A stretch of DNA of 64,000 bases. It comes from Rhodospirillum centenum SW (GTDB lineage: Bacteria; Pseudomonadota; Alphaproteobacteria; Azospirillales; Azospirillaceae). Shown piece by piece: positions 1 to 64,000 of the stretch. How positions within the stretch are numbered: the first letter of the stretch is position 1; every line of letters starts with the position of its first letter. The stretch is taken from contig NC_011420.2 in assembly GCF_000016185.1 (NCBI RefSeq), forward strand, positions 3,961,501-4,025,500, read 5' to 3'. Under the pieces are notes generated by a model. The model had not been told where the DNA came from, searched no databases, and saw only the letters and a program-made list of their open reading frames with translations. Both the position numbers and the translations under genes were made by a program.

Positions 1-1299
1 TACCTGAACCAGCTCGAACAGAATCTGCGGCCGCTGACGGTGCCGGTGCTGCTGCGGATCAACGCCGTCTTCGGCGTGGACGTGCAGATGTTCTCCGAGG
101 ACGATGAGGCGCGCCTCATCGCCGACCTGCGCGAGGCGCTGTCCGAGGCCGGCCTGGCGGACGGGGTGGCGCTGGCGGAGCTGCGTGAACTGGCGGCGGG
201 CATGCCGGCGGTGGGGCGCGCGCTGCTGGCGCTGCACCGCCGCGGCCGCGAGGCGGCGGGCCGGCTGGAGCAGCTCTCCGGCCATCTCGGCGAGGGCTGG
301 CAGGACGCCGCCAAGCCGCTGATGCCGTTCGAGGAGGTGCGCGACTTCTTCTATGCCCGCCACAACCATGTCGCGGAGCTGGACGAGGCGGGGGAGGCGC
401 TCCAGCGGGAGGCGGGGCTGGTGGCCGGCGACATGGCCGCCGGGCTGGCGCGGCATCTGGCACGCCGGCACGATGTCCGCGTGCTGGCGGACGGGGAGGC
501 CGCGGTGCCCCGCCGCTACGACGCGGCCAGCCGCACGCTGCGCCTCTCGGCCGATCTCACGCCGGGGCAGCGGGCCTTCCAGATGGCGACGCAGCTTGCC
601 TTCCTGGACCGGGGGGCGATGCTGGACGGGCTGATCGCCCAGGCCGACTTCTCCGGCGAAGAGGCGCGGCGACTCGCCCGCATCGGGCTCGCCAGCTACT
701 TCGCCGGGGCGGTGCTGCTGCCCTACCGGCCCTTCCTGGCGGCGGCGGAGGCCCTGCGCTACGACATCGAGCGGCTGGAACGGCAGTTCGGTGTGGGGTT
801 CGAGACGGTGTGCCACCGCCTCTCCACGCTGCAACGGCCCGGTGAGCGCGGGGTGCCCTTCTTCTTCGTGCGGGTGGACCGGGCCGGCAACATCTCCAAG
901 CGGCAGTCGGCCACCGACTTCCACTTCTCCCGCGTCGGCGGCTCCTGTCCCCTCTGGAACGTGTACGAGGCCTTTGCCCAGCCGGGTCGCATCCTGATCC
1001 AGCGCGCGGCGATGCCCGACGGGCGGCAGTATCTCTGGCTCGCGCGCACGGTCGGCCGGGGGGCCGGCGGCTTCGGCGCCCCGGCCCGGCAGTTCGCCGT
1101 CGGCCTGGGCTGCGACCTGCGCCATGCCGCCCGGCTGGTCTACGCCAAGGGACTGGACCTTGCCGATCCCGAGGCCGCGACGCCGATCGGCGCCGGCTGC
1201 AAGGTCTGCGAGCGGGCCGACTGCGCCCAGCGCGCCTTCCCCATGATCGGCCGGCCGTTACAGGTGGACGAGGCGGTCCGCCGCTTCGCGCCCTACTGA
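1..1299 (+). CDS. ScfR/RamB-type Xre transcriptional regulator, 5' end missing
   Basis: The frame is open from base 1 and begins with residues YLNQLEQNLRPLTVPVLLRI. This is the end of an Xre helix-turn-helix as found in short-chain fatty acyl regulators (RamB/ScfR family), so the true start lies before the window; the GTG at 40 is internal. The 432 visible residues contain the divergent IrrE/ImmA-like middle region and the C-terminal DUF2083-like region. A cysteine cluster (GCKVCERADCAQRAFP) near the end matches the family's usual tail. Family members control acetate, propionate and glyoxylate metabolism genes, but no such target lies next to it here. It converges on the PepSY gene with a 15-base gap. 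The family call is firm; the regulon is unknown. Confidence 0.85.
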   Translation, partial: YLNQLEQNLRPLTVPVLLRINAVFGVDVQMFSEDDEARLIADLREALSEAGLADGVALAELRELAAGMPAVGRALLALHRRGREAAGRLEQLSGHLGEGWQDAAKPLMPFEEVRDFFYARHNHVAELDEAGEALQREAGLVAGDMAAGLARHLARRHDVRVLADGEAAVPRRYDAASRTLRLSADLTPGQRAFQMATQLAFLDRGAMLDGLIAQADFSGEEARRLARIGLASYFAGAVLLPYRPFLAAAEALRYDIERLERQFGVGFETVCHRLSTLQRPGERGVPFFFVRVDRAGNISKRQSATDFHFSRVGGSCPLWNVYEAFAQPGRILIQRAAMPDGRQYLWLARTVGRGAGGFGAPARQFAVGLGCDLRHAARLVYAKGLDLADPEAATPIGAGCKVCERADCAQRAFPMIGRPLQVDEAVRRFAPY

Positions 1300-1314
1300 C
1301 CCGCCCGGTGAAAC

Positions 1315-2469
1315 TCAGCGCCGCCGCCACCACAGCCACAGGCCGGTGACGCACAGCGCCACCGTGGCCAGCCCGGCCACCAGCACGACGATGCGGCCGG
1401 GCAGGCCCAGCCCCTTGCCCGAATGCAGCGGGTACTGCCAGGCGAAGAAGGCGTCTCCCGGTCCTTCGCCACGGTCGTGCCGCTGGCCCAGGATGGCCCC
1501 GTCCTGCATCGAGACGTAGATCCACAGCCGGCCATAGCCGTCCATGTCGCGCTCGTCGAAGGCGCGCACGCCATAGACCCCCTTGCGGGAAAGCACCACG
1601 ATGCTGTCGATCCGGGCACCGGACCGGGTCCCGGCGACGGCCAGGGCGGCGTCGATCCCCACGGGGGGCCTCATGGCGTGCGCTTCCGCAGGGCGGTCCG
1701 GGAAGCTCAGATGCAGCCGCTCCGAGACCGGCACGACCAGCCGGGCCGCCCAGCGGACCTCCTCGTGCCAGGTGAGGGCCAGACTGGACACCGCCAGCAC
1801 CAGCGTCACCGGGAAGAGCCAGACCCCCTTGGCCCGGTGCAGGTCGAACAGCCGGCGCAGGCTTCCGCGCGGACCGCCGACCCGGAAGGAGGCCTGCCAC
1901 TTCGCCGCGACCGGGAAAGCCAGCACCAGGGCGGCGGCATGGTCGGCGATCCAGAGCAGCGCCACCAGCCCCAGGAACCAGGTCATGGCCGGACCGAGCA
2001 TCAGGTCCAGATGCAGGTCGTAGAGCATGGTCATCAGATGGCGGCGGTCGAATGCCACCGTCTCGAAGAAGCGCCACCCCAGCACCGTCCCGTCGCGCGG
2101 ATCGGTGAAGACCTGCACCGACCGCGCCGCGGCCCCGTCCTGCGCGACGGTGCCGGTCATCATCACCGCGTCGTCCGGGGCGTCGGGCAGGTCGATGAAG
2201 CGCGGGGCGAACCCCGGCAGGGCCTCGCCCGCCCGCTCCACGGCGCGGTCCAGCGGTGCCGCCACCTCCGACGCCGGCACCGTCCACAGATCCGGATTCA
2301 GCCAGCGGTCCAGTTCGCCGTAGAAGACGATGGCGGACCCGGTCAGCGACATCAGGATCAGCCAGAGGGCGCCGGCCAGCCCGAACCAGCGGTGGCCGGC
2401 GCGCAGCAGGGACCGCCAGCGCCTGCCGGCCGGCGGCGGCGGCCGGGTTTCCGTCGGGGGCGCCGGCAC
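1315..2469 (-). CDS. PepSY-associated membrane protein (PiuB-like)
   Basis: A 384-residue inner-membrane protein. It has an N-terminal HRWFGLAGALWLILMSLTG helix, a pair of hydrophobic segments near residues 150-175, another near 200-215 and a C-terminal helix ending in WLWWRRR. This is the layout of the PepSY_TM/PiuB family, often found beside TonB-dependent siderophore receptors and sometimes linked to ferric-siderophore reduction. Its start lies 2 bases beyond the stop of the upstream receptor gene, so it is very likely co-transcribed with the sigma/FecR/receptor module. Reductase or permease function is inferred from context only. Confidence 0.85.
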   Translation of the reverse strand: MPAPPTETRPPPPAGRRWRSLLRAGHRWFGLAGALWLILMSLTGSAIVFYGELDRWLNPDLWTVPASEVAAPLDRAVERAGEALPGFAPRFIDLPDAPDDAVMMTGTVAQDGAAARSVQVFTDPRDGTVLGWRFFETVAFDRRHLMTMLYDLHLDLMLGPAMTWFLGLVALLWIADHAAALVLAFPVAAKWQASFRVGGPRGSLRRLFDLHRAKGVWLFPVTLVLAVSSLALTWHEEVRWAARLVVPVSERLHLSFPDRPAEAHAMRPPVGIDAALAVAGTRSGARIDSIVVLSRKGVYGVRAFDERDMDGYGRLWIYVSMQDGAILGQRHDRGEGPGDAFFAWQYPLHSGKGLGLPGRIVVLVAGLATVALCVTGLWLWWRRR

Positions 2470-2471
2470 CG

Positions 2472-4829
2472 TCAGAACCGCACCGCCGCGGTCAGCCGGA
2501 TGTCGCGGCCCGGCTCGTAGATTCCGGCGATCCCCTCCCAGCCCGGGATGGCCGTGTAGTCGGCAACGCTGGAGTGGGCGCGGTAGCGCTTGTCGAACAG
2601 GTTGTAGACGGCGCCGAGCAGGGTCAGCCGGTCGTCGCCGAAGGGCTGCCAGCGGGCGAAGAGATCGACCACCGTGTAGCCCGGCTTGTCCACGCGCTGG
2701 GTCTCACCGATCCAGCCGATCGCCACCGACCGTTGCAGCACCTCGATGCCGTCCAGGCTCTCGAACCGGGTCAACGCGGCTTCCAGCTCAAGGCCGGGGA
2801 CGGGGGTGTAACCGGCGCTGATGTTCCAGTTGTCCCCGACGGAATTGCCCAGGGCGATGTGCTCGTAGCCCTCCACCTCGTCGCCGTTCAGCTTGGAGAC
2901 ATAGTGGTTGAAGTAGGCGTCCAGGGTGAAGGGGCCGTGGCTGTAACCGGCCCGGATCTCCACGCCGTCCGACTTGAACCGGCCGACATTCTCGTAATAG
3001 ACGGCGTCCTGCGGCCGCGGCCCGCTGCCGAGCTGGTCCAGGATCACGTTGTCGATCCGCATGTGGTAGTAGACGGCCGATCCGCGCCAGCCGTCCCGGG
3101 CGTAGCTGAGGCCGGCCTCGTAGTTGTCCACCCGCTCCGGCTTCAGCGTCGGCGACAGGCTGATGCGACCGGGCCGCTTCTCCAGCGTGAAGGCGTCCCC
3201 GATCTCCTTGCCCCGGAAGGCCTCCGCGAACCCGGCATTGATGCTGAAGCCCGCCGGCAGGTCGTAGGTGAAGCCGGCGTTGACGCTGATCCCGTCGCTG
3301 TCGGTGCCGTCGCCGTAGGTGACCTGCGCCATGTCGTAGGCGTCGTAGCGCAGCCCGAAGCTCAGCAGCAACGGGTCGATGATCCGCCAGTGATCCTGGG
3401 CGTAGAGGCCGAACACGTCCCCCGTCTCGACGAAGCGGCCGACCGACGGGTTCCAGGACCACTGTCCCCAGACGGCCGGATCGCCCCGGTAGCCGCCCGC
3501 CACCCGGTCGTCCCGGTACTCCATCCCGGCGACCAGGGAGTGGTCGCCCGGTGTCGCGCGTCCGCGCAGATCGAAGCCCTGGCTGCGGATCGTCGCGCCG
3601 TACAGTCCCCAGCGGTCGTAACGGTTCTGGGTGAACTCGGATTCGGTCCAGTAACCCGTCGTCTCGATCCGCAGCGGACCGAGGTCGGCCTGGTAGTTCG
3701 CCACCGCCGTCCGCCGCTGCGCCTCCGCCGGGAACAGCGGTGCGCCCTCCAGCACCGGCCAGTTCGGACGTTGCCCGAACGACGCCTCCTCGTCGCGCTG
3801 CTCATAGCTGATCGAAAGCCGGTGCCCGTCGGCGATGTCGCCGCCGAGCTTCAGGAATGCCAGCCGCTGCTCCGCCGCGGTGCCACGCAGCCGGTCGCCG
3901 CCGCCGTCCTTCATGTCGTTGCGGTCCACACGCACGACCGAGCCGACGAACCCGATGTCGCCGATCAGGCGGCCATAGAGGGTGCCGCTCAGCTTGTGCC
4001 CGTCATTCGTGAAGTAGCTCGCCTTCGCCAGCGCGCCCAGACGCTGGCCGGGGGCCAGCAGGTCCTCGGCGTCCCGCGTCCTGAAGCGGATGGCGCCGCC
4101 GACCGCGCCGAAACCGGAGGTCGCCTCGCCGGCGCCGGCCCGGACCTCGACGCTCTCCAGCAGTTCCGGCTCGATGGAGACCCGGCCGATGTGGTGGAAC
4201 AGGGTGCCGCGCTGGGGCGCGCCGTCCACCGTCACGTTCAGCAGGGAATCCTCCAGGCCGCGGACATAGATCTTCTGCGCGATGCCCAGCGATCCGCCCA
4301 CCGAAACGGACGGCACGCGGCGGAACAGGTCGGCCAGATCGGTGGCCTGCCGCCGCTCGATCTCCGCCGGCCCGATCGCCACGTCCGTCAGGGTGCCGAC
4401 GACGACGATCTCCTCGATGGGGGTCGGCGGCGGCGGGACCGGCGTTGATGCCGCGGCGGGGCGGGGGGCCGGCGGCGGGGCCGGGGGAGCGGCTGCGGGA
4501 ACCGGCCGGATGCGGAAGCCGCCGCTGCCGTCCGGTTCGGCCTGAAGGCCAGTGCCGGCCAGCATCCGTTCCAGCGCCGCGGCCGGCGCATAGGTCCCGG
4601 ACAGGCCGTCCGTGCGCCGGTCGCGGACCAGGCCCGGATCGACGGTGACGATCACGCCGGCCTGCTGGCCCAGCCGGGCGATGGCGGCGCCCAGCGGGCC
4701 GCCGGGTATCTCGATCCGTGCCGTTGCCGCCGCCTGTCCCTGCGCCCAGGCCGGGCCGGCCGTCCCCGCTGCCAGCACCAGCGCCATGGCGGCCGCCTTG
4801 CCCACCGTCCTGCTCCGAACTCCTGCCAT
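2472..4829 (-). CDS. TonB-dependent receptor with STN signalling domain (FecA-like)
   Basis: Outer-membrane receptor of 785 residues. An ATG at 4829 preceded by AGGTGGG is preferred; a GTG at 4856 would add nine residues. Order: signal peptide ending near AWAQ, STN domain (about residues 35-105, IPGGPLGAAIARLGQQAGV), Pro/Ala linker, a TonB-box-like EEIVVVG, plug domain, beta-barrel, and a terminal aromatic in AAVRF. STN receptors signal to a periplasmic FecR protein, and the FecR and sigma genes lie directly upstream. This makes a complete cell-surface signalling cassette. The substrate, probably a ferric siderophore, cannot be read from the sequence. Confidence 0.9.
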   Translation of the reverse strand: MAGVRSRTVGKAAAMALVLAAGTAGPAWAQGQAAATARIEIPGGPLGAAIARLGQQAGVIVTVDPGLVRDRRTDGLSGTYAPAAALERMLAGTGLQAEPDGSGGFRIRPVPAAAPPAPPPAPRPAAASTPVPPPPTPIEEIVVVGTLTDVAIGPAEIERRQATDLADLFRRVPSVSVGGSLGIAQKIYVRGLEDSLLNVTVDGAPQRGTLFHHIGRVSIEPELLESVEVRAGAGEATSGFGAVGGAIRFRTRDAEDLLAPGQRLGALAKASYFTNDGHKLSGTLYGRLIGDIGFVGSVVRVDRNDMKDGGGDRLRGTAAEQRLAFLKLGGDIADGHRLSISYEQRDEEASFGQRPNWPVLEGAPLFPAEAQRRTAVANYQADLGPLRIETTGYWTESEFTQNRYDRWGLYGATIRSQGFDLRGRATPGDHSLVAGMEYRDDRVAGGYRGDPAVWGQWSWNPSVGRFVETGDVFGLYAQDHWRIIDPLLLSFGLRYDAYDMAQVTYGDGTDSDGISVNAGFTYDLPAGFSINAGFAEAFRGKEIGDAFTLEKRPGRISLSPTLKPERVDNYEAGLSYARDGWRGSAVYYHMRIDNVILDQLGSGPRPQDAVYYENVGRFKSDGVEIRAGYSHGPFTLDAYFNHYVSKLNGDEVEGYEHIALGNSVGDNWNISAGYTPVPGLELEAALTRFESLDGIEVLQRSVAIGWIGETQRVDKPGYTVVDLFARWQPFGDDRLTLLGAVYNLFDKRYRAHSSVADYTAIPGWEGIAGIYEPGRDIRLTAAVRF

Positions 4830-4910
4830 CGTCCCACCTGTAAGGTCTGCTTTCACCAGGGGGACGGACGAGGGTCGGAAAACGGGCCACGGAAAAATGC
4901 GCCGCGGCCG

Positions 4911-5906
4911 TCAGCGCTCCGGCGGCAGGACGACCGGCCCGCCGGCGTCCGGCCGGAGCAGCCGCAGCCCGAGCATGCCGGCCAGGGCATCCAGGGCGCG
5001 GCCGCTGTTGTCCAGGGGAAGACTGCCTGTCACCCGCAGCCCTTGCAGAGTCCGGGCCTCGAAGCGGACCGGCACCGCCCGGTAGCGGTTCAGCTCCTCC
5101 AGCACCGCCGTCAGCGGCTGGTCGTCGATCACGAGCCAGCCCCGGGTCCAGGCGGTGGCGCCGGCGGGGTCCACCGGGGCCAGCCGGGTCGCGCTGCCGC
5201 CCGCGAGCTGTGCCTGTTCGCCGGGGCCCAGCTCCAGACACGCTGCTCCCGTCGTCGCCGGACAGGCCCGCACGCGGGAGGCGACGACGGTCACCAGCGT
5301 CCGCCCGCCGTCCCGCCTCACGCTGAACGCGGTGCCCAGGGCGGTCACCGTTCCGTCGGCGGTGGCGACGGTGAAGGGGCGTTCCGGGTCGTGCGCCACC
5401 TCGGCCAGGATGCGCCCGCCGAACAGCTCGATCCGCCGCATCCCGGCCGACAGGCGGATGTCCAGCGCCGTGTCCGTGTCGATCGTCAGGCCGGAGCCGT
5501 CTGCCAGACGCATGTCCCGCCGCTCGCCCCGCTCCGTCCGTTCGTCCGGGAACAGGGCGCGCACCTGCGGCAGCCCGGCCGCAAGCCAGCCGAGGCCGAA
5601 CAGCAGGCAGATCCCCAGCAGGGCCCCGCGGCGGACCGCGCCGGCACTCCGTCCGACAGCACTCCGTCCGGGCCGGTCCGCCGCGACGCGCAGGACCTGA
5701 CGGTCAAGCTCGCTCAACTGCTCGAAGCGCCTGTCCAGCCTGCGCATCCGCTCGAACGCCAGACGGTGCAGCGGGTCCTGCCGGCACCACGCCTCGCAGG
5801 CGTCGTGCTCCTCCTGGGTCGCCCGCTCGTCGTCCAGCGTGGCCGCCCACTGCGCGGCCTGCGCCACCATGGCCGGGGTCGGCCGCGCTGCCGGGGTCGG
5901 GCTCAT
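4911..5906 (-). CDS. FecR-family anti-sigma/transmembrane sensor
   Basis: 331 residues. The N-terminal DUF4880 region (about 12-60, including WCRQDPLHRLAFERMRRLD) should bind the sigma factor. A single membrane helix lies near 90-108 (GICLLFGLGWLAAGLP). The periplasmic FecR beta domain covers about 125-225. A C-terminal STN-like segment begins near WLVIDDQPLTAVLEELNRY. The start overlaps the sigma gene stop by four bases (ATGA), so the pair is translationally coupled. It should relay occupancy of the downstream STN receptor to the sigma factor. Confidence 0.9.
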   Translation of the reverse strand: MSPTPAARPTPAMVAQAAQWAATLDDERATQEEHDACEAWCRQDPLHRLAFERMRRLDRRFEQLSELDRQVLRVAADRPGRSAVGRSAGAVRRGALLGICLLFGLGWLAAGLPQVRALFPDERTERGERRDMRLADGSGLTIDTDTALDIRLSAGMRRIELFGGRILAEVAHDPERPFTVATADGTVTALGTAFSVRRDGGRTLVTVVASRVRACPATTGAACLELGPGEQAQLAGGSATRLAPVDPAGATAWTRGWLVIDDQPLTAVLEELNRYRAVPVRFEARTLQGLRVTGSLPLDNSGRALDALAGMLGLRLLRPDAGGPVVLPPER

Positions 5907-6415
5907 CGCTCCGGGTAGGCCAGGGCGTAGCAGTGGGCGTAGGCGGCAGCGATGTGCCGCTTGACCGTGCGCTCGGATACGCCCAGCACCGCCGCGATCT
6001 CAGCATGGCCCTGCCCCTCCAGCCGGCGCAGCAGGAAGGCCCGGCGCGTCAGGTCCGGCAGTTCCCACAGGAGCTGGAGGATGCCGGCCAGGAGCTGGGT
6101 CGCCTCTGCGATCCGCTCGGGCGTCAGGAGGTCCGCGTCGCCGGCCTGCGCCGCACAGACGTCCAGGTAGGCGCGCTCGACCTCGCGCCGGCGGATGTCG
6201 TCCACCAGCAGGCGGCGGGCGACGGTGGCCAGGAAGGGGCGAGGCTCCAGCGGCAGAGCGCTCCGACCGCGTTCCAGCAGCCGGCAGAAGGTGTCGTGGG
6301 CCAGATCGGATGCCCGCTCCGGACAGCGGGTGCGCCGACGCAGCCAGTCGCACAGCCAGCCGCCGTGTGCCGCGTACAGTTCCCCGATCTCGATGTCCAC
6401 GACCGCGTCGCGCAA
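5903..6415 (-). CDS. FecI-type ECF RNA polymerase sigma factor 1
   Basis: 170 residues with sigma-70 region 2 at about 10-75 and region 4 at about 105-160 (helix-turn-helix GHAEIAAVLGVSERTVKRHI). There is no region 3, as expected of ECF factors. The start is TTG at 6415, supported by a strong AAGGGGGG ribosome site. It is first in a four-gene operon with FecR, an STN receptor and a PepSY protein. An inverted repeat resembling a Fur site lies about 50 bases upstream. It probably drives the receptor gene when the ligand is present and iron is low. Confidence 0.9.
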   Translation of the reverse strand: MRDAVVDIEIGELYAAHGGWLCDWLRRRTRCPERASDLAHDTFCRLLERGRSALPLEPRPFLATVARRLLVDDIRRREVERAYLDVCAAQAGDADLLTPERIAEATQLLAGILQLLWELPDLTRRAFLLRRLEGQGHAEIAAVLGVSERTVKRHIAAAYAHCYALAYPER

Positions 6416-6461
6416 CGGTCCCCCCTTCCCGACCCCGCTGGACTCCCGGTCCTCGCCTAGC

Positions 6462-6480
6462 GCAAATGCGAGGCATTATC
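6462..6480 (-). promoter_or_regulatory. Fur-box-like inverted repeat before sigma factor 1
   Basis: AATGC-GAG-GCATT is a perfect 5-base inverted repeat at 6465-6477, inside a longer AT-richer element. Its reverse strand reads TTGATAATGCCTCGCATTTG. It resembles the sites before exbB and the second sigma factor, but is the most diverged of the set. Binding by Fur or a relative is inferred. Confidence 0.5.
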
Positions 6481-6605
6481 AAGATGACTCCGTACCGGAA
6501 GGCCGGATTGACCCGTCGCGTTCTGCACCCGGTGCAAACCTGACTCCCCCGCAGCGCCAATTTGACCGCTTGGCGCCGCTGGTCTACCGGGACCAGCATG
6601 GCGCC

Positions 6606-8264
6606 ATGAGCGAACGAGCGAAGAAGGCCGGGCCGGCTTCGGCCCCGGCACCCTCGGCGAAGCCCCGGCGCGTGCCGGGCGAGCCGAGCATCACCTTCCA
6701 CGGGGCGGCCGGTGGCGTCACCGGCTCCTGCTTCCTGGTCGAGCACGGCGGCGGAAGCTTTCTCGTCGACTGCGGCATGTTCCAGGGGTCGAAGACGGTG
6801 CGGGAGCTGAACTGGCGGCCCTTTCCGTTCGATCCCTCCAGCATCGGCACGATGCTGCTGACGCATGCGCACATCGACCATTCCGGCCTGATCCCGAAGC
6901 TGGTCAAGGCGGGATTCACCGGCCGCGTCCACTGCACCCGGGCGACCGCCGACCTGCTGGCCTACATGCTGCCGGACAGCGGCTTCATCCAGGAGCAGGA
7001 CGTGCGGCGGCTGAACTTCCGCAACCGCCTGCGCGGCCGCGGCGAGGTGGAGCCGATCTACACGCGCGAGGATGCCGAGGCCAGCCTGGACCGGCTGCAC
7101 GGCGTCGATTACGGAAAGTGGATCGAGGTGCAGCCCGGGGCCCGGGCCCGCTTCTGGGATGCCGGACACCTGCTGGGCTCCGCCTCCATCGAGGTGGAAC
7201 TGACGGAGGCGGGCCGCACCACCCGCATCCTCTTCTCCGGCGACCTGGGACCGGAGAAGAAACCCTTCCATGACGGTCCGGACGGACCGGAGAAGATGGA
7301 CTGGGTGGTGGTCGAGTCCACCTATGGCGGTCGCCAGCGCCCCGATGTGGATGACGCGACCCGTCAGGCCATGCTGGCGGAGGAGGTGCGGAAGGCACTC
7401 GCCCTGGGCGGCAATCTGGTGATCCCCGCCTTCGCCGTGGAACGCACGCAGGAGCTGCTCTACGACCTGGACCGGCTGTTCGACAGCGGTGCGCTGCCGG
7501 TGACGGAGGTCTATCTCGACAGCCCGCTGGCCGTCCGCATCACCGGCGTCTTCGAGAAGTACCTGCCGCATGTCAATCAGCCGGGCACGCCGCCGCCGTT
7601 CCGGCGCGGCAACCTGCATCTGGTGGAATCGACCGAGGGCAGCAAGCGGCTGAACCGGCTGGCCGGCGGTGCCATCATCATGGCCGCCAGCGGCATGTGC
7701 GACGCCGGGCGCATCCGCCACCACCTCAAGCAGAATCTGTGGCGCCGCAACGCGACGGTGCTGTTCGTCGGCTATCAGGCGCCGGGCACCCTGGGCCGCA
7801 TCCTCCAGGAAGGGGCGAAGACCGTCCGCATCCATGGCGAGGAGGTGCAGGTCCATGCCCGCATCCGGACGCTGGACGCCTACTCCGGCCATGCCGATCA
7901 GACGGCGCTTCTCAACTGGACGCGGGAGCGGATGCCCGTCTCCCGCGGCATCATCCTCACCCATGGCGAGGAGTCCCAGCGGATCGCCCTGCGCGACAGG
8001 CTGGCCGAGGCCGGGATCGACGGGACCCGTATCCTGACCCCGGCCCTGGACGAGCGCATCGTGCTGACCGGCAGCGGCGAACCGCCGGTCGAGATGGTCG
8101 CCGAACGCCTGCCCGGCGGTCACCTGCCGGAGCGCGACTGGCACAACAGCTACGCCGAGACGGTGCTCGCCCTGTCCCAGCGGTTGCAGACGGCACCGGA
8201 CGATCCCACCCGGGCGGACCTGCTGCGCCGGGTACGGGCGGCGCTGGGGCTGGAGACGGCGTAG
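6606..8264 (+). CDS. Beta-CASP metallo-beta-lactamase-fold RNA hydrolase
   Basis: 552 residues from the ATG at 6606 (MSERAKKAGP). The open frame extends further upstream only over the antisense of the sigma gene. The zinc motif HAHIDH at 87-92 and later conserved blocks (DSPLAVRITGVFEKY; AASGMCDAGRIRHHLKQNL; DAYSGHADQ) are those of the bacterial CPSF/Ysh1-like beta-CASP family. These include exonucleases and RNA-processing hydrolases. A basic, Ala/Pro-rich 25-residue head precedes the fold. It is probably a single-gene unit, divergent from the iron module. The exact RNA substrate is unknown. Confidence 0.9.
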   Translation: MSERAKKAGPASAPAPSAKPRRVPGEPSITFHGAAGGVTGSCFLVEHGGGSFLVDCGMFQGSKTVRELNWRPFPFDPSSIGTMLLTHAHIDHSGLIPKLVKAGFTGRVHCTRATADLLAYMLPDSGFIQEQDVRRLNFRNRLRGRGEVEPIYTREDAEASLDRLHGVDYGKWIEVQPGARARFWDAGHLLGSASIEVELTEAGRTTRILFSGDLGPEKKPFHDGPDGPEKMDWVVVESTYGGRQRPDVDDATRQAMLAEEVRKALALGGNLVIPAFAVERTQELLYDLDRLFDSGALPVTEVYLDSPLAVRITGVFEKYLPHVNQPGTPPPFRRGNLHLVESTEGSKRLNRLAGGAIIMAASGMCDAGRIRHHLKQNLWRRNATVLFVGYQAPGTLGRILQEGAKTVRIHGEEVQVHARIRTLDAYSGHADQTALLNWTRERMPVSRGIILTHGEESQRIALRDRLAEAGIDGTRILTPALDERIVLTGSGEPPVEMVAERLPGGHLPERDWHNSYAETVLALSQRLQTAPDDPTRADLLRRVRAALGLETA

Positions 8265-8278
8265 CGCAGGATCTGCGC
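8264..8278. terminator. Short hairpin between convergent genes
   Basis: GCGCAG-GAT-CTGCGC forms a perfect 6-bp stem with a 3-base loop. It starts at the last base of the hydrolase gene and faces the convergent gene at 8287. There is no T-run, so intrinsic termination is only possible, not shown. Confidence 0.3.
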
Positions 8279-8286
8279 CGGCAGGG

Positions 8287-8781
8287 TCAGCAGAGGTCGG
8301 CCGCCCGGGCGATCCAGGCCGGATCGTGCTCGGGCGGCAGGCCCCGCTCCGCCAGCCACAGATTCTGTAGACGGTACGCCTCCTCCTCCCGCCGTCCGCG
8401 GCAGTCCCCGCCCCGCCCGGCGAGCTGCTGGGCATGGTGGACCAGTTCATGGACCAGATAGCTCAGCTCCACCGGGTCGGCGGGGGACCAGGTGTCGGAA
8501 TCCAGGATCACCACGCCGGGAACGTAGGCGGCGCGGAGGCGCTCGTCCGTGCCGGCGAGCTGTGCCGCCCGGTCCAGCCGGAGCAGTGCCTGCCGGCTGG
8601 CGATGACGACGGGCGGCACAAGCCCGGGCCGCCCCGTATGCCGGCCCACCCAGTCCAGGAGCGGCGCCACGACCCCCGGCGGCACCTGACGGCCCTCGCC
8701 GGCCCTCGCTCCCTGCACAGGTGGCACGGCAGCCGCCAGCAGCACAGCCAGGACGGCCTGAATCCAGGCTTTCCGGACCAT
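8287..8781 (-). CDS. Secreted small protein with HExxH motif (DUF6647-like)
   Basis: 164 residues with a signal peptide (about 1-27, LAVLLAAAVPPVQGARA). The motif HELVHH at 111-116, followed by a Glu-rich helix near 130-135 (RREEEAYRLQN), resembles a minimal gluzincin-type zinc site. Similar small exported proteins are annotated as DUF6647. Cys127 and the terminal Cys164 could form a disulphide. No partner gene is evident; it converges on the hydrolase gene. Peptidase activity is an inference from the motif. Confidence 0.7.
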   Translation of the reverse strand: MVRKAWIQAVLAVLLAAAVPPVQGARAGEGRQVPPGVVAPLLDWVGRHTGRPGLVPPVVIASRQALLRLDRAAQLAGTDERLRAAYVPGVVILDSDTWSPADPVELSYLVHELVHHAQQLAGRGGDCRGRREEEAYRLQNLWLAERGLPPEHDPAWIARAADLC

Positions 8782-8957
8782 CGCATCCCCGTTCTCCGCG
8801 CGGCACCGTTCAGGGGGCCGCGTGGCGGGAACGTGCGCGCCACCGCCATGGCGCGCGGAGCGATGGCCTTACCCGGACCGGGAGACCGTCCCCGCCCCGG
8901 GGAGGCACGGGACCGATGCCCCGCGATCCGGACGGGATAGCCCGGGCGCCCGCGGGA

Positions 8958-9743
8958 TCAGGAAACAGCCCGTTCGAGCAGGGGGGCCAGGGGGGCCAGC
9001 CGGGGATCGCGCAGGAACCAGGCGTAGGCGAAGACCTCGCCGCCGCCCCCGCCCCGGCCCCCGCCGTCGCGGTAGAGGGCGGCCTCCGCGGGAAGCAGCG
9101 ACAGATGCCACGTCTCCTGCGCACGGAGGCCCGAGGCGAAACACGGCGTCAGCAGCGCCAGCGCCATCCCGCCATCGGGGTCGCGGACCGAGCGGTAGCG
9201 GATGGCGTCGAGCCCCGCCTCCCGGACCGCCTCGCCCAGCGACTGCGTGTGCGTCAGGTCCGTGAGGTCGGTCCAGCGGTCCGCGTCCGCGGCGAAGGGC
9301 GGAAATGTCAGGTCGATCGCCTGCGGGGCGGCGACATCCACTGCGAACAGCGTGTAGGTGAACTTCGTGGCCGGAAGCCGGGGTTCCTCCGGCCCGGCCA
9401 GGAAGAGCAGCCGGTAGAAGGTCGTCCCGGCCAGGGCCGTGCGCCGCGCTTCCGCCGCGTAGAACAGGCCATGGCCGTGCGGGCGCGAGAAGCGGGAGCC
9501 CCAGCGGTCGAAGGGCTTGTAGCGGAACGGCGTCTTCAGCAGGTAATGCAGCCCCTCGGTCCCGGGCCGGTAGCGCGGCTTCGCCCCGTCCAGCAACGCC
9601 TCCAGGCGTTCCTGCTCGGCCAGGCTGTCCACCAGTCCCATGGTCGCGATCCGGCTCTGCAACTCGACGGAGCGCCAGACGCGACCGGCATAGGCACCGG
9701 CGTGGGCAGACAGTCCGGATGCGCGCCCGTCAGACGCGGGCAC
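8958..9743 (-). CDS. RES-domain toxin (NAD+-degrading family)
   Basis: 261 residues starting at GTG 9743, inside the end of the antitoxin gene (14-base overlap). The start is kept because the family-typical opening (RVWRSVELQSRIATMGLVDS) lies well upstream of the first internal Met. Conserved RES blocks are visible: RFSRPHGHGLFYAAEARRTA, and later IRYRSVRDPDGG with the conserved Ser. RES toxins of Xre/RES pairs destroy NAD+ in the families studied (MbcT, Res). A Gly-rich insertion (GGGRGGGGG) near residue 230 is unusual. Confidence 0.88.
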   Translation of the reverse strand: MPASDGRASGLSAHAGAYAGRVWRSVELQSRIATMGLVDSLAEQERLEALLDGAKPRYRPGTEGLHYLLKTPFRYKPFDRWGSRFSRPHGHGLFYAAEARRTALAGTTFYRLLFLAGPEEPRLPATKFTYTLFAVDVAAPQAIDLTFPPFAADADRWTDLTDLTHTQSLGEAVREAGLDAIRYRSVRDPDGGMALALLTPCFASGLRAQETWHLSLLPAEAALYRDGGGRGGGGGEVFAYAWFLRDPRLAPLAPLLERAVS

Positions 9744-10119
9744 GGAAGGCGTCCAGATGGTCCACCGTGGCGATCAGGCCCCGCACGCTCCGGATGGCGT
9801 CGGCCGGGACCTCGCCCAGCCAGCGGTTCGGCTGGCGCATCCACCAGGCCGCATAGCCCGGAGCCTCCCCGGCCAGGGCGTCCAGGGAGCGGTAGAGCCG
9901 GATCAGGTGCAGCGCTATCTCATAGGCCTTGGCCTGGCCGCCGGGGTCCAGTTCCTGCCGGCCGGCTGCCATGCGCGACACCGATGCCGTCCCGATCCCC
10001 AGCACCTTCGCCAGTTCCGCCTGGGTCAGCCCCAGCCGGGCCGCGGCCCGCAGGACCGCCTTGGTCACCAGGGCGGCGTCGGAGACCTGGGCTTCGCCGG
10101 AAACGTGCCTGTCGGACAT
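9730..10119 (-). CDS. Xre/MbcA/ParS-type antitoxin
   Basis: 129 residues from ATG 10119, which has GGGAGG five bases upstream; a GTG at 10125 is less likely. The N-terminal helix-turn-helix (LTQAELAKVLGIGTASVSRM) is followed by the DUF2384 toxin-binding region ending in the usual NRWLG segment (MRQPNRWLGEVPADAI). It precedes and overlaps the RES toxin gene, the standard order. The repeat-rich region just upstream is the likely autoregulatory operator. Confidence 0.9.
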   Translation of the reverse strand: MSDRHVSGEAQVSDAALVTKAVLRAAARLGLTQAELAKVLGIGTASVSRMAAGRQELDPGGQAKAYEIALHLIRLYRSLDALAGEAPGYAAWWMRQPNRWLGEVPADAIRSVRGLIATVDHLDAFRARV

Positions 10120-10131
10120 GCGCACCTCCCA

Positions 10132-10170
10132 CCTTGAGATTAAGGGCGTTCCACCTGGAACTCAAGGGCG
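10132..10170 (-). promoter_or_regulatory. Nested inverted repeats, probable antitoxin operator
   Basis: Two inverted repeats overlap here: CCTTGAG (10132-10138) with CTCAAGG (10161-10167), and inside them GTTCCA-CC-TGGAAC (10148-10161). AAGGGCG is also directly repeated (10142-10148, 10164-10170). The block ends 13 bases before the antitoxin start, the expected place for Xre autorepression. This is seen in sequence; binding is inferred. Confidence 0.55.
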
Positions 10171-10302
10171 CTGTAATTTCATAAGGAACGAACGGCCGGG
10201 CAGCGACAGTTTGCCGACGGGGGTATTGCGGACGGCCCGAATCCGCTAATCATGCTGACGGCAGGCCCCCGCCGGGGGCGACGGACCGGGGACCCTTCGC
10301 GG

Positions 10303-10830
10303 ATGGCCGATCAGGCGACAGTGACCTTCCAGTACGACCCGCGCGAGGACCGTCTGTTCCTGCTGCTCGGCCCGGCGGAACCGCCGCGGGTCGTGTGCAT
10401 GACCCGGCGGATGACGCACCGGCTGGCTTCCGCCCTGGCGGGGGCGCTGGAGCGGGTGAACCGGCCGGCGCAGCGCGCCCCGGCGGACCTGCGCGACGAG
10501 GTCGTGCGCATGACCCACCAGGGGGCGCTGGCCCAGGCCGTGCGCAGCGAAAGCCCCTGGACGGTCGATGCCGCCGCCCGCACCGGCATCACGGCCGCCC
10601 TGGTCACCCGGGTGGACGTGCATCTCCGCGGCGGCGGCTTCACCCTGGAGCTTTTCTCGGAGGAGGGGGGGCTGGCCAGCATCTCCAGCAGTGCCGCGGA
10701 GATGCACCAGATCCTCCAGGTCCTGCTGTCCTTCGCGGAACAGGCGGACTGGAACCTGGGCGTCGCCGCCCCCTGGCTCACGGAACGGCGGCCCGGCTCC
10801 CCCGGCCAGCCCGCCGGCCTGCCGCAGTAG
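10303..10830 (+). CDS. Conserved-looking hypothetical protein
   Basis: 175 residues from ATG 10303 (MADQATVTFQYDPREDRLFLLLGP). An ATG at 10252 would add 17 low-complexity residues, and neither start has a clear ribosome site. No membrane segment or known catalytic motif is seen. The pattern suggests an alpha/beta cytosolic protein with a beta-rich opening and a helical stretch near SSSAAEMHQILQVLLSFAEQ. Codon use matches the neighbours. It converges on the adhesin operon with a 21-base gap. I do not recognise the family. Confidence 0.65.
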   Translation: MADQATVTFQYDPREDRLFLLLGPAEPPRVVCMTRRMTHRLASALAGALERVNRPAQRAPADLRDEVVRMTHQGALAQAVRSESPWTVDAAARTGITAALVTRVDVHLRGGGFTLELFSEEGGLASISSSAAEMHQILQVLLSFAEQADWNLGVAAPWLTERRPGSPGQPAGLPQ

Positions 10831-10851
10831 TCCCGGGTCCCTGCCGGCGGC

Positions 10852-13002
10852 TCAGGACCAGCCGCTCTCCCGCACGATCACGGCCAGGGCGTGGCGCAGC
10901 AGGCGCAGGGCGATGCTCTCCCGCGCGCCGGCGATGGCGACCTGGCCGGCGACGATGCGGTCGGTCCGGACATCCGGCGCGACCGGGCGCAGCAGCACGC
11001 GGTAGACCGACCGCTGCGGCAGCAGCCGGCCGTCGCGGTCGGCATGGACGGGGATCGGGCCGCCGTTGACCGAGGCCAGTTCCGGCCGCTCCAGCGTCGG
11101 CACGGAGGCCGTGTCCACGCTCTCCAGCCGCAGCTCCACGGGCGAGGCCCAGGGATCGCGCGGCTGGAAGGAGGCCGTGGCGCCGACGGACAGGCGCGGC
11201 AGGTCCTCCTCCCGGACATAGGCTTCGACCAGGGCCGGGCCGGCGCCGACCACCAGCCCCACCGGCTCGCCGGACGGCAGCCAGGTTCCCGGCTTCAGCG
11301 TGGCCGGCACCTCGGTCAGTGTTCCGGCGATGGGAGCCCGGATCTCCAGCCGTTCCCGCCGGGCCAGGTCGGCGGCGCGCTGCGCTTCCACCCCGCCCGC
11401 TTCCTCGGCGGCGATGCGGCTGTCGCGGGCCAGTTCCTGGTCCACCGCCTGGGCCGCCCGCCGCGCTTCCAGCTCGCGCAGCTTCTCCCCGTCCTGTGCC
11501 AGACGGAACGCGATCTCGGGCGAGTCCAGCCGGTACAGCAGGTCGCCCGCGGCCACCGTCCGGCCGTTCTGCGCATTCACCTCGGCCACACGGCCGGGCT
11601 CGGTGGTGAAGACGACCGCCTGCTCCCCCGCCCGCAGCACGGCCGGCGCGCCGACCCGGCTGCCCCAGGGCACGACCAACAACAGCAGGGCGCCGGCCAG
11701 CAGCAGGCCCGTGCGCAGGGTGGGGGCGTTCAGCCTGACCTTGCCGCGCAGCTTCGCCCACTCGCCGATCTCCCGCAGGATGGGACGGGCGACGAACCAC
11801 CAGACCTCGACCACCATCAGGAACAGCCCCAGGGCCTTGAAGAAGACGTGGTAGACCAGGACCGCGATCCCCAGGAACAGGAAGAAGCGGTAGGTCCAGG
11901 TGCCCAGCGCGTAGCCGACCAGCAGGCGCCGGGTCGCGGGGGGCAGCGGCTCCGGCGGCGGGTTGCCGAAGCCGAACAGGCGCTCGCGCAGCCACCAGCG
12001 GCCCAGCGCGAAGGAGCGGTCCTGCAGGTTCGGCACCTCGATCAGGTCCGACAGCAGATAGTAGCCGTCGAAGCGCATGAAGGGGTTCAGGTTGATCAGC
12101 AGGGTGGTGACCCAGGTCGTCGCCGCCAGCACATGCATGCCGGCGCGCAGGGGGCCGTCCGGCAGCAGCGCCCAGGCGATGCTGGCAAGCGCGGCCAGGG
12201 TCAGCTCCACGACGATGCCGCCGCCGGCCACGGCCAGACGCTGCCGGCGCGAGGGCAGCTTCCAGGCTTCGGTCGTGTCGGTCCACAGCACCGGCCACAT
12301 CACCAGGAAGGCCACCCCCATGCCGGGAACGCGGCAGCCGAACCGCTTCGCCGCCAGCCCGTGGCCGAACTCGTGCAGCAGATGGCTGACGCCGATGGCG
12401 GCCGCAACCAGCACGGCGCCGCCCGGCGTCGCCATCTCGGCCAGCCCGGCGACGAACAGGTCCCACTGGCGCAGCACCAGCAGCAGGCCCAGAAGGGCTG
12501 CCCCCGCCACCAGCAGCGGCAGCCGCGGCGTGAAGGCCCAGGCCACGGCCGGCAGCAGCCGCTCCAGCAGGGCATCGGGGTTCAGCAGCTTCAGGCGCAG
12601 GAACAGGTAGTTCTTCAGCAGCCAGCGCGCCGGGTTCAGGATGCCCGAGCGCCGCCGTTGCAGCAGCGCCCCGGTCGCCTCCGCCCCCGTCCGCAGCACC
12701 AGGTCGTTCATCTCGACGAAGCGGGCCACCGCTTTCACCGCGTCCGCCCCGGCGCGCAGGGTCGTCTCCCGTCCGATGGCGGCGGCCACGGCCTCGGCCG
12801 TGCCCAGGTCCCAGCGGCTCAGCGCCTCGAACTCCAGCCAGCCGATCCGGTAGAAGCGGTGTGCGGCCGGATCGTGCAGTGTCCAGGTGGGCGCGCCGTG
12901 CCGGCTGGGGGGACCCGGCAGCAACACCAGGTCCTGTCGCAGGGCCGGCAACGGGGCCGCGGCAGGCGCCAGACCGGCCGGAAGGATCAGGGCGCCGGCC
13001 AT
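10852..13002 (-). CDS. M50 (site-2-protease-type) metalloprotease fused to HlyD-like adaptor
   Basis: 716 residues. An N-terminal PqqD-like winged-helix region covers about 20-105. Hydrophobic helices surround HEFGH (H210, E211, H214) and the second M50 motif NPFMRFDGYY (D312), giving a complete zinc site. Further membrane helices follow to about 420. A periplasmic biotinyl-lipoyl/HlyD-type part covers about 440-640 (VNAQNGRTVAAGDLLYRLDSPE ... IRAPIAGTLTEV). Such fusions are annotated as putative peptide zinc metalloprotease proteins. It is the last gene of the adhesin operon, one base after its neighbour. The role in export or processing of the adhesin is inferred from the linkage. Confidence 0.85.
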   Translation of the reverse strand: MAGALILPAGLAPAAAPLPALRQDLVLLPGPPSRHGAPTWTLHDPAAHRFYRIGWLEFEALSRWDLGTAEAVAAAIGRETTLRAGADAVKAVARFVEMNDLVLRTGAEATGALLQRRRSGILNPARWLLKNYLFLRLKLLNPDALLERLLPAVAWAFTPRLPLLVAGAALLGLLLVLRQWDLFVAGLAEMATPGGAVLVAAAIGVSHLLHEFGHGLAAKRFGCRVPGMGVAFLVMWPVLWTDTTEAWKLPSRRQRLAVAGGGIVVELTLAALASIAWALLPDGPLRAGMHVLAATTWVTTLLINLNPFMRFDGYYLLSDLIEVPNLQDRSFALGRWWLRERLFGFGNPPPEPLPPATRRLLVGYALGTWTYRFFLFLGIAVLVYHVFFKALGLFLMVVEVWWFVARPILREIGEWAKLRGKVRLNAPTLRTGLLLAGALLLLVVPWGSRVGAPAVLRAGEQAVVFTTEPGRVAEVNAQNGRTVAAGDLLYRLDSPEIAFRLAQDGEKLRELEARRAAQAVDQELARDSRIAAEEAGGVEAQRAADLARRERLEIRAPIAGTLTEVPATLKPGTWLPSGEPVGLVVGAGPALVEAYVREEDLPRLSVGATASFQPRDPWASPVELRLESVDTASVPTLERPELASVNGGPIPVHADRDGRLLPQRSVYRVLLRPVAPDVRTDRIVAGQVAIAGARESIALRLLRHALAVIVRESGWS

Positions 13003-13003
13003 C

Positions 13004-14404
13004 TCAGATCGCCAGCCATTGCCGGACCGTCGCCAGCGGCCGGCGCAGCAGCGCCAGGATCAAGGGGGCGCGCGGGCCGAACACCTTGGCCGTGCCGCGC
13101 TGCCCGATGCGCAGATCCCCGTCGGCCTCCAGGTCGGCCTTCAGACGGTAGGACAGGACGCCGTCCGGTCCGGGGCTCGCGGCGTAGCCGACGAAGCTCA
13201 CGGTGCCGCGGTCCGGCGCCGCGGGCGCGACGTTCGGGAAGAACTGCACCTCCGCCCCCGGCCGCAGGGTGACGGCATCGCCGGCGGACAGGCGTATCTC
13301 CAGTTCCACCCGACCCGGATCGGCCACCAGCATGACCCGTTCGCCCTGGCTGACCGGGCGGCCCAGCCAGTCGTTGGGATCGTCGAACACGGCCACGCCC
13401 GCTTCCGGGGCGCGGATCGCCACGCGGCCCAGCATGTCGCGCAGGAACCCGACCTCCAGCTCCTGCTGGGCCAGCCGCGCCTCCAGCACGGCCATCCGCG
13501 CCTTCGCCTCGGGATCGAAGACGGCAAGCTGGGCGGCCTGGGTGTATTCCGCCAGCGCCACGTCGCGCGCCTTCACCGCCACGTTCAGCTTGGTCGTCAG
13601 CTCGGTCGGGTCCAGGGTCAGCAGCAGGTCGCCGGCGGCGACCGTCTGGTTAGGCTGGACATGGATGCGTTCGACGACGCCGGTCAGGGGGGAGCGCACC
13701 AGGGTCGGTGTCCGCGGCACCACCTCCGCCGGGGCCAGGGCGGACTGGCGCACCGGCAGCAGCAGGACCAGCGCCGCCGCCACCGCGGCCGCCACGGCGC
13801 CGCGCCGCAGCCGGCGGCGGCCGCGCAGCCAGGCGGTGGCGTCCAGCCTGGCCTCCTTCGCCACCCAGGCATGGGCGTAGGCGTCGGCCAGATAGTCCAG
13901 CAGGTGCAGGTCGGCGTCGCTCCACGGTTCGGCGCGGGCGAACAGCAGCCCGCCCAGGCGCAGCCCGTCCGGGGTCTGTGGCGCGGGGCCGGGCAGGGGG
14001 GCCCAGACGGCCTCCGCCGGCAGCCACCCGGCCCAGTCGGCGACCAGATCGGGCGGCAGGTCACCGGCCCGGACCACGCGGGGACGGTCGCCCCCCTCCG
14101 CCGCCGGCTTCGCCAGCAGGTGGCGGCAGACCTTCGCGGCCCAGGACAGGTAGGGGCCGGTCGCGTCGAACACGGCAAGGCCCGAGACGGCGGCGATGCG
14201 CCCGCCGCCGCTGCCGTCGCCCTGCCAGAGCAGCGCCTGCTGGTAGGGCAGCAGGCCGTTCGTCTCGTTCACCATGACGAAGGGCAGCTCCTCCCGGGCG
14301 CAGCGGCGGGCGCGGCGTTCGAGCTGGAGCATCGCCCCCATGCGCAGGAGCTGCCGGTTCAGGCTGTCGCCGACGCCCGCCGGGCGGGCCGGGGCCGCTT
14401 CCAT
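13004..14404 (-). CDS. HlyD-type adaptor with N-terminal GAF-like domain
   Basis: 466 residues from ATG 14404; the longer open frame upstream only overlaps the preceding gene. Residues about 25-185 look like a GAF-type cytosolic domain (NETNGLLPYQQALLW ... GGLLFARAEPWSDADLHLLD). One membrane helix follows near 200-218 (AVAAAVAAALVLLLPV). The periplasmic lipoyl/coiled-coil/beta-barrel adaptor then starts at VRSPLTGVVERIHVQPNQTV. A putative sensory domain on an export adaptor is uncommon. The gene sits 17 bases after the HlyD gene. The GAF assignment is by pattern only. Confidence 0.8.
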   Translation of the reverse strand: MEAAPARPAGVGDSLNRQLLRMGAMLQLERRARRCAREELPFVMVNETNGLLPYQQALLWQGDGSGGGRIAAVSGLAVFDATGPYLSWAAKVCRHLLAKPAAEGGDRPRVVRAGDLPPDLVADWAGWLPAEAVWAPLPGPAPQTPDGLRLGGLLFARAEPWSDADLHLLDYLADAYAHAWVAKEARLDATAWLRGRRRLRRGAVAAAVAAALVLLLPVRQSALAPAEVVPRTPTLVRSPLTGVVERIHVQPNQTVAAGDLLLTLDPTELTTKLNVAVKARDVALAEYTQAAQLAVFDPEAKARMAVLEARLAQQELEVGFLRDMLGRVAIRAPEAGVAVFDDPNDWLGRPVSQGERVMLVADPGRVELEIRLSAGDAVTLRPGAEVQFFPNVAPAAPDRGTVSFVGYAASPGPDGVLSYRLKADLEADGDLRIGQRGTAKVFGPRAPLILALLRRPLATVRQWLAI

Positions 14405-14421
14405 GATCGTGTGTCCCGCCG

Positions 14422-15264
14422 TCAGGAGGCGTGGTCGAGCAGGGCCCGGCCGCTCATGCCGGGAAGCAGGTCGGCGGACGGACCGACGATCGAGGCGTAG
14501 ACCTTGATCGACTGGCTGGCCGCATCGACCTTGCCGGAGAGGCGGACCACCTCCGCCGTGTAGCGCCTGCCGGTCTCGTCGATCTGCACGTCGAAGCGGT
14601 AGCCGGTGCCCAGCCAGCCCAGCCAGCGCGACGGCACGATCATCTCCACCTCCAGGACCTTGTGGTCCACGATGTCCAGCAGCGGCTGGCCCTCCCCGAC
14701 ATACTGCCAGGTGCGGACCTGCACGCCGGCGACGCGGCCGGCATAGGGGGCCAGCACGCGGCAGCGGCCGACCGTGACCTCCATCAGCCGCACGTCGGCC
14801 TGCGCCTCCTTGGCCTCGGCCTCGCTGACGGCCAGTTCCAGGGGGCTGACCGAACCCAGCTTCTCCAGCCGCTGCTTGGCCGCGAGCACGGTCCGGGTCT
14901 TCTCCGCCACCGTGCGGGCCTTGCCGAGCTGGCCCTCCGCCAGGGCGCAGTCGAAGCTCAGCAGCTCCTGCCCCTTCTCGAAGGTCTCCCCGTCGCGCAC
15001 CGACATGGAGACGACGCGCCCCGCCATCGGGCTGGCGAGCTGGGTGGCATCGCGGGAGACCACCTGCGCCCGCACCAGCCGGCCGGCACCGTAGCCCGGA
15101 AGCCCGTCCGTCGGTCCGGGGGAGGAAGGGGCCGGGGCAGGCTGGGCGGGTGCCGGCAGGGACGGCGGGGAAACCGACGCGGCCTGGGGTTCTGTCGCGG
15201 AAGCCGGGCCTGCCGCTGTTGCCAGCAGCAGGGCCAGCGCGACCGTTCCGATCCGGGTCCTCAT
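14422..15264 (-). CDS. HlyD-family periplasmic adaptor
   Basis: 280 residues with a cleavable-type signal peptide (1-24), a Pro/Ala linker, and a lipoyl half-motif (SPMAGRVVSMSVRDGETFEKG). A short helical hairpin (about 105-160) and the second half-motif (LAPYAGRVAGVQVRTWQYVG) follow, then a beta-barrel. It lacks an N-terminal membrane anchor, unlike classical HlyD. Its start overlaps the tolC-like stop by four bases. It presumably bridges the TolC-like channel to the inner-membrane proteins encoded next. Confidence 0.88.
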   Translation of the reverse strand: MRTRIGTVALALLLATAAGPASATEPQAASVSPPSLPAPAQPAPAPSSPGPTDGLPGYGAGRLVRAQVVSRDATQLASPMAGRVVSMSVRDGETFEKGQELLSFDCALAEGQLGKARTVAEKTRTVLAAKQRLEKLGSVSPLELAVSEAEAKEAQADVRLMEVTVGRCRVLAPYAGRVAGVQVRTWQYVGEGQPLLDIVDHKVLEVEMIVPSRWLGWLGTGYRFDVQIDETGRRYTAEVVRLSGKVDAASQSIKVYASIVGPSADLLPGMSGRALLDHAS

Positions 15265-17000
15265 GGCGTGGTCCCCGCTCCGGTCGTCGGTGCGGCCTCG
15301 GTCGGGGTGTCCGCCACGGCCTCGGCTGGCGTTTCAGCCGGGGCATCCGCCGTGCCGGTGCCGGCGGGCGGCGCCGTGAACTGCCGCACCAGTTGCGCCA
15401 TCGCGTCCGTCGGCAGGTCGGGGATCGGGGGCAGCTCGCCGCGGTTCAGGGGGGCCAGACTGTTCTCGACCGCCTGCTTCAGGGCCGGCAGGTCGGTCTC
15501 CTGCGCATCCAGCGGCAGCAGGTCCAGGCCGATCGCGGTGTAGATGTTCGCCAGCGCCCCTTGCAGTTCGGCATAGCTGCGCGAGCGGTCCAGTTCGGCC
15601 GCGATGGCGGCGGTGCTGCGGCGGATGCGGTCCAGCTCGGACTGAGTCTGCGGCAGGCCGCCCTCGCTGACGGCGGCGTCGATGCGGGTCTCGATATCGC
15701 TGATGTCGCGGGCCGTGCGGTAGGCCTCCAGCGCCTGGAGGTACTGTTGCAGGCTGACATTGATCTGGGTGACGACGGCGACCGACAGGGCCAGCCGGCG
15801 CGTGCGCGTGACCGACTGCTGCACCTCCGCCGCCGTGATGGCCTTCGGCCCCTGGAGCAGGGAGAACAGGTTGTAGGTGGCGCGGACGGCCAGATCCGCC
15901 CAGTTCTGGTTCACCAGATAGGAGTTGCTGTCGAAGTTCAGGCCCGTGCTGAGCTGAAGGTTCGGGAACAGCCGGGTGATCTCCTTCCAGACGCCGGCGC
16001 GGTCGATCCGCTCCTGATAAGCCTCCTCGCGCAGCTCCGGCCGCCAGGTCAGGCCTGCCATCTCCAGCCGGCGCATGTCGATCCCGGACAGGGCCTTGGG
16101 ATCGTTCACCAGCACCGGCGGCACCAGCCTGAAGTCCGATCCGGGGGGCACGTTGATGAGGGCCGAAAGCTGCGCCTTGGCGACCGTCAGGTCGGAGCGC
16201 AGCCGGCGGAGCTGGCTGAGCACGGTCAGCAGCGTCTTCTGGTATTCCAGAGTCTCGATCAGCGGGCCCAGGCGCTGGCGGTCGATCTCGCGGCTCTTGC
16301 CCAGGGCGGACTCCGCCTCGGCGATGGCCCGTTCGAGCTGCGGCAGCAGCAGTTCGGCGGTGGCGGCGCGCCAGTAGGCGGCCTGCACCTCCTTCACCAG
16401 ATTGTTGACCACGCGGCGGCGACGCTCCACCGCGATCAGGGCCCGGTCCGCCTGCTGGCGCGAGGTGAAGTAGGCGACACCGAAGTCCACCACGTTCCAG
16501 GACAGGGTCAGGTCTGCGACCCAGCGCTCCTTGTCCTGCGAGGTGGAGGGTTCCAGCGACTGCCGCCGGGTCAGCACCGAGAGGCTCGACGAGGCCGCCT
16601 CGTTGCTGCGGGCCAGATAGCCGGCGCTGGCTGCCAGACGCGGCAGCATGTTGAAGGCGGCGAGATCAAGCTGCGCATCCTGCAACGCCGATTCCATCAG
16701 CGCCAGCCGGTGGTCGTAGTTGTACTTGAGCGCCCGGGCCAGGGCTTCGGAGAGCGACAGCTCCCCGGTCAGCGGCTCCTGGTTCTCGAACAGGGCGGTG
16801 TATTCCCGGGTCGCCCGGTCCATGTGCTCCGCCGTCGGGATCGGCTGCGGTTTGACCGCACAGCCGGTCAGCGCCACGGCCGCGACGGCCGCGAGCAGGA
16901 AAGAGCGGAAGGGGGAGCCGTTCAGGGTGGGCACGTCGGTCACGGGGGTGGTCTCGGTAAGGCTGGAAGGTCGGCTGTGGTCGTTGGAATGCCGGGTCAT
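15261..17000 (-). CDS. TolC-family outer-membrane efflux/secretion channel
   Basis: 579 residues. A basic 30-residue head precedes a hydrophobic stretch and lipobox LTGC (cysteine near residue 47), so it may be lipid-anchored like many TolC relatives. Two TolC repeats follow (SLSEALARALKYNYDHRLALMESALQ and a later equivalent). The C-terminus is Thr/Ala/Pro-rich. The start overlaps the giant adhesin stop by four bases, which ties its translation to the adhesin. This is the outer-membrane part of a type I-like export path. Confidence 0.88.
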   Translation of the reverse strand: MTRHSNDHSRPSSLTETTPVTDVPTLNGSPFRSFLLAAVAAVALTGCAVKPQPIPTAEHMDRATREYTALFENQEPLTGELSLSEALARALKYNYDHRLALMESALQDAQLDLAAFNMLPRLAASAGYLARSNEAASSSLSVLTRRQSLEPSTSQDKERWVADLTLSWNVVDFGVAYFTSRQQADRALIAVERRRRVVNNLVKEVQAAYWRAATAELLLPQLERAIAEAESALGKSREIDRQRLGPLIETLEYQKTLLTVLSQLRRLRSDLTVAKAQLSALINVPPGSDFRLVPPVLVNDPKALSGIDMRRLEMAGLTWRPELREEAYQERIDRAGVWKEITRLFPNLQLSTGLNFDSNSYLVNQNWADLAVRATYNLFSLLQGPKAITAAEVQQSVTRTRRLALSVAVVTQINVSLQQYLQALEAYRTARDISDIETRIDAAVSEGGLPQTQSELDRIRRSTAAIAAELDRSRSYAELQGALANIYTAIGLDLLPLDAQETDLPALKQAVENSLAPLNRGELPPIPDLPTDAMAQLVRQFTAPPAGTGTADAPAETPAEAVADTPTEAAPTTGAGTTP

Positions 17001-20000
17001 GCGGCGGCCGGGGGCAGCGGTCCGCCGGTGCGGGAGAGGCTGGCCAGGAGCGCCCGGCTCTCGCTGAGCCGGCCGGCCTGACCCGCGGCGCGGAGCTGGG
17101 CCGCGAAGCCCGTGCGTCCGGCCAGGGCCGGGTCGGGTGCCGGCAGACGGTCCGCACCGGCCAGCAGCGCATAGGCGCCGTCGAACCCGAGTGCGGCGCT
17201 GTCCCCGGTCCCGTTCGTCTCCTCGCCGGTGGCGGCCCCGGCGGGGCGCTCCGGCTGGTCGTTTCCGGCGGGTGCTTCTGCCGATGCCGGGGGCACGTCG
17301 GGCGCCTGGGCCGGGGGCTGCTGTCCCTGGCTGACCGGGATCGTCTCGTCTTCCGTCGTGACGATGATGCGGAAGACGGCAGCCGCTTCGTTGCCCTCCG
17401 AGTCCCGCGCGATGACCTGGATATCGATGGCGCCCGCCACCTCTATCGGCGGGGTGCCGCTGAAGGTCAGGGTGTCCGCGTCGAAGGTCAGCCAGGCGGG
17501 GATCGGGCTTCCGTCGGGCTGCCTTGCTTCGAAGGTCAGGCGCTCGTTGGGGTTGGTGTGGCGGAAGACGTTGCGCGGCACCTGGAACTGATAGGTGGTG
17601 TCCTGCAGCATCACCTGGTTGCCGATGGAGCCGGCCACGAACAGGCGGACCTCGCCCTCGCTGCCGCCGATGATGCCGCGCCCCAGGGTGATGCCGCCCG
17701 CGCTGCCCGGCCGCTCGGGCGGAAGCGTGCCGGGGCCGCCGATGATCCCGCCATCGTTCCCGCTGCCCGATCCACCGCCGTTGCCGCCCGGGACCGTGAT
17801 GTCGCCGCCGCCGGAGGAGCCTCCCCCGGAGCTGCCGCCGCCGGTGATCAGCCCGCCGTCGCCGCCGGTCCCACCGGTCCCGCCTGTGCCGCCGGTTCCA
17901 CCTGTACCACCGGAGCTTCCGCCGCCCGTGATCAGGCCGCCGTCGCCGCCGGTCCCGCCCGTGCCTCCGGTTCCTCCGCCGGAGGAACCGCCGCCGGTGA
18001 TCAGGCCACCGTTATCGCCCCCTCCGGTACCGGGTCCCGTCGGCTCCGTCGGTGCCGTGGGATCGGTCGGGGATGTCGGGTCGGTCGGTATCAGGGGCGG
18101 TGCGGGCTCGGGCTCCACCACCACGCTCACCTCGGCCGTGGCGCTGGCCCCGGCTTGGTCGGTGGCGCGGACGACGAGCGTCACGGTACCCACCGCGATA
18201 TTGGTCGGGATGCCGCTGAAGCTGCCCGTGGCCGGGTCGAAGCTCATCCAGGACGGGAGCGGCGAGCCGTCCGCCAGCGTGGCGGAGAGCGTCAGCACGT
18301 CGCCCTCGTCCACATCCGTGAAGCTGCCCGGCGGCACTGCGAGCCGGAGCGGCGACCCGGCCTGCACGGTGGTACCGGCAGGCGGCGTCACCAGGACCGG
18401 CGCGTCGTTCACCGGCCGCACGACGAGAGTGACGGTCTGCGGCGTCGGATCGGCGGCACCGGACAGGTCAACGACGGAGAAGGTGAAGCTGGCGAACGGC
18501 GTGCCGTTGGCGTTCGCCGGCGGGGCGTAGGTGAGGCCGCCGAGGCTGGCAGCCGCGATGCGCTGGCCCGCCGAGACCGGCACGCCGTCCAGCGAGAGGC
18601 TGCCGCGGGCCGGCAGGCTGGTGATGATGACGGCGGACAGGGTGTCGCCCCGGTCCACGTCCGCGAAGGCGAACACACCCGCCCCGAGCGCTGCCGTCGT
18701 GTCCTCGTCCAGCGTGACCGTGGCGTCGGCGCTGTCGGGCGCGTCATTCACGTTCAGGACGGTCAGGACGAAGGTCTGGCTGGCCGTGGCCCCGGCCCTG
18801 TCGGTCGCTGTCACCGTGAGGGTCAGGGGCCCGACATGCTCGTTCAGCGGCGTGCCGGAGAAGCTGCCCGTGGCCGGATCGAAGCTGAGCCAGGACGGCA
18901 GCGGGGTGCCGCCCGGGCCGGTCGCCGACAGGGTCAGCGTATCACCCAGGTCGATGTCCCGGAAGGCGCCGGCCGGCAGCGTCGCGCTGAAGGGCTGGTC
19001 CTCCGTGGCGATGCGGTCGGGCAGGCGCGTGGCGGGGACCGGCGCGTCGTTGGTGTTCTCCACCGTGATGGCGAAGCCGGCCGACGCCGTCGCCCCGGCA
19101 CGGTCGGTCGCCGTGACGGTCACGGCGATCCGGCCGACATCGTCGTTGCCGGGCGTGCCGGAGAAGCGGCCCGTGGCCGGATCGAAGCTGAGCCAGGACG
19201 GCAAGGGCGAGCCGTCCGCCAGCGTGGCGGAGAGGGTCAGCCTGTCGCCGGCGTCGATGTCGCGGAAGGCCCCTGACGGGAGCGTGGCGCTGAACGGGCT
19301 GTCCTCCGTGGCGATGCGGTCGGGCAAGGGCACGCCCGCGACCGGCGCGTCGTTCACGTTGGCGATGCTGAGCGTGAAGGTCGCCGTGGCCGTCGCGCCG
19401 GCCCGGTCCCGCGCCGTGACCGTGACGGTCAGGCTGCCGACATCGGCATTCGCGGGCGTCCCTGAGAAGGTCCGGGTCGCCGGGTCGAAGCTGAGCCAGG
19501 ACGGCAGCGGCGCCCCTCCGGCCAGCGTGGCGCTGTAGCTGAGGGAGTCTCCCACATCCACATCGGTGAAGGTCCGGGCGGGCACCTGGTAGCTGTAGCG
19601 CTGATCCTCCAGAGCCGACTGGGCCGGGATCGGCTGTACCAGCTCCGGCGCATCGTTCACGTTGCGCACCGTGAGCACGAAACTGTCGCTGACCGAGGCG
19701 CCGCCGCTGTCGGTCGCGGTGACCCTCAGCGTCAGGGTACCGACATGCTCGTTCAGCGGCGTGCCGGAGAACGTCCGGGTCGCGCTGTTGAAGCTCAGCC
19801 AGGAGGGCAGCGGCGAGCCGTTGCCCAGGGTGGCGGCATAGGTCAGCGTATCGCCCACGTCGATGTCGGCGAACGTGCCGGCCGGGACGGTGTAGCTGTA
19901 GGGCGCATCCTCGTCCGTCTGCTGGTCGGGGATGGCGTTCGCCAGCGTCGGCGCGTCGTTCGAGCCGCCGACCGTGATGGTCAGCGTGCTGCTGTCGCTG

Positions 20001-23000
20001 CCGCCGCGCCCGTCGGTGACGGTATAACTGAACCGGCCCGCACTGCCTTCCGTGTCAGCCGAGGGCGTGAAGGTCAGCGCCTGAAGCTCCGCCACCGTCA
20101 GCGTGTCGTTCACCTTGACGGCCGTCGCACCGGAATAGACGGTGCCGCCGGTCGGCAGCTCCGTCACCGTCACCGTCAGGGTATCGCCGTCCAGGTCCGT
20201 CGGGGCCTGGATCGACAGCGGGGATCCGGTCGTATCCTCGGCGATGTTGAGGGTGCGGTCGTTCTCCGCCACGGGCGGGTCGTTCACCTCCGTCACGGCG
20301 ACGTTGACCGTCACGGTGGCCGATGTCCGGGCCGAAGCGCCGCCGTCGTCGGTGACGGTGATGCTCACGGTCCGCGCGGTGCCCAATTCCGCCGGGCTGT
20401 CGCCCGTGTTGGCGTAGGTGACGCCCCGGAGGACGGACAGGTACTCGGCCAGGGTGGCCGTGCCGGTCAGGGTCAGCGTGCCGGTCGCGGCGTCGTAACT
20501 GCCGGTGATGCCCGCGGACGGGGTCAGGGAGAGCACGTCCGTCGAGGTCAGGCCGCTGGTGATCTGCACCACTGCCCCGGCGATCCGGGTGCTGTCCACG
20601 TCGGTCAGGGTCAGGCCGGGGGCGAGCGCCACGGCGCTGCCGTTCTCCGTGAAGTCGACCGACCCGGTGCCGCCCAGGACCGGCGCCTCGTTGACCGAGG
20701 TCAGCGTCACGGTCGCCGTCAGCGGGGCGGAGGTCGCGGCCCCGGCGCCGTCGCTGTCGGCATCCGTCACGGTGACGGTGATCGAGCGCGTGGCCGCGGT
20801 CGCCGTCGGGGACAGGCTGGTGCTGGAGTAGGTGACGCTGCGCAGCACCGTCTCGTACTGGGCCAGGGTTGCGCTTCCCGACAGGGTCAGCACGCCGGTC
20901 GCGGCGTCGTAGCTGCCGGTGATGCCGTGCGCAGCGGTGACGGACAGCGTATCGCCCGCCGTCAGGCCGCTGGCGATGGTCACGGTGGCGCCCGCGATCC
21001 GGGTATCGTCGGCGTCGGCGATGTCCAGGGTCGGCAGCAGGGTCGCTGCCGTTCCGCCCTCCAGATAGGTGCTGGCAGCACCGCTGCCGCCGGCCGACAG
21101 GACCGGCGCGTCGTTGACCGGGGTGACGGTCAGCGTCACGGAAGCCGTGGCGGAGGTCGCGGCACCGCTGCCGTCCGCGTTCGCGTCCGTCACCTGGATC
21201 GACAGGGTCCGCGTCGGGTTCGTACCGTCGGCGGTCGGGTCGTCGCTGCTGCTGGAGAAGCCGACGCCGCGCAGCACCGCCTGATACTGCGCCAGGGTGG
21301 CGGTGCCGGTCAGGGTCAGCACGCCGGTCGAAGCGTCATAGCTGCCCGTGATGCCATGGGCGGCGGTGACGGACAGCGTATCGCCCGCGACGCGGCCGGC
21401 GGCGATCGTCACCGTGGCGCCCGCGAGGTGGGTGTCGTCCACGTCGGACAGGGTGAGACCGGACAGGACCGGCGTCGTCGCCGCCTGCTCGGTATAGGCG
21501 GCCGTGGCCGGCGTGACGGTCACCACCGGCGCATCGTTCACCGGCGTGATGCCGATGCCCAGCGACAGGCGGTTGACGTCACTGGCGAAGCCGCCGGTGC
21601 CGCCGATGCTGGCGGAGATGTCGCGGCCCGCCCCCTGGGTGAAGCCCCCGGTACCGTCCCAGAGGCGCACATCCAGCGTACCGGGGGTGCCGGAAAAATC
21701 GCTGGCCGGGACAAAGCGGACGAGGGCCGAGGGCGACAGAACGACGGCGCTGGTATCCGCCACGGTCGTGGGGATGGCGGTCCAGGTGGTGCCGTCGGCG
21801 CTCCACTGCCAGACGCCCTGCGCCGCATCGGCCGTGTTGGCCACCACCGCCACGCCGGCGAAACTGTCGCCGTCGATGTCGCTGAAGCGGGCGGCGAACA
21901 GCGCGGAGACAGACGAGCCCGCCGGGCTCGGGGTGCCCTCGGCCGCGACCGGGAGCGTCACCGGCGTGGTGCTTGTGGCGGTCGGCGCGTCGTTCACCGG
22001 GGTGACGCCGGTCGCCAGCGTCAGGGTGGTGGCGCTGTAGCGGCTGCTGCCGCCCGTGGCGCCCGCGCCGGAGAGATCGACCGCGGTGCCGCCCACGGGC
22101 GGCGTTCCGCCATCCTCCGCCAGCCGCACCGTCAGCGACGGGGCCGCGCCGTTGTAGTCGGCAACCGGCACGAAGCGCAGCGCGTCGAAGCGGCCCAGCA
22201 CCAGGGCGCTGGCCGCCGTGCGGTCGGTCAGCGCCTGCCAGGCACCGTCGGGCGTGCCGTCGTTGTCCGTGTCCAGCCGGTACTGCCACTGGCCCTTCGC
22301 CGCGTCCGCCGTATAGCCGACGATGGCGATGCCGTGGAGGCCGTTGGCGGCAGAGCCGCCGGCCACCTGGTCGGTGGCATCGCTGAAGCGGCCGGCGAAC
22401 AGGCTGTCCACCGTGGCGCCCGCGGGGGCCGTCGTGTCCTCCGCCACGGCGGGCAGGGTGACGGCGCCCGAGCCGGTGTCGGTCGGCGCGTCGTTCACGG
22501 CGGTGACGTCCACCGTCACGATGTTCGCCGCCGACCAGGCGATGCCGTCGGAGACCTGGAAGCCCAGGCTCGTGTAATCGCTGCCCGCGACGTCGTTGTT
22601 GCTGTTCGCGGTCGGCCTGAAGACCAGCTTGCCGGCGTCCAGCTCGGCACGGGTGACGGTGACGCCCGTGGCGGTGATCCTGCTCCCGTTCAGGTAGAGA
22701 TCGCCCCCGCCGGGCAGGGCGGTGACCTTGACCGCCTGCACGGGAGAGGCGCCACTGTCCACGTCGGTGACGGAGAAGTCCGCCGCCGTCAGCGTGCGGT
22801 CCGTGTCTTCCGCCGTGGTGATGGTGCCGCCATTGAAGACAGGTGCGTCGTTGGTGCCGGTGACGGTGATCGTGATGGTCGCCGTTGCCTCGCCCCCCGC
22901 CGTCCCGTCGGACAGGCGGTAGGTGAAGACCTCCGTCACCGTCTGGCCCTGGGCCAGGGCGTCGGTGTCCGGGTCGTTGTTGTCCAGGGTGTAGGTGTAG

Positions 23001-26000
23001 CTGCCGTCCGCCTTGATCAGCAGCGAGCCGTACCTGCCGGCGAGCGTGATGCCCGCCGCATCTACGGCCGTCATGCCCGCGTCGGCGCTGAACTTCGCGC
23101 CCGTGATGGAGAGCGTGCCGGTCGCGGGCTCGTCGGGATCGCTGTCGGCCGTCGCGTCGGTGATGGCGTTGCCGCCGACCGTATCCGGCGTCGCATCTTC
23201 AGTGATCGCCTTGGCGTCCGGCGTCGCGGTGGGGGGGTCCTCCACGGCCGTGACCGTGAGGTCGATGCTTGCCGACCGCGTTGCCGCGGCGGCGCTGCCG
23301 TCCTTGCTGCTGGCGGTCAGGGTCAGGGTGGTCGCGGCCCCGCCGTTGTCGCGGGTGCTGTTCCAGTCGGAAGGCGCCTTGATCCAGATGGTATTGCCTG
23401 CCGACAGCGCCCCGTTCGGGATGGTCGCGCTGCCGCCGCTGACGGTCACGGTCGTGCCGCCGCTCGCCGCGGTGCCGCCGTAGCGCACCTGGAAGCCGGC
23501 CGGCAGGCCGGCGATGGTCAGGGCCAGCGTCTCCGAGCCGTCGTCGTCCGTCTCCCCGACCAGGGTGCGCAGGTCGATCCATGTATCCTCGTCCCCGGAC
23601 ACGGCGACCGTGCCGGCCGGGTTGGTGCTGCCGGCGACCGTCAGGTCGGGGGTGTCGGAGACCGGGGTGATCGTGATCGTCCGCGTGTCGCTGGCGGTCA
23701 GGGGGCCGCCGCTGCCGCCGTTGCCGGCGTCGTTCACGCTGACGGTCAGCGTGGCCGTGCCCGAGAAGTCGGCGGTGGGCGCGAACGTGATCTGGCCCAG
23801 CGCGTCGTTGATCTGCGCGACGGTGCCGGACAGCGTCAGCGACGCCGTGCCGTTGCCCCCGGTGACGAGCGTCGTCTCGTCGAACCCGGCCGTGCCCGGA
23901 TTGTCGGTCAGGGTCAGCGTGCCGGTGCCCGGTGTCACGGCGACCGTGACCGTCACCGGCGTGGCTGCGGCCGTCCCCCCCTGGGACCCGATGGTCAGGT
24001 CCTTGAGGTCGCCGAGCGTGATGGTGCCGAGTGCCAGAGAGGTGTCCTCGGCGGTCGTGCCGTCGGCGCCGGCCTCGACCGTGGGCGGATCGTTGACCGG
24101 GGTGACGGTCAGGGCGACCGTATGCGTTGCCGTCCTGGGGCCGCCGCTGGTCGTCAGGTTGCCGGGATCGTCCACGGTGATGGTCAGCGCGGCCGTGCCG
24201 TTCTCGTCAGCCCCGGCCGAATAGGTCAGGCCGGCCAGCGCCGCCTGAAGGTCGGCAAGCTGTCCCTTGACCACGATGGTCTGGTCGGCCGTACCGTCGC
24301 CCGTGACGAAGGTGAGCCCGGTGGTGGCGCCGAGTGTCAGCGTGCCCTTGTCCACGGACAGGGTGAGCTGCGTGTTCGCCGTGCTGGCGTCCACCTGGTC
24401 CGGGTCGCTGAACGTGATGGCGTTGCCGTTGGCCGCCGAGAAGACCAGGGTCGCGTCTTCGGCCAGCGTCGCGGTGCTGGCGCCGTCGCTGTCCCCGCCG
24501 ACGGCGATCACCGGCGCGTCGTTGGTGCCGCCGATGGTCAGCGCAATGGTCCTGCTGTCGGTCAGCGCGGCGCCGCCCTCGTTGCCCTCGTCGCTGATCG
24601 TGACGCCCAGGCTGTCGTCGCCGGTGTAGTCCGTCGCCGGCTGGTAGCGCAGCGACCCGCCGGACAGGGCGGCGTTCAGCGCGCTCATCGTGCCGGTGAC
24701 GACCAGGGTGCCGGTGTTGTCGCCCGACACCACCGTGATGCCGGCGGCACCCGACAGGGTGAGCGTGCCGTGCTGCGCCGTCAGGGTGAGGCGCATCGGC
24801 GGGGTGTCGAAGCCCGTGTCCAGGTGGTCGGCGTCGGCGATGGCGAGGCCGGTGATGGCGGTCTGGGTGTTCTCGGTCACCGACTGGCTGGCCGGCGCGG
24901 TCAGCACCGGCGCGTCGTTGACCGGGGTGATGACGATGGCGACCGTCTTCGTCCTGGTCTCAACGTCGCCCGCGTCGGCCACGTTGTCCTTGCCGTAGCC
25001 CTGGTCGCTGACGGTGATCGTCAGGTCCAGATCCTGGTCGGCGCCGTCACTGCCGTCCGCGTTCAGGCGGTTGGCGTTCGCCAGCGGCGTGTATTTCAGG
25101 GTCGCCAGCGTGTTGTTGACATCGGTCCGGGTGCCGGTGATCTGCACCGTGCCGCTGTTGTTGCCGGTCACGGCCGCGGTGCCGCTGGCGGTGACGCCCA
25201 GCGCGCCGTCCTCCACGGCCAGGGTCACGACCAGGTGGTTGTTGCGGATGTCCGGGTCGGCGACGCTGATCTTGCTACCGCCGGTGAAGGCGAAGGGCGA
25301 GCCCGGGTCCTCGCTCACCGTCACCGTCGCGGGCGCGGTGATGGTCGGCGGGTCGTTCTCCGGCGTGATGTCGATGGTGAGCGTCTTCTGATCGCTCAGG
25401 GCGCCGCCGGTGCCGTCCAGGCCCAGGTCGTTCACGGTCACGGTGACGGTGACGGTTTCCGCCGGGTCGTCGCCGGTGTTGAAGACCAGACTGTCGATCA
25501 CCGCGTTGATCGCCGTCTGCGTTCCCTTCAGGGTCAGCGAACCTGATTTGTTGCCGGTGTAGCTGGACAGGCCGGACGTGGGGTCCGTCAGGCGCAGGGT
25601 GCCGTTGGTGGCGACGACGGTGACCTGGATGATCCCGTTCGCCTTGTTGCCGACCAGATCGGCAGCGTCGGAGATCTGGAGCCCGGTGATGGCCAGATCG
25701 GTGCCGCCGGTGGCGTCGGCCGCCTCCGTCACGGTGAAACTGGTCGTCGGTGCCGTCAGGACGGGCGCATCGTTCACGGCCGTCACGGTGATGGCGATCT
25801 GCCGGGTGATGTCGCCGCTGCCGGCCGTGCCGGCGACCGCGCCCACGGTGGGGGCCGTGTTGCCGTTGTCGTTGACCGTCAGCACCAGCGTTTCATCGTA
25901 CTGGCCGGTGTTGAAGTCGGCGTCGGGCCGGTACTCCAGGGCGGCCAGGGCGGCGTTCAGGTCCGCCAGCGAGCCGGTCAGGCGGATGCTGGTGAAGTCG

Positions 26001-29000
26001 CTGCCGGCCCCGCCCCCGGTGATGGCGTCCACCGTGATGCCGGCCGCCAGCGCCGAGGCGAAGCGCAGGTCGCCGTGCCCGCCACCGGCGAGCGACAGCG
26101 TGACCGTCAGCAGGCCGCCGCCGAGCTGGTCCACGTCCGCGTCGGACAGCAGCAGCGGGTTGCCGCCGGCATCCTTCAGCGCGGTGAAGGCGCCGACATC
26201 CTCCGTCATCGCCGCCAGCACGCCCGTGTTGCGGCCGCTGCCGGACAGGGCCGTGCCGTTGACGGAGACGACGGGATCGTCGTTCCTGGCGCCGATGGTG
26301 ATCTCGACGTTCGTCGTGCCGGTGGACTGGGTGCCGCTGCCGCCGACGGCGCCCTGGTTCTGGTCGTCGTAGGTGATGGCCAGGTTGTAGACGCCGTAGT
26401 CGTTGGCGGCCGCGCTGAACTTCAGCCCCGCCAGGGCGGCCTGGATCTGCGCCTGCGTCCCCGTGAGCTGGTAGGTCCGGCTGGTCGCGCTCGCGCCCGA
26501 ATCCGTGGCGGTCACGCCGCCGCCGAAGCTCAGCGCGCCGACATCGTGGCTGGGGCCGACATCGGTGACGTTGGTCAGGACCAGGGTCACCTTGAGCTGG
26601 TTGCCCGCGTCCACGTCGGAGATGGTGACCGGCGTGACGGAGAGCTGGGTATCCTCAAGCCCTTGCAGCGCGGCCGGGGCGGAGAAGGAGACCGGGTCGT
26701 TGACCGGCAGCACGCCGATCGTGACCGACGTGTTTCCGGCCGAGATCCTGGGTCCGCCCGAGCCCGTGTTGCCCAGGTCGTTGACCGAGAAGCTGACCGT
26801 GTCGCTGCCGTTGAAGTCCGCCGTCGCCCGGTAGACGACATTGCCCGCCGCGAGCGCCGCGTTCACATCGGCCAGGGTGCCGCGGAAGACGAGGCTGGCC
26901 GCCCCGGTGCCGAGATCGCCGCTGCCCACCTGGGTCAGGCCGGCGTGGTTCAGCAGCCGCAGCGTCCCGTTCGTGGCCGTGATGGTGACCTGAACCTGTC
27001 CGGCCTCCACGTCGGTGTCGCTGACGGTGACGCCCCCCAGGATCAGGTCGGTGTCCTCGTTCACCGTCAAGGTGGTGCCGAAGTCGGCCGAGGTCAGGAC
27101 CGGCGCGTCGTTCACGGGCCGCACGGTGATGGCGACACTGCCACCCACATGCTGCCGCGTGGTGTCGCCCGTGGCATCGCCCGCGGTCCGGGTGACGCCG
27201 GGCGTCGCATCGGGGTCGGCGCCGGAATTGCCCAGATCGTCCACCGTCACCGTCAGCGTGTCCGTGACCGTCGCGGTGATGTCGTCGGGGGCGGTGTAGG
27301 TCAGGGTGTCCAGGATCGCCTGCACCTCTGCCGGCGTGCCGGTGAGGGTCAGCGCCGGGGTGCCCTTGCCGGTCGCACCGCTGTTGGTCAGGGCCGTGTC
27401 GGCCGCGCCGAAGGACAGGGTGCCGTGCAGCACCGCCAGCGTCACCGTGATGTCGCCCGTGCCCTGGCCGGCGTCGATATCCCCCACCCGGATGCCGGTC
27501 AGGGGGATGGTCGCCGCCTCGCCGGTGGTGGTGGCGGAGGGCAGGATCAGCGTGGGCAGGTCGTTGACCGGGGTGACGGCGATGTTGAACACGTTGCCGG
27601 CCACGATGCCGGTCGGCGTGCCGTCCGCCACCGTGTAGGTGAAGGAGATGCCGGTGTGGTGCTCCGAGCCGTCGTGCTCGTAGGAGAGATAGCCGGCGGC
27701 GAGGTCCGCCGCGGTGAAGGCGCTGCCGACGCCCAGGGTGACGTCGCCGCTGCCGCGGTTCAGGATCAGGCGGCCCGCCGTCGGCACGGCGGTGATCCGG
27801 AGCTGGACCTGGTTGGCGGTGTTGTCCGGGTCGGACAGGTTCAGGTTCTTCGAGGCATCGACGATGTTGAGCGCGGCGGCCGTGATCTGGATGCGCTCGC
27901 CCTCCAGCACGGTGGCGCCGGTCTGCACCAGCCCGGCCGGCGCATCGTTCACCGGCCGGATGGACAGGGACACGGTGGCGGTGCCGCTGCTGAGCGTGCC
28001 GTCGGAGACCTTGAAGTTGAAGCTGTCGGCGAAGGTCTCGCTGCCGTCGTGGACATAGACCAGCGTGCCGGGTGTGAAGGTGCTGCCGACCGTGACCGCC
28101 GTCGCCTCTCCGGCATCGACCGTGCCGTTGCCGTTGGCGTCGGTCCAGTCGGTGTAGAGCGTGCCCGTGGTGGGCAGGGATTCGAGCGTGTAGGTCAGGC
28201 TCTGGGCCGGGATGTCGCTGTCCGAGCCGCCGGTGCGGTCGGCCGCGAGCACGACCGTCGCGCCTTCCGCCAGGGTGACGGAGCGGCCGCTGGCGCCGGG
28301 CGCGTCGTTCACCGGGGTGACGTCGATCTGCACGGTCATGGTGGCGCTGCGCGCCTCGCTGCCGTCCGCGCGGGTGCCGCCGTCCGTGAGGTAGACCGAG
28401 AAGCTGTCGTCCGCCGCTGCCGTGCCGTCGGGCTCGTGGCCCGGGTCGTGGTGGTAGGTGACCTTGCCGGCGGCGAGCTGGTCGGCGCTGAAGCGCGACC
28501 CCGCCCCGATCCGGATCCCGTCCACCTCGATCCAGCCGCCGGCGGGGGCTGTCTCCAGCACGTAGATGAGCTGTTCGCCGCTGACGCTGTCCACGTCGGC
28601 CGCCTGGAAGTGCGCGGTGCCCAGCACCACCACGGTGGCCGCCCCCGTGCCGTCCTGTTCCGCCAGGGTGATCGACGGTGTCGTCTGGCTGATCGTCGGG
28701 TCGTCGTTGACCGGGGTGACGGTGATGGCGAAGGACGTTTCCGTCAGTGTGCCGCCGGCACCGTCCGACACGGTGTAGCTGAAGCCGTCGGCCGTCGTTT
28801 CGCTGCCGTCATGGTCGTAGAAGAGCCGCCCGGCGTCGATGTCCGCCTGGGTGAAGCTGTCGCCCGTGCCCAGCGCCTCGCCGGCGTCGTAGCTGCCGTT
28901 GCCGTCCTTGTCGAGCCAGAGCGTGCCGTGCGCCGTTCCCGCGGTCAGGGTGTAGGTCAGCCCGGCCGCGGCGGTGTCGCTGTCCTCGACCTTCAGGAAC

Positions 29001-32000
29001 TGGTCGGTGATCCGAATGCCGCCGGTGGTGCCGCTGTTGTCCTCGGCGACGATCAGCGGCTCGTTGGTGGTCAGGTGCGGAACGGCGGACCCCGCACCGT
29101 CCGGGGTGCCGCCGCCGCTGTCGATCTGGTCCTGCGTCACCAGCGTGACCGTCAGGGCCGCGGGCCGGGTCGTCGTGGTGCCGTCGCTGACTGTGACCGG
29201 GATCGCATAGGAACCGGCATCGCCCGCGCCGCCGGTGTGGACGACGCGGATCGTGCCCGCCCTGATCTCCGCCAGCGTAAAGGTCGTGACGGCGACACCG
29301 GGGGCGGTGGTGCGCTCGAACCGGGCGCCGGCCGGGAGGGCGCCGGTGGCCAGGGTGAAGGTGATGCCGCTGTCCGGCGTGTCCGGATCGGTGGCGTCCA
29401 GGTCGCCGGTATCCACGGTGGCGCTGTCGCCGACCCGCAGGCTGATCTGCCCAGCGGTGACGACCGTCGGGTCGTCGGTCGGGGTGACGTCGATCCGGAA
29501 CGTCCCCGGGGCCTCGGCACCGTCGCCGTCGCGCAGCGTGTACTCGAAGCTGTCGTCCGGAACGGCGGTGCCGTTCGGCTCGTCGCCCAGATGCCGGTAT
29601 GCCAGCCGGCCGGAATCGATCTGCGCCTGGGTGAAGGTGGCGCCGACGCCCAGCAGCACGCCGTCCAGGTAGAGCTGGCCGTGCGCCGGCAGGCTGCGCA
29701 GGGTGTAGGTGGCGGCGTCGTGGTCGCTGTCCGGATCGCCGACATCAAGGAAGGTCGGGTTGATCGTCCGCTGGCCGCCCTCGGCCACCGTGAAGGTGTT
29801 CGACAGCGCCACGCCCGACTGGGCGGGCGGGTCGTTCACCGGCGTGACCACGAGATTGACCGTCGTCGTCGCCGTGCTCTCGGGCAGGGAGGGGTTGTTG
29901 TCCTCCACCGTCACCTGGAAGCTGGTGCCGGCCAGGGCACCGTCGGGCTCGGCGCCCGTGTGGATGAAGCGCAGCGGGCCGGTGACGCCGGCCAGCGTCA
30001 CCGTCATGCCGGCCGTGATGTCCTGGTAGCCGCTGCCGGTGTTGATCTGGAGCCGGCCGACGGCCGGGTCGGGCAGGGAGTTGAAGGTGACGGTGATCCG
30101 GGCCGGATCGCCGTCCGCGTCGCTGATGTTCAGCCCGCCGCCGGTCAGCGGAATGCTGGTGAAGTCCGTCGCCTCAGCACCGATGCGCTCGGTCACGCTG
30201 ATCGTCGTGCCCTGGACGGAGATCGGCGCGTTCACGTCGCGCAGCGTGACGGTCACCGTCTGGTCGGTGGCGATGCCGCCGGCGCCGTCGCGGACCGTCA
30301 CCTTGAAGCTGTCGCTGCCGTCGGCGCTGAGCTGCGGTCCGGTGTGCCGGTAGCTCAGGATGGTGCCGGCATCGACCTCGGCCTGCGTGAAGGTATCGCC
30401 CACGGTCAGGGTGACCGTGACGCCGCCGACGACCCGCAGCAGCGCGCCGGCGGTCGGAAGCTGCGTCACCTCGTAGGTGATCTGGTCGGCGGTGTTGTCC
30501 GGGTCCGTCACGCTCAGATGGGCGCCGGTGAGGGCGAGCGTGGTGCCTTCGTTCAGGGTGAAGGCGTGCGTCGCCAGCGCCGGGGCATCGTTCACCGGCG
30601 TGACCGCCAGGATCGCCGTGGAGGACGCTGCGCTGAAGGGGGCCAGCGCGCCGCTGTGGGCCGGCAGGGTCAGATCCACGACGGTGCCGCTGCTGTAGCC
30701 GGCGCTGCCGTCATAGGCGACGAAGCTGAAGGTGGCCTCGCCGGCGGCCTCGGCGGCCGGGTTGATGCGGATGCGCGCCGTCGCCTCCAGCACCAGGGCC
30801 TGATTGGCGCCCAGCGCCGGCACGGCGGTCCAGGTTGCGCCGCCGTCGGTCGAATACTGGATCTGTCCGGCCAGCGCGGGCGGAATGCTGAAGCCGGTGA
30901 CGGCGATGCCGAAGCTGGTCGTGCCGTCCACGTCGGTCACCAGCACGGTCCCGTCCGCGGTGGTGTGCAGGTTGGCGACCGGCAGGCCGTTGACGGCGCC
31001 GCCGGCCAGATCCTCCTCCACGGACGGCAGCGAGAGCGTGACCGGGGTCAGGACCGGCGCGTCGTTCACCGCCGTGACCGTCTGGGTCAGCGTGGCCGTG
31101 GCGGCGGAGAAGGCCGTCGAACCACCGGACCCGGTGATCTTCACCGTGTCGCCGCTGAGCACCAGCGGGTCGCTGCCATCCCAGGCGCGCACGGTCAGCG
31201 TGGCGGTGCCGTTGAAGTCGGTGTTGGGGATGAAGCGCACCCGGTTCTGGCCGGTCCCGTCGGCCGACAGGACCAGGGCCTGGTCGGCGTCGCGGGCGCC
31301 CAGGGCGGTCCAGCTCGTGCCGCCGTCGGTGGAGTACCACCAGCTTCCGTTGGCTTCGTCGGTGCCGATGATCGCCAGCCCGCGCTGGCTGCTGCTGTCC
31401 GCGTCGGTGACGGTCAGCCGGCCGGCCAGGGCGTCGATGCTGGTGCCCGTGGGGCTGCTCGCGTCCTCCGCGATGGTGTCCAGGGCGGCGGAGCCCGACA
31501 GGACCGGCGCGTCGTTGACCGGGGTGACGTCCAGCGTGATCGTTCCCGTCAGCGTCGCCTCGCCCGAGGCATCCGTGATGCTGACGCTGACCGTCGTGTC
31601 CTGGTCGTTGTCCGCCGCCGGGGTGAAGCTGACGGCGGCGAGCGCCGCGTTGACCTCTGCCGCGGTGCCGGTGACCGTCCAGACGCCGGTGCCGGCATTG
31701 TAGGTGGCGCTGCCCGAGGTGGTGAGCGCGCCGGCAGCGGGTGCGGCCAGCGTCAGGGTCGCGGTGATGGTGTCGCCGTCGGGATCGGTCACCACGATGT
31801 CGCCCAGGGCGACGCTCGCATCGCCCTCGGTATAGGTGACCGTCTGGGTCAGCAGGGTGGCGGTGGGGGCCGCCATCAACCCGCCATAGGCGGCCAGCGT
31901 GGCGCGGCCGAAGGGCAGCCGGGCCTCGATCGGGCCGGTCGCCACCTCCAGGGTCCAGTCGCCGCCGCGGGCGGCCGCACCGGTATCGTCGTCCGAGGCG

Positions 32001-33103
32001 GCCACGTCGGCGCCGGTCAGATCCGCCAGCCGCTCGACCAGGGTGATGCCCTCGGCGGTCGCGGCCACGTCGCAGCCATAGAGAAGGATGTCGGCGTCGG
32101 CGGTCAGGCCCCCGGCCCAGGCCGCGACGGTATCGCCGGCCGTGTCCAGAGCCGCAGTGTCCAGGGTGGCCGTGCCCAGGGTCATGCTGCCCGGCGTGCC
32201 ATGGGCGAAGAGGTGCAGGGCGGCCACGTCCTGCTGCCCGGCCAGCAGGCCGGTGATGGCGGCAAGACCGTCCTCACCCGCTGCGACGATGTGGACCTCC
32301 GCCCCCGGCAGCGCGCCGGCGGCCAGCGCCTGCGCCTCCGGCACACGCGCGTCGATCACGACGAGGGTACGGCCGGCGGGGCCGTCACCGACGGGAACGG
32401 CCGTTGCCTCCACGCCGGTGAGGTCGGAGAGCAGCGCGAGCCCGTCGCGGGCGATGGGGGTCGTGTCCGCGCCATGGACGGAGATGCGGGCACCGTCGGC
32501 CAGGGCGTCACGCCAGCCGGCCACCGTGTCGGCCTCGGCCTGGACATGCGCGGGGCTGATCCCGGCATCGGTGGTCAGGGCCAGATGCAGGTCCTGGATA
32601 CCGTCATAGCCGGCCAGCACCCGGCCGACCTGGGCCAGGGCGTCCCCGCCCGGGGTCAGGACATGGACCTCCGCATCGCGCGGCAGCCCGGCCAGGATGG
32701 CGGCGGTGCCAGGGGCGGCGGGGTCGATGACGGCGACGGTCCCGGCCGTCCGGCGGGCGCCGGCCTCGACCGCGGGCGGAACCGGGCCGTCACTGTCGCC
32801 GCCGGTGGCCTGCTGCGGCCCGGCGACAGCGGTGTCACTCCACCCGGTGGCAGCGGGATGGTCCGCCGTCGGGTCGGCGCCATCGTGCTGGTCGGGATGG
32901 GGATCGACGAACGCATCGGCGGTGACGACCGCGGCATCGAAGACCAGACGCGGCTCAAGGCTCAGCAGGGTGCTGTGCAACCCGATCGGCAGGCCGGGCC
33001 GCGGGGCGTGCTGCGGCCGTGACGGGCTGCATGCTCCGCGATGCGGTGAAAGAAAACTAACGACGAGCCGATGTAAACCGATCGTAAACGTCTTATGCGA
33101 CAT
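16997..33103 (-). CDS. Giant DUF4347/cadherin-like/Ig repeat adhesin, 5368 residues
   Basis: Order: a basic head; LEPRLVFDA at 49-57 (LEPR-XLL-type motif of large exported repeat proteins); two tandem DUF4347-type domains (about 122-245 and 246-395); about thirty 90-130-residue cadherin-like/VCBS repeats joined by VNDAP-type linkers; He_PIG Ig-like repeats (SWLSFDPATG.FSGTP); a Gly/Ser/Thr-rich hinge; one more Ig-like domain; and a tail ending in FAAQLRAAGQAGRLSESRAL. No RTX nonapeptides were noticed, and no LPXTG or autotransporter barrel is seen. The uninterrupted 16 kb frame shows it is maintained. The likely role is a surface adhesin or biofilm protein exported by the proteins encoded downstream. 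The start has GGAAG almost touching the ATG, so the exact start is uncertain. Confidence 0.9.
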   Translation of the reverse strand: MSHKTFTIGLHRLVVSFLSPHRGACSPSRPQHAPRPGLPIGLHSTLLSLEPRLVFDAAVVTADAFVDPHPDQHDGADPTADHPAATGWSDTAVAGPQQATGGDSDGPVPPAVEAGARRTAGTVAVIDPAAPGTAAILAGLPRDAEVHVLTPGGDALAQVGRVLAGYDGIQDLHLALTTDAGISPAHVQAEADTVAGWRDALADGARISVHGADTTPIARDGLALLSDLTGVEATAVPVGDGPAGRTLVVIDARVPEAQALAAGALPGAEVHIVAAGEDGLAAITGLLAGQQDVAALHLFAHGTPGSMTLGTATLDTAALDTAGDTVAAWAGGLTADADILLYGCDVAATAEGITLVERLADLTGADVAASDDDTGAAARGGDWTLEVATGPIEARLPFGRATLAAYGGLMAAPTATLLTQTVTYTEGDASVALGDIVVTDPDGDTITATLTLAAPAAGALTTSGSATYNAGTGVWTVTGTAAEVNAALAAVSFTPAADNDQDTTVSVSITDASGEATLTGTITLDVTPVNDAPVLSGSAALDTIAEDASSPTGTSIDALAGRLTVTDADSSSQRGLAIIGTDEANGSWWYSTDGGTSWTALGARDADQALVLSADGTGQNRVRFIPNTDFNGTATLTVRAWDGSDPLVLSGDTVKITGSGGSTAFSAATATLTQTVTAVNDAPVLTPVTLSLPSVEEDLAGGAVNGLPVANLHTTADGTVLVTDVDGTTSFGIAVTGFSIPPALAGQIQYSTDGGATWTAVPALGANQALVLEATARIRINPAAEAAGEATFSFVAYDGSAGYSSGTVVDLTLPAHSGALAPFSAASSTAILAVTPVNDAPALATHAFTLNEGTTLALTGAHLSVTDPDNTADQITYEVTQLPTAGALLRVVGGVTVTLTVGDTFTQAEVDAGTILSYRHTGPQLSADGSDSFKVTVRDGAGGIATDQTVTVTLRDVNAPISVQGTTISVTERIGAEATDFTSIPLTGGGLNISDADGDPARITVTFNSLPDPAVGRLQINTGSGYQDITAGMTVTLAGVTGPLRFIHTGAEPDGALAGTSFQVTVEDNNPSLPESTATTTVNLVVTPVNDPPAQSGVALSNTFTVAEGGQRTINPTFLDVGDPDSDHDAATYTLRSLPAHGQLYLDGVLLGVGATFTQAQIDSGRLAYRHLGDEPNGTAVPDDSFEYTLRDGDGAEAPGTFRIDVTPTDDPTVVTAGQISLRVGDSATVDTGDLDATDPDTPDSGITFTLATGALPAGARFERTTAPGVAVTTFTLAEIRAGTIRVVHTGGAGDAGSYAIPVTVSDGTTTTRPAALTVTLVTQDQIDSGGGTPDGAGSAVPHLTTNEPLIVAEDNSGTTGGIRITDQFLKVEDSDTAAAGLTYTLTAGTAHGTLWLDKDGNGSYDAGEALGTGDSFTQADIDAGRLFYDHDGSETTADGFSYTVSDGAGGTLTETSFAITVTPVNDDPTISQTTPSITLAEQDGTGAATVVVLGTAHFQAADVDSVSGEQLIYVLETAPAGGWIEVDGIRIGAGSRFSADQLAAGKVTYHHDPGHEPDGTAAADDSFSVYLTDGGTRADGSEARSATMTVQIDVTPVNDAPGASGRSVTLAEGATVVLAADRTGGSDSDIPAQSLTYTLESLPTTGTLYTDWTDANGNGTVDAGEATAVTVGSTFTPGTLVYVHDGSETFADSFNFKVSDGTLSSGTATVSLSIRPVNDAPAGLVQTGATVLEGERIQITAAALNIVDASKNLNLSDPDNTANQVQLRITAVPTAGRLILNRGSGDVTLGVGSAFTAADLAAGYLSYEHDGSEHHTGISFTYTVADGTPTGIVAGNVFNIAVTPVNDLPTLILPSATTTGEAATIPLTGIRVGDIDAGQGTGDITVTLAVLHGTLSFGAADTALTNSGATGKGTPALTLTGTPAEVQAILDTLTYTAPDDITATVTDTLTVTVDDLGNSGADPDATPGVTRTAGDATGDTTRQHVGGSVAITVRPVNDAPVLTSADFGTTLTVNEDTDLILGGVTVSDTDVEAGQVQVTITATNGTLRLLNHAGLTQVGSGDLGTGAASLVFRGTLADVNAALAAGNVVYRATADFNGSDTVSFSVNDLGNTGSGGPRISAGNTSVTIGVLPVNDPVSFSAPAALQGLEDTQLSVTPVTISDVDAGNQLKVTLVLTNVTDVGPSHDVGALSFGGGVTATDSGASATSRTYQLTGTQAQIQAALAGLKFSAAANDYGVYNLAITYDDQNQGAVGGSGTQSTGTTNVEITIGARNDDPVVSVNGTALSGSGRNTGVLAAMTEDVGAFTALKDAGGNPLLLSDADVDQLGGGLLTVTLSLAGGGHGDLRFASALAAGITVDAITGGGAGSDFTSIRLTGSLADLNAALAALEYRPDADFNTGQYDETLVLTVNDNGNTAPTVGAVAGTAGSGDITRQIAITVTAVNDAPVLTAPTTSFTVTEAADATGGTDLAITGLQISDAADLVGNKANGIIQVTVVATNGTLRLTDPTSGLSSYTGNKSGSLTLKGTQTAINAVIDSLVFNTGDDPAETVTVTVTVNDLGLDGTGGALSDQKTLTIDITPENDPPTITAPATVTVSEDPGSPFAFTGGSKISVADPDIRNNHLVVTLAVEDGALGVTASGTAAVTGNNSGTVQITGTRTDVNNTLATLKYTPLANANRLNADGSDGADQDLDLTITVSDQGYGKDNVADAGDVETRTKTVAIVITPVNDAPVLTAPASQSVTENTQTAITGLAIADADHLDTGFDTPPMRLTLTAQHGTLTLSGAAGITVVSGDNTGTLVVTGTMSALNAALSGGSLRYQPATDYTGDDSLGVTISDEGNEGGAALTDSRTIALTIGGTNDAPVIAVGGDSDGASTATLAEDATLVFSAANGNAITFSDPDQVDASTANTQLTLSVDKGTLTLGATTGLTFVTGDGTADQTIVVKGQLADLQAALAGLTYSAGADENGTAALTITVDDPGNLTTSGGPRTATHTVALTVTPVNDPPTVEAGADGTTAEDTSLALGTITLGDLKDLTIGSQGGTAAATPVTVTVAVTPGTGTLTLTDNPGTAGFDETTLVTGGNGTASLTLSGTVAQINDALGQITFAPTADFSGTATLTVSVNDAGNGGSGGPLTASDTRTITITPVSDTPDLTVAGSTNPAGTVAVSGDEDTWIDLRTLVGETDDDGSETLALTIAGLPAGFQVRYGGTAASGGTTVTVSGGSATIPNGALSAGNTIWIKAPSDWNSTRDNGGAATTLTLTASSKDGSAAAATRSASIDLTVTAVEDPPTATPDAKAITEDATPDTVGGNAITDATADSDPDEPATGTLSITGAKFSADAGMTAVDAAGITLAGRYGSLLIKADGSYTYTLDNNDPDTDALAQGQTVTEVFTYRLSDGTAGGEATATITITVTGTNDAPVFNGGTITTAEDTDRTLTAADFSVTDVDSGASPVQAVKVTALPGGGDLYLNGSRITATGVTVTRAELDAGKLVFRPTANSNNDVAGSDYTSLGFQVSDGIAWSAANIVTVDVTAVNDAPTDTGSGAVTLPAVAEDTTAPAGATVDSLFAGRFSDATDQVAGGSAANGLHGIAIVGYTADAAKGQWQYRLDTDNDGTPDGAWQALTDRTAASALVLGRFDALRFVPVADYNGAAPSLTVRLAEDGGTPPVGGTAVDLSGAGATGGSSRYSATTLTLATGVTPVNDAPTATSTTPVTLPVAAEGTPSPAGSSVSALFAARFSDIDGDSFAGVAVVANTADAAQGVWQWSADGTTWTAIPTTVADTSAVVLSPSALVRFVPASDFSGTPGTLDVRLWDGTGGFTQGAGRDISASIGGTGGFASDVNRLSLGIGITPVNDAPVVTVTPATAAYTEQAATTPVLSGLTLSDVDDTHLAGATVTIAAGRVAGDTLSVTAAHGITGSYDASTGVLTLTGTATLAQYQAVLRGVGFSSSSDDPTADGTNPTRTLSIQVTDANADGSGAATSATASVTLTVTPVNDAPVLSAGGSGAASTYLEGGTAATLLPTLDIADADDTRIAGATVTIASGLTAGDTLSVTAAHGITGSYDAATGVLTLSGSATLAQYETVLRSVTYSSTSLSPTATAATRSITVTVTDADSDGAGAATSAPLTATVTLTSVNEAPVLGGTGSVDFTENGSAVALAPGLTLTDVDSTRIAGAVVQITSGLTSTDVLSLTPSAGITGSYDAATGTLTLTGTATLAEYLSVLRGVTYANTGDSPAELGTARTVSITVTDDGGASARTSATVTVNVAVTEVNDPPVAENDRTLNIAEDTTGSPLSIQAPTDLDGDTLTVTVTELPTGGTVYSGATAVKVNDTLTVAELQALTFTPSADTEGSAGRFSYTVTDGRGGSDSSTLTITVGGSNDAPTLANAIPDQQTDEDAPYSYTVPAGTFADIDVGDTLTYAATLGNGSPLPSWLSFNSATRTFSGTPLNEHVGTLTLRVTATDSGGASVSDSFVLTVRNVNDAPELVQPIPAQSALEDQRYSYQVPARTFTDVDVGDSLSYSATLAGGAPLPSWLSFDPATRTFSGTPANADVGSLTVTVTARDRAGATATATFTLSIANVNDAPVAGVPLPDRIATEDSPFSATLPSGAFRDIDAGDRLTLSATLADGSPLPSWLSFDPATGRFSGTPGNDDVGRIAVTVTATDRAGATASAGFAITVENTNDAPVPATRLPDRIATEDQPFSATLPAGAFRDIDLGDTLTLSATGPGGTPLPSWLSFDPATGSFSGTPLNEHVGPLTLTVTATDRAGATASQTFVLTVLNVNDAPDSADATVTLDEDTTAALGAGVFAFADVDRGDTLSAVIITSLPARGSLSLDGVPVSAGQRIAAASLGGLTYAPPANANGTPFASFTFSVVDLSGAADPTPQTVTLVVRPVNDAPVLVTPPAGTTVQAGSPLRLAVPPGSFTDVDEGDVLTLSATLADGSPLPSWMSFDPATGSFSGIPTNIAVGTVTLVVRATDQAGASATAEVSVVVEPEPAPPLIPTDPTSPTDPTAPTEPTGPGTGGGDNGGLITGGGSSGGGTGGTGGTGGDGGLITGGGSSGGTGGTGGTGGTGGTGGDGGLITGGGSSGGGSSGGGDITVPGGNGGGSGSGNDGGIIGGPGTLPPERPGSAGGITLGRGIIGGSEGEVRLFVAGSIGNQVMLQDTTYQFQVPRNVFRHTNPNERLTFEARQPDGSPIPAWLTFDADTLTFSGTPPIEVAGAIDIQVIARDSEGNEAAAVFRIIVTTEDETIPVSQGQQPPAQAPDVPPASAEAPAGNDQPERPAGAATGEETNGTGDSAALGFDGAYALLAGADRLPAPDPALAGRTGFAAQLRAAGQAGRLSESRALLASLSRTGGPLPPAAA
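17740..18035. repeat. Gly/Ser/Thr-rich hinge repeats in the adhesin
   Basis: The encoded linker repeats DGGLITGGGSSGG about three times, separated by runs of GGT. The DNA is a mosaic of short imperfect repeats. It is a flexible linker between the Ig-like array and the last folded domain. Confidence 0.8.
18160..19960. repeat. Near-identical Ig-like (He_PIG) repeats
   Basis: Units of about 280-300 bases encode SWLSFDPATG.FSGTP cores. Copies near 18220, 18860, 19170, 19470 and 19780 share long DNA stretches (for example the block coding for SWLSFDPATG). A sixth, diverged copy is near 17480. Such DNA can expand or contract by recombination. Confidence 0.8.
20280..21490. repeat. Three long VCBS-like repeats within the adhesin gene
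   Basis: Three successive units encode variants of HGITGSYDASTGVLTLTGTA followed by AQYxxVLRxVxY. They are similar in DNA as well as protein, with long shared stretches near 20490, 20900 and 21320. This indicates recent duplication within the gene. Confidence 0.75.
31925..32740 (-). other. Tandem DUF4347 domains in the adhesin head
   Basis: Two related domains lie one after the other. The second keeps HLFAHG (H301) and LLYGCD (C344), a His/Cys pair placed as in caspase-like clan CD folds. The first aligns by its ADLTG-type helix and VAGWRDALADGA segment, but has HLALTTD and SVHGAD, so both positions are lost. It looks like a duplicated and inactivated copy. Confidence 0.7.
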
Positions 33104-33209
33104 CTTCCGGATAATCCCGCATCGAGCAGTCGTGCATACGGTATAAACCGGACCAGAGGGCGATCCAATCGATTTTGATAAAATCCAATCTGTTTGCTAT
33201 GTTAATGCA

Positions 33210-33219
33210 TTGCGAATGA
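33210..33219 (-). promoter_or_regulatory. Half-site shared with Fur-like boxes, before adhesin gene
   Basis: TTGCGAATGA is the same core as in the elements before sigma factor 2 and the second TonB receptor. It lies about 107 bases upstream of the adhesin start. Only one half of an inverted repeat is clear, so the assignment is tentative. Confidence 0.35.
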
Positions 33220-33245
33220 CCGCGTCTGGCATCTGTATAAAAAAT

Positions 33246-33259
33246 TATATTGCAATATA
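33246..33259. promoter_or_regulatory. 14-base perfect palindrome
   Basis: TATATTGCAATATA reads the same on both strands, in the gap between the adhesin and the PAS gene. It could be an operator for a dimeric regulator; none is encoded beside it. Confidence 0.4.
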
Positions 33260-33341
33260 TCTCGGTGAATTCGATCTATGCCCTGTGAATGCTTCATGAA
33301 TTTCGCAGATCAGATCTTGTGCTTCACAGAGAAAGCAAGAA

Positions 33342-33356
33342 TTAACGCTTTCTTAA
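33342..33356. promoter_or_regulatory. CtrA-type binding site
   Basis: TTAA-CGCTTTC-TTAA matches the alphaproteobacterial CtrA consensus TTAA-N7-TTAA exactly. A third TTAA follows six bases later (33363-33366). The right part also forms a hairpin, AGAAAGC/GCTTTCT. The site is about 240 bases from the adhesin start and 265 from the PAS gene. Confidence 0.55.
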
Positions 33357-33621
33357 GACAGATTAATGTTTCGGTATCTAGTGTTTGTCTGACAAAGCAC
33401 TTGGCCTGGCGACGGGTGGGCAGGGCCGAATGACGGTATTCGTATCAAAAGCAACCGTTCTCTCCGGCCTGCCAGGGCGCTGACCGTAGACGGATCTCTG
33501 CCATGTCGTTCCGGAAGCCTGCAGCCCGGAGAATGGTGCGCTGTCGTGGCGCCCTGGCCTCGTCAGGGCACAGGGCCGACTCAGTGGCCGGGTGCGCCTT
33601 TTCCTTTTGTTACCTACCCGA

Positions 33622-34218
33622 ATGGGCTATGACTTTAAGAATAGAGCAAGGTGGACTGAAACCGTGGATTCCCTCTGTGACCGGGTTGCTCTCGGCTTCC
33701 GCTGCAACCGGACGACCCTCTTCGCCGGTTACTATGCGGGCCTTCTTGGCCGGGGCCGCGTTCCCCTTCGTTCCGACCTCGACCTCGACAGGATGCGCAG
33801 CATCCTCGACAGTTTCGTGGTCCTGGAGGTGGAGGGACCGGGCATGGTCCGCTTCCGCCTTGCCGGCACGCGGGAGCGGACGCGCTACGGCTTCGAGGTG
33901 ACCGGGCTGAACTACATGGATTTCGTGCCCGAGGCCCGGCGGAGCGATGCCTTCTCGGCGTTCGACCGGATGGTCCGGACCCCGTGCGGCATGTATGCGC
34001 TGATCCGCTCGCGCACCGGCTACGGTCGTGGGACCTTCAACGAAGCGTTGGGATTCCCCTTCCGCAGCGATCACAGCGGCCGTCTCCACCTCGTCTTCCA
34101 GAGCAACGACATCGATTTCGACGAAAGCCGGGTGCTGGAGGCGGATCCCCTGGCCCTGCACCACACCGTGGAGGGGCGCCGGTACATCGACATCGGTTTC
34201 GGCCTGCCGTCCTTCTGA
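33622..34218 (+). CDS. PAS_5-domain protein
   Basis: 198 residues from ATG 33622; a GTG at 33592 would add ten hydrophobic residues. The segment VPLRSDLDLDRMRSILDSFV, followed by VRFRLAGTRERTRYGFEVTG, matches the stand-alone PAS_5 family common in Rhodospirillales. There, single PAS proteins of about 170-200 residues occur in many copies. No output domain is present, so it may act by binding a partner. It lies divergent from the adhesin and upstream of a chemoreceptor. Ligand and role are unknown. Confidence 0.75.
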   Translation: MGYDFKNRARWTETVDSLCDRVALGFRCNRTTLFAGYYAGLLGRGRVPLRSDLDLDRMRSILDSFVVLEVEGPGMVRFRLAGTRERTRYGFEVTGLNYMDFVPEARRSDAFSAFDRMVRTPCGMYALIRSRTGYGRGTFNEALGFPFRSDHSGRLHLVFQSNDIDFDESRVLEADPLALHHTVEGRRYIDIGFGLPSF

Positions 34219-34554
34219 TCCTGTCTGTCCGCCGCCGCGACACTGCGGGCAGGGGCGGCGGGCAAGGGCAGCGGGCAAGGGCGGTGGACAGGGGCGCCGG
34301 TGCGGTCCTGCGCGCACCCGCCGCAGCCGGGGGTGGTGCCATCGGACAGGCCGATGTGCCGCTCTGCTTCCCGCGGAGAGCTTGGGAAATCCGCTCAAAT
34401 GCGGCACTCTGCCAGTGACGGGCGTCACGTTATGGCAGGGTTGCAAATAAAAAACCGCATTGCCGTCAGGGTAATTCTTCGTCAAGCGTAACCGGAACCC
34501 GCATCACTATTCGACGAAGGCTGCAAGCCGCGTCGACGGTCCTGGAAGCTCTTG
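34219..34554. other. Intergenic region, GC-rich repeats then A/T-rich leader
   Basis: The first part has short G/C-rich direct repeats (GGGCAAGGGC-like units, about 34250-34290) and a possible 7-bp hairpin CCGCCGC/GCGGCGG without a T-run. The part from 34410 on is A/T-richer and should hold the promoter of the following receptor. No small gene is seen. Confidence 0.4.
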
Positions 34555-36564
34555 ATGTCCGAACAGCCGCGCCTCCCCGCCGACGCCCTCATCCTGCCCG
34601 ATACCGCGACCCTGGATCTGCTGCGCGAGGCGGCCCCGGTGATCAGGCACCGTCTGCCCGCGATCCTGGACGATTTCTACCGTCAGGTGGCCGCCGACCC
34701 CCGGCTGGCCCGGCATTTCCGGACGCCGGCGGAGATGGAGCGGGCGAAGAAGGCACAGCTCGCCCACTGGACCCGGCTTGTCGGCGGCGACCTGGACGGG
34801 GACTACCGCGCGTCCGTGCAGCGGGTCGGGCGGCGCCACCTTGCCGCCCATGTCCCGCCTGTCTTCTACATGGCCGGCTACCTGCACCTGATCCGGGGCC
34901 TGCTGGATGCCCTGGCCGAGGACCGCGGCGGCCTGCTGACCCGGCGCGCCACCCTGCGCCACATGGTGCGGCTGCAGAACGCCGTCGTCTCGGCCGCCAT
35001 GGCCGACATGGCGCTGTCGCTCTCCACCTACTGGGAGGGGGACGCGGAGAAGGCGCTGGCCGATGTCAACCATATGGTGGACAGCATCGGCGACCAGTCG
35101 GTCGAGGTGGTGAACAGCATCCACGACTATACCGACGACCTGGCCCGCGCCGTCGGGTCGCTGACGACGGTCTGCGGCGAGGTGGGGGAACGGGCCACCC
35201 AGGCCTCCTCGGCGGCGGCGCAGTCCTCGGCCGCGGCAGAGACCGTCGCCGCTGCGGCGGAGGAACTGGACGCCTCCATCGCGGAGATCGCGCACCAGGT
35301 GGCGCAGTCCACGGGTGCCGCGCGCGACGCCATCGACCGCACCGGCAAGGCGGCCGAGGCGGTGCGGACGCTGGGCGAGGCCGCCCGCGAGATCGGCGGC
35401 ATCGTCACCCTGATCGGGGACATCGCCGCCCAGACCAACCTGCTGGCGCTGAACGCGACGATCGAGGCGGCGCGGGCCGGCGAGGCCGGCAAGGGCTTCG
35501 CCATCGTGGCCGGCGAGGTCAAGGCCCTGGCGACCCAGAGCGCCCGTGCCGCCGACGAGATCTCCGGCCGCATCGCCGCCATCCAGGGCGAGACGGCGCA
35601 TGTCGCCACCGCCATCGAGGCCATGGCCGGGGTGGTCCACCGGATCGAGGATGTCGGTTCCTCCATCTCCGCCGCCGTGGAGGAACAGGCTTCCGCCACC
35701 GGGGAGATCGCCCGCACCGTGGCCGAGGTGGCGGACGCCGCCCGCTCGGTGACGGAGCTGATGGATGCCGTCGTCACCTCGACGGACCTGGCGAAGCGGG
35801 CGGTCCATACGGTCGAGGCCAGCACGGAGCATCTGCGCGAGGCGATCGACGACCTGCCGCGGCACCTGGTCCGCTCGATCCGCACCTCCTCCCGGCTGGC
35901 CGACCGCCGGGTGGACCATCGCCGCCCCGTCCTGGTGGACGGCATGCTCACCGTTGAGGGGCAGCAGCGGGCCTGCATGATCCACGACCTGTCCTGCCAC
36001 GGTGCCGCCCTGGATGCGGCCGCGCCGCCGCCCGCGGGGTCGCCCGTCACGCTGCACGTTCCGCGCCTGGACCGCACGCTGGAGGCCACGGTCGTCGCCC
36101 TCTCCGGCAGCTGCACGCTGCACCTGAAGTTCGCCGGCTCCGGCCTCGACGCCGCCGAGGTTGAGCTGGTGGCGACGGAGTCCGCCCGCCAGATCACGCT
36201 GCTCGCGAAGCAGGACCACGCCGCCTTCGTGGAACAGGTGGAAGCCGCGGTGGCCGGTCGGATCGAGCTGGACGCCGCCGACCTCTCCACCCACCACACC
36301 TGCCGGCTCGGGCGCTGGTACGACGCCGTGAACGACCCCGACACGCGGGCGCTGCCGTCCTACGTGGCGCTGGCCGATCCGCACGCCCGGGTGCATTCCG
36401 CCGGCCGTCGCGCCCTGCTGGCCCATCTGGCCGGCCGGGACGCCGAAGCCGCGGCCGCGGTCCGCGACATGCGGGATGCCTCGGACGCGGTGATGCATCT
36501 GCTCGACCGGCTGGCGGAGGAATGCGCCAGCCTGCGCGGCCACGCCCAGGCCGAAGCGGCGTGA
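34555..36564 (+). CDS. Globin-coupled chemoreceptor with PilZ and CZB domains
   Basis: 669 residues from ATG 34555; a TTG lies one codon earlier. No membrane helix is present, so it is soluble. Order: protoglobin domain (about 8-160), linker, MCP signalling hairpin (about 190-440, with [20 protein letters not shown]), PilZ domain (about 460-550, RVDHRR then DLSCHGA) and a C-terminal zinc-binding CZB domain (about 565-650, CRLGRWY and PHARVH). These parts suggest sensing of O2 or haem ligands, c-di-GMP and zinc or redox state. No adjacent che genes are seen. Adaptation sites and signalling partners are not evident from the neighbourhood. Confidence 0.9.
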
Positions 36565-36974
36565 AGGGGCCTTTTGCAAAATCCGTCCATGGGCGCCGCT
36601 GTTGAACAATAGTATTTCCATCACAAAACGGGGCGCGATTCCAGTGATGATGACGTATTTTCCTAATTAAGAGCGAGACTGTCCTGCCCATCATCTGGTC
36701 GGAGATACGTTAACTCTACGGCTCAGTGGCGGTTCAAAACCCTGCAGCCGGGCTCATGGCCGGCGCGGCGACCTGCCTTGATGGTGAAGTGAAGAAAATG
36801 GGTTCTGTCCATGCATTTGCCCAGATTGCAGACGCCGTCAGTTAGGGACTGGTTTTCTTGATTCGGGCTATCCGGTCGCGGTCCGATCACGTCCACATTC
36901 CGAGCTTGAATAAAGACTCATCCCCAGCTTCAATTCCTTTAAGCACGAGCTTCAAGAAGCTGATGAGGGCGCGC
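36565..36974. other. A/T-richer gap before the SIR2-HerA module
   Basis: 410 bases. No convincing gene, tRNA, integrase remnant or flanking repeat is seen. Composition falls abruptly after the chemoreceptor gene and stays lower through parts of the following two genes. It presumably holds the promoter of the defence operon. Confidence 0.4.
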
Positions 36975-38297
36975 ATGAGTGATACTGACAAAGAGCGGAC
37001 CTTCCAGTTTCTGCGGAACGGCGATGCCGATCCATCGGAACTCGACTGGAACAAGGGGATCGAGAGCGCCCGCCAGGCGATTTCCGAGGCCATGAACGCC
37101 AAGAATATCGCGTTTTTGCTCGGCGCTGGATGTTCCTCCCTGATGAGGGACGAAAAGGAACTCGGCATTGCGACCATGGCGCCCCTGGCCAAGGAGTTCT
37201 GCGGGGAAACCCTCGCGGCGCGGGCGGCGGGATTCTACGGTGATCCGCCGGTCGTCGGCGCTGCCCCGGCGCCGTGGCGGCTGACCAAGGGCGAACTCGA
37301 CTATCTCGACGCGCTCGGGATCGACCTGGCGAAGGACTACAGCCGGAACCTGGAACGCTTGATGGAGGTGCTGTTCGCGCAGCGGTTCGTGCTGCGCCAG
37401 AGCGAGAATCCCGATCTTCACCCCTACCGCGCTGTTCTCGACGGCATCATCAAGAAGGTCCAGGATTTCCTATGGACCCGTGTCACCCAAGGGGCCTTCG
37501 CTACGGAGGGCGACAGCACCGTGCGCGACCTCTACGAGCGGTTCTACAAGAAGCTGGTCCTGCGAGATCGGTCCTTGCCCCGGCCGTGGGTGTTCACGAC
37601 CAACTACGATCATTTCAGCGAATTGGCGATGGATCGGCTGGGCATTCCCTATGCCAACGGCTTTTCCGGCGTCGTGGAACGTCGCTTCAACCCGGCGATC
37701 TTCCGCTATGCCCTGGCCGAGCAGCTCGACGTCGCCAGCCGCAAGTGGACCGCCGTCGACGCCTTCGTCTATCTCTGCAAATTGCATGGCTCGGTCACTT
37801 GGACCGAGGACGATCATGGCCTGTTCCCGATCAAGGAGGTCTGGCCGCCGGAATCCACGAACCAGATGCTGATCTATCCGACGCCGGCGAAGCAGAACTC
37901 TTCGCTCGGCTCGCCCTACGCGGACCTGTTCCGGGAATTTCAGTCCCGGATCGTGCGCGAGCAGAGCGTTCTCATCACGGCGGGTTACGCCTTCGGCGAT
38001 GAGCACCTGAACAATATCATCTACCAGGCGCTGACGATCCCGACGTTCCGTCTGGTGATCTTCGCGGCGCCGGATACGGCCGGTGAGATCGCCAAGCTGC
38101 GGGCGCTGCGCGACCCGCGCATTTGGATCATTGGAGGCGACGGTCCTGCCGAGGGAACGAGGGCGCACTACTTCGACATGATCGTCGAGCATTTCATGCC
38201 GCAGCGTCCCAGCGACAGGATCGATGACGCCGTTCGCAAGGTGTTGTCCGAACTGGCGCCGAAAAGGGACGACGAGCCGAAGGATGGCGAGGCATGA
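36975..38297 (+). CDS. SIR2-family NADase of SIR2-HerA defence module
   Basis: 440 residues from ATG 36975 (GAGGG just upstream); an open extension of 39 residues is not supported. SIR2 motifs: LLGAGCSS (48-55), TTNYD (208-212), KLHGS with His271, and GYAFGDEH (337-344). Together these mark the SIR2_2-type NADase fold, not a protein deacylase with zinc cysteines. It overlaps the HerA-type ATPase gene by four bases. SIR2-HerA pairs are experimentally known anti-phage systems that form a large complex with nuclease and/or NAD+-depleting activity. GC content is lower than in the flanks, suggesting acquisition. Confidence 0.9.
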   Translation: MSDTDKERTFQFLRNGDADPSELDWNKGIESARQAISEAMNAKNIAFLLGAGCSSLMRDEKELGIATMAPLAKEFCGETLAARAAGFYGDPPVVGAAPAPWRLTKGELDYLDALGIDLAKDYSRNLERLMEVLFAQRFVLRQSENPDLHPYRAVLDGIIKKVQDFLWTRVTQGAFATEGDSTVRDLYERFYKKLVLRDRSLPRPWVFTTNYDHFSELAMDRLGIPYANGFSGVVERRFNPAIFRYALAEQLDVASRKWTAVDAFVYLCKLHGSVTWTEDDHGLFPIKEVWPPESTNQMLIYPTPAKQNSSLGSPYADLFREFQSRIVREQSVLITAGYAFGDEHLNNIIYQALTIPTFRLVIFAAPDTAGEIAKLRALRDPRIWIIGGDGPAEGTRAHYFDMIVEHFMPQRPSDRIDDAVRKVLSELAPKRDDEPKDGEA

Positions 38298-40261
38298 GCC
38301 ACGACGATCGCAAACGCGCGATCGGCAAGGTGGTCTCGGTCGCGGCCGACCGCTTTGTCGTGGAGATGCACGTCGGCACCGACAACTTCACGGTCGTTGG
38401 CTTCGACGGTGTGCATTATGTGGCGCGGCTGGGATCGTTCCTGATGATCCCGTCGCAGTCGGAATATGTCGTGGTCGAGGTTGTCGGCCTGCGTGAGCGC
38501 GACGCGAGCACTCCATCCGAGCGAGGCGACTTCGACCGGGCTGGCTCCTCAAAATATCTGGATGTGGTGCCGGTCGGCATGTTGCCGATGCGTGGCGGCG
38601 CGTTCCGTTTCGGTGTGTCCGTTTTCCCGTCTCTGTATGCGGACGCACTCTATGCACTGGACGGCGAACTCGATCGCATCTTCGAGACCGAGGCGGCCGT
38701 CGAGCCGTCAGTCGGCCCGGATGGTGGCGCCTGCGAACCCGAAGGGGCCACGCGCTATCGGGTTCTGCCCATCGGCAAGTCGGTGGTGTTCGAGAACTAC
38801 GACATCAAGGTCCGGCTGAACGAGTTCTTCGGCGGTCATGTCGCCGTCCTGGGCAATACCGGCAGCGGCAAGTCCTGCACGGTCGCCTCGGTCTTGCAGT
38901 CCCTTTTCAGCAAGCCGGAGGAGCATCACGCCCGCGGCGCGACCTTCGTCGTCTTCGACGTCAATGGCGAGTATCACGCCGCTCTGGCCGCTTCCGCGAA
39001 GGAGGGAGCCATCGGGGTCGAGCGCGTCGTCCTCGACGGCACGGCGGCTGGCTTCCGTATGCCGCATTGGTTCCTGGAGATGGCAGAATGGGAACTGCTC
39101 TTGCAGGCCAGCGAGCGAACACAATTGCCGGTTCTTCGGACGGCGTTAGGTCTGACAAGTCTCTTTCATGCCAATACGCCAGAAGCTCTGGCGCTGCGCG
39201 AGCACTTTGTCGCCACCTGCATCATCGAGTGTTTTCGAGGGGCAGATGGCGACTCCCCCGTATCGAAATTTCAGCGGGTCGTCTCCCTTCTCCAGAAGTA
39301 TCCGACAAAAGACCTGAATATGGATCTTCTGAAGCGCTTCAATCCCAATTTTCAGTATGGAAATTTTTCGGGGAACAAACAATCGGCGTTTCTGGACGAA
39401 GTGAGAAACAAGCTCCGGGAGGACGTGCCCTTACCAGCCTATAATCGGACACCATTCTCTTTTGATGAGCTACACGAGTGTCTCGACTTCGCGATCCTCT
39501 ACGAGGAGGCTCACGGCAATCGCCAAATCCGAGACTACTGCTCGTCCATGGTCACGCGGCTCAGATCCCTCCAGGAGAGAACAGAATATGCCTTTCTGCG
39601 TCACGAAGGAGCTGACGTTGACGCGGCCGTAAGCGATCTGGAGTTTTTGACCAACATCGTCGGTCTGCAAAGGGCGGCCGGAGATTCGTTCACCAAACGC
39701 AATCAGATCATTATTATTGATCTCAATTCCGTCGAAGATGAAATCGTTGAGCTGGTCAGTGCGGTCATCGCACGCATGCTTTTTCGATTTCTTCGCCATG
39801 CGGAACCGAGAAACCGCTTCCCGATACACCTACTGCTCGAAGAGGCTCATAGATATGTCGCCTCTACGCCGTCTCGCTTTTCCATCGACGCCACCAAGAT
39901 TTTCGAGCGCATCGCCAAGGAAGGACGCAAATACGGCATGTTCGTGCTGCTGGCGTCTCAGCGCCCGAGCGAACTGTCCAAGACGGTTCTCAGCCAGTGC
40001 TCCAACTTCCTGGTTCACCGAATCCAGAATCCCGACGATCTCTCCCAGATTCGCCAGATGACTCCGTTCATCTCAGAGTCGGTCCTGAAGCGGTTGCCGT
40101 CATTGCCTCGGCAGCACGCGCTGGTGTTTGGAACGTCGGTCAATCTGCCGACGACCTTCAAGGTCAGGGAGGCATCCCCGCGACCGCATAGCGACGATGC
40201 AGCCATTGTCGATCTATGGTTCCACGAAGAAGGTCGAATTATTGAGAGTTCGTTTGGATAA
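38294..40261 (+). CDS. HerA-type ATPase/translocase of SIR2-HerA defence module
   Basis: 655 residues. An N-terminal HAS-barrel-like beta region (1-100) precedes the Walker A motif GNTGSGKS (187-194). A Walker B-like LLLEEAH lies near residue 513, and an ASQRPSELSKTVLSQCSNFL segment is typical of the DUF87/HerA hexameric ATPases. It is translationally coupled to the SIR2 gene by an ATGA overlap. The middle of the gene (about 39.3-39.9 kb) is markedly A/T-richer than chromosomal neighbours. It probably forms a hexamer that scaffolds SIR2 subunits. Confidence 0.9.
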   Translation: MSHDDRKRAIGKVVSVAADRFVVEMHVGTDNFTVVGFDGVHYVARLGSFLMIPSQSEYVVVEVVGLRERDASTPSERGDFDRAGSSKYLDVVPVGMLPMRGGAFRFGVSVFPSLYADALYALDGELDRIFETEAAVEPSVGPDGGACEPEGATRYRVLPIGKSVVFENYDIKVRLNEFFGGHVAVLGNTGSGKSCTVASVLQSLFSKPEEHHARGATFVVFDVNGEYHAALAASAKEGAIGVERVVLDGTAAGFRMPHWFLEMAEWELLLQASERTQLPVLRTALGLTSLFHANTPEALALREHFVATCIIECFRGADGDSPVSKFQRVVSLLQKYPTKDLNMDLLKRFNPNFQYGNFSGNKQSAFLDEVRNKLREDVPLPAYNRTPFSFDELHECLDFAILYEEAHGNRQIRDYCSSMVTRLRSLQERTEYAFLRHEGADVDAAVSDLEFLTNIVGLQRAAGDSFTKRNQIIIIDLNSVEDEIVELVSAVIARMLFRFLRHAEPRNRFPIHLLLEEAHRYVASTPSRFSIDATKIFERIAKEGRKYGMFVLLASQRPSELSKTVLSQCSNFLVHRIQNPDDLSQIRQMTPFISESVLKRLPSLPRQHALVFGTSVNLPTTFKVREASPRPHSDDAAIVDLWFHEEGRIIESSFG

Positions 40262-40315
40262 TCCAAGTTCGTTGATGCGGCATGCAACGGTAGGGCCGCG
40301 ACAACCCGATTCTCT

Positions 40316-40978
40316 TCAGAACGGGCTGCCGGCGGGGGAGGGCGGCCGGGGGGCCGCGGGGGCCAGGGTCCGGGCCAGCTCCGGCGTGACCGTGACCTCG
40401 CCGCCCATGTCGTCCAGCAGCAGCAGGTCGCCGGCGGTGATGTCGAAGAGCGCCCCGTAGAGGCTCAGCCGGCCCGCCGCGACCCGCTCCCGCACCCAGG
40501 GGAAGGTCATCAGGTTGGCCAGCGACAGCCGCGCCACCTCCCGCACCGCCGCGGCGAAGGGGTCAGGCCGGCCGGCCACCCGGGTGCGCACGCCGTCGGC
40601 GATCCGCATCCAGTTGCCCAGGAAGTCGCTGTTCCGGTCGCCGTCCAGCAGCGCCCGGATGCCGCCGCAGCCGGTATGACCCAGCACCACGACATACGGC
40701 ACCTCCAGCCGCCGCACGGCGAACTCCAGCGCGGCCGAGGTGCCGTGATAGTCGGCGTTGGGGGCGTAGGGCGGCACCAGATTCGCCACGTTGCGGATGA
40801 CGAACAGGTCGCCCGGCCCGGCGGAGAAGATGGACTGCGGGTCCACCCGGCTGTCGCAGCAGGCGACCACCGCGGCACGCGGATGCTGGCCGGTGAGGGC
40901 AAGCTGGCGGTAGCGCTCCTCCTGCTCCGGGAAGCCGGTGGTGCGGAAGCGCAGGAATCCGTTCAGCAACTCATGCAT
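40316..40978 (-). CDS. Beta-class carbonic anhydrase
   Basis: 220 residues, the usual length. Zinc ligands Cys40 (in ACCDSRVD), His101 and Cys104 (in LGHTGCGG) are present, with the Asp42/Arg44 dyad. It interconverts CO2 and bicarbonate in the cytoplasm. The C-terminal tail is Pro/Ala-rich. It converges on the HerA gene and is probably monocistronic, with its promoter in the gap after 40979. Confidence 0.93.
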   Translation of the reverse strand: MHELLNGFLRFRTTGFPEQEERYRQLALTGQHPRAAVVACCDSRVDPQSIFSAGPGDLFVIRNVANLVPPYAPNADYHGTSAALEFAVRRLEVPYVVVLGHTGCGGIRALLDGDRNSDFLGNWMRIADGVRTRVAGRPDPFAAAVREVARLSLANLMTFPWVRERVAAGRLSLYGALFDITAGDLLLLDDMGGEVTVTPELARTLAPAAPRPPSPAGSPF

Positions 40979-41345
40979 TCGACCTGATCCTTCGTCGGGC
41001 GGCCGGGGACCCGGTCGCGGTCGGCGGGCTTTCCGGGCCTGCCGTACATCCCCTGGGCCCCACCGGGACCACGCAGCCTAGGGATGGAACAGGAATACCC
41101 GGCGGATCAAGTCGCCACGCGGCATTGCCGCCCTGCGGCGGGGCGCGCCCGACCAGCGGAGCGGCGCCGTTGCTGGACCCGGGCTACCCCTAGGGCAACT
41201 GGCCGCACCCCACCAGCCCGAAGGAGCGGGGAGGGATTGCGATAAGTCAAATGTCGCGGCCGGCCACTTCTTTAGATTTATTCAAGATCAAATCCGGCCG
41301 GCATCCATCGGAAGTTCCGGCGGGACCAGAAGGGAGATCCAGACC
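40979..41345. promoter_or_regulatory. Divergent promoter region, carbonic anhydrase and peroxidase
   Basis: 367 bases without a gene. Near the peroxidase, TTATT-CAAG-ATCAA (41278-41291) matches one half of an FNR/Anr-type site exactly and the other half in three of five bases. FNR control of di-haem peroxidases is known in other bacteria. Nothing else distinctive is seen. Confidence 0.35.
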
Positions 41346-42383
41346 ATGCTCCGATCCCTGTTCCTCGGCGTCGCCTTCGCCGCCCTCGCCATCGGCCCGG
41401 CGGCGGCCGACCCGCTGCTGGACGAGGCCCGCAGCCTGTTCAAGCCGCTGCCCGCCACGGCTCCGGCGATCAAGGACAACCCCGCCACTCCGGAGAAGGT
41501 GGACCTCGGGCGCATGCTGTTCTTCGAACCGCGTCTGTCGTCCAGCCATCTGTTCTCCTGCAACTCCTGCCACAACGTGGCGACCGGCGGCGTGGACGGG
41601 CTGGAAACCTCGATCGGTCACGGCTGGGCCGCCGGCCCGCGCAATGCCCCCACCGTGCTGAACGCCGTCAACAACGTGGCGCAGTTCTGGGACGGCCGCG
41701 CCAAGGATCTGAAGACCCAGGCCAAGGGGCCGATCCAGGCGGCGGTGGAGATGAACAGCACGCCCGACCGGGTGCTCCAGGTCCTGACCAGCATGCCCGA
41801 ATACAAGGGGCTGTTCGCCAAGGCGTTCCCCGGCGAGAAGGAGCCCGTCAGCTTCGACAACGTGGCAAAGGCCATCGAGGTGTTCGAGGCGACGCTGATC
41901 ACGCCGGACTCGCCCTTCGACCGTTTCCTCGCCGGTGACACCAAGGCGATGACAGCGCAGCAGAAGAAGGGGCTGGCCCTGTTCATGGAGAAGGGCTGTT
42001 CGGCCTGCCACAACGGCGTCAATGTCGGTGGGCAGGACTATTTCCCGTTCGGCGTCATGGAGAAGCCGGGGGCGGACGTGCTGCCGGCCGGCGACAAGGG
42101 CCGCTTCCAGGTCACCAACACGGCGACCGACGAATATGTCTTCCGCTCGCCGACCCTGCGCAACGTCACCCTGACGGCGCCCTACTTCCACTCGGGCAAG
42201 GTCTGGGATCTGCGCGAGGCGGTGGCTGTGATGGGCAACGTCCAGCTCGGCACCGTGCTGTCGGAGGAGGAGATCGACGCCATCACCGCCTTCCTCGGCT
42301 CGCTCACCGGGCGCCAGCCGCGGATCGAAGTGCCGATCCTGCCGCCCAGCACGCCGGCGACGCCGAAGCCGGTCACGCAGTGA
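41346..42383 (+). CDS. Di-haem cytochrome c peroxidase (periplasmic)
   Basis: 345 residues with a signal peptide (1-21, ending AAA). The two haem-binding motifs are CNSCH (72-76) and CSACH (218-222), and the conserved peroxidase core has LGRMLFFEPRLS and FRSPTLRNVTLTAPYFHSG. It reduces H2O2 in the periplasm with electrons from small c-type cytochromes; the MauG/CcpA family is the wider group. The last five codons and stop are duplicated just downstream. A GC hairpin follows. Confidence 0.93.
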   Translation: MLRSLFLGVAFAALAIGPAAADPLLDEARSLFKPLPATAPAIKDNPATPEKVDLGRMLFFEPRLSSSHLFSCNSCHNVATGGVDGLETSIGHGWAAGPRNAPTVLNAVNNVAQFWDGRAKDLKTQAKGPIQAAVEMNSTPDRVLQVLTSMPEYKGLFAKAFPGEKEPVSFDNVAKAIEVFEATLITPDSPFDRFLAGDTKAMTAQQKKGLALFMEKGCSACHNGVNVGGQDYFPFGVMEKPGADVLPAGDKGRFQVTNTATDEYVFRSPTLRNVTLTAPYFHSGKVWDLREAVAVMGNVQLGTVLSEEEIDAITAFLGSLTGRQPRIEVPILPPSTPATPKPVTQ

Positions 42384-42406
42384 CGCTGCAACCGGTCACG
42401 CAGTGA
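42369..42406. repeat. Short direct repeat over the peroxidase stop codon
   Basis: CCGGTCACGCAGTGA occurs at 42369-42383 and again at 42392-42406, a 23-base tandem period. The first copy ends with the stop codon. It looks like a slippage duplication. Confidence 0.8.
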
Positions 42407-42420
42407 TCCCGCAGACCCGG

Positions 42421-42437
42421 GGGGCGGGCTCCGCCCC
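42421..42437. terminator. GC-rich hairpin after the peroxidase
   Basis: GGGGCGG-GCT-CCGCCCC is a perfect 7-bp stem with a 3-base loop, 38 bases after the stop. It lacks a T-run, so it may act weakly or protect the RNA end. Confidence 0.4.
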
Positions 42438-42530
42438 GCTCCCTTCGGGCCGCTGGACCTTCGCATAGCTTGGACCCGGGGCCGCGGCGTCTATGTTGAA
42501 CAGGCGTCGCGTCCCTGGAGCGGTCCCGCC

Positions 42531-43481
42531 ATGAGCAGCGAACCGGCCCCGCCGCCGCCGGCAGGGCAGCCTGCCATCACCCATTTCGCCTTCAGCCACC
42601 GGGCCCTGACCCTGGACGGCGTGACGTTCACCCTGTCGCCGCAGTCGCGGCAGCCGGTGATGCACATCGCCATGGGCGACATCAAGGGGGCGATCGATCT
42701 CGCCCGCATCGCCGAGACCTTCCAGATCGCCGTCGGCAGCGCCGATGACCGGCTGCTGAAGATCGTCGAACGGTCGCTGCGCCATGTCCACCGGATCCGC
42801 AACGGCGACCGTATCCCCAATGAAATCCTGGACGGCACCGCCTCCTGGCCGGTCGAGGAGCGGCACCGCCGGCTGGCGGCGCTCAAGATGGCGGACATGG
42901 TGATCCGGCAGATCCTGGGTGGCGCGCAGGCGGAACTGCCCGGCGACGACGCGACCGACCAGGTGCGGACCCGGATCAAGGAGGCGGCCGGCGACGTGGC
43001 CGAGAAGATCGGCCTGCCGCGCTCGCGCGACTGGGAGGCGCTGGACCGGATCGAGACCCTGACCAATGAGATGGGCTTCATCGAGGCGCTGCGCGACTAC
43101 TGGAATCCACTGTTCGACATGCCGCGCAAGCTGCGCGCGGTGCAGAAGGCGAACCGGCGCGACCGCGACCTGTCGGACCAGCTCGGCAGCGCGCTCACCC
43201 TGATCAAGGCGCCGGTGGCGCAGATCCGCGCCATCTTCGACGACATCGACCGCACCATCGCCGATCCCGTCGCCGCCTTCCGCAGCTACGAGCAGACGTT
43301 GAAGGTCCTGCGCGCCCGGCGTGACAGCCTGCATTTCGAGACCCTGCGCTGGGGCGAGGTGCCCGGCACCTGGCGGACCCTGCGGACCGATGATGACGCA
43401 GGGGTCGTCCAGGCCTCGCGTCTCTATCGGTTTCTGGTGCAGAACTACATGCGGACCACTGCCTGGGTCGGTGCCGGCTGA
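42531..43481 (+). CDS. Unknown soluble helical protein, first gene of three-gene cassette
   Basis: 316 residues from ATG 42531. There is no signal peptide or membrane helix. The head (about 15-75) is beta-rich (THFAFSHRALTLDGVTFTLS); the rest is strongly helical with many charged residues. I recognise no domain. Its stop overlaps the next start by one base (TGATG), and the third gene follows with a four-base overlap, so the three are one translational unit. Codon use matches the chromosome. Confidence 0.75.
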   Translation: MSSEPAPPPPAGQPAITHFAFSHRALTLDGVTFTLSPQSRQPVMHIAMGDIKGAIDLARIAETFQIAVGSADDRLLKIVERSLRHVHRIRNGDRIPNEILDGTASWPVEERHRRLAALKMADMVIRQILGGAQAELPGDDATDQVRTRIKEAAGDVAEKIGLPRSRDWEALDRIETLTNEMGFIEALRDYWNPLFDMPRKLRAVQKANRRDRDLSDQLGSALTLIKAPVAQIRAIFDDIDRTIADPVAAFRSYEQTLKVLRARRDSLHFETLRWGEVPGTWRTLRTDDDAGVVQASRLYRFLVQNYMRTTAWVGAG

Positions 43482-44005
43482 TGACGACGACGATTTCCCT
43501 GCTCATCGTGAACGGGCTGCTGCTGGTAGCCTGGATGCTGGGCGTGCTGCACCGGCAGCGGCTGCTGGGCACGGCGCAGGTGGAACTGAAGGGGCTGAAC
43601 GAGAAGATCACGCAGTCCGAGGCAGAACTGAACCAGACGCAGATGTTCCTGGAGGATTCGCGCCTGCGCATGGCCCTGGCCGACGACCAGCGCGCCCGCC
43701 ACGCCAAGCTGGTCGCCGGCATGCAGGCGGAACTCGCCCGGCTCTCCAGCCAGAATTTCGAGATCATCCACCAGCTCGGCGAACCGGCGAAGGGCAAGAC
43801 CCCCTATGCCGCCGAGCTGTTCGAGACGGGCATGGGTGACCGCCCGATGCCGAAGGTCTTGCAGGGCCTGACGCACATGGCCATCGTGCATGCCGAGGAC
43901 GATGCGGCGGCGCGGCGGCAGATCGAGATCGCCTTTCCGCCGCGCTCGCTGTTCCGGCCGAACACCATCACCCGCATGGTCTCCGCAGACGATACCGGCG
44001 CATGA
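43481..44005 (+). CDS. Membrane-anchored coiled-coil protein, cassette gene 2
   Basis: 174 residues. One N-terminal helix (about 4-23, SLLIVNGLLLVAWMLGVL) anchors it, followed by a coiled coil (about 30-95, VELKGLNEKITQSEAELNQT) and a small C-terminal domain with AEDDAAARRQIEIAFPPRSL. That domain resembles the end of the next protein, so the two appear paralogous. The function is not recognised; it may pair with the next protein at the membrane. Confidence 0.75.
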   Translation: MTTTISLLIVNGLLLVAWMLGVLHRQRLLGTAQVELKGLNEKITQSEAELNQTQMFLEDSRLRMALADDQRARHAKLVAGMQAELARLSSQNFEIIHQLGEPAKGKTPYAAELFETGMGDRPMPKVLQGLTHMAIVHAEDDAAARRQIEIAFPPRSLFRPNTITRMVSADDTGA

Positions 44006-44604
44006 CCGAACTGACCTGGGTCCTGCATCTCGCGCTCGTCGTCGGCGCCTTCGTGATCGGCGCCAAGGCGATCGACGCCTGGATGTCCGCCTCGCGCACG
44101 GCGCGCGAGGCGACGGCCAAGGTGGCCAAGCGCAAGGCGGCGCTCGATGCCGTGAAGGCGCGCATCGAAGCCATCGCCGTCAATGTCGAGGACGTGATGC
44201 CGCAGCTCGGCGAAGCCGAGGCGGACCGCCAGCAGATGAACGAGGAAGCGGGCGCGTTGCGCACGAAGATCGAGGCCCTCACGAAGCGGCGCAAGGACCA
44301 TCTGATCGTCTTCGACCGCCGCACCCTGCTGGAGGACGCCCTCTATGAGGTGACGGTGACCAATCCCGAGTTCCTGGAAGCCTCGACCGGGCGCAACGCC
44401 AGCGACCCGCTGGTCAAGAGCTGGATGGAGGGGCGGGTCTACCTTGTCGCCGCCCTGGATTCGGACGATGCCGCGCGCCGCTGCACGGCCCGCTTCCCGG
44501 TGTCGCTGGGCTACCGCGTCACCCAGAGCGTTCCCTTCCGCCTGCGCGGCGGCTCCGGACGCAGACCGGCGGAAGCCGGGAAGGCTTCCGCCGACAGCGT
44601 GTGA
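44002..44604 (+). CDS. Membrane-anchored coiled-coil protein, cassette gene 3
   Basis: 200 residues. An N-terminal membrane helix (about 5-22, TWVLHLALVVGAFVIGAKAI) and a long Lys/Ala/Glu-rich coiled coil (about 28-98) precede a C-terminal domain with LDSDDAARRCTARFPVSLGY. The last part aligns with the preceding protein. It converges on a chemoreceptor gene with a 22-base gap. A role in a membrane or signalling complex is possible but not shown. Confidence 0.75.
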   Translation: MTELTWVLHLALVVGAFVIGAKAIDAWMSASRTAREATAKVAKRKAALDAVKARIEAIAVNVEDVMPQLGEAEADRQQMNEEAGALRTKIEALTKRRKDHLIVFDRRTLLEDALYEVTVTNPEFLEASTGRNASDPLVKSWMEGRVYLVAALDSDDAARRCTARFPVSLGYRVTQSVPFRLRGGSGRRPAEAGKASADSV

Positions 44605-44626
44605 GGAACCGGACCGGGGGGCCGGC

Positions 44627-46645
44627 TCAGGCCGCGCGCACCTGGTCGATGAAGCTGTCCACGGACTGGCGCAGGCGTTCGGACTGCTTCGCCAGATCCT
44701 CCGCCGAGGCGGTGACCTGGCTGGAGGCCGCGCCCGCTTCGCCGGCCGCACCGTTCACGGCGTCCAGGCTGCGCGAGACGGCTTCGGTGCCGCTGGCCGC
44801 TTCGTTGGCGTTGCGGCTGATCTCCTGCGTCGCCGCGGTCTGCTGCTCCACGGCGGAGGCGACGGCGGTGGCGATCTCCTTCATCTCCTCCACCCGGCTG
44901 GCGATCTGGGCGATGCTCTCCACCGTACCGTCGGTGCGCTCCTGCACGGCGCGGATGCGCTCGGCGATCTGTTCGGTCGCCCGCGCCGTCTGGGTCGCCA
45001 GCGCCTTGACCTCCGAGGCCACGACGGCGAAGCCCTTGCCGGCCTCGCCGGCGCGGGCGGCCTCGATCGTGGCGTTCAGCGCCAGCAGGTTCGTCTGCCC
45101 GGCGATGGCGTTGATCAGGCCGATCACGTCGGAGATGTTCCGGGCGTCCTCGGCCAGCTCCTTGACCCGGTCCTCGCTCTGTGCGGCGTCGCGGGTGGCG
45201 GCGAGCGCCAGCTCGGCCTGACGCTGCACCTGCCGGGCGATCTCGCTGATCGAGCTGGTCAGTTCCTCGGTGGCGGCAGCCACGGTCTGGACGTTGGCGC
45301 TGGCCTGCTGCGCGGCGGCGGCGGCGGTGCCGGCCTCGGCCGAGGAGCGCACGGCCGTGCCGGACATGGACTGCGCCGAGGCGTTCAGCTCGGTCGAGGC
45401 GGCGGAGACGGCATCCACCACCGACTTCACCGACTGTTCCAGACTGTCGGCCATCTGCTTCAGGGCCGCCCGGCGCTCCCGCTCGGCGCGGCGCTCCTGC
45501 TCGATCTGGGCGGCGCGCAGCCGCTCGGTCTCGATCATCGCCTCCTTGAAGACCTGGACGGCGCGGGCCATCTCGCCCACTTCGTCGCGGCCGGTGCGGT
45601 TCGGCACTTCGGCCTTCGTGTCGCCGCCGGCGAGCACGCCCATGACCCGGGTGATGCCCTGGATCGGCCGCACGATGCTGCGGGAAATCAGGAGCGCCGC
45701 GGCGATGCCGGTCAGCAGGGCGATGATGCCCGCGGTCCACAGCAGCATGGTGCTGGAGGCCGCCGTCGCCTTGCTGGAGGCGAGCGTCCGCTCCAGGTAG
45801 TCGGCATAGTTCCGGCTCAGGCGCTCGGAGGTGGCGACGAAATTGCGGCCCGATTCGGCCATGCTGGTGGTGACCAGCTCGTCGATCTGGCGTGCGGTGG
45901 CCGCCAGGGCATCGAATCCGGTGACCATGGCGCCGGCCTGGTCCACCGCCGTCCGCGCCAGGGCCGACTGCTCGGGGCTGAGAGTCTGCTGCGACAGGGC
46001 GGCCGCGCTCCGGCCGACCGTCTTCAGCCGGTCCCGTGCCGTAGCCAGCGCCTTGTCGTCCAGCGCATCCGTCAGGAACGCCGCAATGGCGAAGCGGGCG
46101 GACAGCAGGTCTTCATGCAACTGGCCGGCGGCCAGGGCCAACGGCATGTTGCCGGCGGCCAGGGCGCCCGCCCGCAGATCGTCCAGGGTGCGGCCGGCCT
46201 GGGTGCCGTTGCCGTAGACGTCCTGTTCGGTCAGCCTGGTTTCCGTCGGTTGCAGGTCCTGGAGGCGGGAGAAGCCGGCCATGTAGCTGTCGGCGAGGCT
46301 GGACAGTTCCTCCATCATGGCGTGGCGCTCGGGGTCGCGGATCTCGGCCCGGAGGCGGCCCGCGGCGGCTTGCAGGTTCTGGTTCAGACTGGCGAGGCTC
46401 TCGGCCGCCGCGGTGTTGCCCTGGAACGTGAAGGACAGCACCTCGCGGCGCATCGCCAGGAAATCGCGTTCCATGCCCTTCGTCGTCAGCGCCTGGGCGC
46501 TGACCCGGGCGAAGTTCTGCGACGCGGTGTTGACCTGTCCTAGACCTGTCAATGCCACGGCGGTGATCACGATCAGAAGGCCCAGAACCGTGGCGAATCC
46601 GACGGTTATGCGTGAGCCGATACGGAGTCTTGCCAGTGCCTGCAT
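44627..46645 (-). CDS. Transmembrane methyl-accepting chemotaxis protein
   Basis: 672 residues from ATG 46645 (AGGGGG upstream); a longer open frame is not supported. Membrane helix 1 is at about 9-33 and helix 2 at about 318-340. Between them is a roughly 280-residue helical periplasmic sensor. A HAMP domain (about 340-395) and an MCP signalling hairpin with [20 protein letters not shown] follow. It ends in [10 protein letters not shown] with no pentapeptide tether. The ligand is unknown. The divergent neighbour is exbB. Confidence 0.92.
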
Positions 46646-46785
46646 CGTTGTCCCCCTCGTTGCTCCGCCCGGCGTCGGGACTACGGTCGTCACCCCCGGC
46701 ACCGTCGGATGTCGCAAAAATATACCTTTACGAGACTTCGGCAAGTCGAAGGGGCTGCGTAACTTAAAGGGGGGTAAATTTTATC

Positions 46786-46807
46786 TTCAAAAAGCGGCCT
46801 TTTTGAA
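46786..46807. other. Perfect hairpin TTCAAAAAG-CGGC-CTTTTTGAA
   Basis: A 9-bp stem with a 4-base loop, between divergent genes. It is not positioned to end either gene, so it may be an operator or the end of an unannotated RNA. Confidence 0.45.
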
Positions 46808-46843
46808 CCCAATGTTAACAGCGCCGTTGAGTTTTTTACTTGG

Positions 46844-46860
46844 CATTAACATTGTTAATG
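46844..46860. promoter_or_regulatory. Inverted repeat CATTAAC-ATT-GTTAATG
   Basis: A perfect 7-base inverted repeat with 3-base spacing. The TTAA pairs are five bases apart, so it is not a standard CtrA site. Confidence 0.4.
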
Positions 46861-46996
46861 TTCGTTCCTGGAACCATTTCATATTCATCGACTTTGTGTG
46901 CTGGCCGGGACCTGCACGGTCGGGGCAGGCCCCTTCCATTGCGTTGATGCAAATCTGCCCTGCCGCGGCAAGGTTCCTCTCGACGGGCGGACAAAG

Positions 46997-47017
46997 TTGA
47001 TTATCATTCGCACTCAA
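46997..47017 (+). promoter_or_regulatory. Fur-box-like element before exbB
   Basis: Begins TTGATTATCATTCGCA and shares ATCATTCGCA with the reverse strand of the element before sigma factor 2. It lies about 65 bases upstream of the exbB start. Iron control of exbB-exbD-tonB is widespread in bacteria. Confidence 0.55.
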
Positions 47018-47081
47018 ATCCGGGGTCCGCGCCGGCGCCTGTGCGACGCGGCCGGAGCGCCTTTCCTGAAAGGTCGGTTCG

Positions 47082-47918
47082 ATGCGCCTGCTGCCTTCCG
47101 CCGTTCACCGCTTCATCGGCGGCACCCTCGTCACCCTTTTCGCGGCCGGGGCCGCCCTTGCACAGGACGTCCCGGCGGACGGCGGGGGCGTGGCCGGGCA
47201 GGCCCTTGACATGACGATGGCCGCGCACCTGACGCCCTGGGGCATGTTCATGCAGGCCGACTGGGTGGTGAAGACGGTGATGATCGGGCTCCTGCTCGCC
47301 TCCGTTGCCACCTGGACCGTGCTGATCGCCAAGAGCGTGGAACTGCGCCGGGCCCGGGCCGTGCAGCGGGCCGGCTTCGCCAGTGTCGATTCGGCGCAGA
47401 GCCTGGCGCAGGCGATCCAGGCGGGCAGCCGGGAGGACGGCGTGCTGGCCGAGATGACGGCGGCGGCCTCTCTGGAGCTTCGCCTCTCCGCCGACGCCTT
47501 GCAGGACGTGGACGGCGTCAAGGAGCGTGTCGCCCTGCGGCTGCAACGGATCGAGGCGACTGCCGGCCGCCGCATCGCCGTGGGCACCGGGCTGCTGGCA
47601 ACGATCGGTGCCACCTCGCCCTTCATCGGGCTGTTCGGCACCGTCTGGGGCATCATGAACGCCTTCATCGGCATCGCCGATTCAAAGGCGACCAATCTGG
47701 CCGTCGTCGCCCCCGGCATCGCCGAGGCGCTGCTGGCGACGGCCTTCGGTCTGATCGCCGCCATCCCGGCGGTGGTGATCTACAACCACTTCACCCGTCA
47801 GATCGCCGCCTACCGCGGGCTGGTCGCGGATACCGGCGCCGCGGTGATGCGCATCGTTTCCCGCGATCTGAGCCGCGGCATGGTCGGGCGCGCCGATCTG
47901 CGCCTCGTGGCGGAGTGA
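47082..47918 (+). CDS. exbB: TonB-system energiser ExbB
   Basis: 278 residues. This is the long ExbB form, with a signal-peptide-like N-terminus (ending ALAQ) before the MotA/TolQ/ExbB core. Three core membrane helices are visible: near 65-85 (VVKTVMIGLLLASVATWTVL), near 180 (TSPFIGLFGTVWGIMNAF) and near 220 (ALLATAFGLIAAIPAVVIYN). It forms the proton channel with ExbD and powers TonB. It is the first gene of a compact three-gene operon. Confidence 0.93.
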   Translation: MRLLPSAVHRFIGGTLVTLFAAGAALAQDVPADGGGVAGQALDMTMAAHLTPWGMFMQADWVVKTVMIGLLLASVATWTVLIAKSVELRRARAVQRAGFASVDSAQSLAQAIQAGSREDGVLAEMTAAASLELRLSADALQDVDGVKERVALRLQRIEATAGRRIAVGTGLLATIGATSPFIGLFGTVWGIMNAFIGIADSKATNLAVVAPGIAEALLATAFGLIAAIPAVVIYNHFTRQIAAYRGLVADTGAAVMRIVSRDLSRGMVGRADLRLVAE

Positions 47919-47924
47919 TCCGCC

Positions 47925-48347
47925 ATGGCGGTGAAGATGGAGCATGGCGACGACGATCTGCGGGAAAGCCACGAGATCAACGTCACGCCGTTCATCGACG
48001 TCATGCTGGTGCTTCTCATCATCTTCATGGTGGTGGCGCCGCTTGCCACGGTGGACATCAAGGTGGACCTGCCGGCGGCGTCGGCCGAGCAGCAGTCGCG
48101 GCCGGACAAGCCGATCTTCCTGACGGTGGGCGCCGATCACAGCCTTGCCGTCGGCGAGGACGTGGTGCCCCGCGAGGGGCTGGCGTCCGCCCTGGACCTC
48201 GCCTCCGGCGGGGACAAGGAACAGCGGATCTTCCTGCGGGCCGACAAGACGGTGGACTACGACACGATCATGCAGACCATGAACGCGCTGCGTGAAGCCG
48301 GCTATCTGAAGGTGGCCCTGGTCGGGCTGGAGAGTTCGCCCCGATGA
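47925..48347 (+). CDS. exbD: TonB-system energiser ExbD
   Basis: 140 residues. The N-terminal membrane helix carries the conserved proton-relay Asp in INVTPFIDVMLVLLIIFMVV, and a periplasmic domain follows. It starts six bases after exbB and its stop overlaps the tonB start by four bases. Confidence 0.94.
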   Translation: MAVKMEHGDDDLRESHEINVTPFIDVMLVLLIIFMVVAPLATVDIKVDLPAASAEQQSRPDKPIFLTVGADHSLAVGEDVVPREGLASALDLASGGDKEQRIFLRADKTVDYDTIMQTMNALREAGYLKVALVGLESSPR

Positions 48348-49150
48348 CGCTTGAAATGGTGGCGCCGGCGCCGGACACGGGTCCGCGCTGGGGCCGGGCC
48401 TTTGCCCTGGCGCTCGGCGCGCACCTGCTGCCGGGCGCGGTTCTTGTCGGCTGGCTGGGTCCCGTCGCCGCTCCGCCTGCGCCGCCGCCGGCCGGCATCA
48501 TGCTGGAACTGGCCCCCCTGCCCAGCGCGCCGGCGGTCACCCCGTCCGACGCTGCCCCGGCCCCGCCGGCGGTCGAGGCACCGCCCCCTCCGCCCGAGCC
48601 CGTGGAGGAACCGACCCCCGAGCCGGACCCCGTTCCGGTGCCCAAGCCGCGTGAACGGCCCGTCGTGAAGCCGCTGCCCGTCCGCCCCAAGGCGGAGGTG
48701 GCGCTGCCCCGGGCCGAGGCCGCGCCATCCCGGCCGCGGGAGCAGGCCGAAGCGCGGACTCCTGCCTCCGCGAGCAGTGCTCCGCCGGCCGCCGCCCAGG
48801 TCTCCGACCGCACGGCCGCTCCGGCCGTCGGTGCCTCTTCCGCGCAGACCTCCAGCAGCGTGCAGACCTGGCAGAGCCGGCTGTTCGCCCATCTGGAGCG
48901 GCACAAGCGCTATCCCAGCCGGGCCCGCCGGCTGCGCCAGGAGGGCGTGCCGATGGTGCGCTTCGCCATGGACCGCGAGGGCCGGCTGCTGTCCGTCCGG
49001 CTGGAGCATCCCTGCGGGGTGGACAGCCTGGACGAGGAGGCGCTGGCGCTGGTGGACCGGGCCCAGCCCTTCCCGCCGCCGCCGCCGGAGATCCAGGGCG
49101 AGCGGGTTGAGCTGGTGGTGCCCGTCGATTTCTCCATCCGCACCCGCTGA
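48344..49150 (+). CDS. tonB: TonB energy-transducing protein
   Basis: 268 residues: one N-terminal membrane helix (about 18-42), a long Pro/Glu/Ala-rich periplasmic spacer (about 45-165), and a TonB C-terminal domain (YPSRARRLRQEGVPMVRFAM ... VELVVPVDF). It carries proton-motive energy to outer-membrane receptors such as the two encoded in this window. Confidence 0.92.
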   Translation: MTLEMVAPAPDTGPRWGRAFALALGAHLLPGAVLVGWLGPVAAPPAPPPAGIMLELAPLPSAPAVTPSDAAPAPPAVEAPPPPPEPVEEPTPEPDPVPVPKPRERPVVKPLPVRPKAEVALPRAEAAPSRPREQAEARTPASASSAPPAAAQVSDRTAAPAVGASSAQTSSSVQTWQSRLFAHLERHKRYPSRARRLRQEGVPMVRFAMDREGRLLSVRLEHPCGVDSLDEEALALVDRAQPFPPPPPEIQGERVELVVPVDFSIRTR

Positions 49151-49175
49151 CAGCCTTCCGTTCACCGGACGGTCA

Positions 49176-49212
49176 CCGCCCTTCCGGGGTCCCTGCGGGA
49201 CAGGAAGGGCGG
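49176..49212. terminator. Two-part hairpin between tonB and the DUF4857 gene
   Basis: CCGCCCTTCC (49176-49185) pairs perfectly with GGAAGGGCGG (49203-49212), and inside it GTCCC-TGC-GGGAC pairs again. It lies between convergent genes and probably acts in both directions, though a T-run is missing. Confidence 0.6.
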
Positions 49213-49241
49213 CGGCCGGGCTGGTCGGATATCCCCTGGGA

Positions 49242-50513
49242 TCAGGCGTCGGCGGCCCGCTGCCGGGACAGTGGTCCCAGCAGCAGCAACGCCAGAAGAC
49301 CCGCCACCCCGGTCAGCAGGGTCGTGACCAGCTCCAGCGGATGCAGCGGTGCCCGGCTGCGCCGGCGCCAGAGCCAGAGCAGGGCGCAGCACAGCAGCCC
49401 GCCGGCCGCCGCCAGCCCGAGATGCTCCGCCGGAACGAGGTGCAGGTGGAGCAGATCGTCCGTCTCCGAGGTCTGCGAGACCGTCAGCGGAAACAGGGCG
49501 GACCCGACCATGCTCCGCCGTTCCAGCGAAGCCAGATACTCCGCGGGCAGGGGCAGGTCGAAGCTGTGGACCGGCCGGTACTCCCTGTCCGTCGCCGTCA
49601 GGTGGTAGGGGGTGTCGGTGCTGCCGCTCAGGTCGGTGCTCAGCACCGTGCGGTTCAGCGGATCGGTACGCAGCGAGACGGACACCGTGTCGGCGTCGAA
49701 ACCGGCGGCGGGCAGCGGCACCAGCCGGTCGTCATAGGTCACCAGATGGACGGCATCGTCGCTGACGACGGCACCGATGAACTCGCGGCGCTGGTGTTCT
49801 GACACCGTCGCCGCCCGTACACGGCCCGGAACGGTCAGCCCCGTCGCCCGGCACTCGGGCTCCCCCTTCACCAGCTTGAGCTGGAACAGCCGGTTGGCGG
49901 AATCGACCAGCAGATAGCCTTCGTCGAACTCCTTGCGGGTGGAGGGGTTGCCGCCGATGGCGACCAGCGGCCAGACGACCCCGGCCCGCGTCATGGCGGC
50001 GGTGAAGCGGTCGGACAGGTCCCGGTCCACGCGGCCGTCGGCCACGCGCAGGAATTCCAGCCCGGCCGGCATCACCCGGAACATGTGGTCCGGCAGCGAC
50101 AGCCGGGCACCCCAGGGGGCGGATTCGATCAGGGTGTGCAGGTTCAGCCCGCCGGAATTCCAGTCGCGCGGCGCCAGCCGCAGCATCTGCAACTGCCGCC
50201 GCGCCTCCGCCACGGTGACCGGTACGCCGGCCACCGTTTCGGGGAACTCGCCGTGCTTCTCCAGATCGGCGAAGTAGAGGAAGGGCAGACCGCGGCGGAA
50301 CGCTTCCTCCGTCACGGGATTGCCCTGTTCGTCCTGGAAACGGGTGTCGTCACGGCCATCCACCCGGACCAGGAAGCTGCCGGCATCGGCGCTGTAGTAG
50401 CCCGAGCTCCGCACCGGCTCGGGCAGCGCCGCCCGGTCATACAGGTCGGGCAGGAACCAGCACAGGGCCAGAACGGCCACGAACAGCGTGGCGAGACGGG
50501 AGACGGGCGGCAT
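49242..50513 (-). CDS. DUF4857-type membrane protein of ABC operon
   Basis: 423 residues from ATG 50513, which overlaps the permease stop by one base; a longer frame is only a shadow. There is an N-terminal helix (ATLFVAVLALCWFLPDLY), a roughly 330-residue extracytoplasmic part that looks beta-rich, and two C-terminal helices (LGLAAAGGLLCCALLWLW; LLTGVAGLLALLLLG). This layout fits DUF4857 proteins, which accompany ABC-2-type transporters. It is the last gene of the receptor-ABC operon. Confidence 0.75.
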   Translation of the reverse strand: MPPVSRLATLFVAVLALCWFLPDLYDRAALPEPVRSSGYYSADAGSFLVRVDGRDDTRFQDEQGNPVTEEAFRRGLPFLYFADLEKHGEFPETVAGVPVTVAEARRQLQMLRLAPRDWNSGGLNLHTLIESAPWGARLSLPDHMFRVMPAGLEFLRVADGRVDRDLSDRFTAAMTRAGVVWPLVAIGGNPSTRKEFDEGYLLVDSANRLFQLKLVKGEPECRATGLTVPGRVRAATVSEHQRREFIGAVVSDDAVHLVTYDDRLVPLPAAGFDADTVSVSLRTDPLNRTVLSTDLSGSTDTPYHLTATDREYRPVHSFDLPLPAEYLASLERRSMVGSALFPLTVSQTSETDDLLHLHLVPAEHLGLAAAGGLLCCALLWLWRRRSRAPLHPLELVTTLLTGVAGLLALLLLGPLSRQRAADA

Positions 50514-51184
50514 CACGAACTCTCCTTGGTGCGCTGGGCCGCCGCTTCCAGCGGCAGCAGCCAGGGCAGGCAGGCCAGGGCGTACCAGCCCAGGCTGCCG
50601 GACATGCCGGCGAAGATGGTGGTGCGGGTCAGCAGGGTGACGAAGGCCAGCCCGGCCAGCGCGATGACAAGACGGCGGTGCAGCGCCGGATCGGCCAGCG
50701 TGGCCGCGGTGGCGAGATAGGCCACCATGCCGGCGAGGCACCAGGGCAGGGCGGTCTCCACCATCGGCCCCCAGAGCTGCGGCGGCAGGTTCAGCGACCC
50801 GGCCACGGCGGCCAGACCGCCCAGCGCCAGGACCGAGCAGAGCAGCACCAGCCCGAGCCCGACCGCGACCGGGACATAGAGCCCCAGCCACGGCGACACC
50901 GGCAGGTGGAACATCAGGCGCAGCCGCCGGCCGGTGCATTCCGGCAGGAACTGCACGCAGGCGTACCAGATCCCCGCGAACGGCAGCACATAGGCCAGGC
51001 TGTCGAAGGTGATCTCCTGCTTGTAGGTCAGGGCGTTCCAGAGCTGGGCCGGACCGCGCATGCTGTTGAAGGCGCGCAGGGTCAGCCAGGTATCGACCAG
51101 GGCGGCCAGGACGACCAGCGGTGGCACCCAGAAGAGCCGGCGCAGCTTGATGGTTTCCTTGAGCAGGAGGGGCTTCAGCGGCAT
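50513..51184 (-). CDS. ABC-2-like transporter permease
   Basis: 223 residues with about six hydrophobic segments (for example WVPPLVVLAALVDTWLTL and VPVAVGLGLVLLCSVLALGG). It follows the ATPase gene by 10 bases and overlaps the DUF4857 gene. It is small, so the DUF4857 protein may supply part of the membrane domain. The substrate is unknown; export is more likely than import because no binding protein is encoded. Confidence 0.8.
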   Translation of the reverse strand: MPLKPLLLKETIKLRRLFWVPPLVVLAALVDTWLTLRAFNSMRGPAQLWNALTYKQEITFDSLAYVLPFAGIWYACVQFLPECTGRRLRLMFHLPVSPWLGLYVPVAVGLGLVLLCSVLALGGLAAVAGSLNLPPQLWGPMVETALPWCLAGMVAYLATAATLADPALHRRLVIALAGLAFVTLLTRTTIFAGMSGSLGWYALACLPWLLPLEAAAQRTKESS

Positions 51185-51194
51185 CGGTCTCTCC

Positions 51195-52082
51195 TCAGGC
51201 GCGGCCGGTCAGGCCGATGAAGGCGTCTTCGAAGCCCATCGGCACCTCTTCCAGGGCATCCACGGCGACGCCGTGGGCGGACAGGTGGGCGGCCATGGCG
51301 GCACGGTCGGCGTAGCCGAAGACGGAGACGGAGTGCAGGTTGCGCTCCACGTTGACGACCGGCCCCTCGCGCCGCAGGGCGTCGGTCGCGCCGCTGCGGG
51401 GCAGGCGGTACTGCCGGAACCGCTCCATGAAGTCCGCCCGCGTGCAGTCCACGAGCACACGGCCCGCCTGGAGCACGATCATGCGGTCGATCAGCTTCTC
51501 CAGTTCCTGCACCACATGGGAGGTCAGCAGCACGGTGGTGCCGCGCTCGCGCACATAGTCCCGCAGCAGGTCCAGGAACAGCCGGCGGTAGCCGACATCC
51601 AGGCCCATGGAATAGTCGTCCAGGATCATCAGCCGCGGGTTCTGCGCCATGATCAGGCCCAGCACGACCTGCGAGCGCTGGCCGCAGGACATCCGCGAGA
51701 CCCGCCGGCTGCGCGGCAGGTTCAACTGGTCCACCAGATCGTAGAAGGCGCTGCGGTCCCAGCGCGGGTAGAAGGGGGCGTGGAAGCGTTCGATCTCGTC
51801 GATCGACATGAAGTCGTACTGGATGAAGCCCTCGTGCAGCAGTCCGATGTCCTGCCGCACGGCCGGGGGCAGGGCATGGCTGGGATGGCCCAGCACCCGG
51901 CATTCGCCCGACTGGGGCCGCAGGAAGCCCATCAGGATGTTGATGGCGGTGCTCTTGCCGGCGCCGTTCTTGCCCAGAAGGCCGAAGATGCCGCCTTCCT
52001 CCACGCGGAAATCCAGCCCGTGCAGCACGGGGGTGTCCCCGTAGCTGTGCCGGAGCTGTCTGCATTCGATCATCGTGCTCAT
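51195..52082 (-). CDS. ABC transporter ATP-binding protein with altered Walker B
   Basis: 295 residues. Walker A GKNGAGKS (37-44), signature MSCGQRSQ (SCGQR at 132-136 in place of SGGQ), Walker B LMILDDYSMGLD with Asp156 where the catalytic Glu normally stands, and the switch His189. Asp for Glu often slows hydrolysis, but the subgroup linked to DUF4857 may carry it normally. It lies 98 bases after the TonB receptor gene. Confidence 0.88.
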   Translation of the reverse strand: MSTMIECRQLRHSYGDTPVLHGLDFRVEEGGIFGLLGKNGAGKSTAINILMGFLRPQSGECRVLGHPSHALPPAVRQDIGLLHEGFIQYDFMSIDEIERFHAPFYPRWDRSAFYDLVDQLNLPRSRRVSRMSCGQRSQVVLGLIMAQNPRLMILDDYSMGLDVGYRRLFLDLLRDYVRERGTTVLLTSHVVQELEKLIDRMIVLQAGRVLVDCTRADFMERFRQYRLPRSGATDALRREGPVVNVERNLHSVSVFGYADRAAMAAHLSAHGVAVDALEEVPMGFEDAFIGLTGRA

Positions 52083-52180
52083 GCGGCCATCGCGGTCGTG
52101 GGTCCTTGGAAATCACCGGCCCTGGGGCCGGTCCCGGAACGGGAACCGCCGCCGGCCCAGGGACCGGCGGCGGCAGCGGA

Positions 52181-54919
52181 TCAGAACCGGTAGCCGGCTC
52201 CCAGCCAGAAGGCCCTGCCCCGTTCGTAGGGAGCATTGGCATCGGCCGTGTAGGTGCGCGAGTCCAGCAGGTTCTCCACCGTCAGGGTCAGGTCGAGATG
52301 CTGGTCCGTCCAGGTCTCGATCCGGTAGACGGCGTTGAGGTCGAACCGCCAGGTGCCGTGGTTCGTGCGCTTCTCGTAGATGTAGTAGGTCGAGTTGTTG
52401 ACCCGGATGGTCTTGTCCGTGGCGACGATCTCGTCATGGGAGAAGCGGTACTTGCCGGTGACGTTGGTCGACAGCCGGTCGTCGAACCAGTCGGCGGTCC
52501 ACACCGCGTTGATGGTTACCGGCTGGCCGTAGGTGTCCGCGATCAGCGACAGGTCCCCGCGGCTCACGACCCGTCCGTCGTAATAGACGCTGGTGGTGCC
52601 TTCGTCGTCCGGCGTGTTCAGATAGTTCAGGATGTTACGGTCCGTGTCCGACCACGTGCCGTTGATCATGAAGGCGTGGTTGTCGAGCGTCTTCACCCAT
52701 TCCAGGCTGACCGACCGGTAGTCGATGCGCCCGTTGTTCGTCGGACGGCGGACGGTCCGGCCATCGACCGAGGCCAGTTCCATGGCGATGTCGTCGCGGG
52801 TGTCGCGGTCGATGTACTTGGCGCGCGCCTCACCCCACAGCAGCGGGAAGGTCAGGGCGGCCGTCAGTTCGTCCGAATAGGGCGTGTCCACCTCGGCGGA
52901 CAGGTACGGGTAGGACGGCGTCGTGACGGCCCATTCGTTCCTGTAGACATTGCGGCTTGCCGCGACGCGGGTCTCGCTGACGACGGCCGGGTCCCTGGCA
53001 TAGAAGGCATAGACCAGCGTGTCGGTCCCGTAGTACCGGCCGGCCGCGAGCGTCAGGCCGACATCGGCCGGCAGGTTGAAGGTGGTGGACAGGCGCGGCG
53101 ACCAGTTCAGGTTTTCCCAGAAGTCGCCGTAGTCGGCCCGCAGGCCGGCCCGCAGGTCGATGCTCTTCAGGTAGTCGGCGCCCACCTCCAGCGTCCTGTC
53201 GGCCTGGAGCCAGAGGCCGTAGGTCGACACGTCCGCCGAGTAGTCACGCTGCGGATAGAAGTTGCGCCGGGTCAGCACCTGTTCGCCGGCGATGCAGCCC
53301 GGATCATTCGGATCCGCGCAGACGATGGCGCTGCTGACGGTCGGGGAGAAGTAATGCACCGCCTCGTCATCGCGCTTGCGGGTGCCCTCGGTCCGGTTGA
53401 AGTCGAAGCCCGCCGACCAGTCCACCGTCAGGAAGGTCGTGGCCGCCTCGCCCTTGATCTCGATGTTCTCCTGGCTGTCGGCGATGTCGCCGTAGCCGCC
53501 CTCCACGCACTGGGTCCCGCCGGCACAGACGCTGGTCTTGCTGCCCGTGCGGCGCCAGGTGTAGGCGGTGTCGGGGGCGTCGCGCTCGGTTTCCCTCAGG
53601 CTGTAGCCGGCGGTCAGTTTCGCCGTGACCGCGCTGCCGGTGTAGCGCAGGTCGCCGGTGACCTGGTAGGCGTCCTTCGTCGTTTCCTGGCGGTCGTTCG
53701 CCATGTTCCAGCGGGTGTATTCCTGCGTGTAGGGCGAATAGAGGCCCTTCACGTCCAGCACCAGCGCTTCGCTCAGATCCGCCGAGATCCCGGCCAGATA
53801 GGTGGCGCTGGTGCTTTTCGTCGCCGGCCGGGTGCCGTCGTCGTAGTTCGCGGTGCGGACGCGGTCCTGTTCCGCCTCGACATAGGAGGCGCCGACCATG
53901 CTGCGCAACCCCGGCAGCAGGGGAATGTCGATCAGCGCGTCATAGGACGTCTTCTTGAACTTCGGCTTTTCGGCCGTGGCGTCGGGCTCCTCCCATTCGT
54001 AATGGTAGTCCACCCAGGAGTCGCGCTGGTGGGAGATGCTGGCCGATCCGCCAAAGACATCCCGCGGGGCGCGCAGCTTCATCGAGACGACGCCGCCGGT
54101 GAAGCCGCTGTAACGGACCGGGACGTTCGAATCGTAGATGGCGATTTCGTCCAGCAGGTCGGCGTTGGTGAACAGCGCCAGCGGATTGTGGATGCCGATA
54201 TGGTCGGCGTGCGCCTCGTTCGTCTCGGTGACGTCGAAGATCGAACCGTTGTCCAGCCCGTCGATCAGGTACTTGTTGTCGTAGTCCTTGCCGCCGGAGA
54301 TGCTGATGCGGGCCGGCGACAGGTCCTGTTCCGTCAGCGTGCCGTTGCCGGCGGCGTTCCCCACGGCATAGAGGTCGTCGGCGAAGACGACGTTGGGCGT
54401 CGCGCGCAGCAGGCGCATCGGGTCCCGGTTCGGCGTGCCCATCGCCCCGATCAGCTCCCGGCCGATCACGGTGGCGCCGGTCTCGCCGGCCGGCAGGCTG
54501 AACTGCTCGGGAATGCCGACGACCCGGACCGGGTCCAGCACCTGCACCGAGGTGTCGCCCGCGGCGACGCCGCGACCGACGATCAGAGCGCCCTCGGCGA
54601 AGCGGTAGGGAACCTCGCGCCCTGCCAGCAGGCGGCCGACGGCTTCCTCCGGGCTCATCCGGCCGGAAACGGCGGCGGCGCGCATGTCGGACGGCGTGTC
54701 CGGCAGGATCGTCAGCGGGATGCCCGTCTGCCGGGAGAAGGCCTGCAACGCCTCATGCAGCGGCTGGGCCGGGATGTCCAGGCGGACCGTCTCCGGCACG
54801 GCGGCACCCGGTTGTGCGCCGCTTTCCTGCGCCAGGGCCGTTCCCTGGCAGGCCAGCAGTGAAATCGGCAGCACGACAGTGGCGGCAAGGCGCCGGACCC
54901 GGCCAACGCGATCGCGCAT
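52181..54919 (-). CDS. TonB-dependent receptor with STN domain, second in window
   Basis: 912 residues from ATG 54919 (AGGGGG upstream); the longer open frame is unsupported. Signal peptide (about 1-30), STN domain (about 45-115, IPAQPLHEALQAFSRQTGIP), plug (with TGATVIGRELIGAMG, then LIDGLDNGSIFD), and a barrel ending GYRF. An STN domain implies signalling to a FecR protein, but none is adjacent; the nearest leftward FecR is at 58228-59157. It heads an operon with the ABC and DUF4857 genes. The substrate is unknown. Confidence 0.9.
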   Translation of the reverse strand: MRDRVGRVRRLAATVVLPISLLACQGTALAQESGAQPGAAVPETVRLDIPAQPLHEALQAFSRQTGIPLTILPDTPSDMRAAAVSGRMSPEEAVGRLLAGREVPYRFAEGALIVGRGVAAGDTSVQVLDPVRVVGIPEQFSLPAGETGATVIGRELIGAMGTPNRDPMRLLRATPNVVFADDLYAVGNAAGNGTLTEQDLSPARISISGGKDYDNKYLIDGLDNGSIFDVTETNEAHADHIGIHNPLALFTNADLLDEIAIYDSNVPVRYSGFTGGVVSMKLRAPRDVFGGSASISHQRDSWVDYHYEWEEPDATAEKPKFKKTSYDALIDIPLLPGLRSMVGASYVEAEQDRVRTANYDDGTRPATKSTSATYLAGISADLSEALVLDVKGLYSPYTQEYTRWNMANDRQETTKDAYQVTGDLRYTGSAVTAKLTAGYSLRETERDAPDTAYTWRRTGSKTSVCAGGTQCVEGGYGDIADSQENIEIKGEAATTFLTVDWSAGFDFNRTEGTRKRDDEAVHYFSPTVSSAIVCADPNDPGCIAGEQVLTRRNFYPQRDYSADVSTYGLWLQADRTLEVGADYLKSIDLRAGLRADYGDFWENLNWSPRLSTTFNLPADVGLTLAAGRYYGTDTLVYAFYARDPAVVSETRVAASRNVYRNEWAVTTPSYPYLSAEVDTPYSDELTAALTFPLLWGEARAKYIDRDTRDDIAMELASVDGRTVRRPTNNGRIDYRSVSLEWVKTLDNHAFMINGTWSDTDRNILNYLNTPDDEGTTSVYYDGRVVSRGDLSLIADTYGQPVTINAVWTADWFDDRLSTNVTGKYRFSHDEIVATDKTIRVNNSTYYIYEKRTNHGTWRFDLNAVYRIETWTDQHLDLTLTVENLLDSRTYTADANAPYERGRAFWLGAGYRF

Positions 54920-55065
54920 GGGACCCCCTTTTCTTATGCAATTGCGTATCCTTCGCAGCCAAGACGCTGCGCCGCGGCAAATCCGGACACACTTTTTTGC
55001 AGCCGATCCGTGGGGCGGCCGGACGAACGGGCGGGGCGCGGGCCGCGTCCTGGGCGCTTGCTCAA

Positions 55066-55087
55066 TCTTGCGAATGCGTCGCATAAG
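55066..55087 (-). promoter_or_regulatory. Fur-box-like palindrome before TonB receptor 2 and dmeF
   Basis: ATGCG-T-CGCAT (55074-55084) is a perfect palindrome within TTGCGAATGCGTCGCATAAG. It lies about 150 bases from the receptor start and 110 from the exporter start, so it could serve either gene. The half-site TTGCGAATG is shared with the site before sigma factor 2. Confidence 0.5.
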
Positions 55088-55194
55088 CAGTTGACGCGCC
55101 CCGACTGCGGACCTTAGCCTCCCGTCCGTGATCGGCGGCCGGAGCGGGCCGGGGTGCCGGACCGCCGCCGTCACTGACCGCCGGGAGCGTTCCC

Positions 55195-56175
55195 ATGCAC
55201 AGCCATTCGATGGACCGCTGGACCCACAGCCACAGTTTCGGCCAGGACCGTCCCGCCTCCGGGGAGCGCCGGACCCTGCTGGTCGTCGCCCTGACCGCCA
55301 TCACCATGGTGGTGGAGGTCGCGGCCGGACTCTGGACCGGTTCCATGGCCCTTCTGGCCGACGGCGTCCACATGGCATCGCACACCCTGGCGCTGGGCAT
55401 CGCCGCCTTCGCCTATGTCTATGCGCGGCGCCATGCCCATGACGACCGCTTCAGCTTCGGCACCGGCAAGGTCAATGCCCTGGGGGGCTTCACCGGGGCG
55501 CTGCTGCTGGCGGTGGTGGCGCTCGGCATGGGCTGGGAGAGCGTGTCGCGGCTGTTCTCCCCGGGCGCGATCGCCTTCGAGGAGGCGATCGTGGTGGCGG
55601 TGCTGGGGCTCGTGGTCAATGCCGCCAGTGTCCTGATCCTCGGCGGGCATGGGCACGATCATCATGACCACGATCACCATGGCCACGATCATGCTCACGA
55701 CCACGATCATGACCATGACCACCTTCATCGCCACGAAGGGCATGCGGCCGGGCACGAGGATCACAATCTCCGTTCCGCCTATCTGCACGTCCTTGCCGAC
55801 GCCCTGACCTCCGTCCTGGCGATCGTGGCGTTGCTGGGGGCGAAGTATCTCGGCGCCGGCTGGCTCGACCCGGCCATGGGAATCGTGGGGGCGCTGCTGG
55901 TCGCCAACTGGTCGCGGGGCCTGATGGCGAGCACCAGCCGGGTCCTGCTCGACCATCAGGCGCCGGACGCCGTCCGGGCGCGTCTGCGCGCCGAGTTCGA
56001 GCACGACGGCGACAGGCTGGCCGATCTGCATGTCTGGTCCGTGGGGCCGGGCGTGAGCGCGGCCATTCTCAGCATCGTCACCCACGCGCCGCAGTCGCCC
56101 GAGCACTACCGGGCGCGCATCCCCGCCGAACTGGGCATCCGGCACGCGAGCATCGAGGTGAACCGCTGCGGCTGA
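55195..56175 (+). CDS. dmeF: Cation diffusion facilitator, DmeF type (Co/Ni/other divalent metals)
   Basis: 326 residues. The N-terminus (HSHSMDRWTHSHSFGQD) and the long His/Asp-rich loop near 150-190 are typical of DmeF. The metal-site motif HMASH..AL and about six membrane helices are seen, and a C-terminal cytosolic domain follows. It exports divalent metals in exchange for protons. No DmeR regulator is adjacent. It is divergent from the TonB receptor. The symbol rests on motif similarity. Confidence 0.85.
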   Translation: MHSHSMDRWTHSHSFGQDRPASGERRTLLVVALTAITMVVEVAAGLWTGSMALLADGVHMASHTLALGIAAFAYVYARRHAHDDRFSFGTGKVNALGGFTGALLLAVVALGMGWESVSRLFSPGAIAFEEAIVVAVLGLVVNAASVLILGGHGHDHHDHDHHGHDHAHDHDHDHDHLHRHEGHAAGHEDHNLRSAYLHVLADALTSVLAIVALLGAKYLGAGWLDPAMGIVGALLVANWSRGLMASTSRVLLDHQAPDAVRARLRAEFEHDGDRLADLHVWSVGPGVSAAILSIVTHAPQSPEHYRARIPAELGIRHASIEVNRCG

Positions 56176-56212
56176 GGCCCTGCGGTCCGCCCGTCCCGGG
56201 AGGAGGTGAACC

Positions 56213-57709
56213 ATGACCCAGGTCGGAGTGCAGCCGCGGGCGTCGCACGCGCCCGCAGCCCCGGAGCGTCCCCACCGGCCCGCCGGGCCGCCTGCCGGGC
56301 ATTCCGGGGGGCATCCCGGAGGACATCCCGGGGGCCCGCCCGGCGCTGCGGAGCCGCCACCGCTGGAGTCCTTCTTCGCCCGGACCGGGGGCGACCCGCT
56401 GGCCACCGCGTTTCCCGGCCGGCGCCCGGTGCATCCGGCCAGCGCCATGGACACGGTGCCCGAGGACGAGATCGTCCCGCTCTGGCAGCGCCTGCACGCC
56501 ACCGGGCGGACGCGCCGCGCCGTGGCCTATGTGCATGTGCCCTTCTGCGAAAACCACTGCCTGTTCTGCGGTTTCTACCAGAACCCCTGGCGGGCCGAAG
56601 CGGGGGCGCCCTATGTCGATGCGGTCATCGCCCAGATGGCCGCCTTCGCCCGCACCCCGGCCCATGCCGGCCCACCGCTCCAGGCGGTCTATCTGGGGGG
56701 CGGCACCCCCACGGCGCTGTCCGGCCCCGACATCGCCCGGCTGGTGCGCGCCATCCGCACCCACCTGCCGCTCGCCCCGGACTGCGAGATCACGCTGGAG
56801 GGGCGCATCCATTCCTTCGGCCTGGAGAAGGCCCGCGCCGCCTTCGACGCCGGGGTCACCCGCATGTCCTTCGGTGTGCAGAGCTTCTCCGACACCATCC
56901 GCCGCCCGCTCGGCCGCAAGGCTCCGCGCCGGCAGCTCATCGCCGAACTGGAAGGGCTCGTGGCGCTGGACCGCGGCGCCATCGTCGCCGACCTGATCTA
57001 CGGCCTGCCGGACCAGACGCCCGAGGACGTGGCGGCCGACGTGCGGCTCTGCGCGGCGCTGGGGCTGGACGGCTTCGACCTCTATTCGCTGAACGTGATC
57101 CCCGGCACGCCGCTGCTGAGCGCCATCGAGAAGGGCAAGAAGCGCGTCGCCGCGCCGGAGGAGCTGGGGCGCTACTTCGCCGCGGGCGAGGAGGCGGCCG
57201 AGGCCGAAGGCATGGTGTCGATCTCGACCACGCACTGGCAGGGCAGCCTGCGCGAGCGCAACGTCTACAATCTGGCCGTCAAGACCGGCGCCGACTGCCT
57301 GGCCTTCGGTGCCGGGGCCGGCGGGTTCCTGGGCGGCTGCAGTTACCGCATCACCACCGATCTCGACGATTACGCCGCCCGCTCGGGATCGGGCGACTGC
57401 CTCACCCGGGGCATGATGCGGCAGGGGGCGGGGTCGGCCGTCGGCCATGCGATCCGCTACGGCATGGAACGCGGGCTGCTGGACCTGTCCCGCGCCGAGG
57501 CCGCCCTCACCGCGCTCTGCCCCGCCCCGCGCACAACGCTGGCGGCACACGTCGCACCGCTGCTGGCACAGTGGCAGGAGGCCGGTCTGCTGGCGCCGCA
57601 GCACCGTTTCCACCGCCTCACCCGGCCCGGCCGCTTCTGGCAGGTGGCGATGACCGGGCGGCTTCTGGGCTGGCTTGCCCGGCACCCCGACATGAAGGAA
57701 CTCCGATGA
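56213..57709 (+). CDS. hutW: Radical-SAM haem-degradation protein HutW/ChuW family
   Basis: 498 residues. CENHCLFC (about residues 108-115) is the CxxxCxxC iron-sulphur motif, followed by GGGTPTA and HemN-like blocks. The family opens the haem ring anaerobically with S-adenosylmethionine. The first 60 residues are Pro/Gly/His-rich (GHSGGHPGGHPGGPPG), unusual for the family and possibly metal-binding. Its stop overlaps the hutX start (ATGA). Confidence 0.9.
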   Translation: MTQVGVQPRASHAPAAPERPHRPAGPPAGHSGGHPGGHPGGPPGAAEPPPLESFFARTGGDPLATAFPGRRPVHPASAMDTVPEDEIVPLWQRLHATGRTRRAVAYVHVPFCENHCLFCGFYQNPWRAEAGAPYVDAVIAQMAAFARTPAHAGPPLQAVYLGGGTPTALSGPDIARLVRAIRTHLPLAPDCEITLEGRIHSFGLEKARAAFDAGVTRMSFGVQSFSDTIRRPLGRKAPRRQLIAELEGLVALDRGAIVADLIYGLPDQTPEDVAADVRLCAALGLDGFDLYSLNVIPGTPLLSAIEKGKKRVAAPEELGRYFAAGEEAAEAEGMVSISTTHWQGSLRERNVYNLAVKTGADCLAFGAGAGGFLGGCSYRITTDLDDYAARSGSGDCLTRGMMRQGAGSAVGHAIRYGMERGLLDLSRAEAALTALCPAPRTTLAAHVAPLLAQWQEAGLLAPQHRFHRLTRPGRFWQVAMTGRLLGWLARHPDMKELR

Positions 57710-58203
57710 CCGCCACCCTGGCCGAGGCGCTCGCCGCGAACCCGACCGCCGCCCTCGAAGACATCGCCCGCGCCGCGGGCACGACGCCGCTCGCCGTCCT
57801 CGACGCCCTGCCCGCGGGCGAGGTCACGTCCCTGCCCGGCCACCTCATGGTGGAGGTGCTGGACGACATGGCGGGCTGGGGCGAGATCACCCTGATCGTC
57901 AATACCGGCCCCGTGATCCTGGAGGTGAAGGCCCCGCTGAAGGGCGGCACGGTGGCGCACGGCATGTACAACTTCAAGGGCAAGCCGATCGGCGGGCACC
58001 TCAAGGTCGATGCCTGCATCCGCGTCGCCTTCGTGCGCCGCCGGCTCTTCTCGACGGAGACCCGCTCGGTCCAGTTCTACGATGCCGACGGGGCCTGCAT
58101 GTTCAAGGTCTATCTCGGCCGCGATGCCAGGCGGCAGCTTCTTCCCGAACAGATCGCCGCGTTCGACGCGCTGGAGGCCCGTCTGCTGAGCGTGGCGGCG
58201 TGA
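57706..58203 (+). CDS. hutX: Haem carrier protein HutX
   Basis: 165 residues, the normal length of HutX/ChuX cytosolic haem carriers. Typical segments are LPGHLMVEVLDDMAGWGEIT and YNFKGKPIGGHLKVDACIRV. It is translationally coupled to hutW and likely delivers haem to it. HutZ and a haem ABC importer are not in the window. Confidence 0.92.
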   Translation: MTATLAEALAANPTAALEDIARAAGTTPLAVLDALPAGEVTSLPGHLMVEVLDDMAGWGEITLIVNTGPVILEVKAPLKGGTVAHGMYNFKGKPIGGHLKVDACIRVAFVRRRLFSTETRSVQFYDADGACMFKVYLGRDARRQLLPEQIAAFDALEARLLSVAA

Positions 58204-58227
58204 CGGGCCGGCGGGCGGGGTGGCTGG

Positions 58228-59157
58228 TCAGTAGATCACCGTCGTGCCCGGCCAGGGCTGCAGCCGGCGCAGGCCGTAGGCGTCGGCCAGCAGCGCCAGG
58301 GTTGCGCCGGCGTCCCGCATCCGGAAGCGCCCGGTGACCGCGGCCGCCGGGGCGGTCGGCAGGACCAGGATGCGCTCCCCACTGGCCGCCGCGAGGGCCC
58401 CGGTCACGTCCGCCAGCGGTGCCGCGGCGAAGCTGCGCCAGCCCTGGCGCACCTCGTCCGGGGTGTCCGCCACCGTGCCCGGCGCCGGTTCAACGATCCC
58501 CGCCGGGGTGATCTGCACATGGTCGGGCGGGCGCAGGGTGCGCCGCTCCTCCGGTTGGGCGGCGGCCACCGTCTCCACCACCCCGTGGCTGACCGTGACC
58601 CCGGTGCGGGAGCCGTCGGCGACCACCAGGAAGCGGGTGCCGACGACGCGGACGCTGCCGTGCGGCGTCTCCACCACCAGGGGCCGCTGCGGGTCCGGGG
58701 CGGCCTCGACGATGACGCTGCCGGTGTCCAGCCGGATTTCCCGCAGCCGTTCGTCGAACCGCAGCCAGCCGCGGGAACCGGGGCCGAACGCGACCCCGCT
58801 GCCGTCGGCCAGCCGGTCCTCCTGCCACTGCCCGGGCGGCACGGCGATGTCCGGCCGCGGTTCCAGGCCATGGGCGCCGATGACGGCGGCGGCCAGCACG
58901 GCCGCCAGCGCCAGGGCCGGGCGCCACGAGCGCCGCGGCGCCGGCCGGGGTGAGCGTGCCGGTCCGGACGGGCCCAGACGGCGGCAGGCTTCCTCGAAGG
59001 CGGCGGGATGGGCCGGGTCGGCCTCCAGCCAGTCGCTGAACGCGGCCAGAAGCTGGGGCGCCGCCGCGTCGTCGCGCATCAGCAGCCACCAGCGGCCGGC
59101 CTCGGCGCGGGCCGTGGCACGGCGTCGGTCCAGGAAGGGGAAGAGTCGGGTCAGCAT
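58228..59157 (-). CDS. FecR-family protein, second pair
   Basis: 309 residues from ATG 59157; the longer frame is a shadow over the ATPase gene. A DUF4880 head (about 15-60, RWWLLMRDDAAAPQLLAAFS) precedes one membrane helix (about 82-98). The periplasmic FecR domain (about 105-220) is followed by an STN-like tail. Its sigma factor is separated from it by a 1.5 kb ATPase gene, while the first pair overlaps directly. It converges on hutX. Confidence 0.85.
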   Translation of the reverse strand: MLTRLFPFLDRRRATARAEAGRWWLLMRDDAAAPQLLAAFSDWLEADPAHPAAFEEACRRLGPSGPARSPRPAPRRSWRPALALAAVLAAAVIGAHGLEPRPDIAVPPGQWQEDRLADGSGVAFGPGSRGWLRFDERLREIRLDTGSVIVEAAPDPQRPLVVETPHGSVRVVGTRFLVVADGSRTGVTVSHGVVETVAAAQPEERRTLRPPDHVQITPAGIVEPAPGTVADTPDEVRQGWRSFAAAPLADVTGALAAASGERILVLPTAPAAAVTGRFRMRDAGATLALLADAYGLRRLQPWPGTTVIY

Positions 59158-59246
59158 GGGTGTCGTGGCCGTCGGGCTTGCTTCAACACCTAAGACGCGG
59201 CAGCCGGCGGAATCCGGATACTGCGGAACGCGATTTCCGTCGCCGG

Positions 59247-60749
59247 TCAGACCGGGCCGGGATCGCCGGCCGGATCGGGTGCCGCCGGATCGCCGGGCCG
59301 GGTCTGCCAGCCCAGGCCGGGCAGGGCGACGATGCGCTCCCCTGCCAGGGCCGTGCGCAGGACGATCACGCCGCGCTGCTCCATGTAGGAGAGAAGCCGC
59401 CGCGCCCGGCCCGGGGACCGGCTGCCGCAGGCGCGCGCGACCTGGGCGTCGGAGGGGCAGGGGGCGCGTTCCATCGCCGCCCGGGCCAGCAGCAGGAAGA
59501 CGCCCTGCATCTCCTCCGGCAGCGTGGCCGCGGCGGCCACCGCCCGTTCCCAGTCGGGACTCTCCGCCGACTCCAGATCCACGCCGGCCCGGATCACGCT
59601 GACCCGGCGGCGGAACCCGGGCAGGTCCAGGCTCTCCCCCCGCACCCGGTTCATCCGGCAGCGGACCAGGAAATCCTGGTACAGCACCGCATCGCTGCGG
59701 AAGGCGCTGTCCGGATCGGCCAGCACCTCGCGCAGCACGGCGTCGAGCTGTGCGGGGTCCGCCTCGGCCTGGGTCTCCGCGCTCTCCGCCGCGGGGCGGG
59801 GACGGGCCATGCGCAGCAGCGCGTTGATGTCCTGGGGCGGCGGGGGCGGCGGCCGCCGGGGCGGCAGCGGCACGGGGGAGGCCAGTTCCTCCGCGTCCGG
59901 GGTCAGGATCAGGTCGCGGGCGTCGGCCTGCGGCGTCTCCGGCAGCGGCATCAGCTTCGGCGTGCCGCCGCGCCCGGAGGTCTCCACCCCGCCGATCCGG
60001 ACCGGCAGGGGCCGGCGGCTGACGGCGGGACCCAGCGCCACGAAATGCCCCCGTGCCAGATCGCGGAACATCTCCGCCTGGCGCCGCTCCATGCCCAGCA
60101 GGTCGGCGGCGCGGGCCATGTCGATGTCCAGGAAGGTGCGGCCCATGAGGAAGTTGCTGGCCTCGGCAGCCACGTTCTTCGCCAGCTTCGCCAGACGCTG
60201 GGTGGCGATGACGCCGGCCAGGCCGCGTTTGCGGCCGCGGCACATCAGGTTGGTCATGGCGCCCAGGCTGGCCTTGCGCGCCTCGTCCGACACCTCGCCG
60301 GCGGCGGCCGGGGCGAAGAGCTGCGCCTCGTCCACCACCACCAGCATCGGATACCAGTGGTCACGGTCGGCGTCGAACAGGCCGCCCAGGAAGGCGGCGG
60401 CCAGACGCATCTGCATCTCCACCTCCGCCCCTTCCAGGTTCAGCACGACGGAGACGCGGTGCTGGCGGACCCGCGCGGCCACCCGTTGCAGGGCGCCCTC
60501 GGAGTGGGCCGCGGCGTCCACCACGACATGGCCGAAGCGGTCGGCCAGGGTCACGAAGTCACCCTCGGGATCGACCACGCACTGCTGCACCCACGGCGCC
60601 GACTGCTCCAGCAGGCGCCGCAGCAGGTGCGACTTGCCGGAGCCGGAATTGCCCTGCACCAGCAGCCGGGTCGCCAGCAGCTCCTCCAGGTCCATCTCCA
60701 CCGGCCTGCCGTCGCCGGCGGCCGTGCCCATGTCGATGCCGACCTTCAT
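59247..60749 (-). CDS. HerA-like ATP-binding protein (DUF87)
   Basis: 500 residues. Walker A GNSGSGKS (33-40), and Walker B VVVDEAQLF near 140, then a CRGRKRGLAGVIATQRLAKL segment. A C-terminal Pro-rich linker and a helical winged-helix-like end (SDAQVARACGSRSPGRARRL) follow. Unlike the defence HerA at 38294, it has no SIR2 partner and matches the chromosome in GC. It probably belongs to a housekeeping DUF87 group of unknown role. It lies between the sigma factor and FecR genes. Confidence 0.85.
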   Translation of the reverse strand: MKVGIDMGTAAGDGRPVEMDLEELLATRLLVQGNSGSGKSHLLRRLLEQSAPWVQQCVVDPEGDFVTLADRFGHVVVDAAAHSEGALQRVAARVRQHRVSVVLNLEGAEVEMQMRLAAAFLGGLFDADRDHWYPMLVVVDEAQLFAPAAAGEVSDEARKASLGAMTNLMCRGRKRGLAGVIATQRLAKLAKNVAAEASNFLMGRTFLDIDMARAADLLGMERRQAEMFRDLARGHFVALGPAVSRRPLPVRIGGVETSGRGGTPKLMPLPETPQADARDLILTPDAEELASPVPLPPRRPPPPPPQDINALLRMARPRPAAESAETQAEADPAQLDAVLREVLADPDSAFRSDAVLYQDFLVRCRMNRVRGESLDLPGFRRRVSVIRAGVDLESAESPDWERAVAAAATLPEEMQGVFLLLARAAMERAPCPSDAQVARACGSRSPGRARRLLSYMEQRGVIVLRTALAGERIVALPGLGWQTRPGDPAAPDPAGDPGPV

Positions 60750-60845
60750 CCCGTGTCCTTCGTTGCGAGAGGGGCCGGATATAGCGCAGCCGGGCGCTCG
60801 CGGGGAGGGCCATGGGCGGGAGGCGGGTGTGCTTTCCCGGAACGG

Positions 60846-61349
60846 TCAGTCCCGGACGCTGCGGCGGAGGCGCTGCATGGCCCGGACGATGTGCTTTTCC
60901 ACCGCCGGCCGGCTCAGGCCGGTCACGGCGCTGATGTCCGCGTGCGACAGGCCGTCGATGCGGCACAGGGTGAAGACCCGGCGGCAGACCGGCGGCAGGG
61001 CGTCGATCCCCGCCTGGGCCGCGCGCAGCCGCCGCCGGGCCAGCAGCGTCTCTTCCGGGTCTGGCGCCGCGGCCGGGATGCAGACGGCCTCCGATCCGTC
61101 GGCGTCCGCCAGTTCGACCGACCGCCGGCGCCGCCTGCGGATGTCGTGGATCACGTTCAGATGGATGCGGGTCAGCATCGCCTCGGGACTCTGGACCGAG
61201 CCCCAGGCCACGTCGCGGCACTTCAGATAGGTGTCCTGGACGGCATCCTCCGCATCCGCGGCCGAGCCCAGGCGCTGGAAGGCCAGGGCGTAGAGCGCGC
61301 GCCGTCGGGTCTGGAACAGGGCGTCGATCGGGGCGGGGGGCTGGGTCAT
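60846..61349 (-). CDS. FecI-type ECF sigma factor 2
   Basis: 167 residues. Region 2 (about 10-75, FQRLGSAADAEDAVQDTYLK) and region 4 (about 105-160, LSHADISAVTGLSRPAVEKH) are clear. It is the presumed partner of the FecR at 58228. A Fur-like element lies about 50 bases upstream. No receptor gene is adjacent; the STN receptor at 52181 is the closest on the same strand without its own sigma. Confidence 0.9.
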   Translation of the reverse strand: MTQPPAPIDALFQTRRRALYALAFQRLGSAADAEDAVQDTYLKCRDVAWGSVQSPEAMLTRIHLNVIHDIRRRRRRSVELADADGSEAVCIPAAAPDPEETLLARRRLRAAQAGIDALPPVCRRVFTLCRIDGLSHADISAVTGLSRPAVEKHIVRAMQRLRRSVRD

Positions 61350-61837
61350 CGCGGCGGGGTGGCGGGAACCGGACCGCCGGGGACGGCGGTGTGTTGATTT
61401 GCGAATGATTATGACTTGATCGCGCGTCCGGCAAGCACGCCGCTGCAGGGCAGGGCTGTGGCAAAGTCACAGGCAGAGCGCCGGTGCCCCGGGGTTTGCC
61501 GGCACCGGCGGAACCTGACGTGATATCGGCCGGGTCGCTACCGGATATCGGAAGGTCCCGGGCGATCCTCGCGTTCCACGCCGCGGTGACACCACTGAAC
61601 CTGTTCCGTCCGGTGGAAGTCGCGGCTCGGAATCCTGGCACGAGAATTAATGGTTAATGCCCCTCTGCAGTAAACAACTCCTTATGGTTTCCGGAAATAT
61701 TGAAGTTCTGGCGGGCCATTGTTAAAATTCGGACATGTCTCTGCCATGCATTTCTTTCCTCCTGCGGCGCACACGCTGCCCGGTCCGACGGACCGGCCGC
61801 GGCGGGCCGTGCGGCGGCCCCTCGGCGCGGTGAGGCC
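61350..61837. promoter_or_regulatory. Divergent region between sigma factor 2 and the TPR gene
   Basis: 488 bases without a convincing gene. A Fur-like element is at about 61395-61416. The right part is A/T-richer, with TTAA-TGG-TTAA (61647-61657); ATGGTTAA is the reverse of the CtrA-type half-site TTAACCAT. The palindrome TTCCGGAA is near 61690. Confidence 0.45.
61395..61416 (-). promoter_or_regulatory. Fur-box-like element before sigma factor 2
   Basis: GATTTGCGAATGATTATGAC lies about 50 bases from the sigma start. Its reverse strand contains ATCATTCGCA, identical to the core before exbB. This is the best match between two sites in the window. Confidence 0.55.
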
Positions 61838-63664
61838 ATGAGGCGACCGGACCGGACTGCTGCCGGCCCCCTCCCGGAACTGCTGCGCCTGGGACTCCGG
61901 GCGTGGCGGGAGGGCGACCTGATCCTGGCCGGACGTCTGGCGCGGCAGGTACTCGATCTGGCGCCCGGGCAGGTCAGCGCCCTGCATCTGCTCGGTCTCG
62001 TGGCGCGCGACGGCGGCGACGGGGACGAAGCCGTGCGGCTGCTGCGTGCCGCGGTTGCGGCAGCGCCCGGTGATCCGGACCTGCTCTGCGATCTCGGTGC
62101 CCTGACGTTCAAGCAGGGCGCTGCCTCCGAAGCGCTCGGTCTGTTCTCCCGGGCCGCCATGCTGGCCCCGGACAGGGCTGCCCCGTTCCATGCCATGGCA
62201 GGGGTCCTGGAGGCGCTGGGCCGGACGGAGGAGGCTGAAGCCGCCCTGCGCACGGCACAGCGCCTTTCGCCGGTCGATCCGGGGGTGGCGGCGGATCTCG
62301 GGCTGCTGCTGCTCCGCTCCGGCCGGCAGACGGAGGCGCTCGACCTGCTGCGCCGGGCATCGGTGCGCTGTGGCGCCTCCGTGGCACTCGCCCAGGCGCA
62401 GGGGCTTGTCCTGCTCGCCCTGGGCCGGACGGAAGAGGCCATCGTCTGGCTGCGCCGGGCCGTGGCGCTGGAGCCTGACCGGGCCGATCTCTGGACCGGG
62501 CTCGGGCGGGCCAGTGCCGAGGCGGGGGCCGCCGCGGACGCGCTGCGTGCCTTCCGTCGGGCCACCGCGCTGGCTCCGCTGGATGCCGAGGCGCACGCCC
62601 GGCTCGGTCGCTTTCTCTGCCGTCTCGGTCGGCAGGGGGAGGCGATCCACGGCTACCGGGAGCTGGAGCGGTCCCTGCCGCCTTCTGCGGCCCGCAGCCG
62701 CCTGATCGCGGACGGGGAGGCTGCGTTCGGCGATCCCGAGCGCGCCCTCGGCCTTTTCGATTCGCTGCTGGCGGAGGGCGGTGACAGCCCCGCAGCCCGC
62801 GCCGCCCTCCTGGGCCGGACTGCGGCGCTCCATCTCCGTCTCGGGCGGCCGCGCGCAGCGTGGGCGCAGGCGGAAGCGGCGCTGGCGCTTGATCCCGTCT
62901 GTTCCGGCGCACTCCTTGCCGGTGCGGAGGCCGCGCTGCGCGACGACCGTCCGCACGCGGCCCTGGAACTGGCGCGGCGGGCAACGGAAAGCGGCAGGCC
63001 ACGGGCCGTGGCCCTGATGGCAACGGCCTTGCAGTGCCTGGGTGATCCGCTCGGGCGACGCCTCGCCGACCCTGCGGCGCTGGTCCGGGTGGAGGATCTG
63101 CCTCCCCCGCCGGACATGGGGGGACCCGACGGCTTCCGGCGAGCGCTGCTGGAGACGCTTCTGCCGCTGCATGCCGTGCCGGAGGCCTCGACGGGTCCGT
63201 CGCCGCTGCTGGAATCGCGGACGGTGGGCAACCTGTTCGCCCGGCCGGCGCTGTCCGCCCCGCTGGAGGCGCTGCGCCGGCAGATCATGGCGGCACTGGA
63301 CCGTCATCTCGCCGTCCTTCCGGTCGATCCGGAGCATCCGGTGCTGTGCCGTCGGCCGGCGCACCTGCGCATCGTGGACTCCTGGTCGGTGCGTGGCCGT
63401 CGCCGCGGCTGTGCCGCCGACCCCGACCAGGGACAGGGATGGCTGTACGGCATCTACCACGTCGATGCGCCGGCCGATGCCGGCAGCCTCAGCTTCGGCC
63501 GCCCTCCCTTCGGGACCGGACCCGGGCCGGACCTCCCCTTTCTGGTCCCGCCGCGTCCCGGCCGGCTGGTCCTGTTCCCGTCCTTCCTCTGGCACGGAGC
63601 GGTGTCGGGAGAGGGTTCCTGCGTCACCCTGGCCTTCGAGGCGGCCCCCGCCGACGGAGCATGA
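61838..63664 (+). CDS. TPR protein with degenerate 2OG-Fe(II) oxygenase-like domain
   Basis: 608 residues from ATG 61838. About ten TPR units (about 20-440, for example EALGLFSRAAMLAPDRAAPF) precede a C-terminal jelly-roll domain (about 500-600) like the putative 2OG-Fe(II) oxygenase family (DSWSV, GWLYGIYHV, GRLVLFPSFLWHG). The usual HxH iron ligands before GxxxGVYYV are replaced (ADPDQGQGW), while the distal His remains. Loss of activity is therefore likely. A binding or scaffold role is possible. It is transcribed toward the Hfq-like gene. Confidence 0.8.
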   Translation: MRRPDRTAAGPLPELLRLGLRAWREGDLILAGRLARQVLDLAPGQVSALHLLGLVARDGGDGDEAVRLLRAAVAAAPGDPDLLCDLGALTFKQGAASEALGLFSRAAMLAPDRAAPFHAMAGVLEALGRTEEAEAALRTAQRLSPVDPGVAADLGLLLLRSGRQTEALDLLRRASVRCGASVALAQAQGLVLLALGRTEEAIVWLRRAVALEPDRADLWTGLGRASAEAGAAADALRAFRRATALAPLDAEAHARLGRFLCRLGRQGEAIHGYRELERSLPPSAARSRLIADGEAAFGDPERALGLFDSLLAEGGDSPAARAALLGRTAALHLRLGRPRAAWAQAEAALALDPVCSGALLAGAEAALRDDRPHAALELARRATESGRPRAVALMATALQCLGDPLGRRLADPAALVRVEDLPPPPDMGGPDGFRRALLETLLPLHAVPEASTGPSPLLESRTVGNLFARPALSAPLEALRRQIMAALDRHLAVLPVDPEHPVLCRRPAHLRIVDSWSVRGRRRGCAADPDQGQGWLYGIYHVDAPADAGSLSFGRPPFGTGPGPDLPFLVPPRPGRLVLFPSFLWHGAVSGEGSCVTLAFEAAPADGA

Positions 63665-63805
63665 CGGAGGGACCGGCCGGGGCGGGCGGTTGTCCACGCT
63701 GTATGCGCGGCCCCGGTCCGCGTGCGAACCCGTTGCAAAGGTGACGCATTGCCCCGATAGTCCGATCGCCCTAGGGTGCCCGGAAGACAAGGAGTCATCA
63801 GGTCT

Positions 63806-64000
63806 ATGGCGTTTTCGGAAGCCCTTCAGTCCAAAGTTCTTGATGTACTGCGGACCGGAGGAACAGAGGTCACCGTGTTCCTGGTCACGGGGGTCAGACT
63901 GGTCGGGCGTATCGTTGCGCACGACGCCTACAGCCTTGCCCTGACCGGGCATGGCGGTGGTCTGCAACTCATCTACAAGCATGCCGTGACGACTCTGGTT
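63806..64000 (+). CDS. Hfq-like Sm protein, 3' end beyond the window
   Basis: An open frame starts at ATG 63806 with AAGGAG upstream and runs off the window after 65 codons. Residues VTVFLVTGVRLVGRI and LIYKHAVTTLV are the Sm1 and Sm2 motifs of Hfq. Compared with canonical Hfq, the rim Arg patch is reduced to one Arg (VLRTGGTE in place of LRRERVP), NG becomes TG, and the Sm1 end FDxF becomes HDAY. The proximal Gln and the YKH triad remain. It may be a divergent paralogue of the main Hfq. Confidence 0.8.
   Translation, partial: MAFSEALQSKVLDVLRTGGTEVTVFLVTGVRLVGRIVAHDAYSLALTGHGGGLQLIYKHAVTTLV

Follow-up and report, generated by a model that had tools for sequence, protein, structure and literature searches.

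The question raised by this locus is what two coupled genes in a low-GC block of the Rhodospirillum centenum chromosome do for their host and how they came to lie there. Analysis of the 64,000-nucleotide stretch around them (the window) points to a two-gene module of the SIR2-HerA (Nezha) kind that arrived by horizontal transfer and in which infection would activate a complex of the two proteins, NAD+ would be depleted, and the phage would be stopped; we put the probability of this reading at roughly 0.7.

The first gene (36975 to 38297, plus strand) encodes a SIR2-family protein of 440 amino acids, a putative NADase, which matches Pfam SIR2_2 (E 2.4e-8) and aligns with the solved chains 8yhx and 8j4u; the second (38294 to 40261, plus strand) encodes a HerA-type ATPase of 655 amino acids with the HerA central domain DUF87 (E 1.7e-21). 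The end of the SIR2 frame overlaps the start of the HerA frame by 4 nt, which bears out the translational coupling proposed in the preliminary description. The predicted NADase and ATPase motifs that it had read as intact are all present: TTNYD at residue 208 and LHGS at residue 270 of SIR2 and, in HerA, Walker A GNTGSGKS (residues 187 to 194; 38852 to 38875, plus strand) and Walker B LLLEEAH (residues 513 to 519; 39830 to 39850, plus strand). From motif position, SIR2 N210 and H271 form a putative catalytic pair, their roles being taken from papers on homologs. PADLOC profiles match both proteins over nearly their full length (PDLC04090 on SIR2, 793 bits, residues 1 to 439; PDLC04102 on HerA, 991 bits, residues 1 to 650).

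With Asn and His motifs in SIR2, an adjacent HerA carrying Walker A and B, and the PADLOC matches, the module, judged by its sequence, belongs to an established defense type, SIR2-HerA (Nezha), as had been proposed. It shares with that system the gene order, the SIR2 N and H motifs, and the HerA Walker motifs (8j4u, 8su9, 8yhx; PMC11559045, in the parts available), and the solved chains of the system are among the nearest to the window proteins both by sequence and by fold. It departs from it in that an exonuclease is a coupled third gene in most relatives fetched, in that the middle of HerA comes as exchangeable alleles, and in its scores against the NCBIfam anti-phage equivalogs (SIR2_antiphage/HerA_antiphage), three of which were matched, all under their curated cutoffs (137.5 of 500, 221.1 of 800, and 198.5 of 850 bits); the module is accordingly not filed under those equivalogs. 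The HerA-DUF4297 system likewise has a HerA homolog with a helix bundle and an insertion (PMC11291478, as excerpted), but the partner protein in the window matches SIR2_2 and not the DUF4297 nuclease, which places the module outside that system.

In the proposed mechanism, SIR2 would be the NADase effector and HerA a ring ATPase assembling with it; infection would render the complex active, and the resulting depletion of NAD+ would halt phage replication. Both NAD+ depletion by SIR2-HerA and the 12:6 complex (PMC11559045, PMC12948488) are taken from the available parts of papers on homologs. For Vibrio Nezha, excerpts of one paper state that SIR2 N168A or H227A abolished immunity and that resistance to several phages was lost when herA was deleted (PMC11559045). 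A table in the excerpted review gives the mechanism of Nezha as phage genome degradation, not NAD+ loss (PMC12948488).

The module has a GC content of 59.6%, against 70.6% for the window, and is the lowest-GC block of its size there: 5 of 608 module-length tiles across the 64 kb are equally low, every one of them overlapping the module. At the 500-nt scale, the segment from 33000 to 33499 lies below the module in GC, at 48.6%. The neighbors are as first described, a protoglobin chemoreceptor gene (34552 to 36564) and a carbonic anhydrase gene (40316 to 40978, minus strand). The gap on the left (36565 to 36974, 52.9% GC) occurs once in the genome and is unmatched by the island genes of relatives; the right junction (40238 to 40315), which runs up to the carbonic anhydrase gene and supplies the last HerA codons and the stop, has no match in the blocks of relatives.

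This setting had suggested a cryptic integration hotspot, and a foreign low-GC block inside a gap does favor the idea that the site between the chemoreceptor and carbonic anhydrase genes is one. We nevertheless consider it highly improbable: there is no tRNA gene in the 64-kb window, a Pfam scan found no integrase among the five neighboring genes, and the sole reported pair of repeats straddling the module is inverted, 28 nt long, and 71% complementary, so that clear flanking repeats are lacking; the earlier remark was that neither an integrase nor repeats flank the block. Moreover, among 82 family genomes, in which the genus is represented by one genome, no relative has the same flanks and neither an empty nor an otherwise filled site was found, so that no variation at the site is visible. 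Counting this genome, the carbonic anhydrase occurs in 32 of the 82 (E 1e-50) and the chemoreceptor in at least 22 (E 1e-120, with at most 14 candidates scored per genome); three draft assemblies (G045, G049, and G077) hold both on separate contigs. Within 18 to 20 kb around the carbonic anhydrase gene in nine family genomes (L073 to L081), the chemoreceptor was absent in six at E 1e-15 and matched partially in three (41 to 56%, mainly the signaling part). The converse outcome named in the preliminary description, every relative carrying the module at this one site, was not observed either, since HerA occurs in only 2 of the 82 family genomes (E 1e-60), the second on a replicon of Niveispirillum cyanobacteriorum.

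SIR2 is similarly patchy, with matches in 4 of 385 genomes of the class (E 1e-100), and DNA identity to relatives in other orders reaches 98.8%; the latter value belongs to a gapless stretch of 3,236 bp (37002 to 40237, plus strand) shared with one relative, L036. Given this cross-order identity, the sequences indicate that the module is one that has spread recently by horizontal transfer, and together with the low GC content and the patchy distribution they uphold the foreign origin that had been claimed. Genes for ArdC, ParB, and recombinases are found close to many relatives, and of three plasmids in one comparison, two were typed as conjugative; among viral contigs, one SIR2 relative was found (L134, 64%). 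The mobile surroundings would fit a module whose main role is to protect its own element or the cell from rival mobile DNA, such as plasmids and conjugative elements, rather than from phages. We think this unlikely, since anti-phage systems are in any case frequently carried by mobile elements. A homolog, moreover, blocks phages, according to the available part of the report (PMC11559045).

The description of the module as a lone insert holds locally, as no other PADLOC match was found at E 1e-5 in 10 chosen neighboring open reading frames (33592 to 49150), but not for the relatives, which show a larger block of AbiE, SIR2, HerA, and exonuclease genes. In 21 of 37 relatives, AbiE (AbiEi-AbiEii, by PADLOC) is the upstream neighbor of SIR2, whereas the window has no match to it at E 1e-15. 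Next to SIR2-HerA, 29 of the 37 loci carry a DEDDh exonuclease gene; the downstream gene overlaps herA in 25 of 26 measurable cases, the overlap being exactly 14 nt long in 22, and in one of the eight loci without it the contig ends 46 nt on. This coupled exonuclease is absent from the window, and the two-gene copy thus falls outside the three-gene block; the best homolog in the genome is 36% identical (E 1.5e-12). In BLAST alignments with relatives, identity is lost at or close to 40237, which lies 24 nt short of where the HerA stop codon ends, and the 3' end of the window HerA thus differs from theirs: its last 7 residues stand in place of 24 to 34 other residues in close relatives, and the acidic tail is missing. 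Taken together, the sequences suggest that the window copy was trimmed from a larger traveling defense block that often includes the exonuclease gene. We also considered 40237 as a precise transposon-like end and rejected it, because in relatives HerA runs on into a longer tail and the exonuclease follows; the BLAST end that many loci have in common is therefore the window copy's own break. The idea that the tail of relatives, ending in DDDIF or similar, mimics the SSB tail was set aside because the same bases encode the overlapping start of the exonuclease.

The altered tail could impair HerA and in that respect counts against our main reading. A pair that no longer works because it has lost what relatives keep, namely the AbiE neighbors, the tail of HerA, and the exonuclease, would be a decaying remnant, in keeping with a HerA that stops 7 residues past the last position common to close relatives and with the remoteness of the best exonuclease homolog in the genome. 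Such decay seems improbable to us, however, because both frames are intact with their motifs kept, because HerA also ends without a tail in the distant relatives L066 and L068, and because a two-gene SIR2-HerA is functional in another bacterium, as described in excerpts of PMC11559045. Under our preferred reading of a working anti-phage module, the window copy would be active without the exonuclease.

The exonuclease itself is not specific to SIR2-HerA, a possibility ruled out by its homologs in 388 plasmid records (E 1e-20), compared with 7 for HerA of the window type (E 1e-100). Of the 14 genomes in the class sample that bear the exonuclease, 12 show no HerA within 1.5 kb; G096, which is among the 12, has its SIR2 on a separate contig. 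Of the seven plasmid HerA records, five were examined, with the exonuclease beside three (H64 to H66, with H4 to H6) and missing at two (H67 and H70), and it is also missing beside the SIR2-HerA of viral contig L134, which contributes one row only to the exonuclease check and to the HerA protein comparison. On three of six plasmid loci examined, exonuclease homologs lie directly before gajA-gajB, the Gabija calls resting at two on PADLOC GajA/GajB and at the third on 74% and 64% identity. GajA/GajB were not found at the window module, in contrast, and the two systems have in common the accessory exonuclease family alone, which the window copy lacks.

DNA divergence between otherwise similar copies marks out an exchangeable cassette in HerA (39100 to 39885, plus strand; A allele here), with the sharpest divergence from 39130 to 39720 (about residues 280 to 476), a common right edge near 39885, and left edges that vary from pair to pair between about 38890 and 39100. 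Its GC3 is 60.9%, against 79.9% in the N-terminal part of HerA. The middle of HerA occurs as two alleles, A and B, with 30% identity at the protein level, carried on backbones whose DNA identity is about 91%. Among 28 rows (22 A and 6 B; L055, L059, L060, L062, L063, L066, and L068 to L071 were omitted because SIR2 was missing from the stretch or below 79%), cassette DNA identity is 90.5% within A, 90.8% within B, and 51.9% between them, whereas the backbone values are 90.9, 91.5, and 91.2%. Between L056 and L065, identity is 99.1% in the backbone (SIR2 plus the N-terminal part of HerA) and 51.7% in the cassette. The protein comparison covers 39 HerA proteins, omitting L070 (frame broken into two open reading frames) and L071 (partial). 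The rarer allele B requires 6 changes on the backbone tree for its 6 carriers, 4 of them forced by strongly supported branches, a swap count that is approximate because the backbone may itself recombine; a single clade of B carriers is rejected on that tree (AU P value 4e-59). These comparisons indicate that the HerA middle is exchanged as a unit between near-identical backbones. We doubt that the two cassettes simply reflect ancient, functionally meaningless divergence in a segment that tolerates change: between distant relatives, too, conservation is lower there than in the core on either side, but each allele is about 90% conserved internally, sits on different backbones, and has visible edges.

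Placed by alignment to chain 8xau_A, in which chain residues 251 to 371 and query residues 294 to 468 are skipped, the cassette falls at the position of the DNA-entry gate and helix bundle of a solved HerA ring, and the region is predicted to hold helices in our HerA model, which is poor overall (pLDDT 54.6) and was taken only for helix order. The cassette may set recognition or gating, determining what the complex senses or admits. We propose tentatively, at somewhat less than even odds, that in Alphaproteobacteria the specificity of SIR2-HerA systems shifts through exchange of the HerA cassette, with SIR2, the remainder of HerA, and the exonuclease kept constant, in the manner of type I restriction systems, which exchange their recognition domains, and that the DEDDh exonuclease is a portable accessory also serving Gabija. 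Neither HerA cassette exchange nor a SIR2-HerA exonuclease operon appeared among the matches listed in the literature, which comprised titles and abstract openings, subscription papers and preprints lying outside.

The findings bear on how these systems are triggered. The consulted part of a 2025 article lists activation of the SIR2-HerA nuclease as "Unclear," describes as still unclear what triggers HerA-DUF4297, a sister system, and reports that in a Staphylococcus system HerA binding opens the NAD+ pocket of SIR2 (PMC12198126). What appear to be natural matched pairs, such as L056 and L065, differ mainly in one segment and are thus suited to locating the trigger, and the common exonuclease bears on a possible optional third part that catalogs of two-gene systems omit.

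The pair in the window is a real, foreign SIR2-HerA (Nezha-type) module, ordinary in kind. The SIR2 gene (36975-38297, plus strand) overlaps the HerA gene (38294-40261, plus strand) by 4 nt, and the PADLOC SIR2-HerA system models match both over nearly their full length (793 bits for SIR2 and 991 bits for HerA), in agreement with the Pfam domain matches. The solved SIR2 chains 8yhx and 8j4u align with the window SIR2, TTNYD and LHGS motifs included; HerA carries both Walker A and Walker B, and its nearest solved chains by sequence are the HerA proteins of the SIR2-HerA and HerA-DUF4297 systems, which were also nearest in a fold comparison that had a low-confidence structure model as its query. 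The intact motifs and lower GC content claimed in the preliminary description thus hold, the module having 59.6% GC versus 70.6% for the window, the lowest among window blocks of equal length. Its gene content, its motifs, and the PADLOC models place the pair in the SIR2-HerA type; it misses the NCBIfam anti-phage equivalog cut-offs and is therefore not filed under those equivalogs. Outside the window, the genome has another SIR2_2-domain match (G000:C1:3816858-3817334, locus L001; E 7.7e-22), stronger than that of the window SIR2, and a weak HerA-like ATPase match lies at 60018-60491 (minus strand; 25% identity, E 5.1e-5).

Domain scans of both neighbours place the module, within a single-contig genome of 4.36 Mb, where it had been described: between a chemoreceptor (34552-36564, plus strand), in which a single protein combines protoglobin, MCP signalling, PilZ, and CZB domains, and a carbonic anhydrase (Pro_CA) on the opposite strand to the module, followed by a di-haem cytochrome c peroxidase. 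The suggestion that this interval is a cryptic integration hotspot found no support. The window holds no tRNA, only one repeat pair spans the module, with inverted arms of 28 nt at 71%, and the 410-nt gap upstream of the module occurs once in the genome. Elsewhere in the window, an ORF of 5368 aa (16997-33103, minus strand), scanned in two pieces, contains DUF4347 together with many repeats of both cadherin-like and Ig-like kinds; it probably encodes a giant surface protein. The stretch just before it, at 33000-33500, is low in GC (about 49%).

At E 1e-60, two of the 82 family genomes have HerA, those of the window and of Niveispirillum cyanobacteriorum (98%; locus L072, contig apparently NZ_CP025613.1), and SIR2 in 4 of 385 genomes sampled from the class (E 1e-100). 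Scanning named genomes yielded 36 loci, mostly from several orders of Alphaproteobacteria, with two from Actinobacteria (L066 and L068); one filed under Algoriphagus (Bacteroidota), on a short MAG contig, may be mis-binned. HerA identity was 93-98% in 20 of the 36, and the closest DNA, from a Rhodobacteraceae MAG (L036), matches the window at 98.8% identity along 3236 gap-free bp. Such near-identical module DNA in different orders shows that the horizontal spread was recent.

The characterization of the module as a lone insert stands for the window, where none of 10 chosen neighbouring ORFs matched PADLOC at E 1e-5, but in most relatives the module is part of a larger block. We compared 37 loci (the 36 from the scan and L072), which are not independent, since many are near-copies of one another. 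A DEDDh-type exonuclease gene adjoins SIR2-HerA in 29 of them, downstream in 27 and upstream of SIR2 in two (L059 and L070); its product (about 297 aa; Pfam RNase_T, PADLOC DEDDh) has the motifs DVETTG, HNAxFD, and HRAxxDC. It overlaps herA in 25 of the 26 downstream loci with a readable HerA end, by exactly 14 nt in 22 of the 26 measurable ones; in L036 the same 14 nt (12036-12049) encode, in two frames, the HerA tail DDIF and the exonuclease start MTSSD. Eight loci lack the exonuclease (L039, L041, L042, L060, L061, L063, L066, and L068), counting L042, whose sequence stops 46 nt beyond the match. Upstream of the module, 21 of the 37 loci have AbiEi-AbiEii; many loci also have ArdC and ParB nearby, and some have a tyrosine integrase. 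On pOT1-2, a Haematobacter plasmid that was typed as conjugative, the annotation runs ParB, DUF2958, metallopeptidase, DUF6088, AbiEii, SIR2, ATP-binding protein, and 3'-5' exonuclease, the first three on the opposite strand to the others; elsewhere, such blocks are putative integrative conjugative elements. On a Sinorhizobium sp. RAC02 plasmid (L095, 4954-6279), a DarT-like ADP-ribosyltransferase and a macro-domain gene just upstream of SIR2-HerA occupy the place of AbiE in other relatives.

In BLAST, the stretch that the window copy shares with close relatives starts at 36954-37041 and stops at 40237 or close to it. Past this break the HerA tail of the relatives is longer and mostly leads on to the exonuclease, and the last seven residues and stop of the window HerA are supplied by other DNA; at the left edge the first nine or so codons are unlike those of L036, yet keep the family's start and sense. 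The module's flanks in the window showed nothing of AbiE, ArdC, or the exonuclease, and the exonuclease's best homologue in this genome has 36% identity. The simplest reading of these edges is that the window copy was trimmed from a larger block; the block may instead have gained AbiE and the exonuclease around an originally lone SIR2-HerA pair.

That the exonuclease is exclusive to SIR2-HerA is ruled out by its homologues in 388 plasmid records (protein search, E 1e-20; mostly below 60% identity), compared with 7 for the window-type HerA (E 1e-100). Six plasmid loci were chosen among the 60 exonuclease matches listed: the gene directly precedes gajA-gajB in three (H8, H12, and H19), follows dinB in H7, and has other neighbours in H11 and H41. 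GajA and GajB were verified by PADLOC for H8 and H19 and by identity for H12. Because it lies directly before gajA-gajB on three alphaproteobacterial plasmids (L090 5992-10859, L092 6007-10847, and L093 5947-10850), the exonuclease may belong to some Gabija operons and have gone unnoticed there. Of the seven plasmid HerA records, five were examined, and the exonuclease adjoins HerA in three (H64-H66) and not in H67 or H70, the HerA of the latter being truncated. In the class sample it occurs in 14 of 385 genomes, next to HerA (within about 1.5 kb) in 2 of the 14 and next to this GajA within that distance in none of them; in one genome (G096), SIR2 and the exonuclease are on separate contigs. 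A tree of 43 exonucleases (30 beside HerA, 3 beside GajA, 1 beside dinB, and 9 others; several rows long and uncertain) needs four changes of the HerA-neighbour label, gains or losses alike, all forced by strongly supported branches. These forced changes and the varied neighbours suggest that the exonuclease is a portable accessory whose neighbours have changed more than once.

Within HerA, an alignment of 28 module copies, chosen for a SIR2 identity of 79% or more, revealed a middle segment with two alleles, A (22 copies, including the window) and B (6 copies). In 120-nt bins across 39135-39735, the B copies (L053, L054, L056, L057, L058, and L064) have 39-69% DNA identity to the window, and flanking bins inside the genes mostly 79-100%. 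Cassette identity is 90.5% within A, 90.8% within B, and 51.9% between them, compared with 90.9%, 91.5%, and 91.2% for the backbone (36975-38900); L056 and L065 are 99.1% identical in the backbone and 51.7% in the cassette, and L057 and L048 are 96.4% and 51.7% identical. All five pairs examined have their right edge near 39885; the left edge varies, lying at about 38890-38960 for L056, L057, and L064 and at about 39050-39100 for L053 and (less sharply) L054. Placing B on the tree of backbones takes six changes for its six carriers. Strong branch support forces four of these, and a single B clade is rejected (AU p 4e-59); the number of exchange events is approximate, because the backbone may itself recombine. 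Among 39 HerA proteins, 24 are closer to A and 15 to B, with distant backbones in both groups; the HerA proteins of L066, L068, and L134 resemble neither closely. With both types on distant backbones and B scattered on the backbone tree, the alleles look old and repeatedly moved. On a Bradyrhizobium plasmid (L097, NZ_CP088291.1), SIR2 is present and the match to HerA stops at residue 286, coinciding with the cassette start, with transposase genes near.

In the HerA structure model, of low confidence overall and better in the cassette, the cassette forms a series of helices flanked by two ATPase-core strands, and alignment of the window HerA to the solved chain 8xau_A halts at chain position 250 and restarts at 371-372. 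If that chain shares the numbering of the HerA-DUF4297 study (PMC11291478), R284 and K287 would fall at the cassette position. That study has the effector contacting the HAS domain of HerA. SIR2 and the HerA N-terminal part are similar in copies with A and with B, and a cassette directed at something outside the complex, such as DNA or a phage factor, would fit this. For Vibrio Nezha, resistance is lost with SIR2 active-site mutations or without herA, and the mechanism is stated as NAD+ depletion (PMC11559045); PMC12198126 and PMC12948488 give phage DNA degradation instead. By analogy, the window pair would be expected to act by NAD+ loss without needing the exonuclease, since this is how two-gene systems act. 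The surprising features are visible only through comparison: most of the relatives fetched have an exonuclease coupled to the module, and a cassette of HerA is exchanged as a unit.
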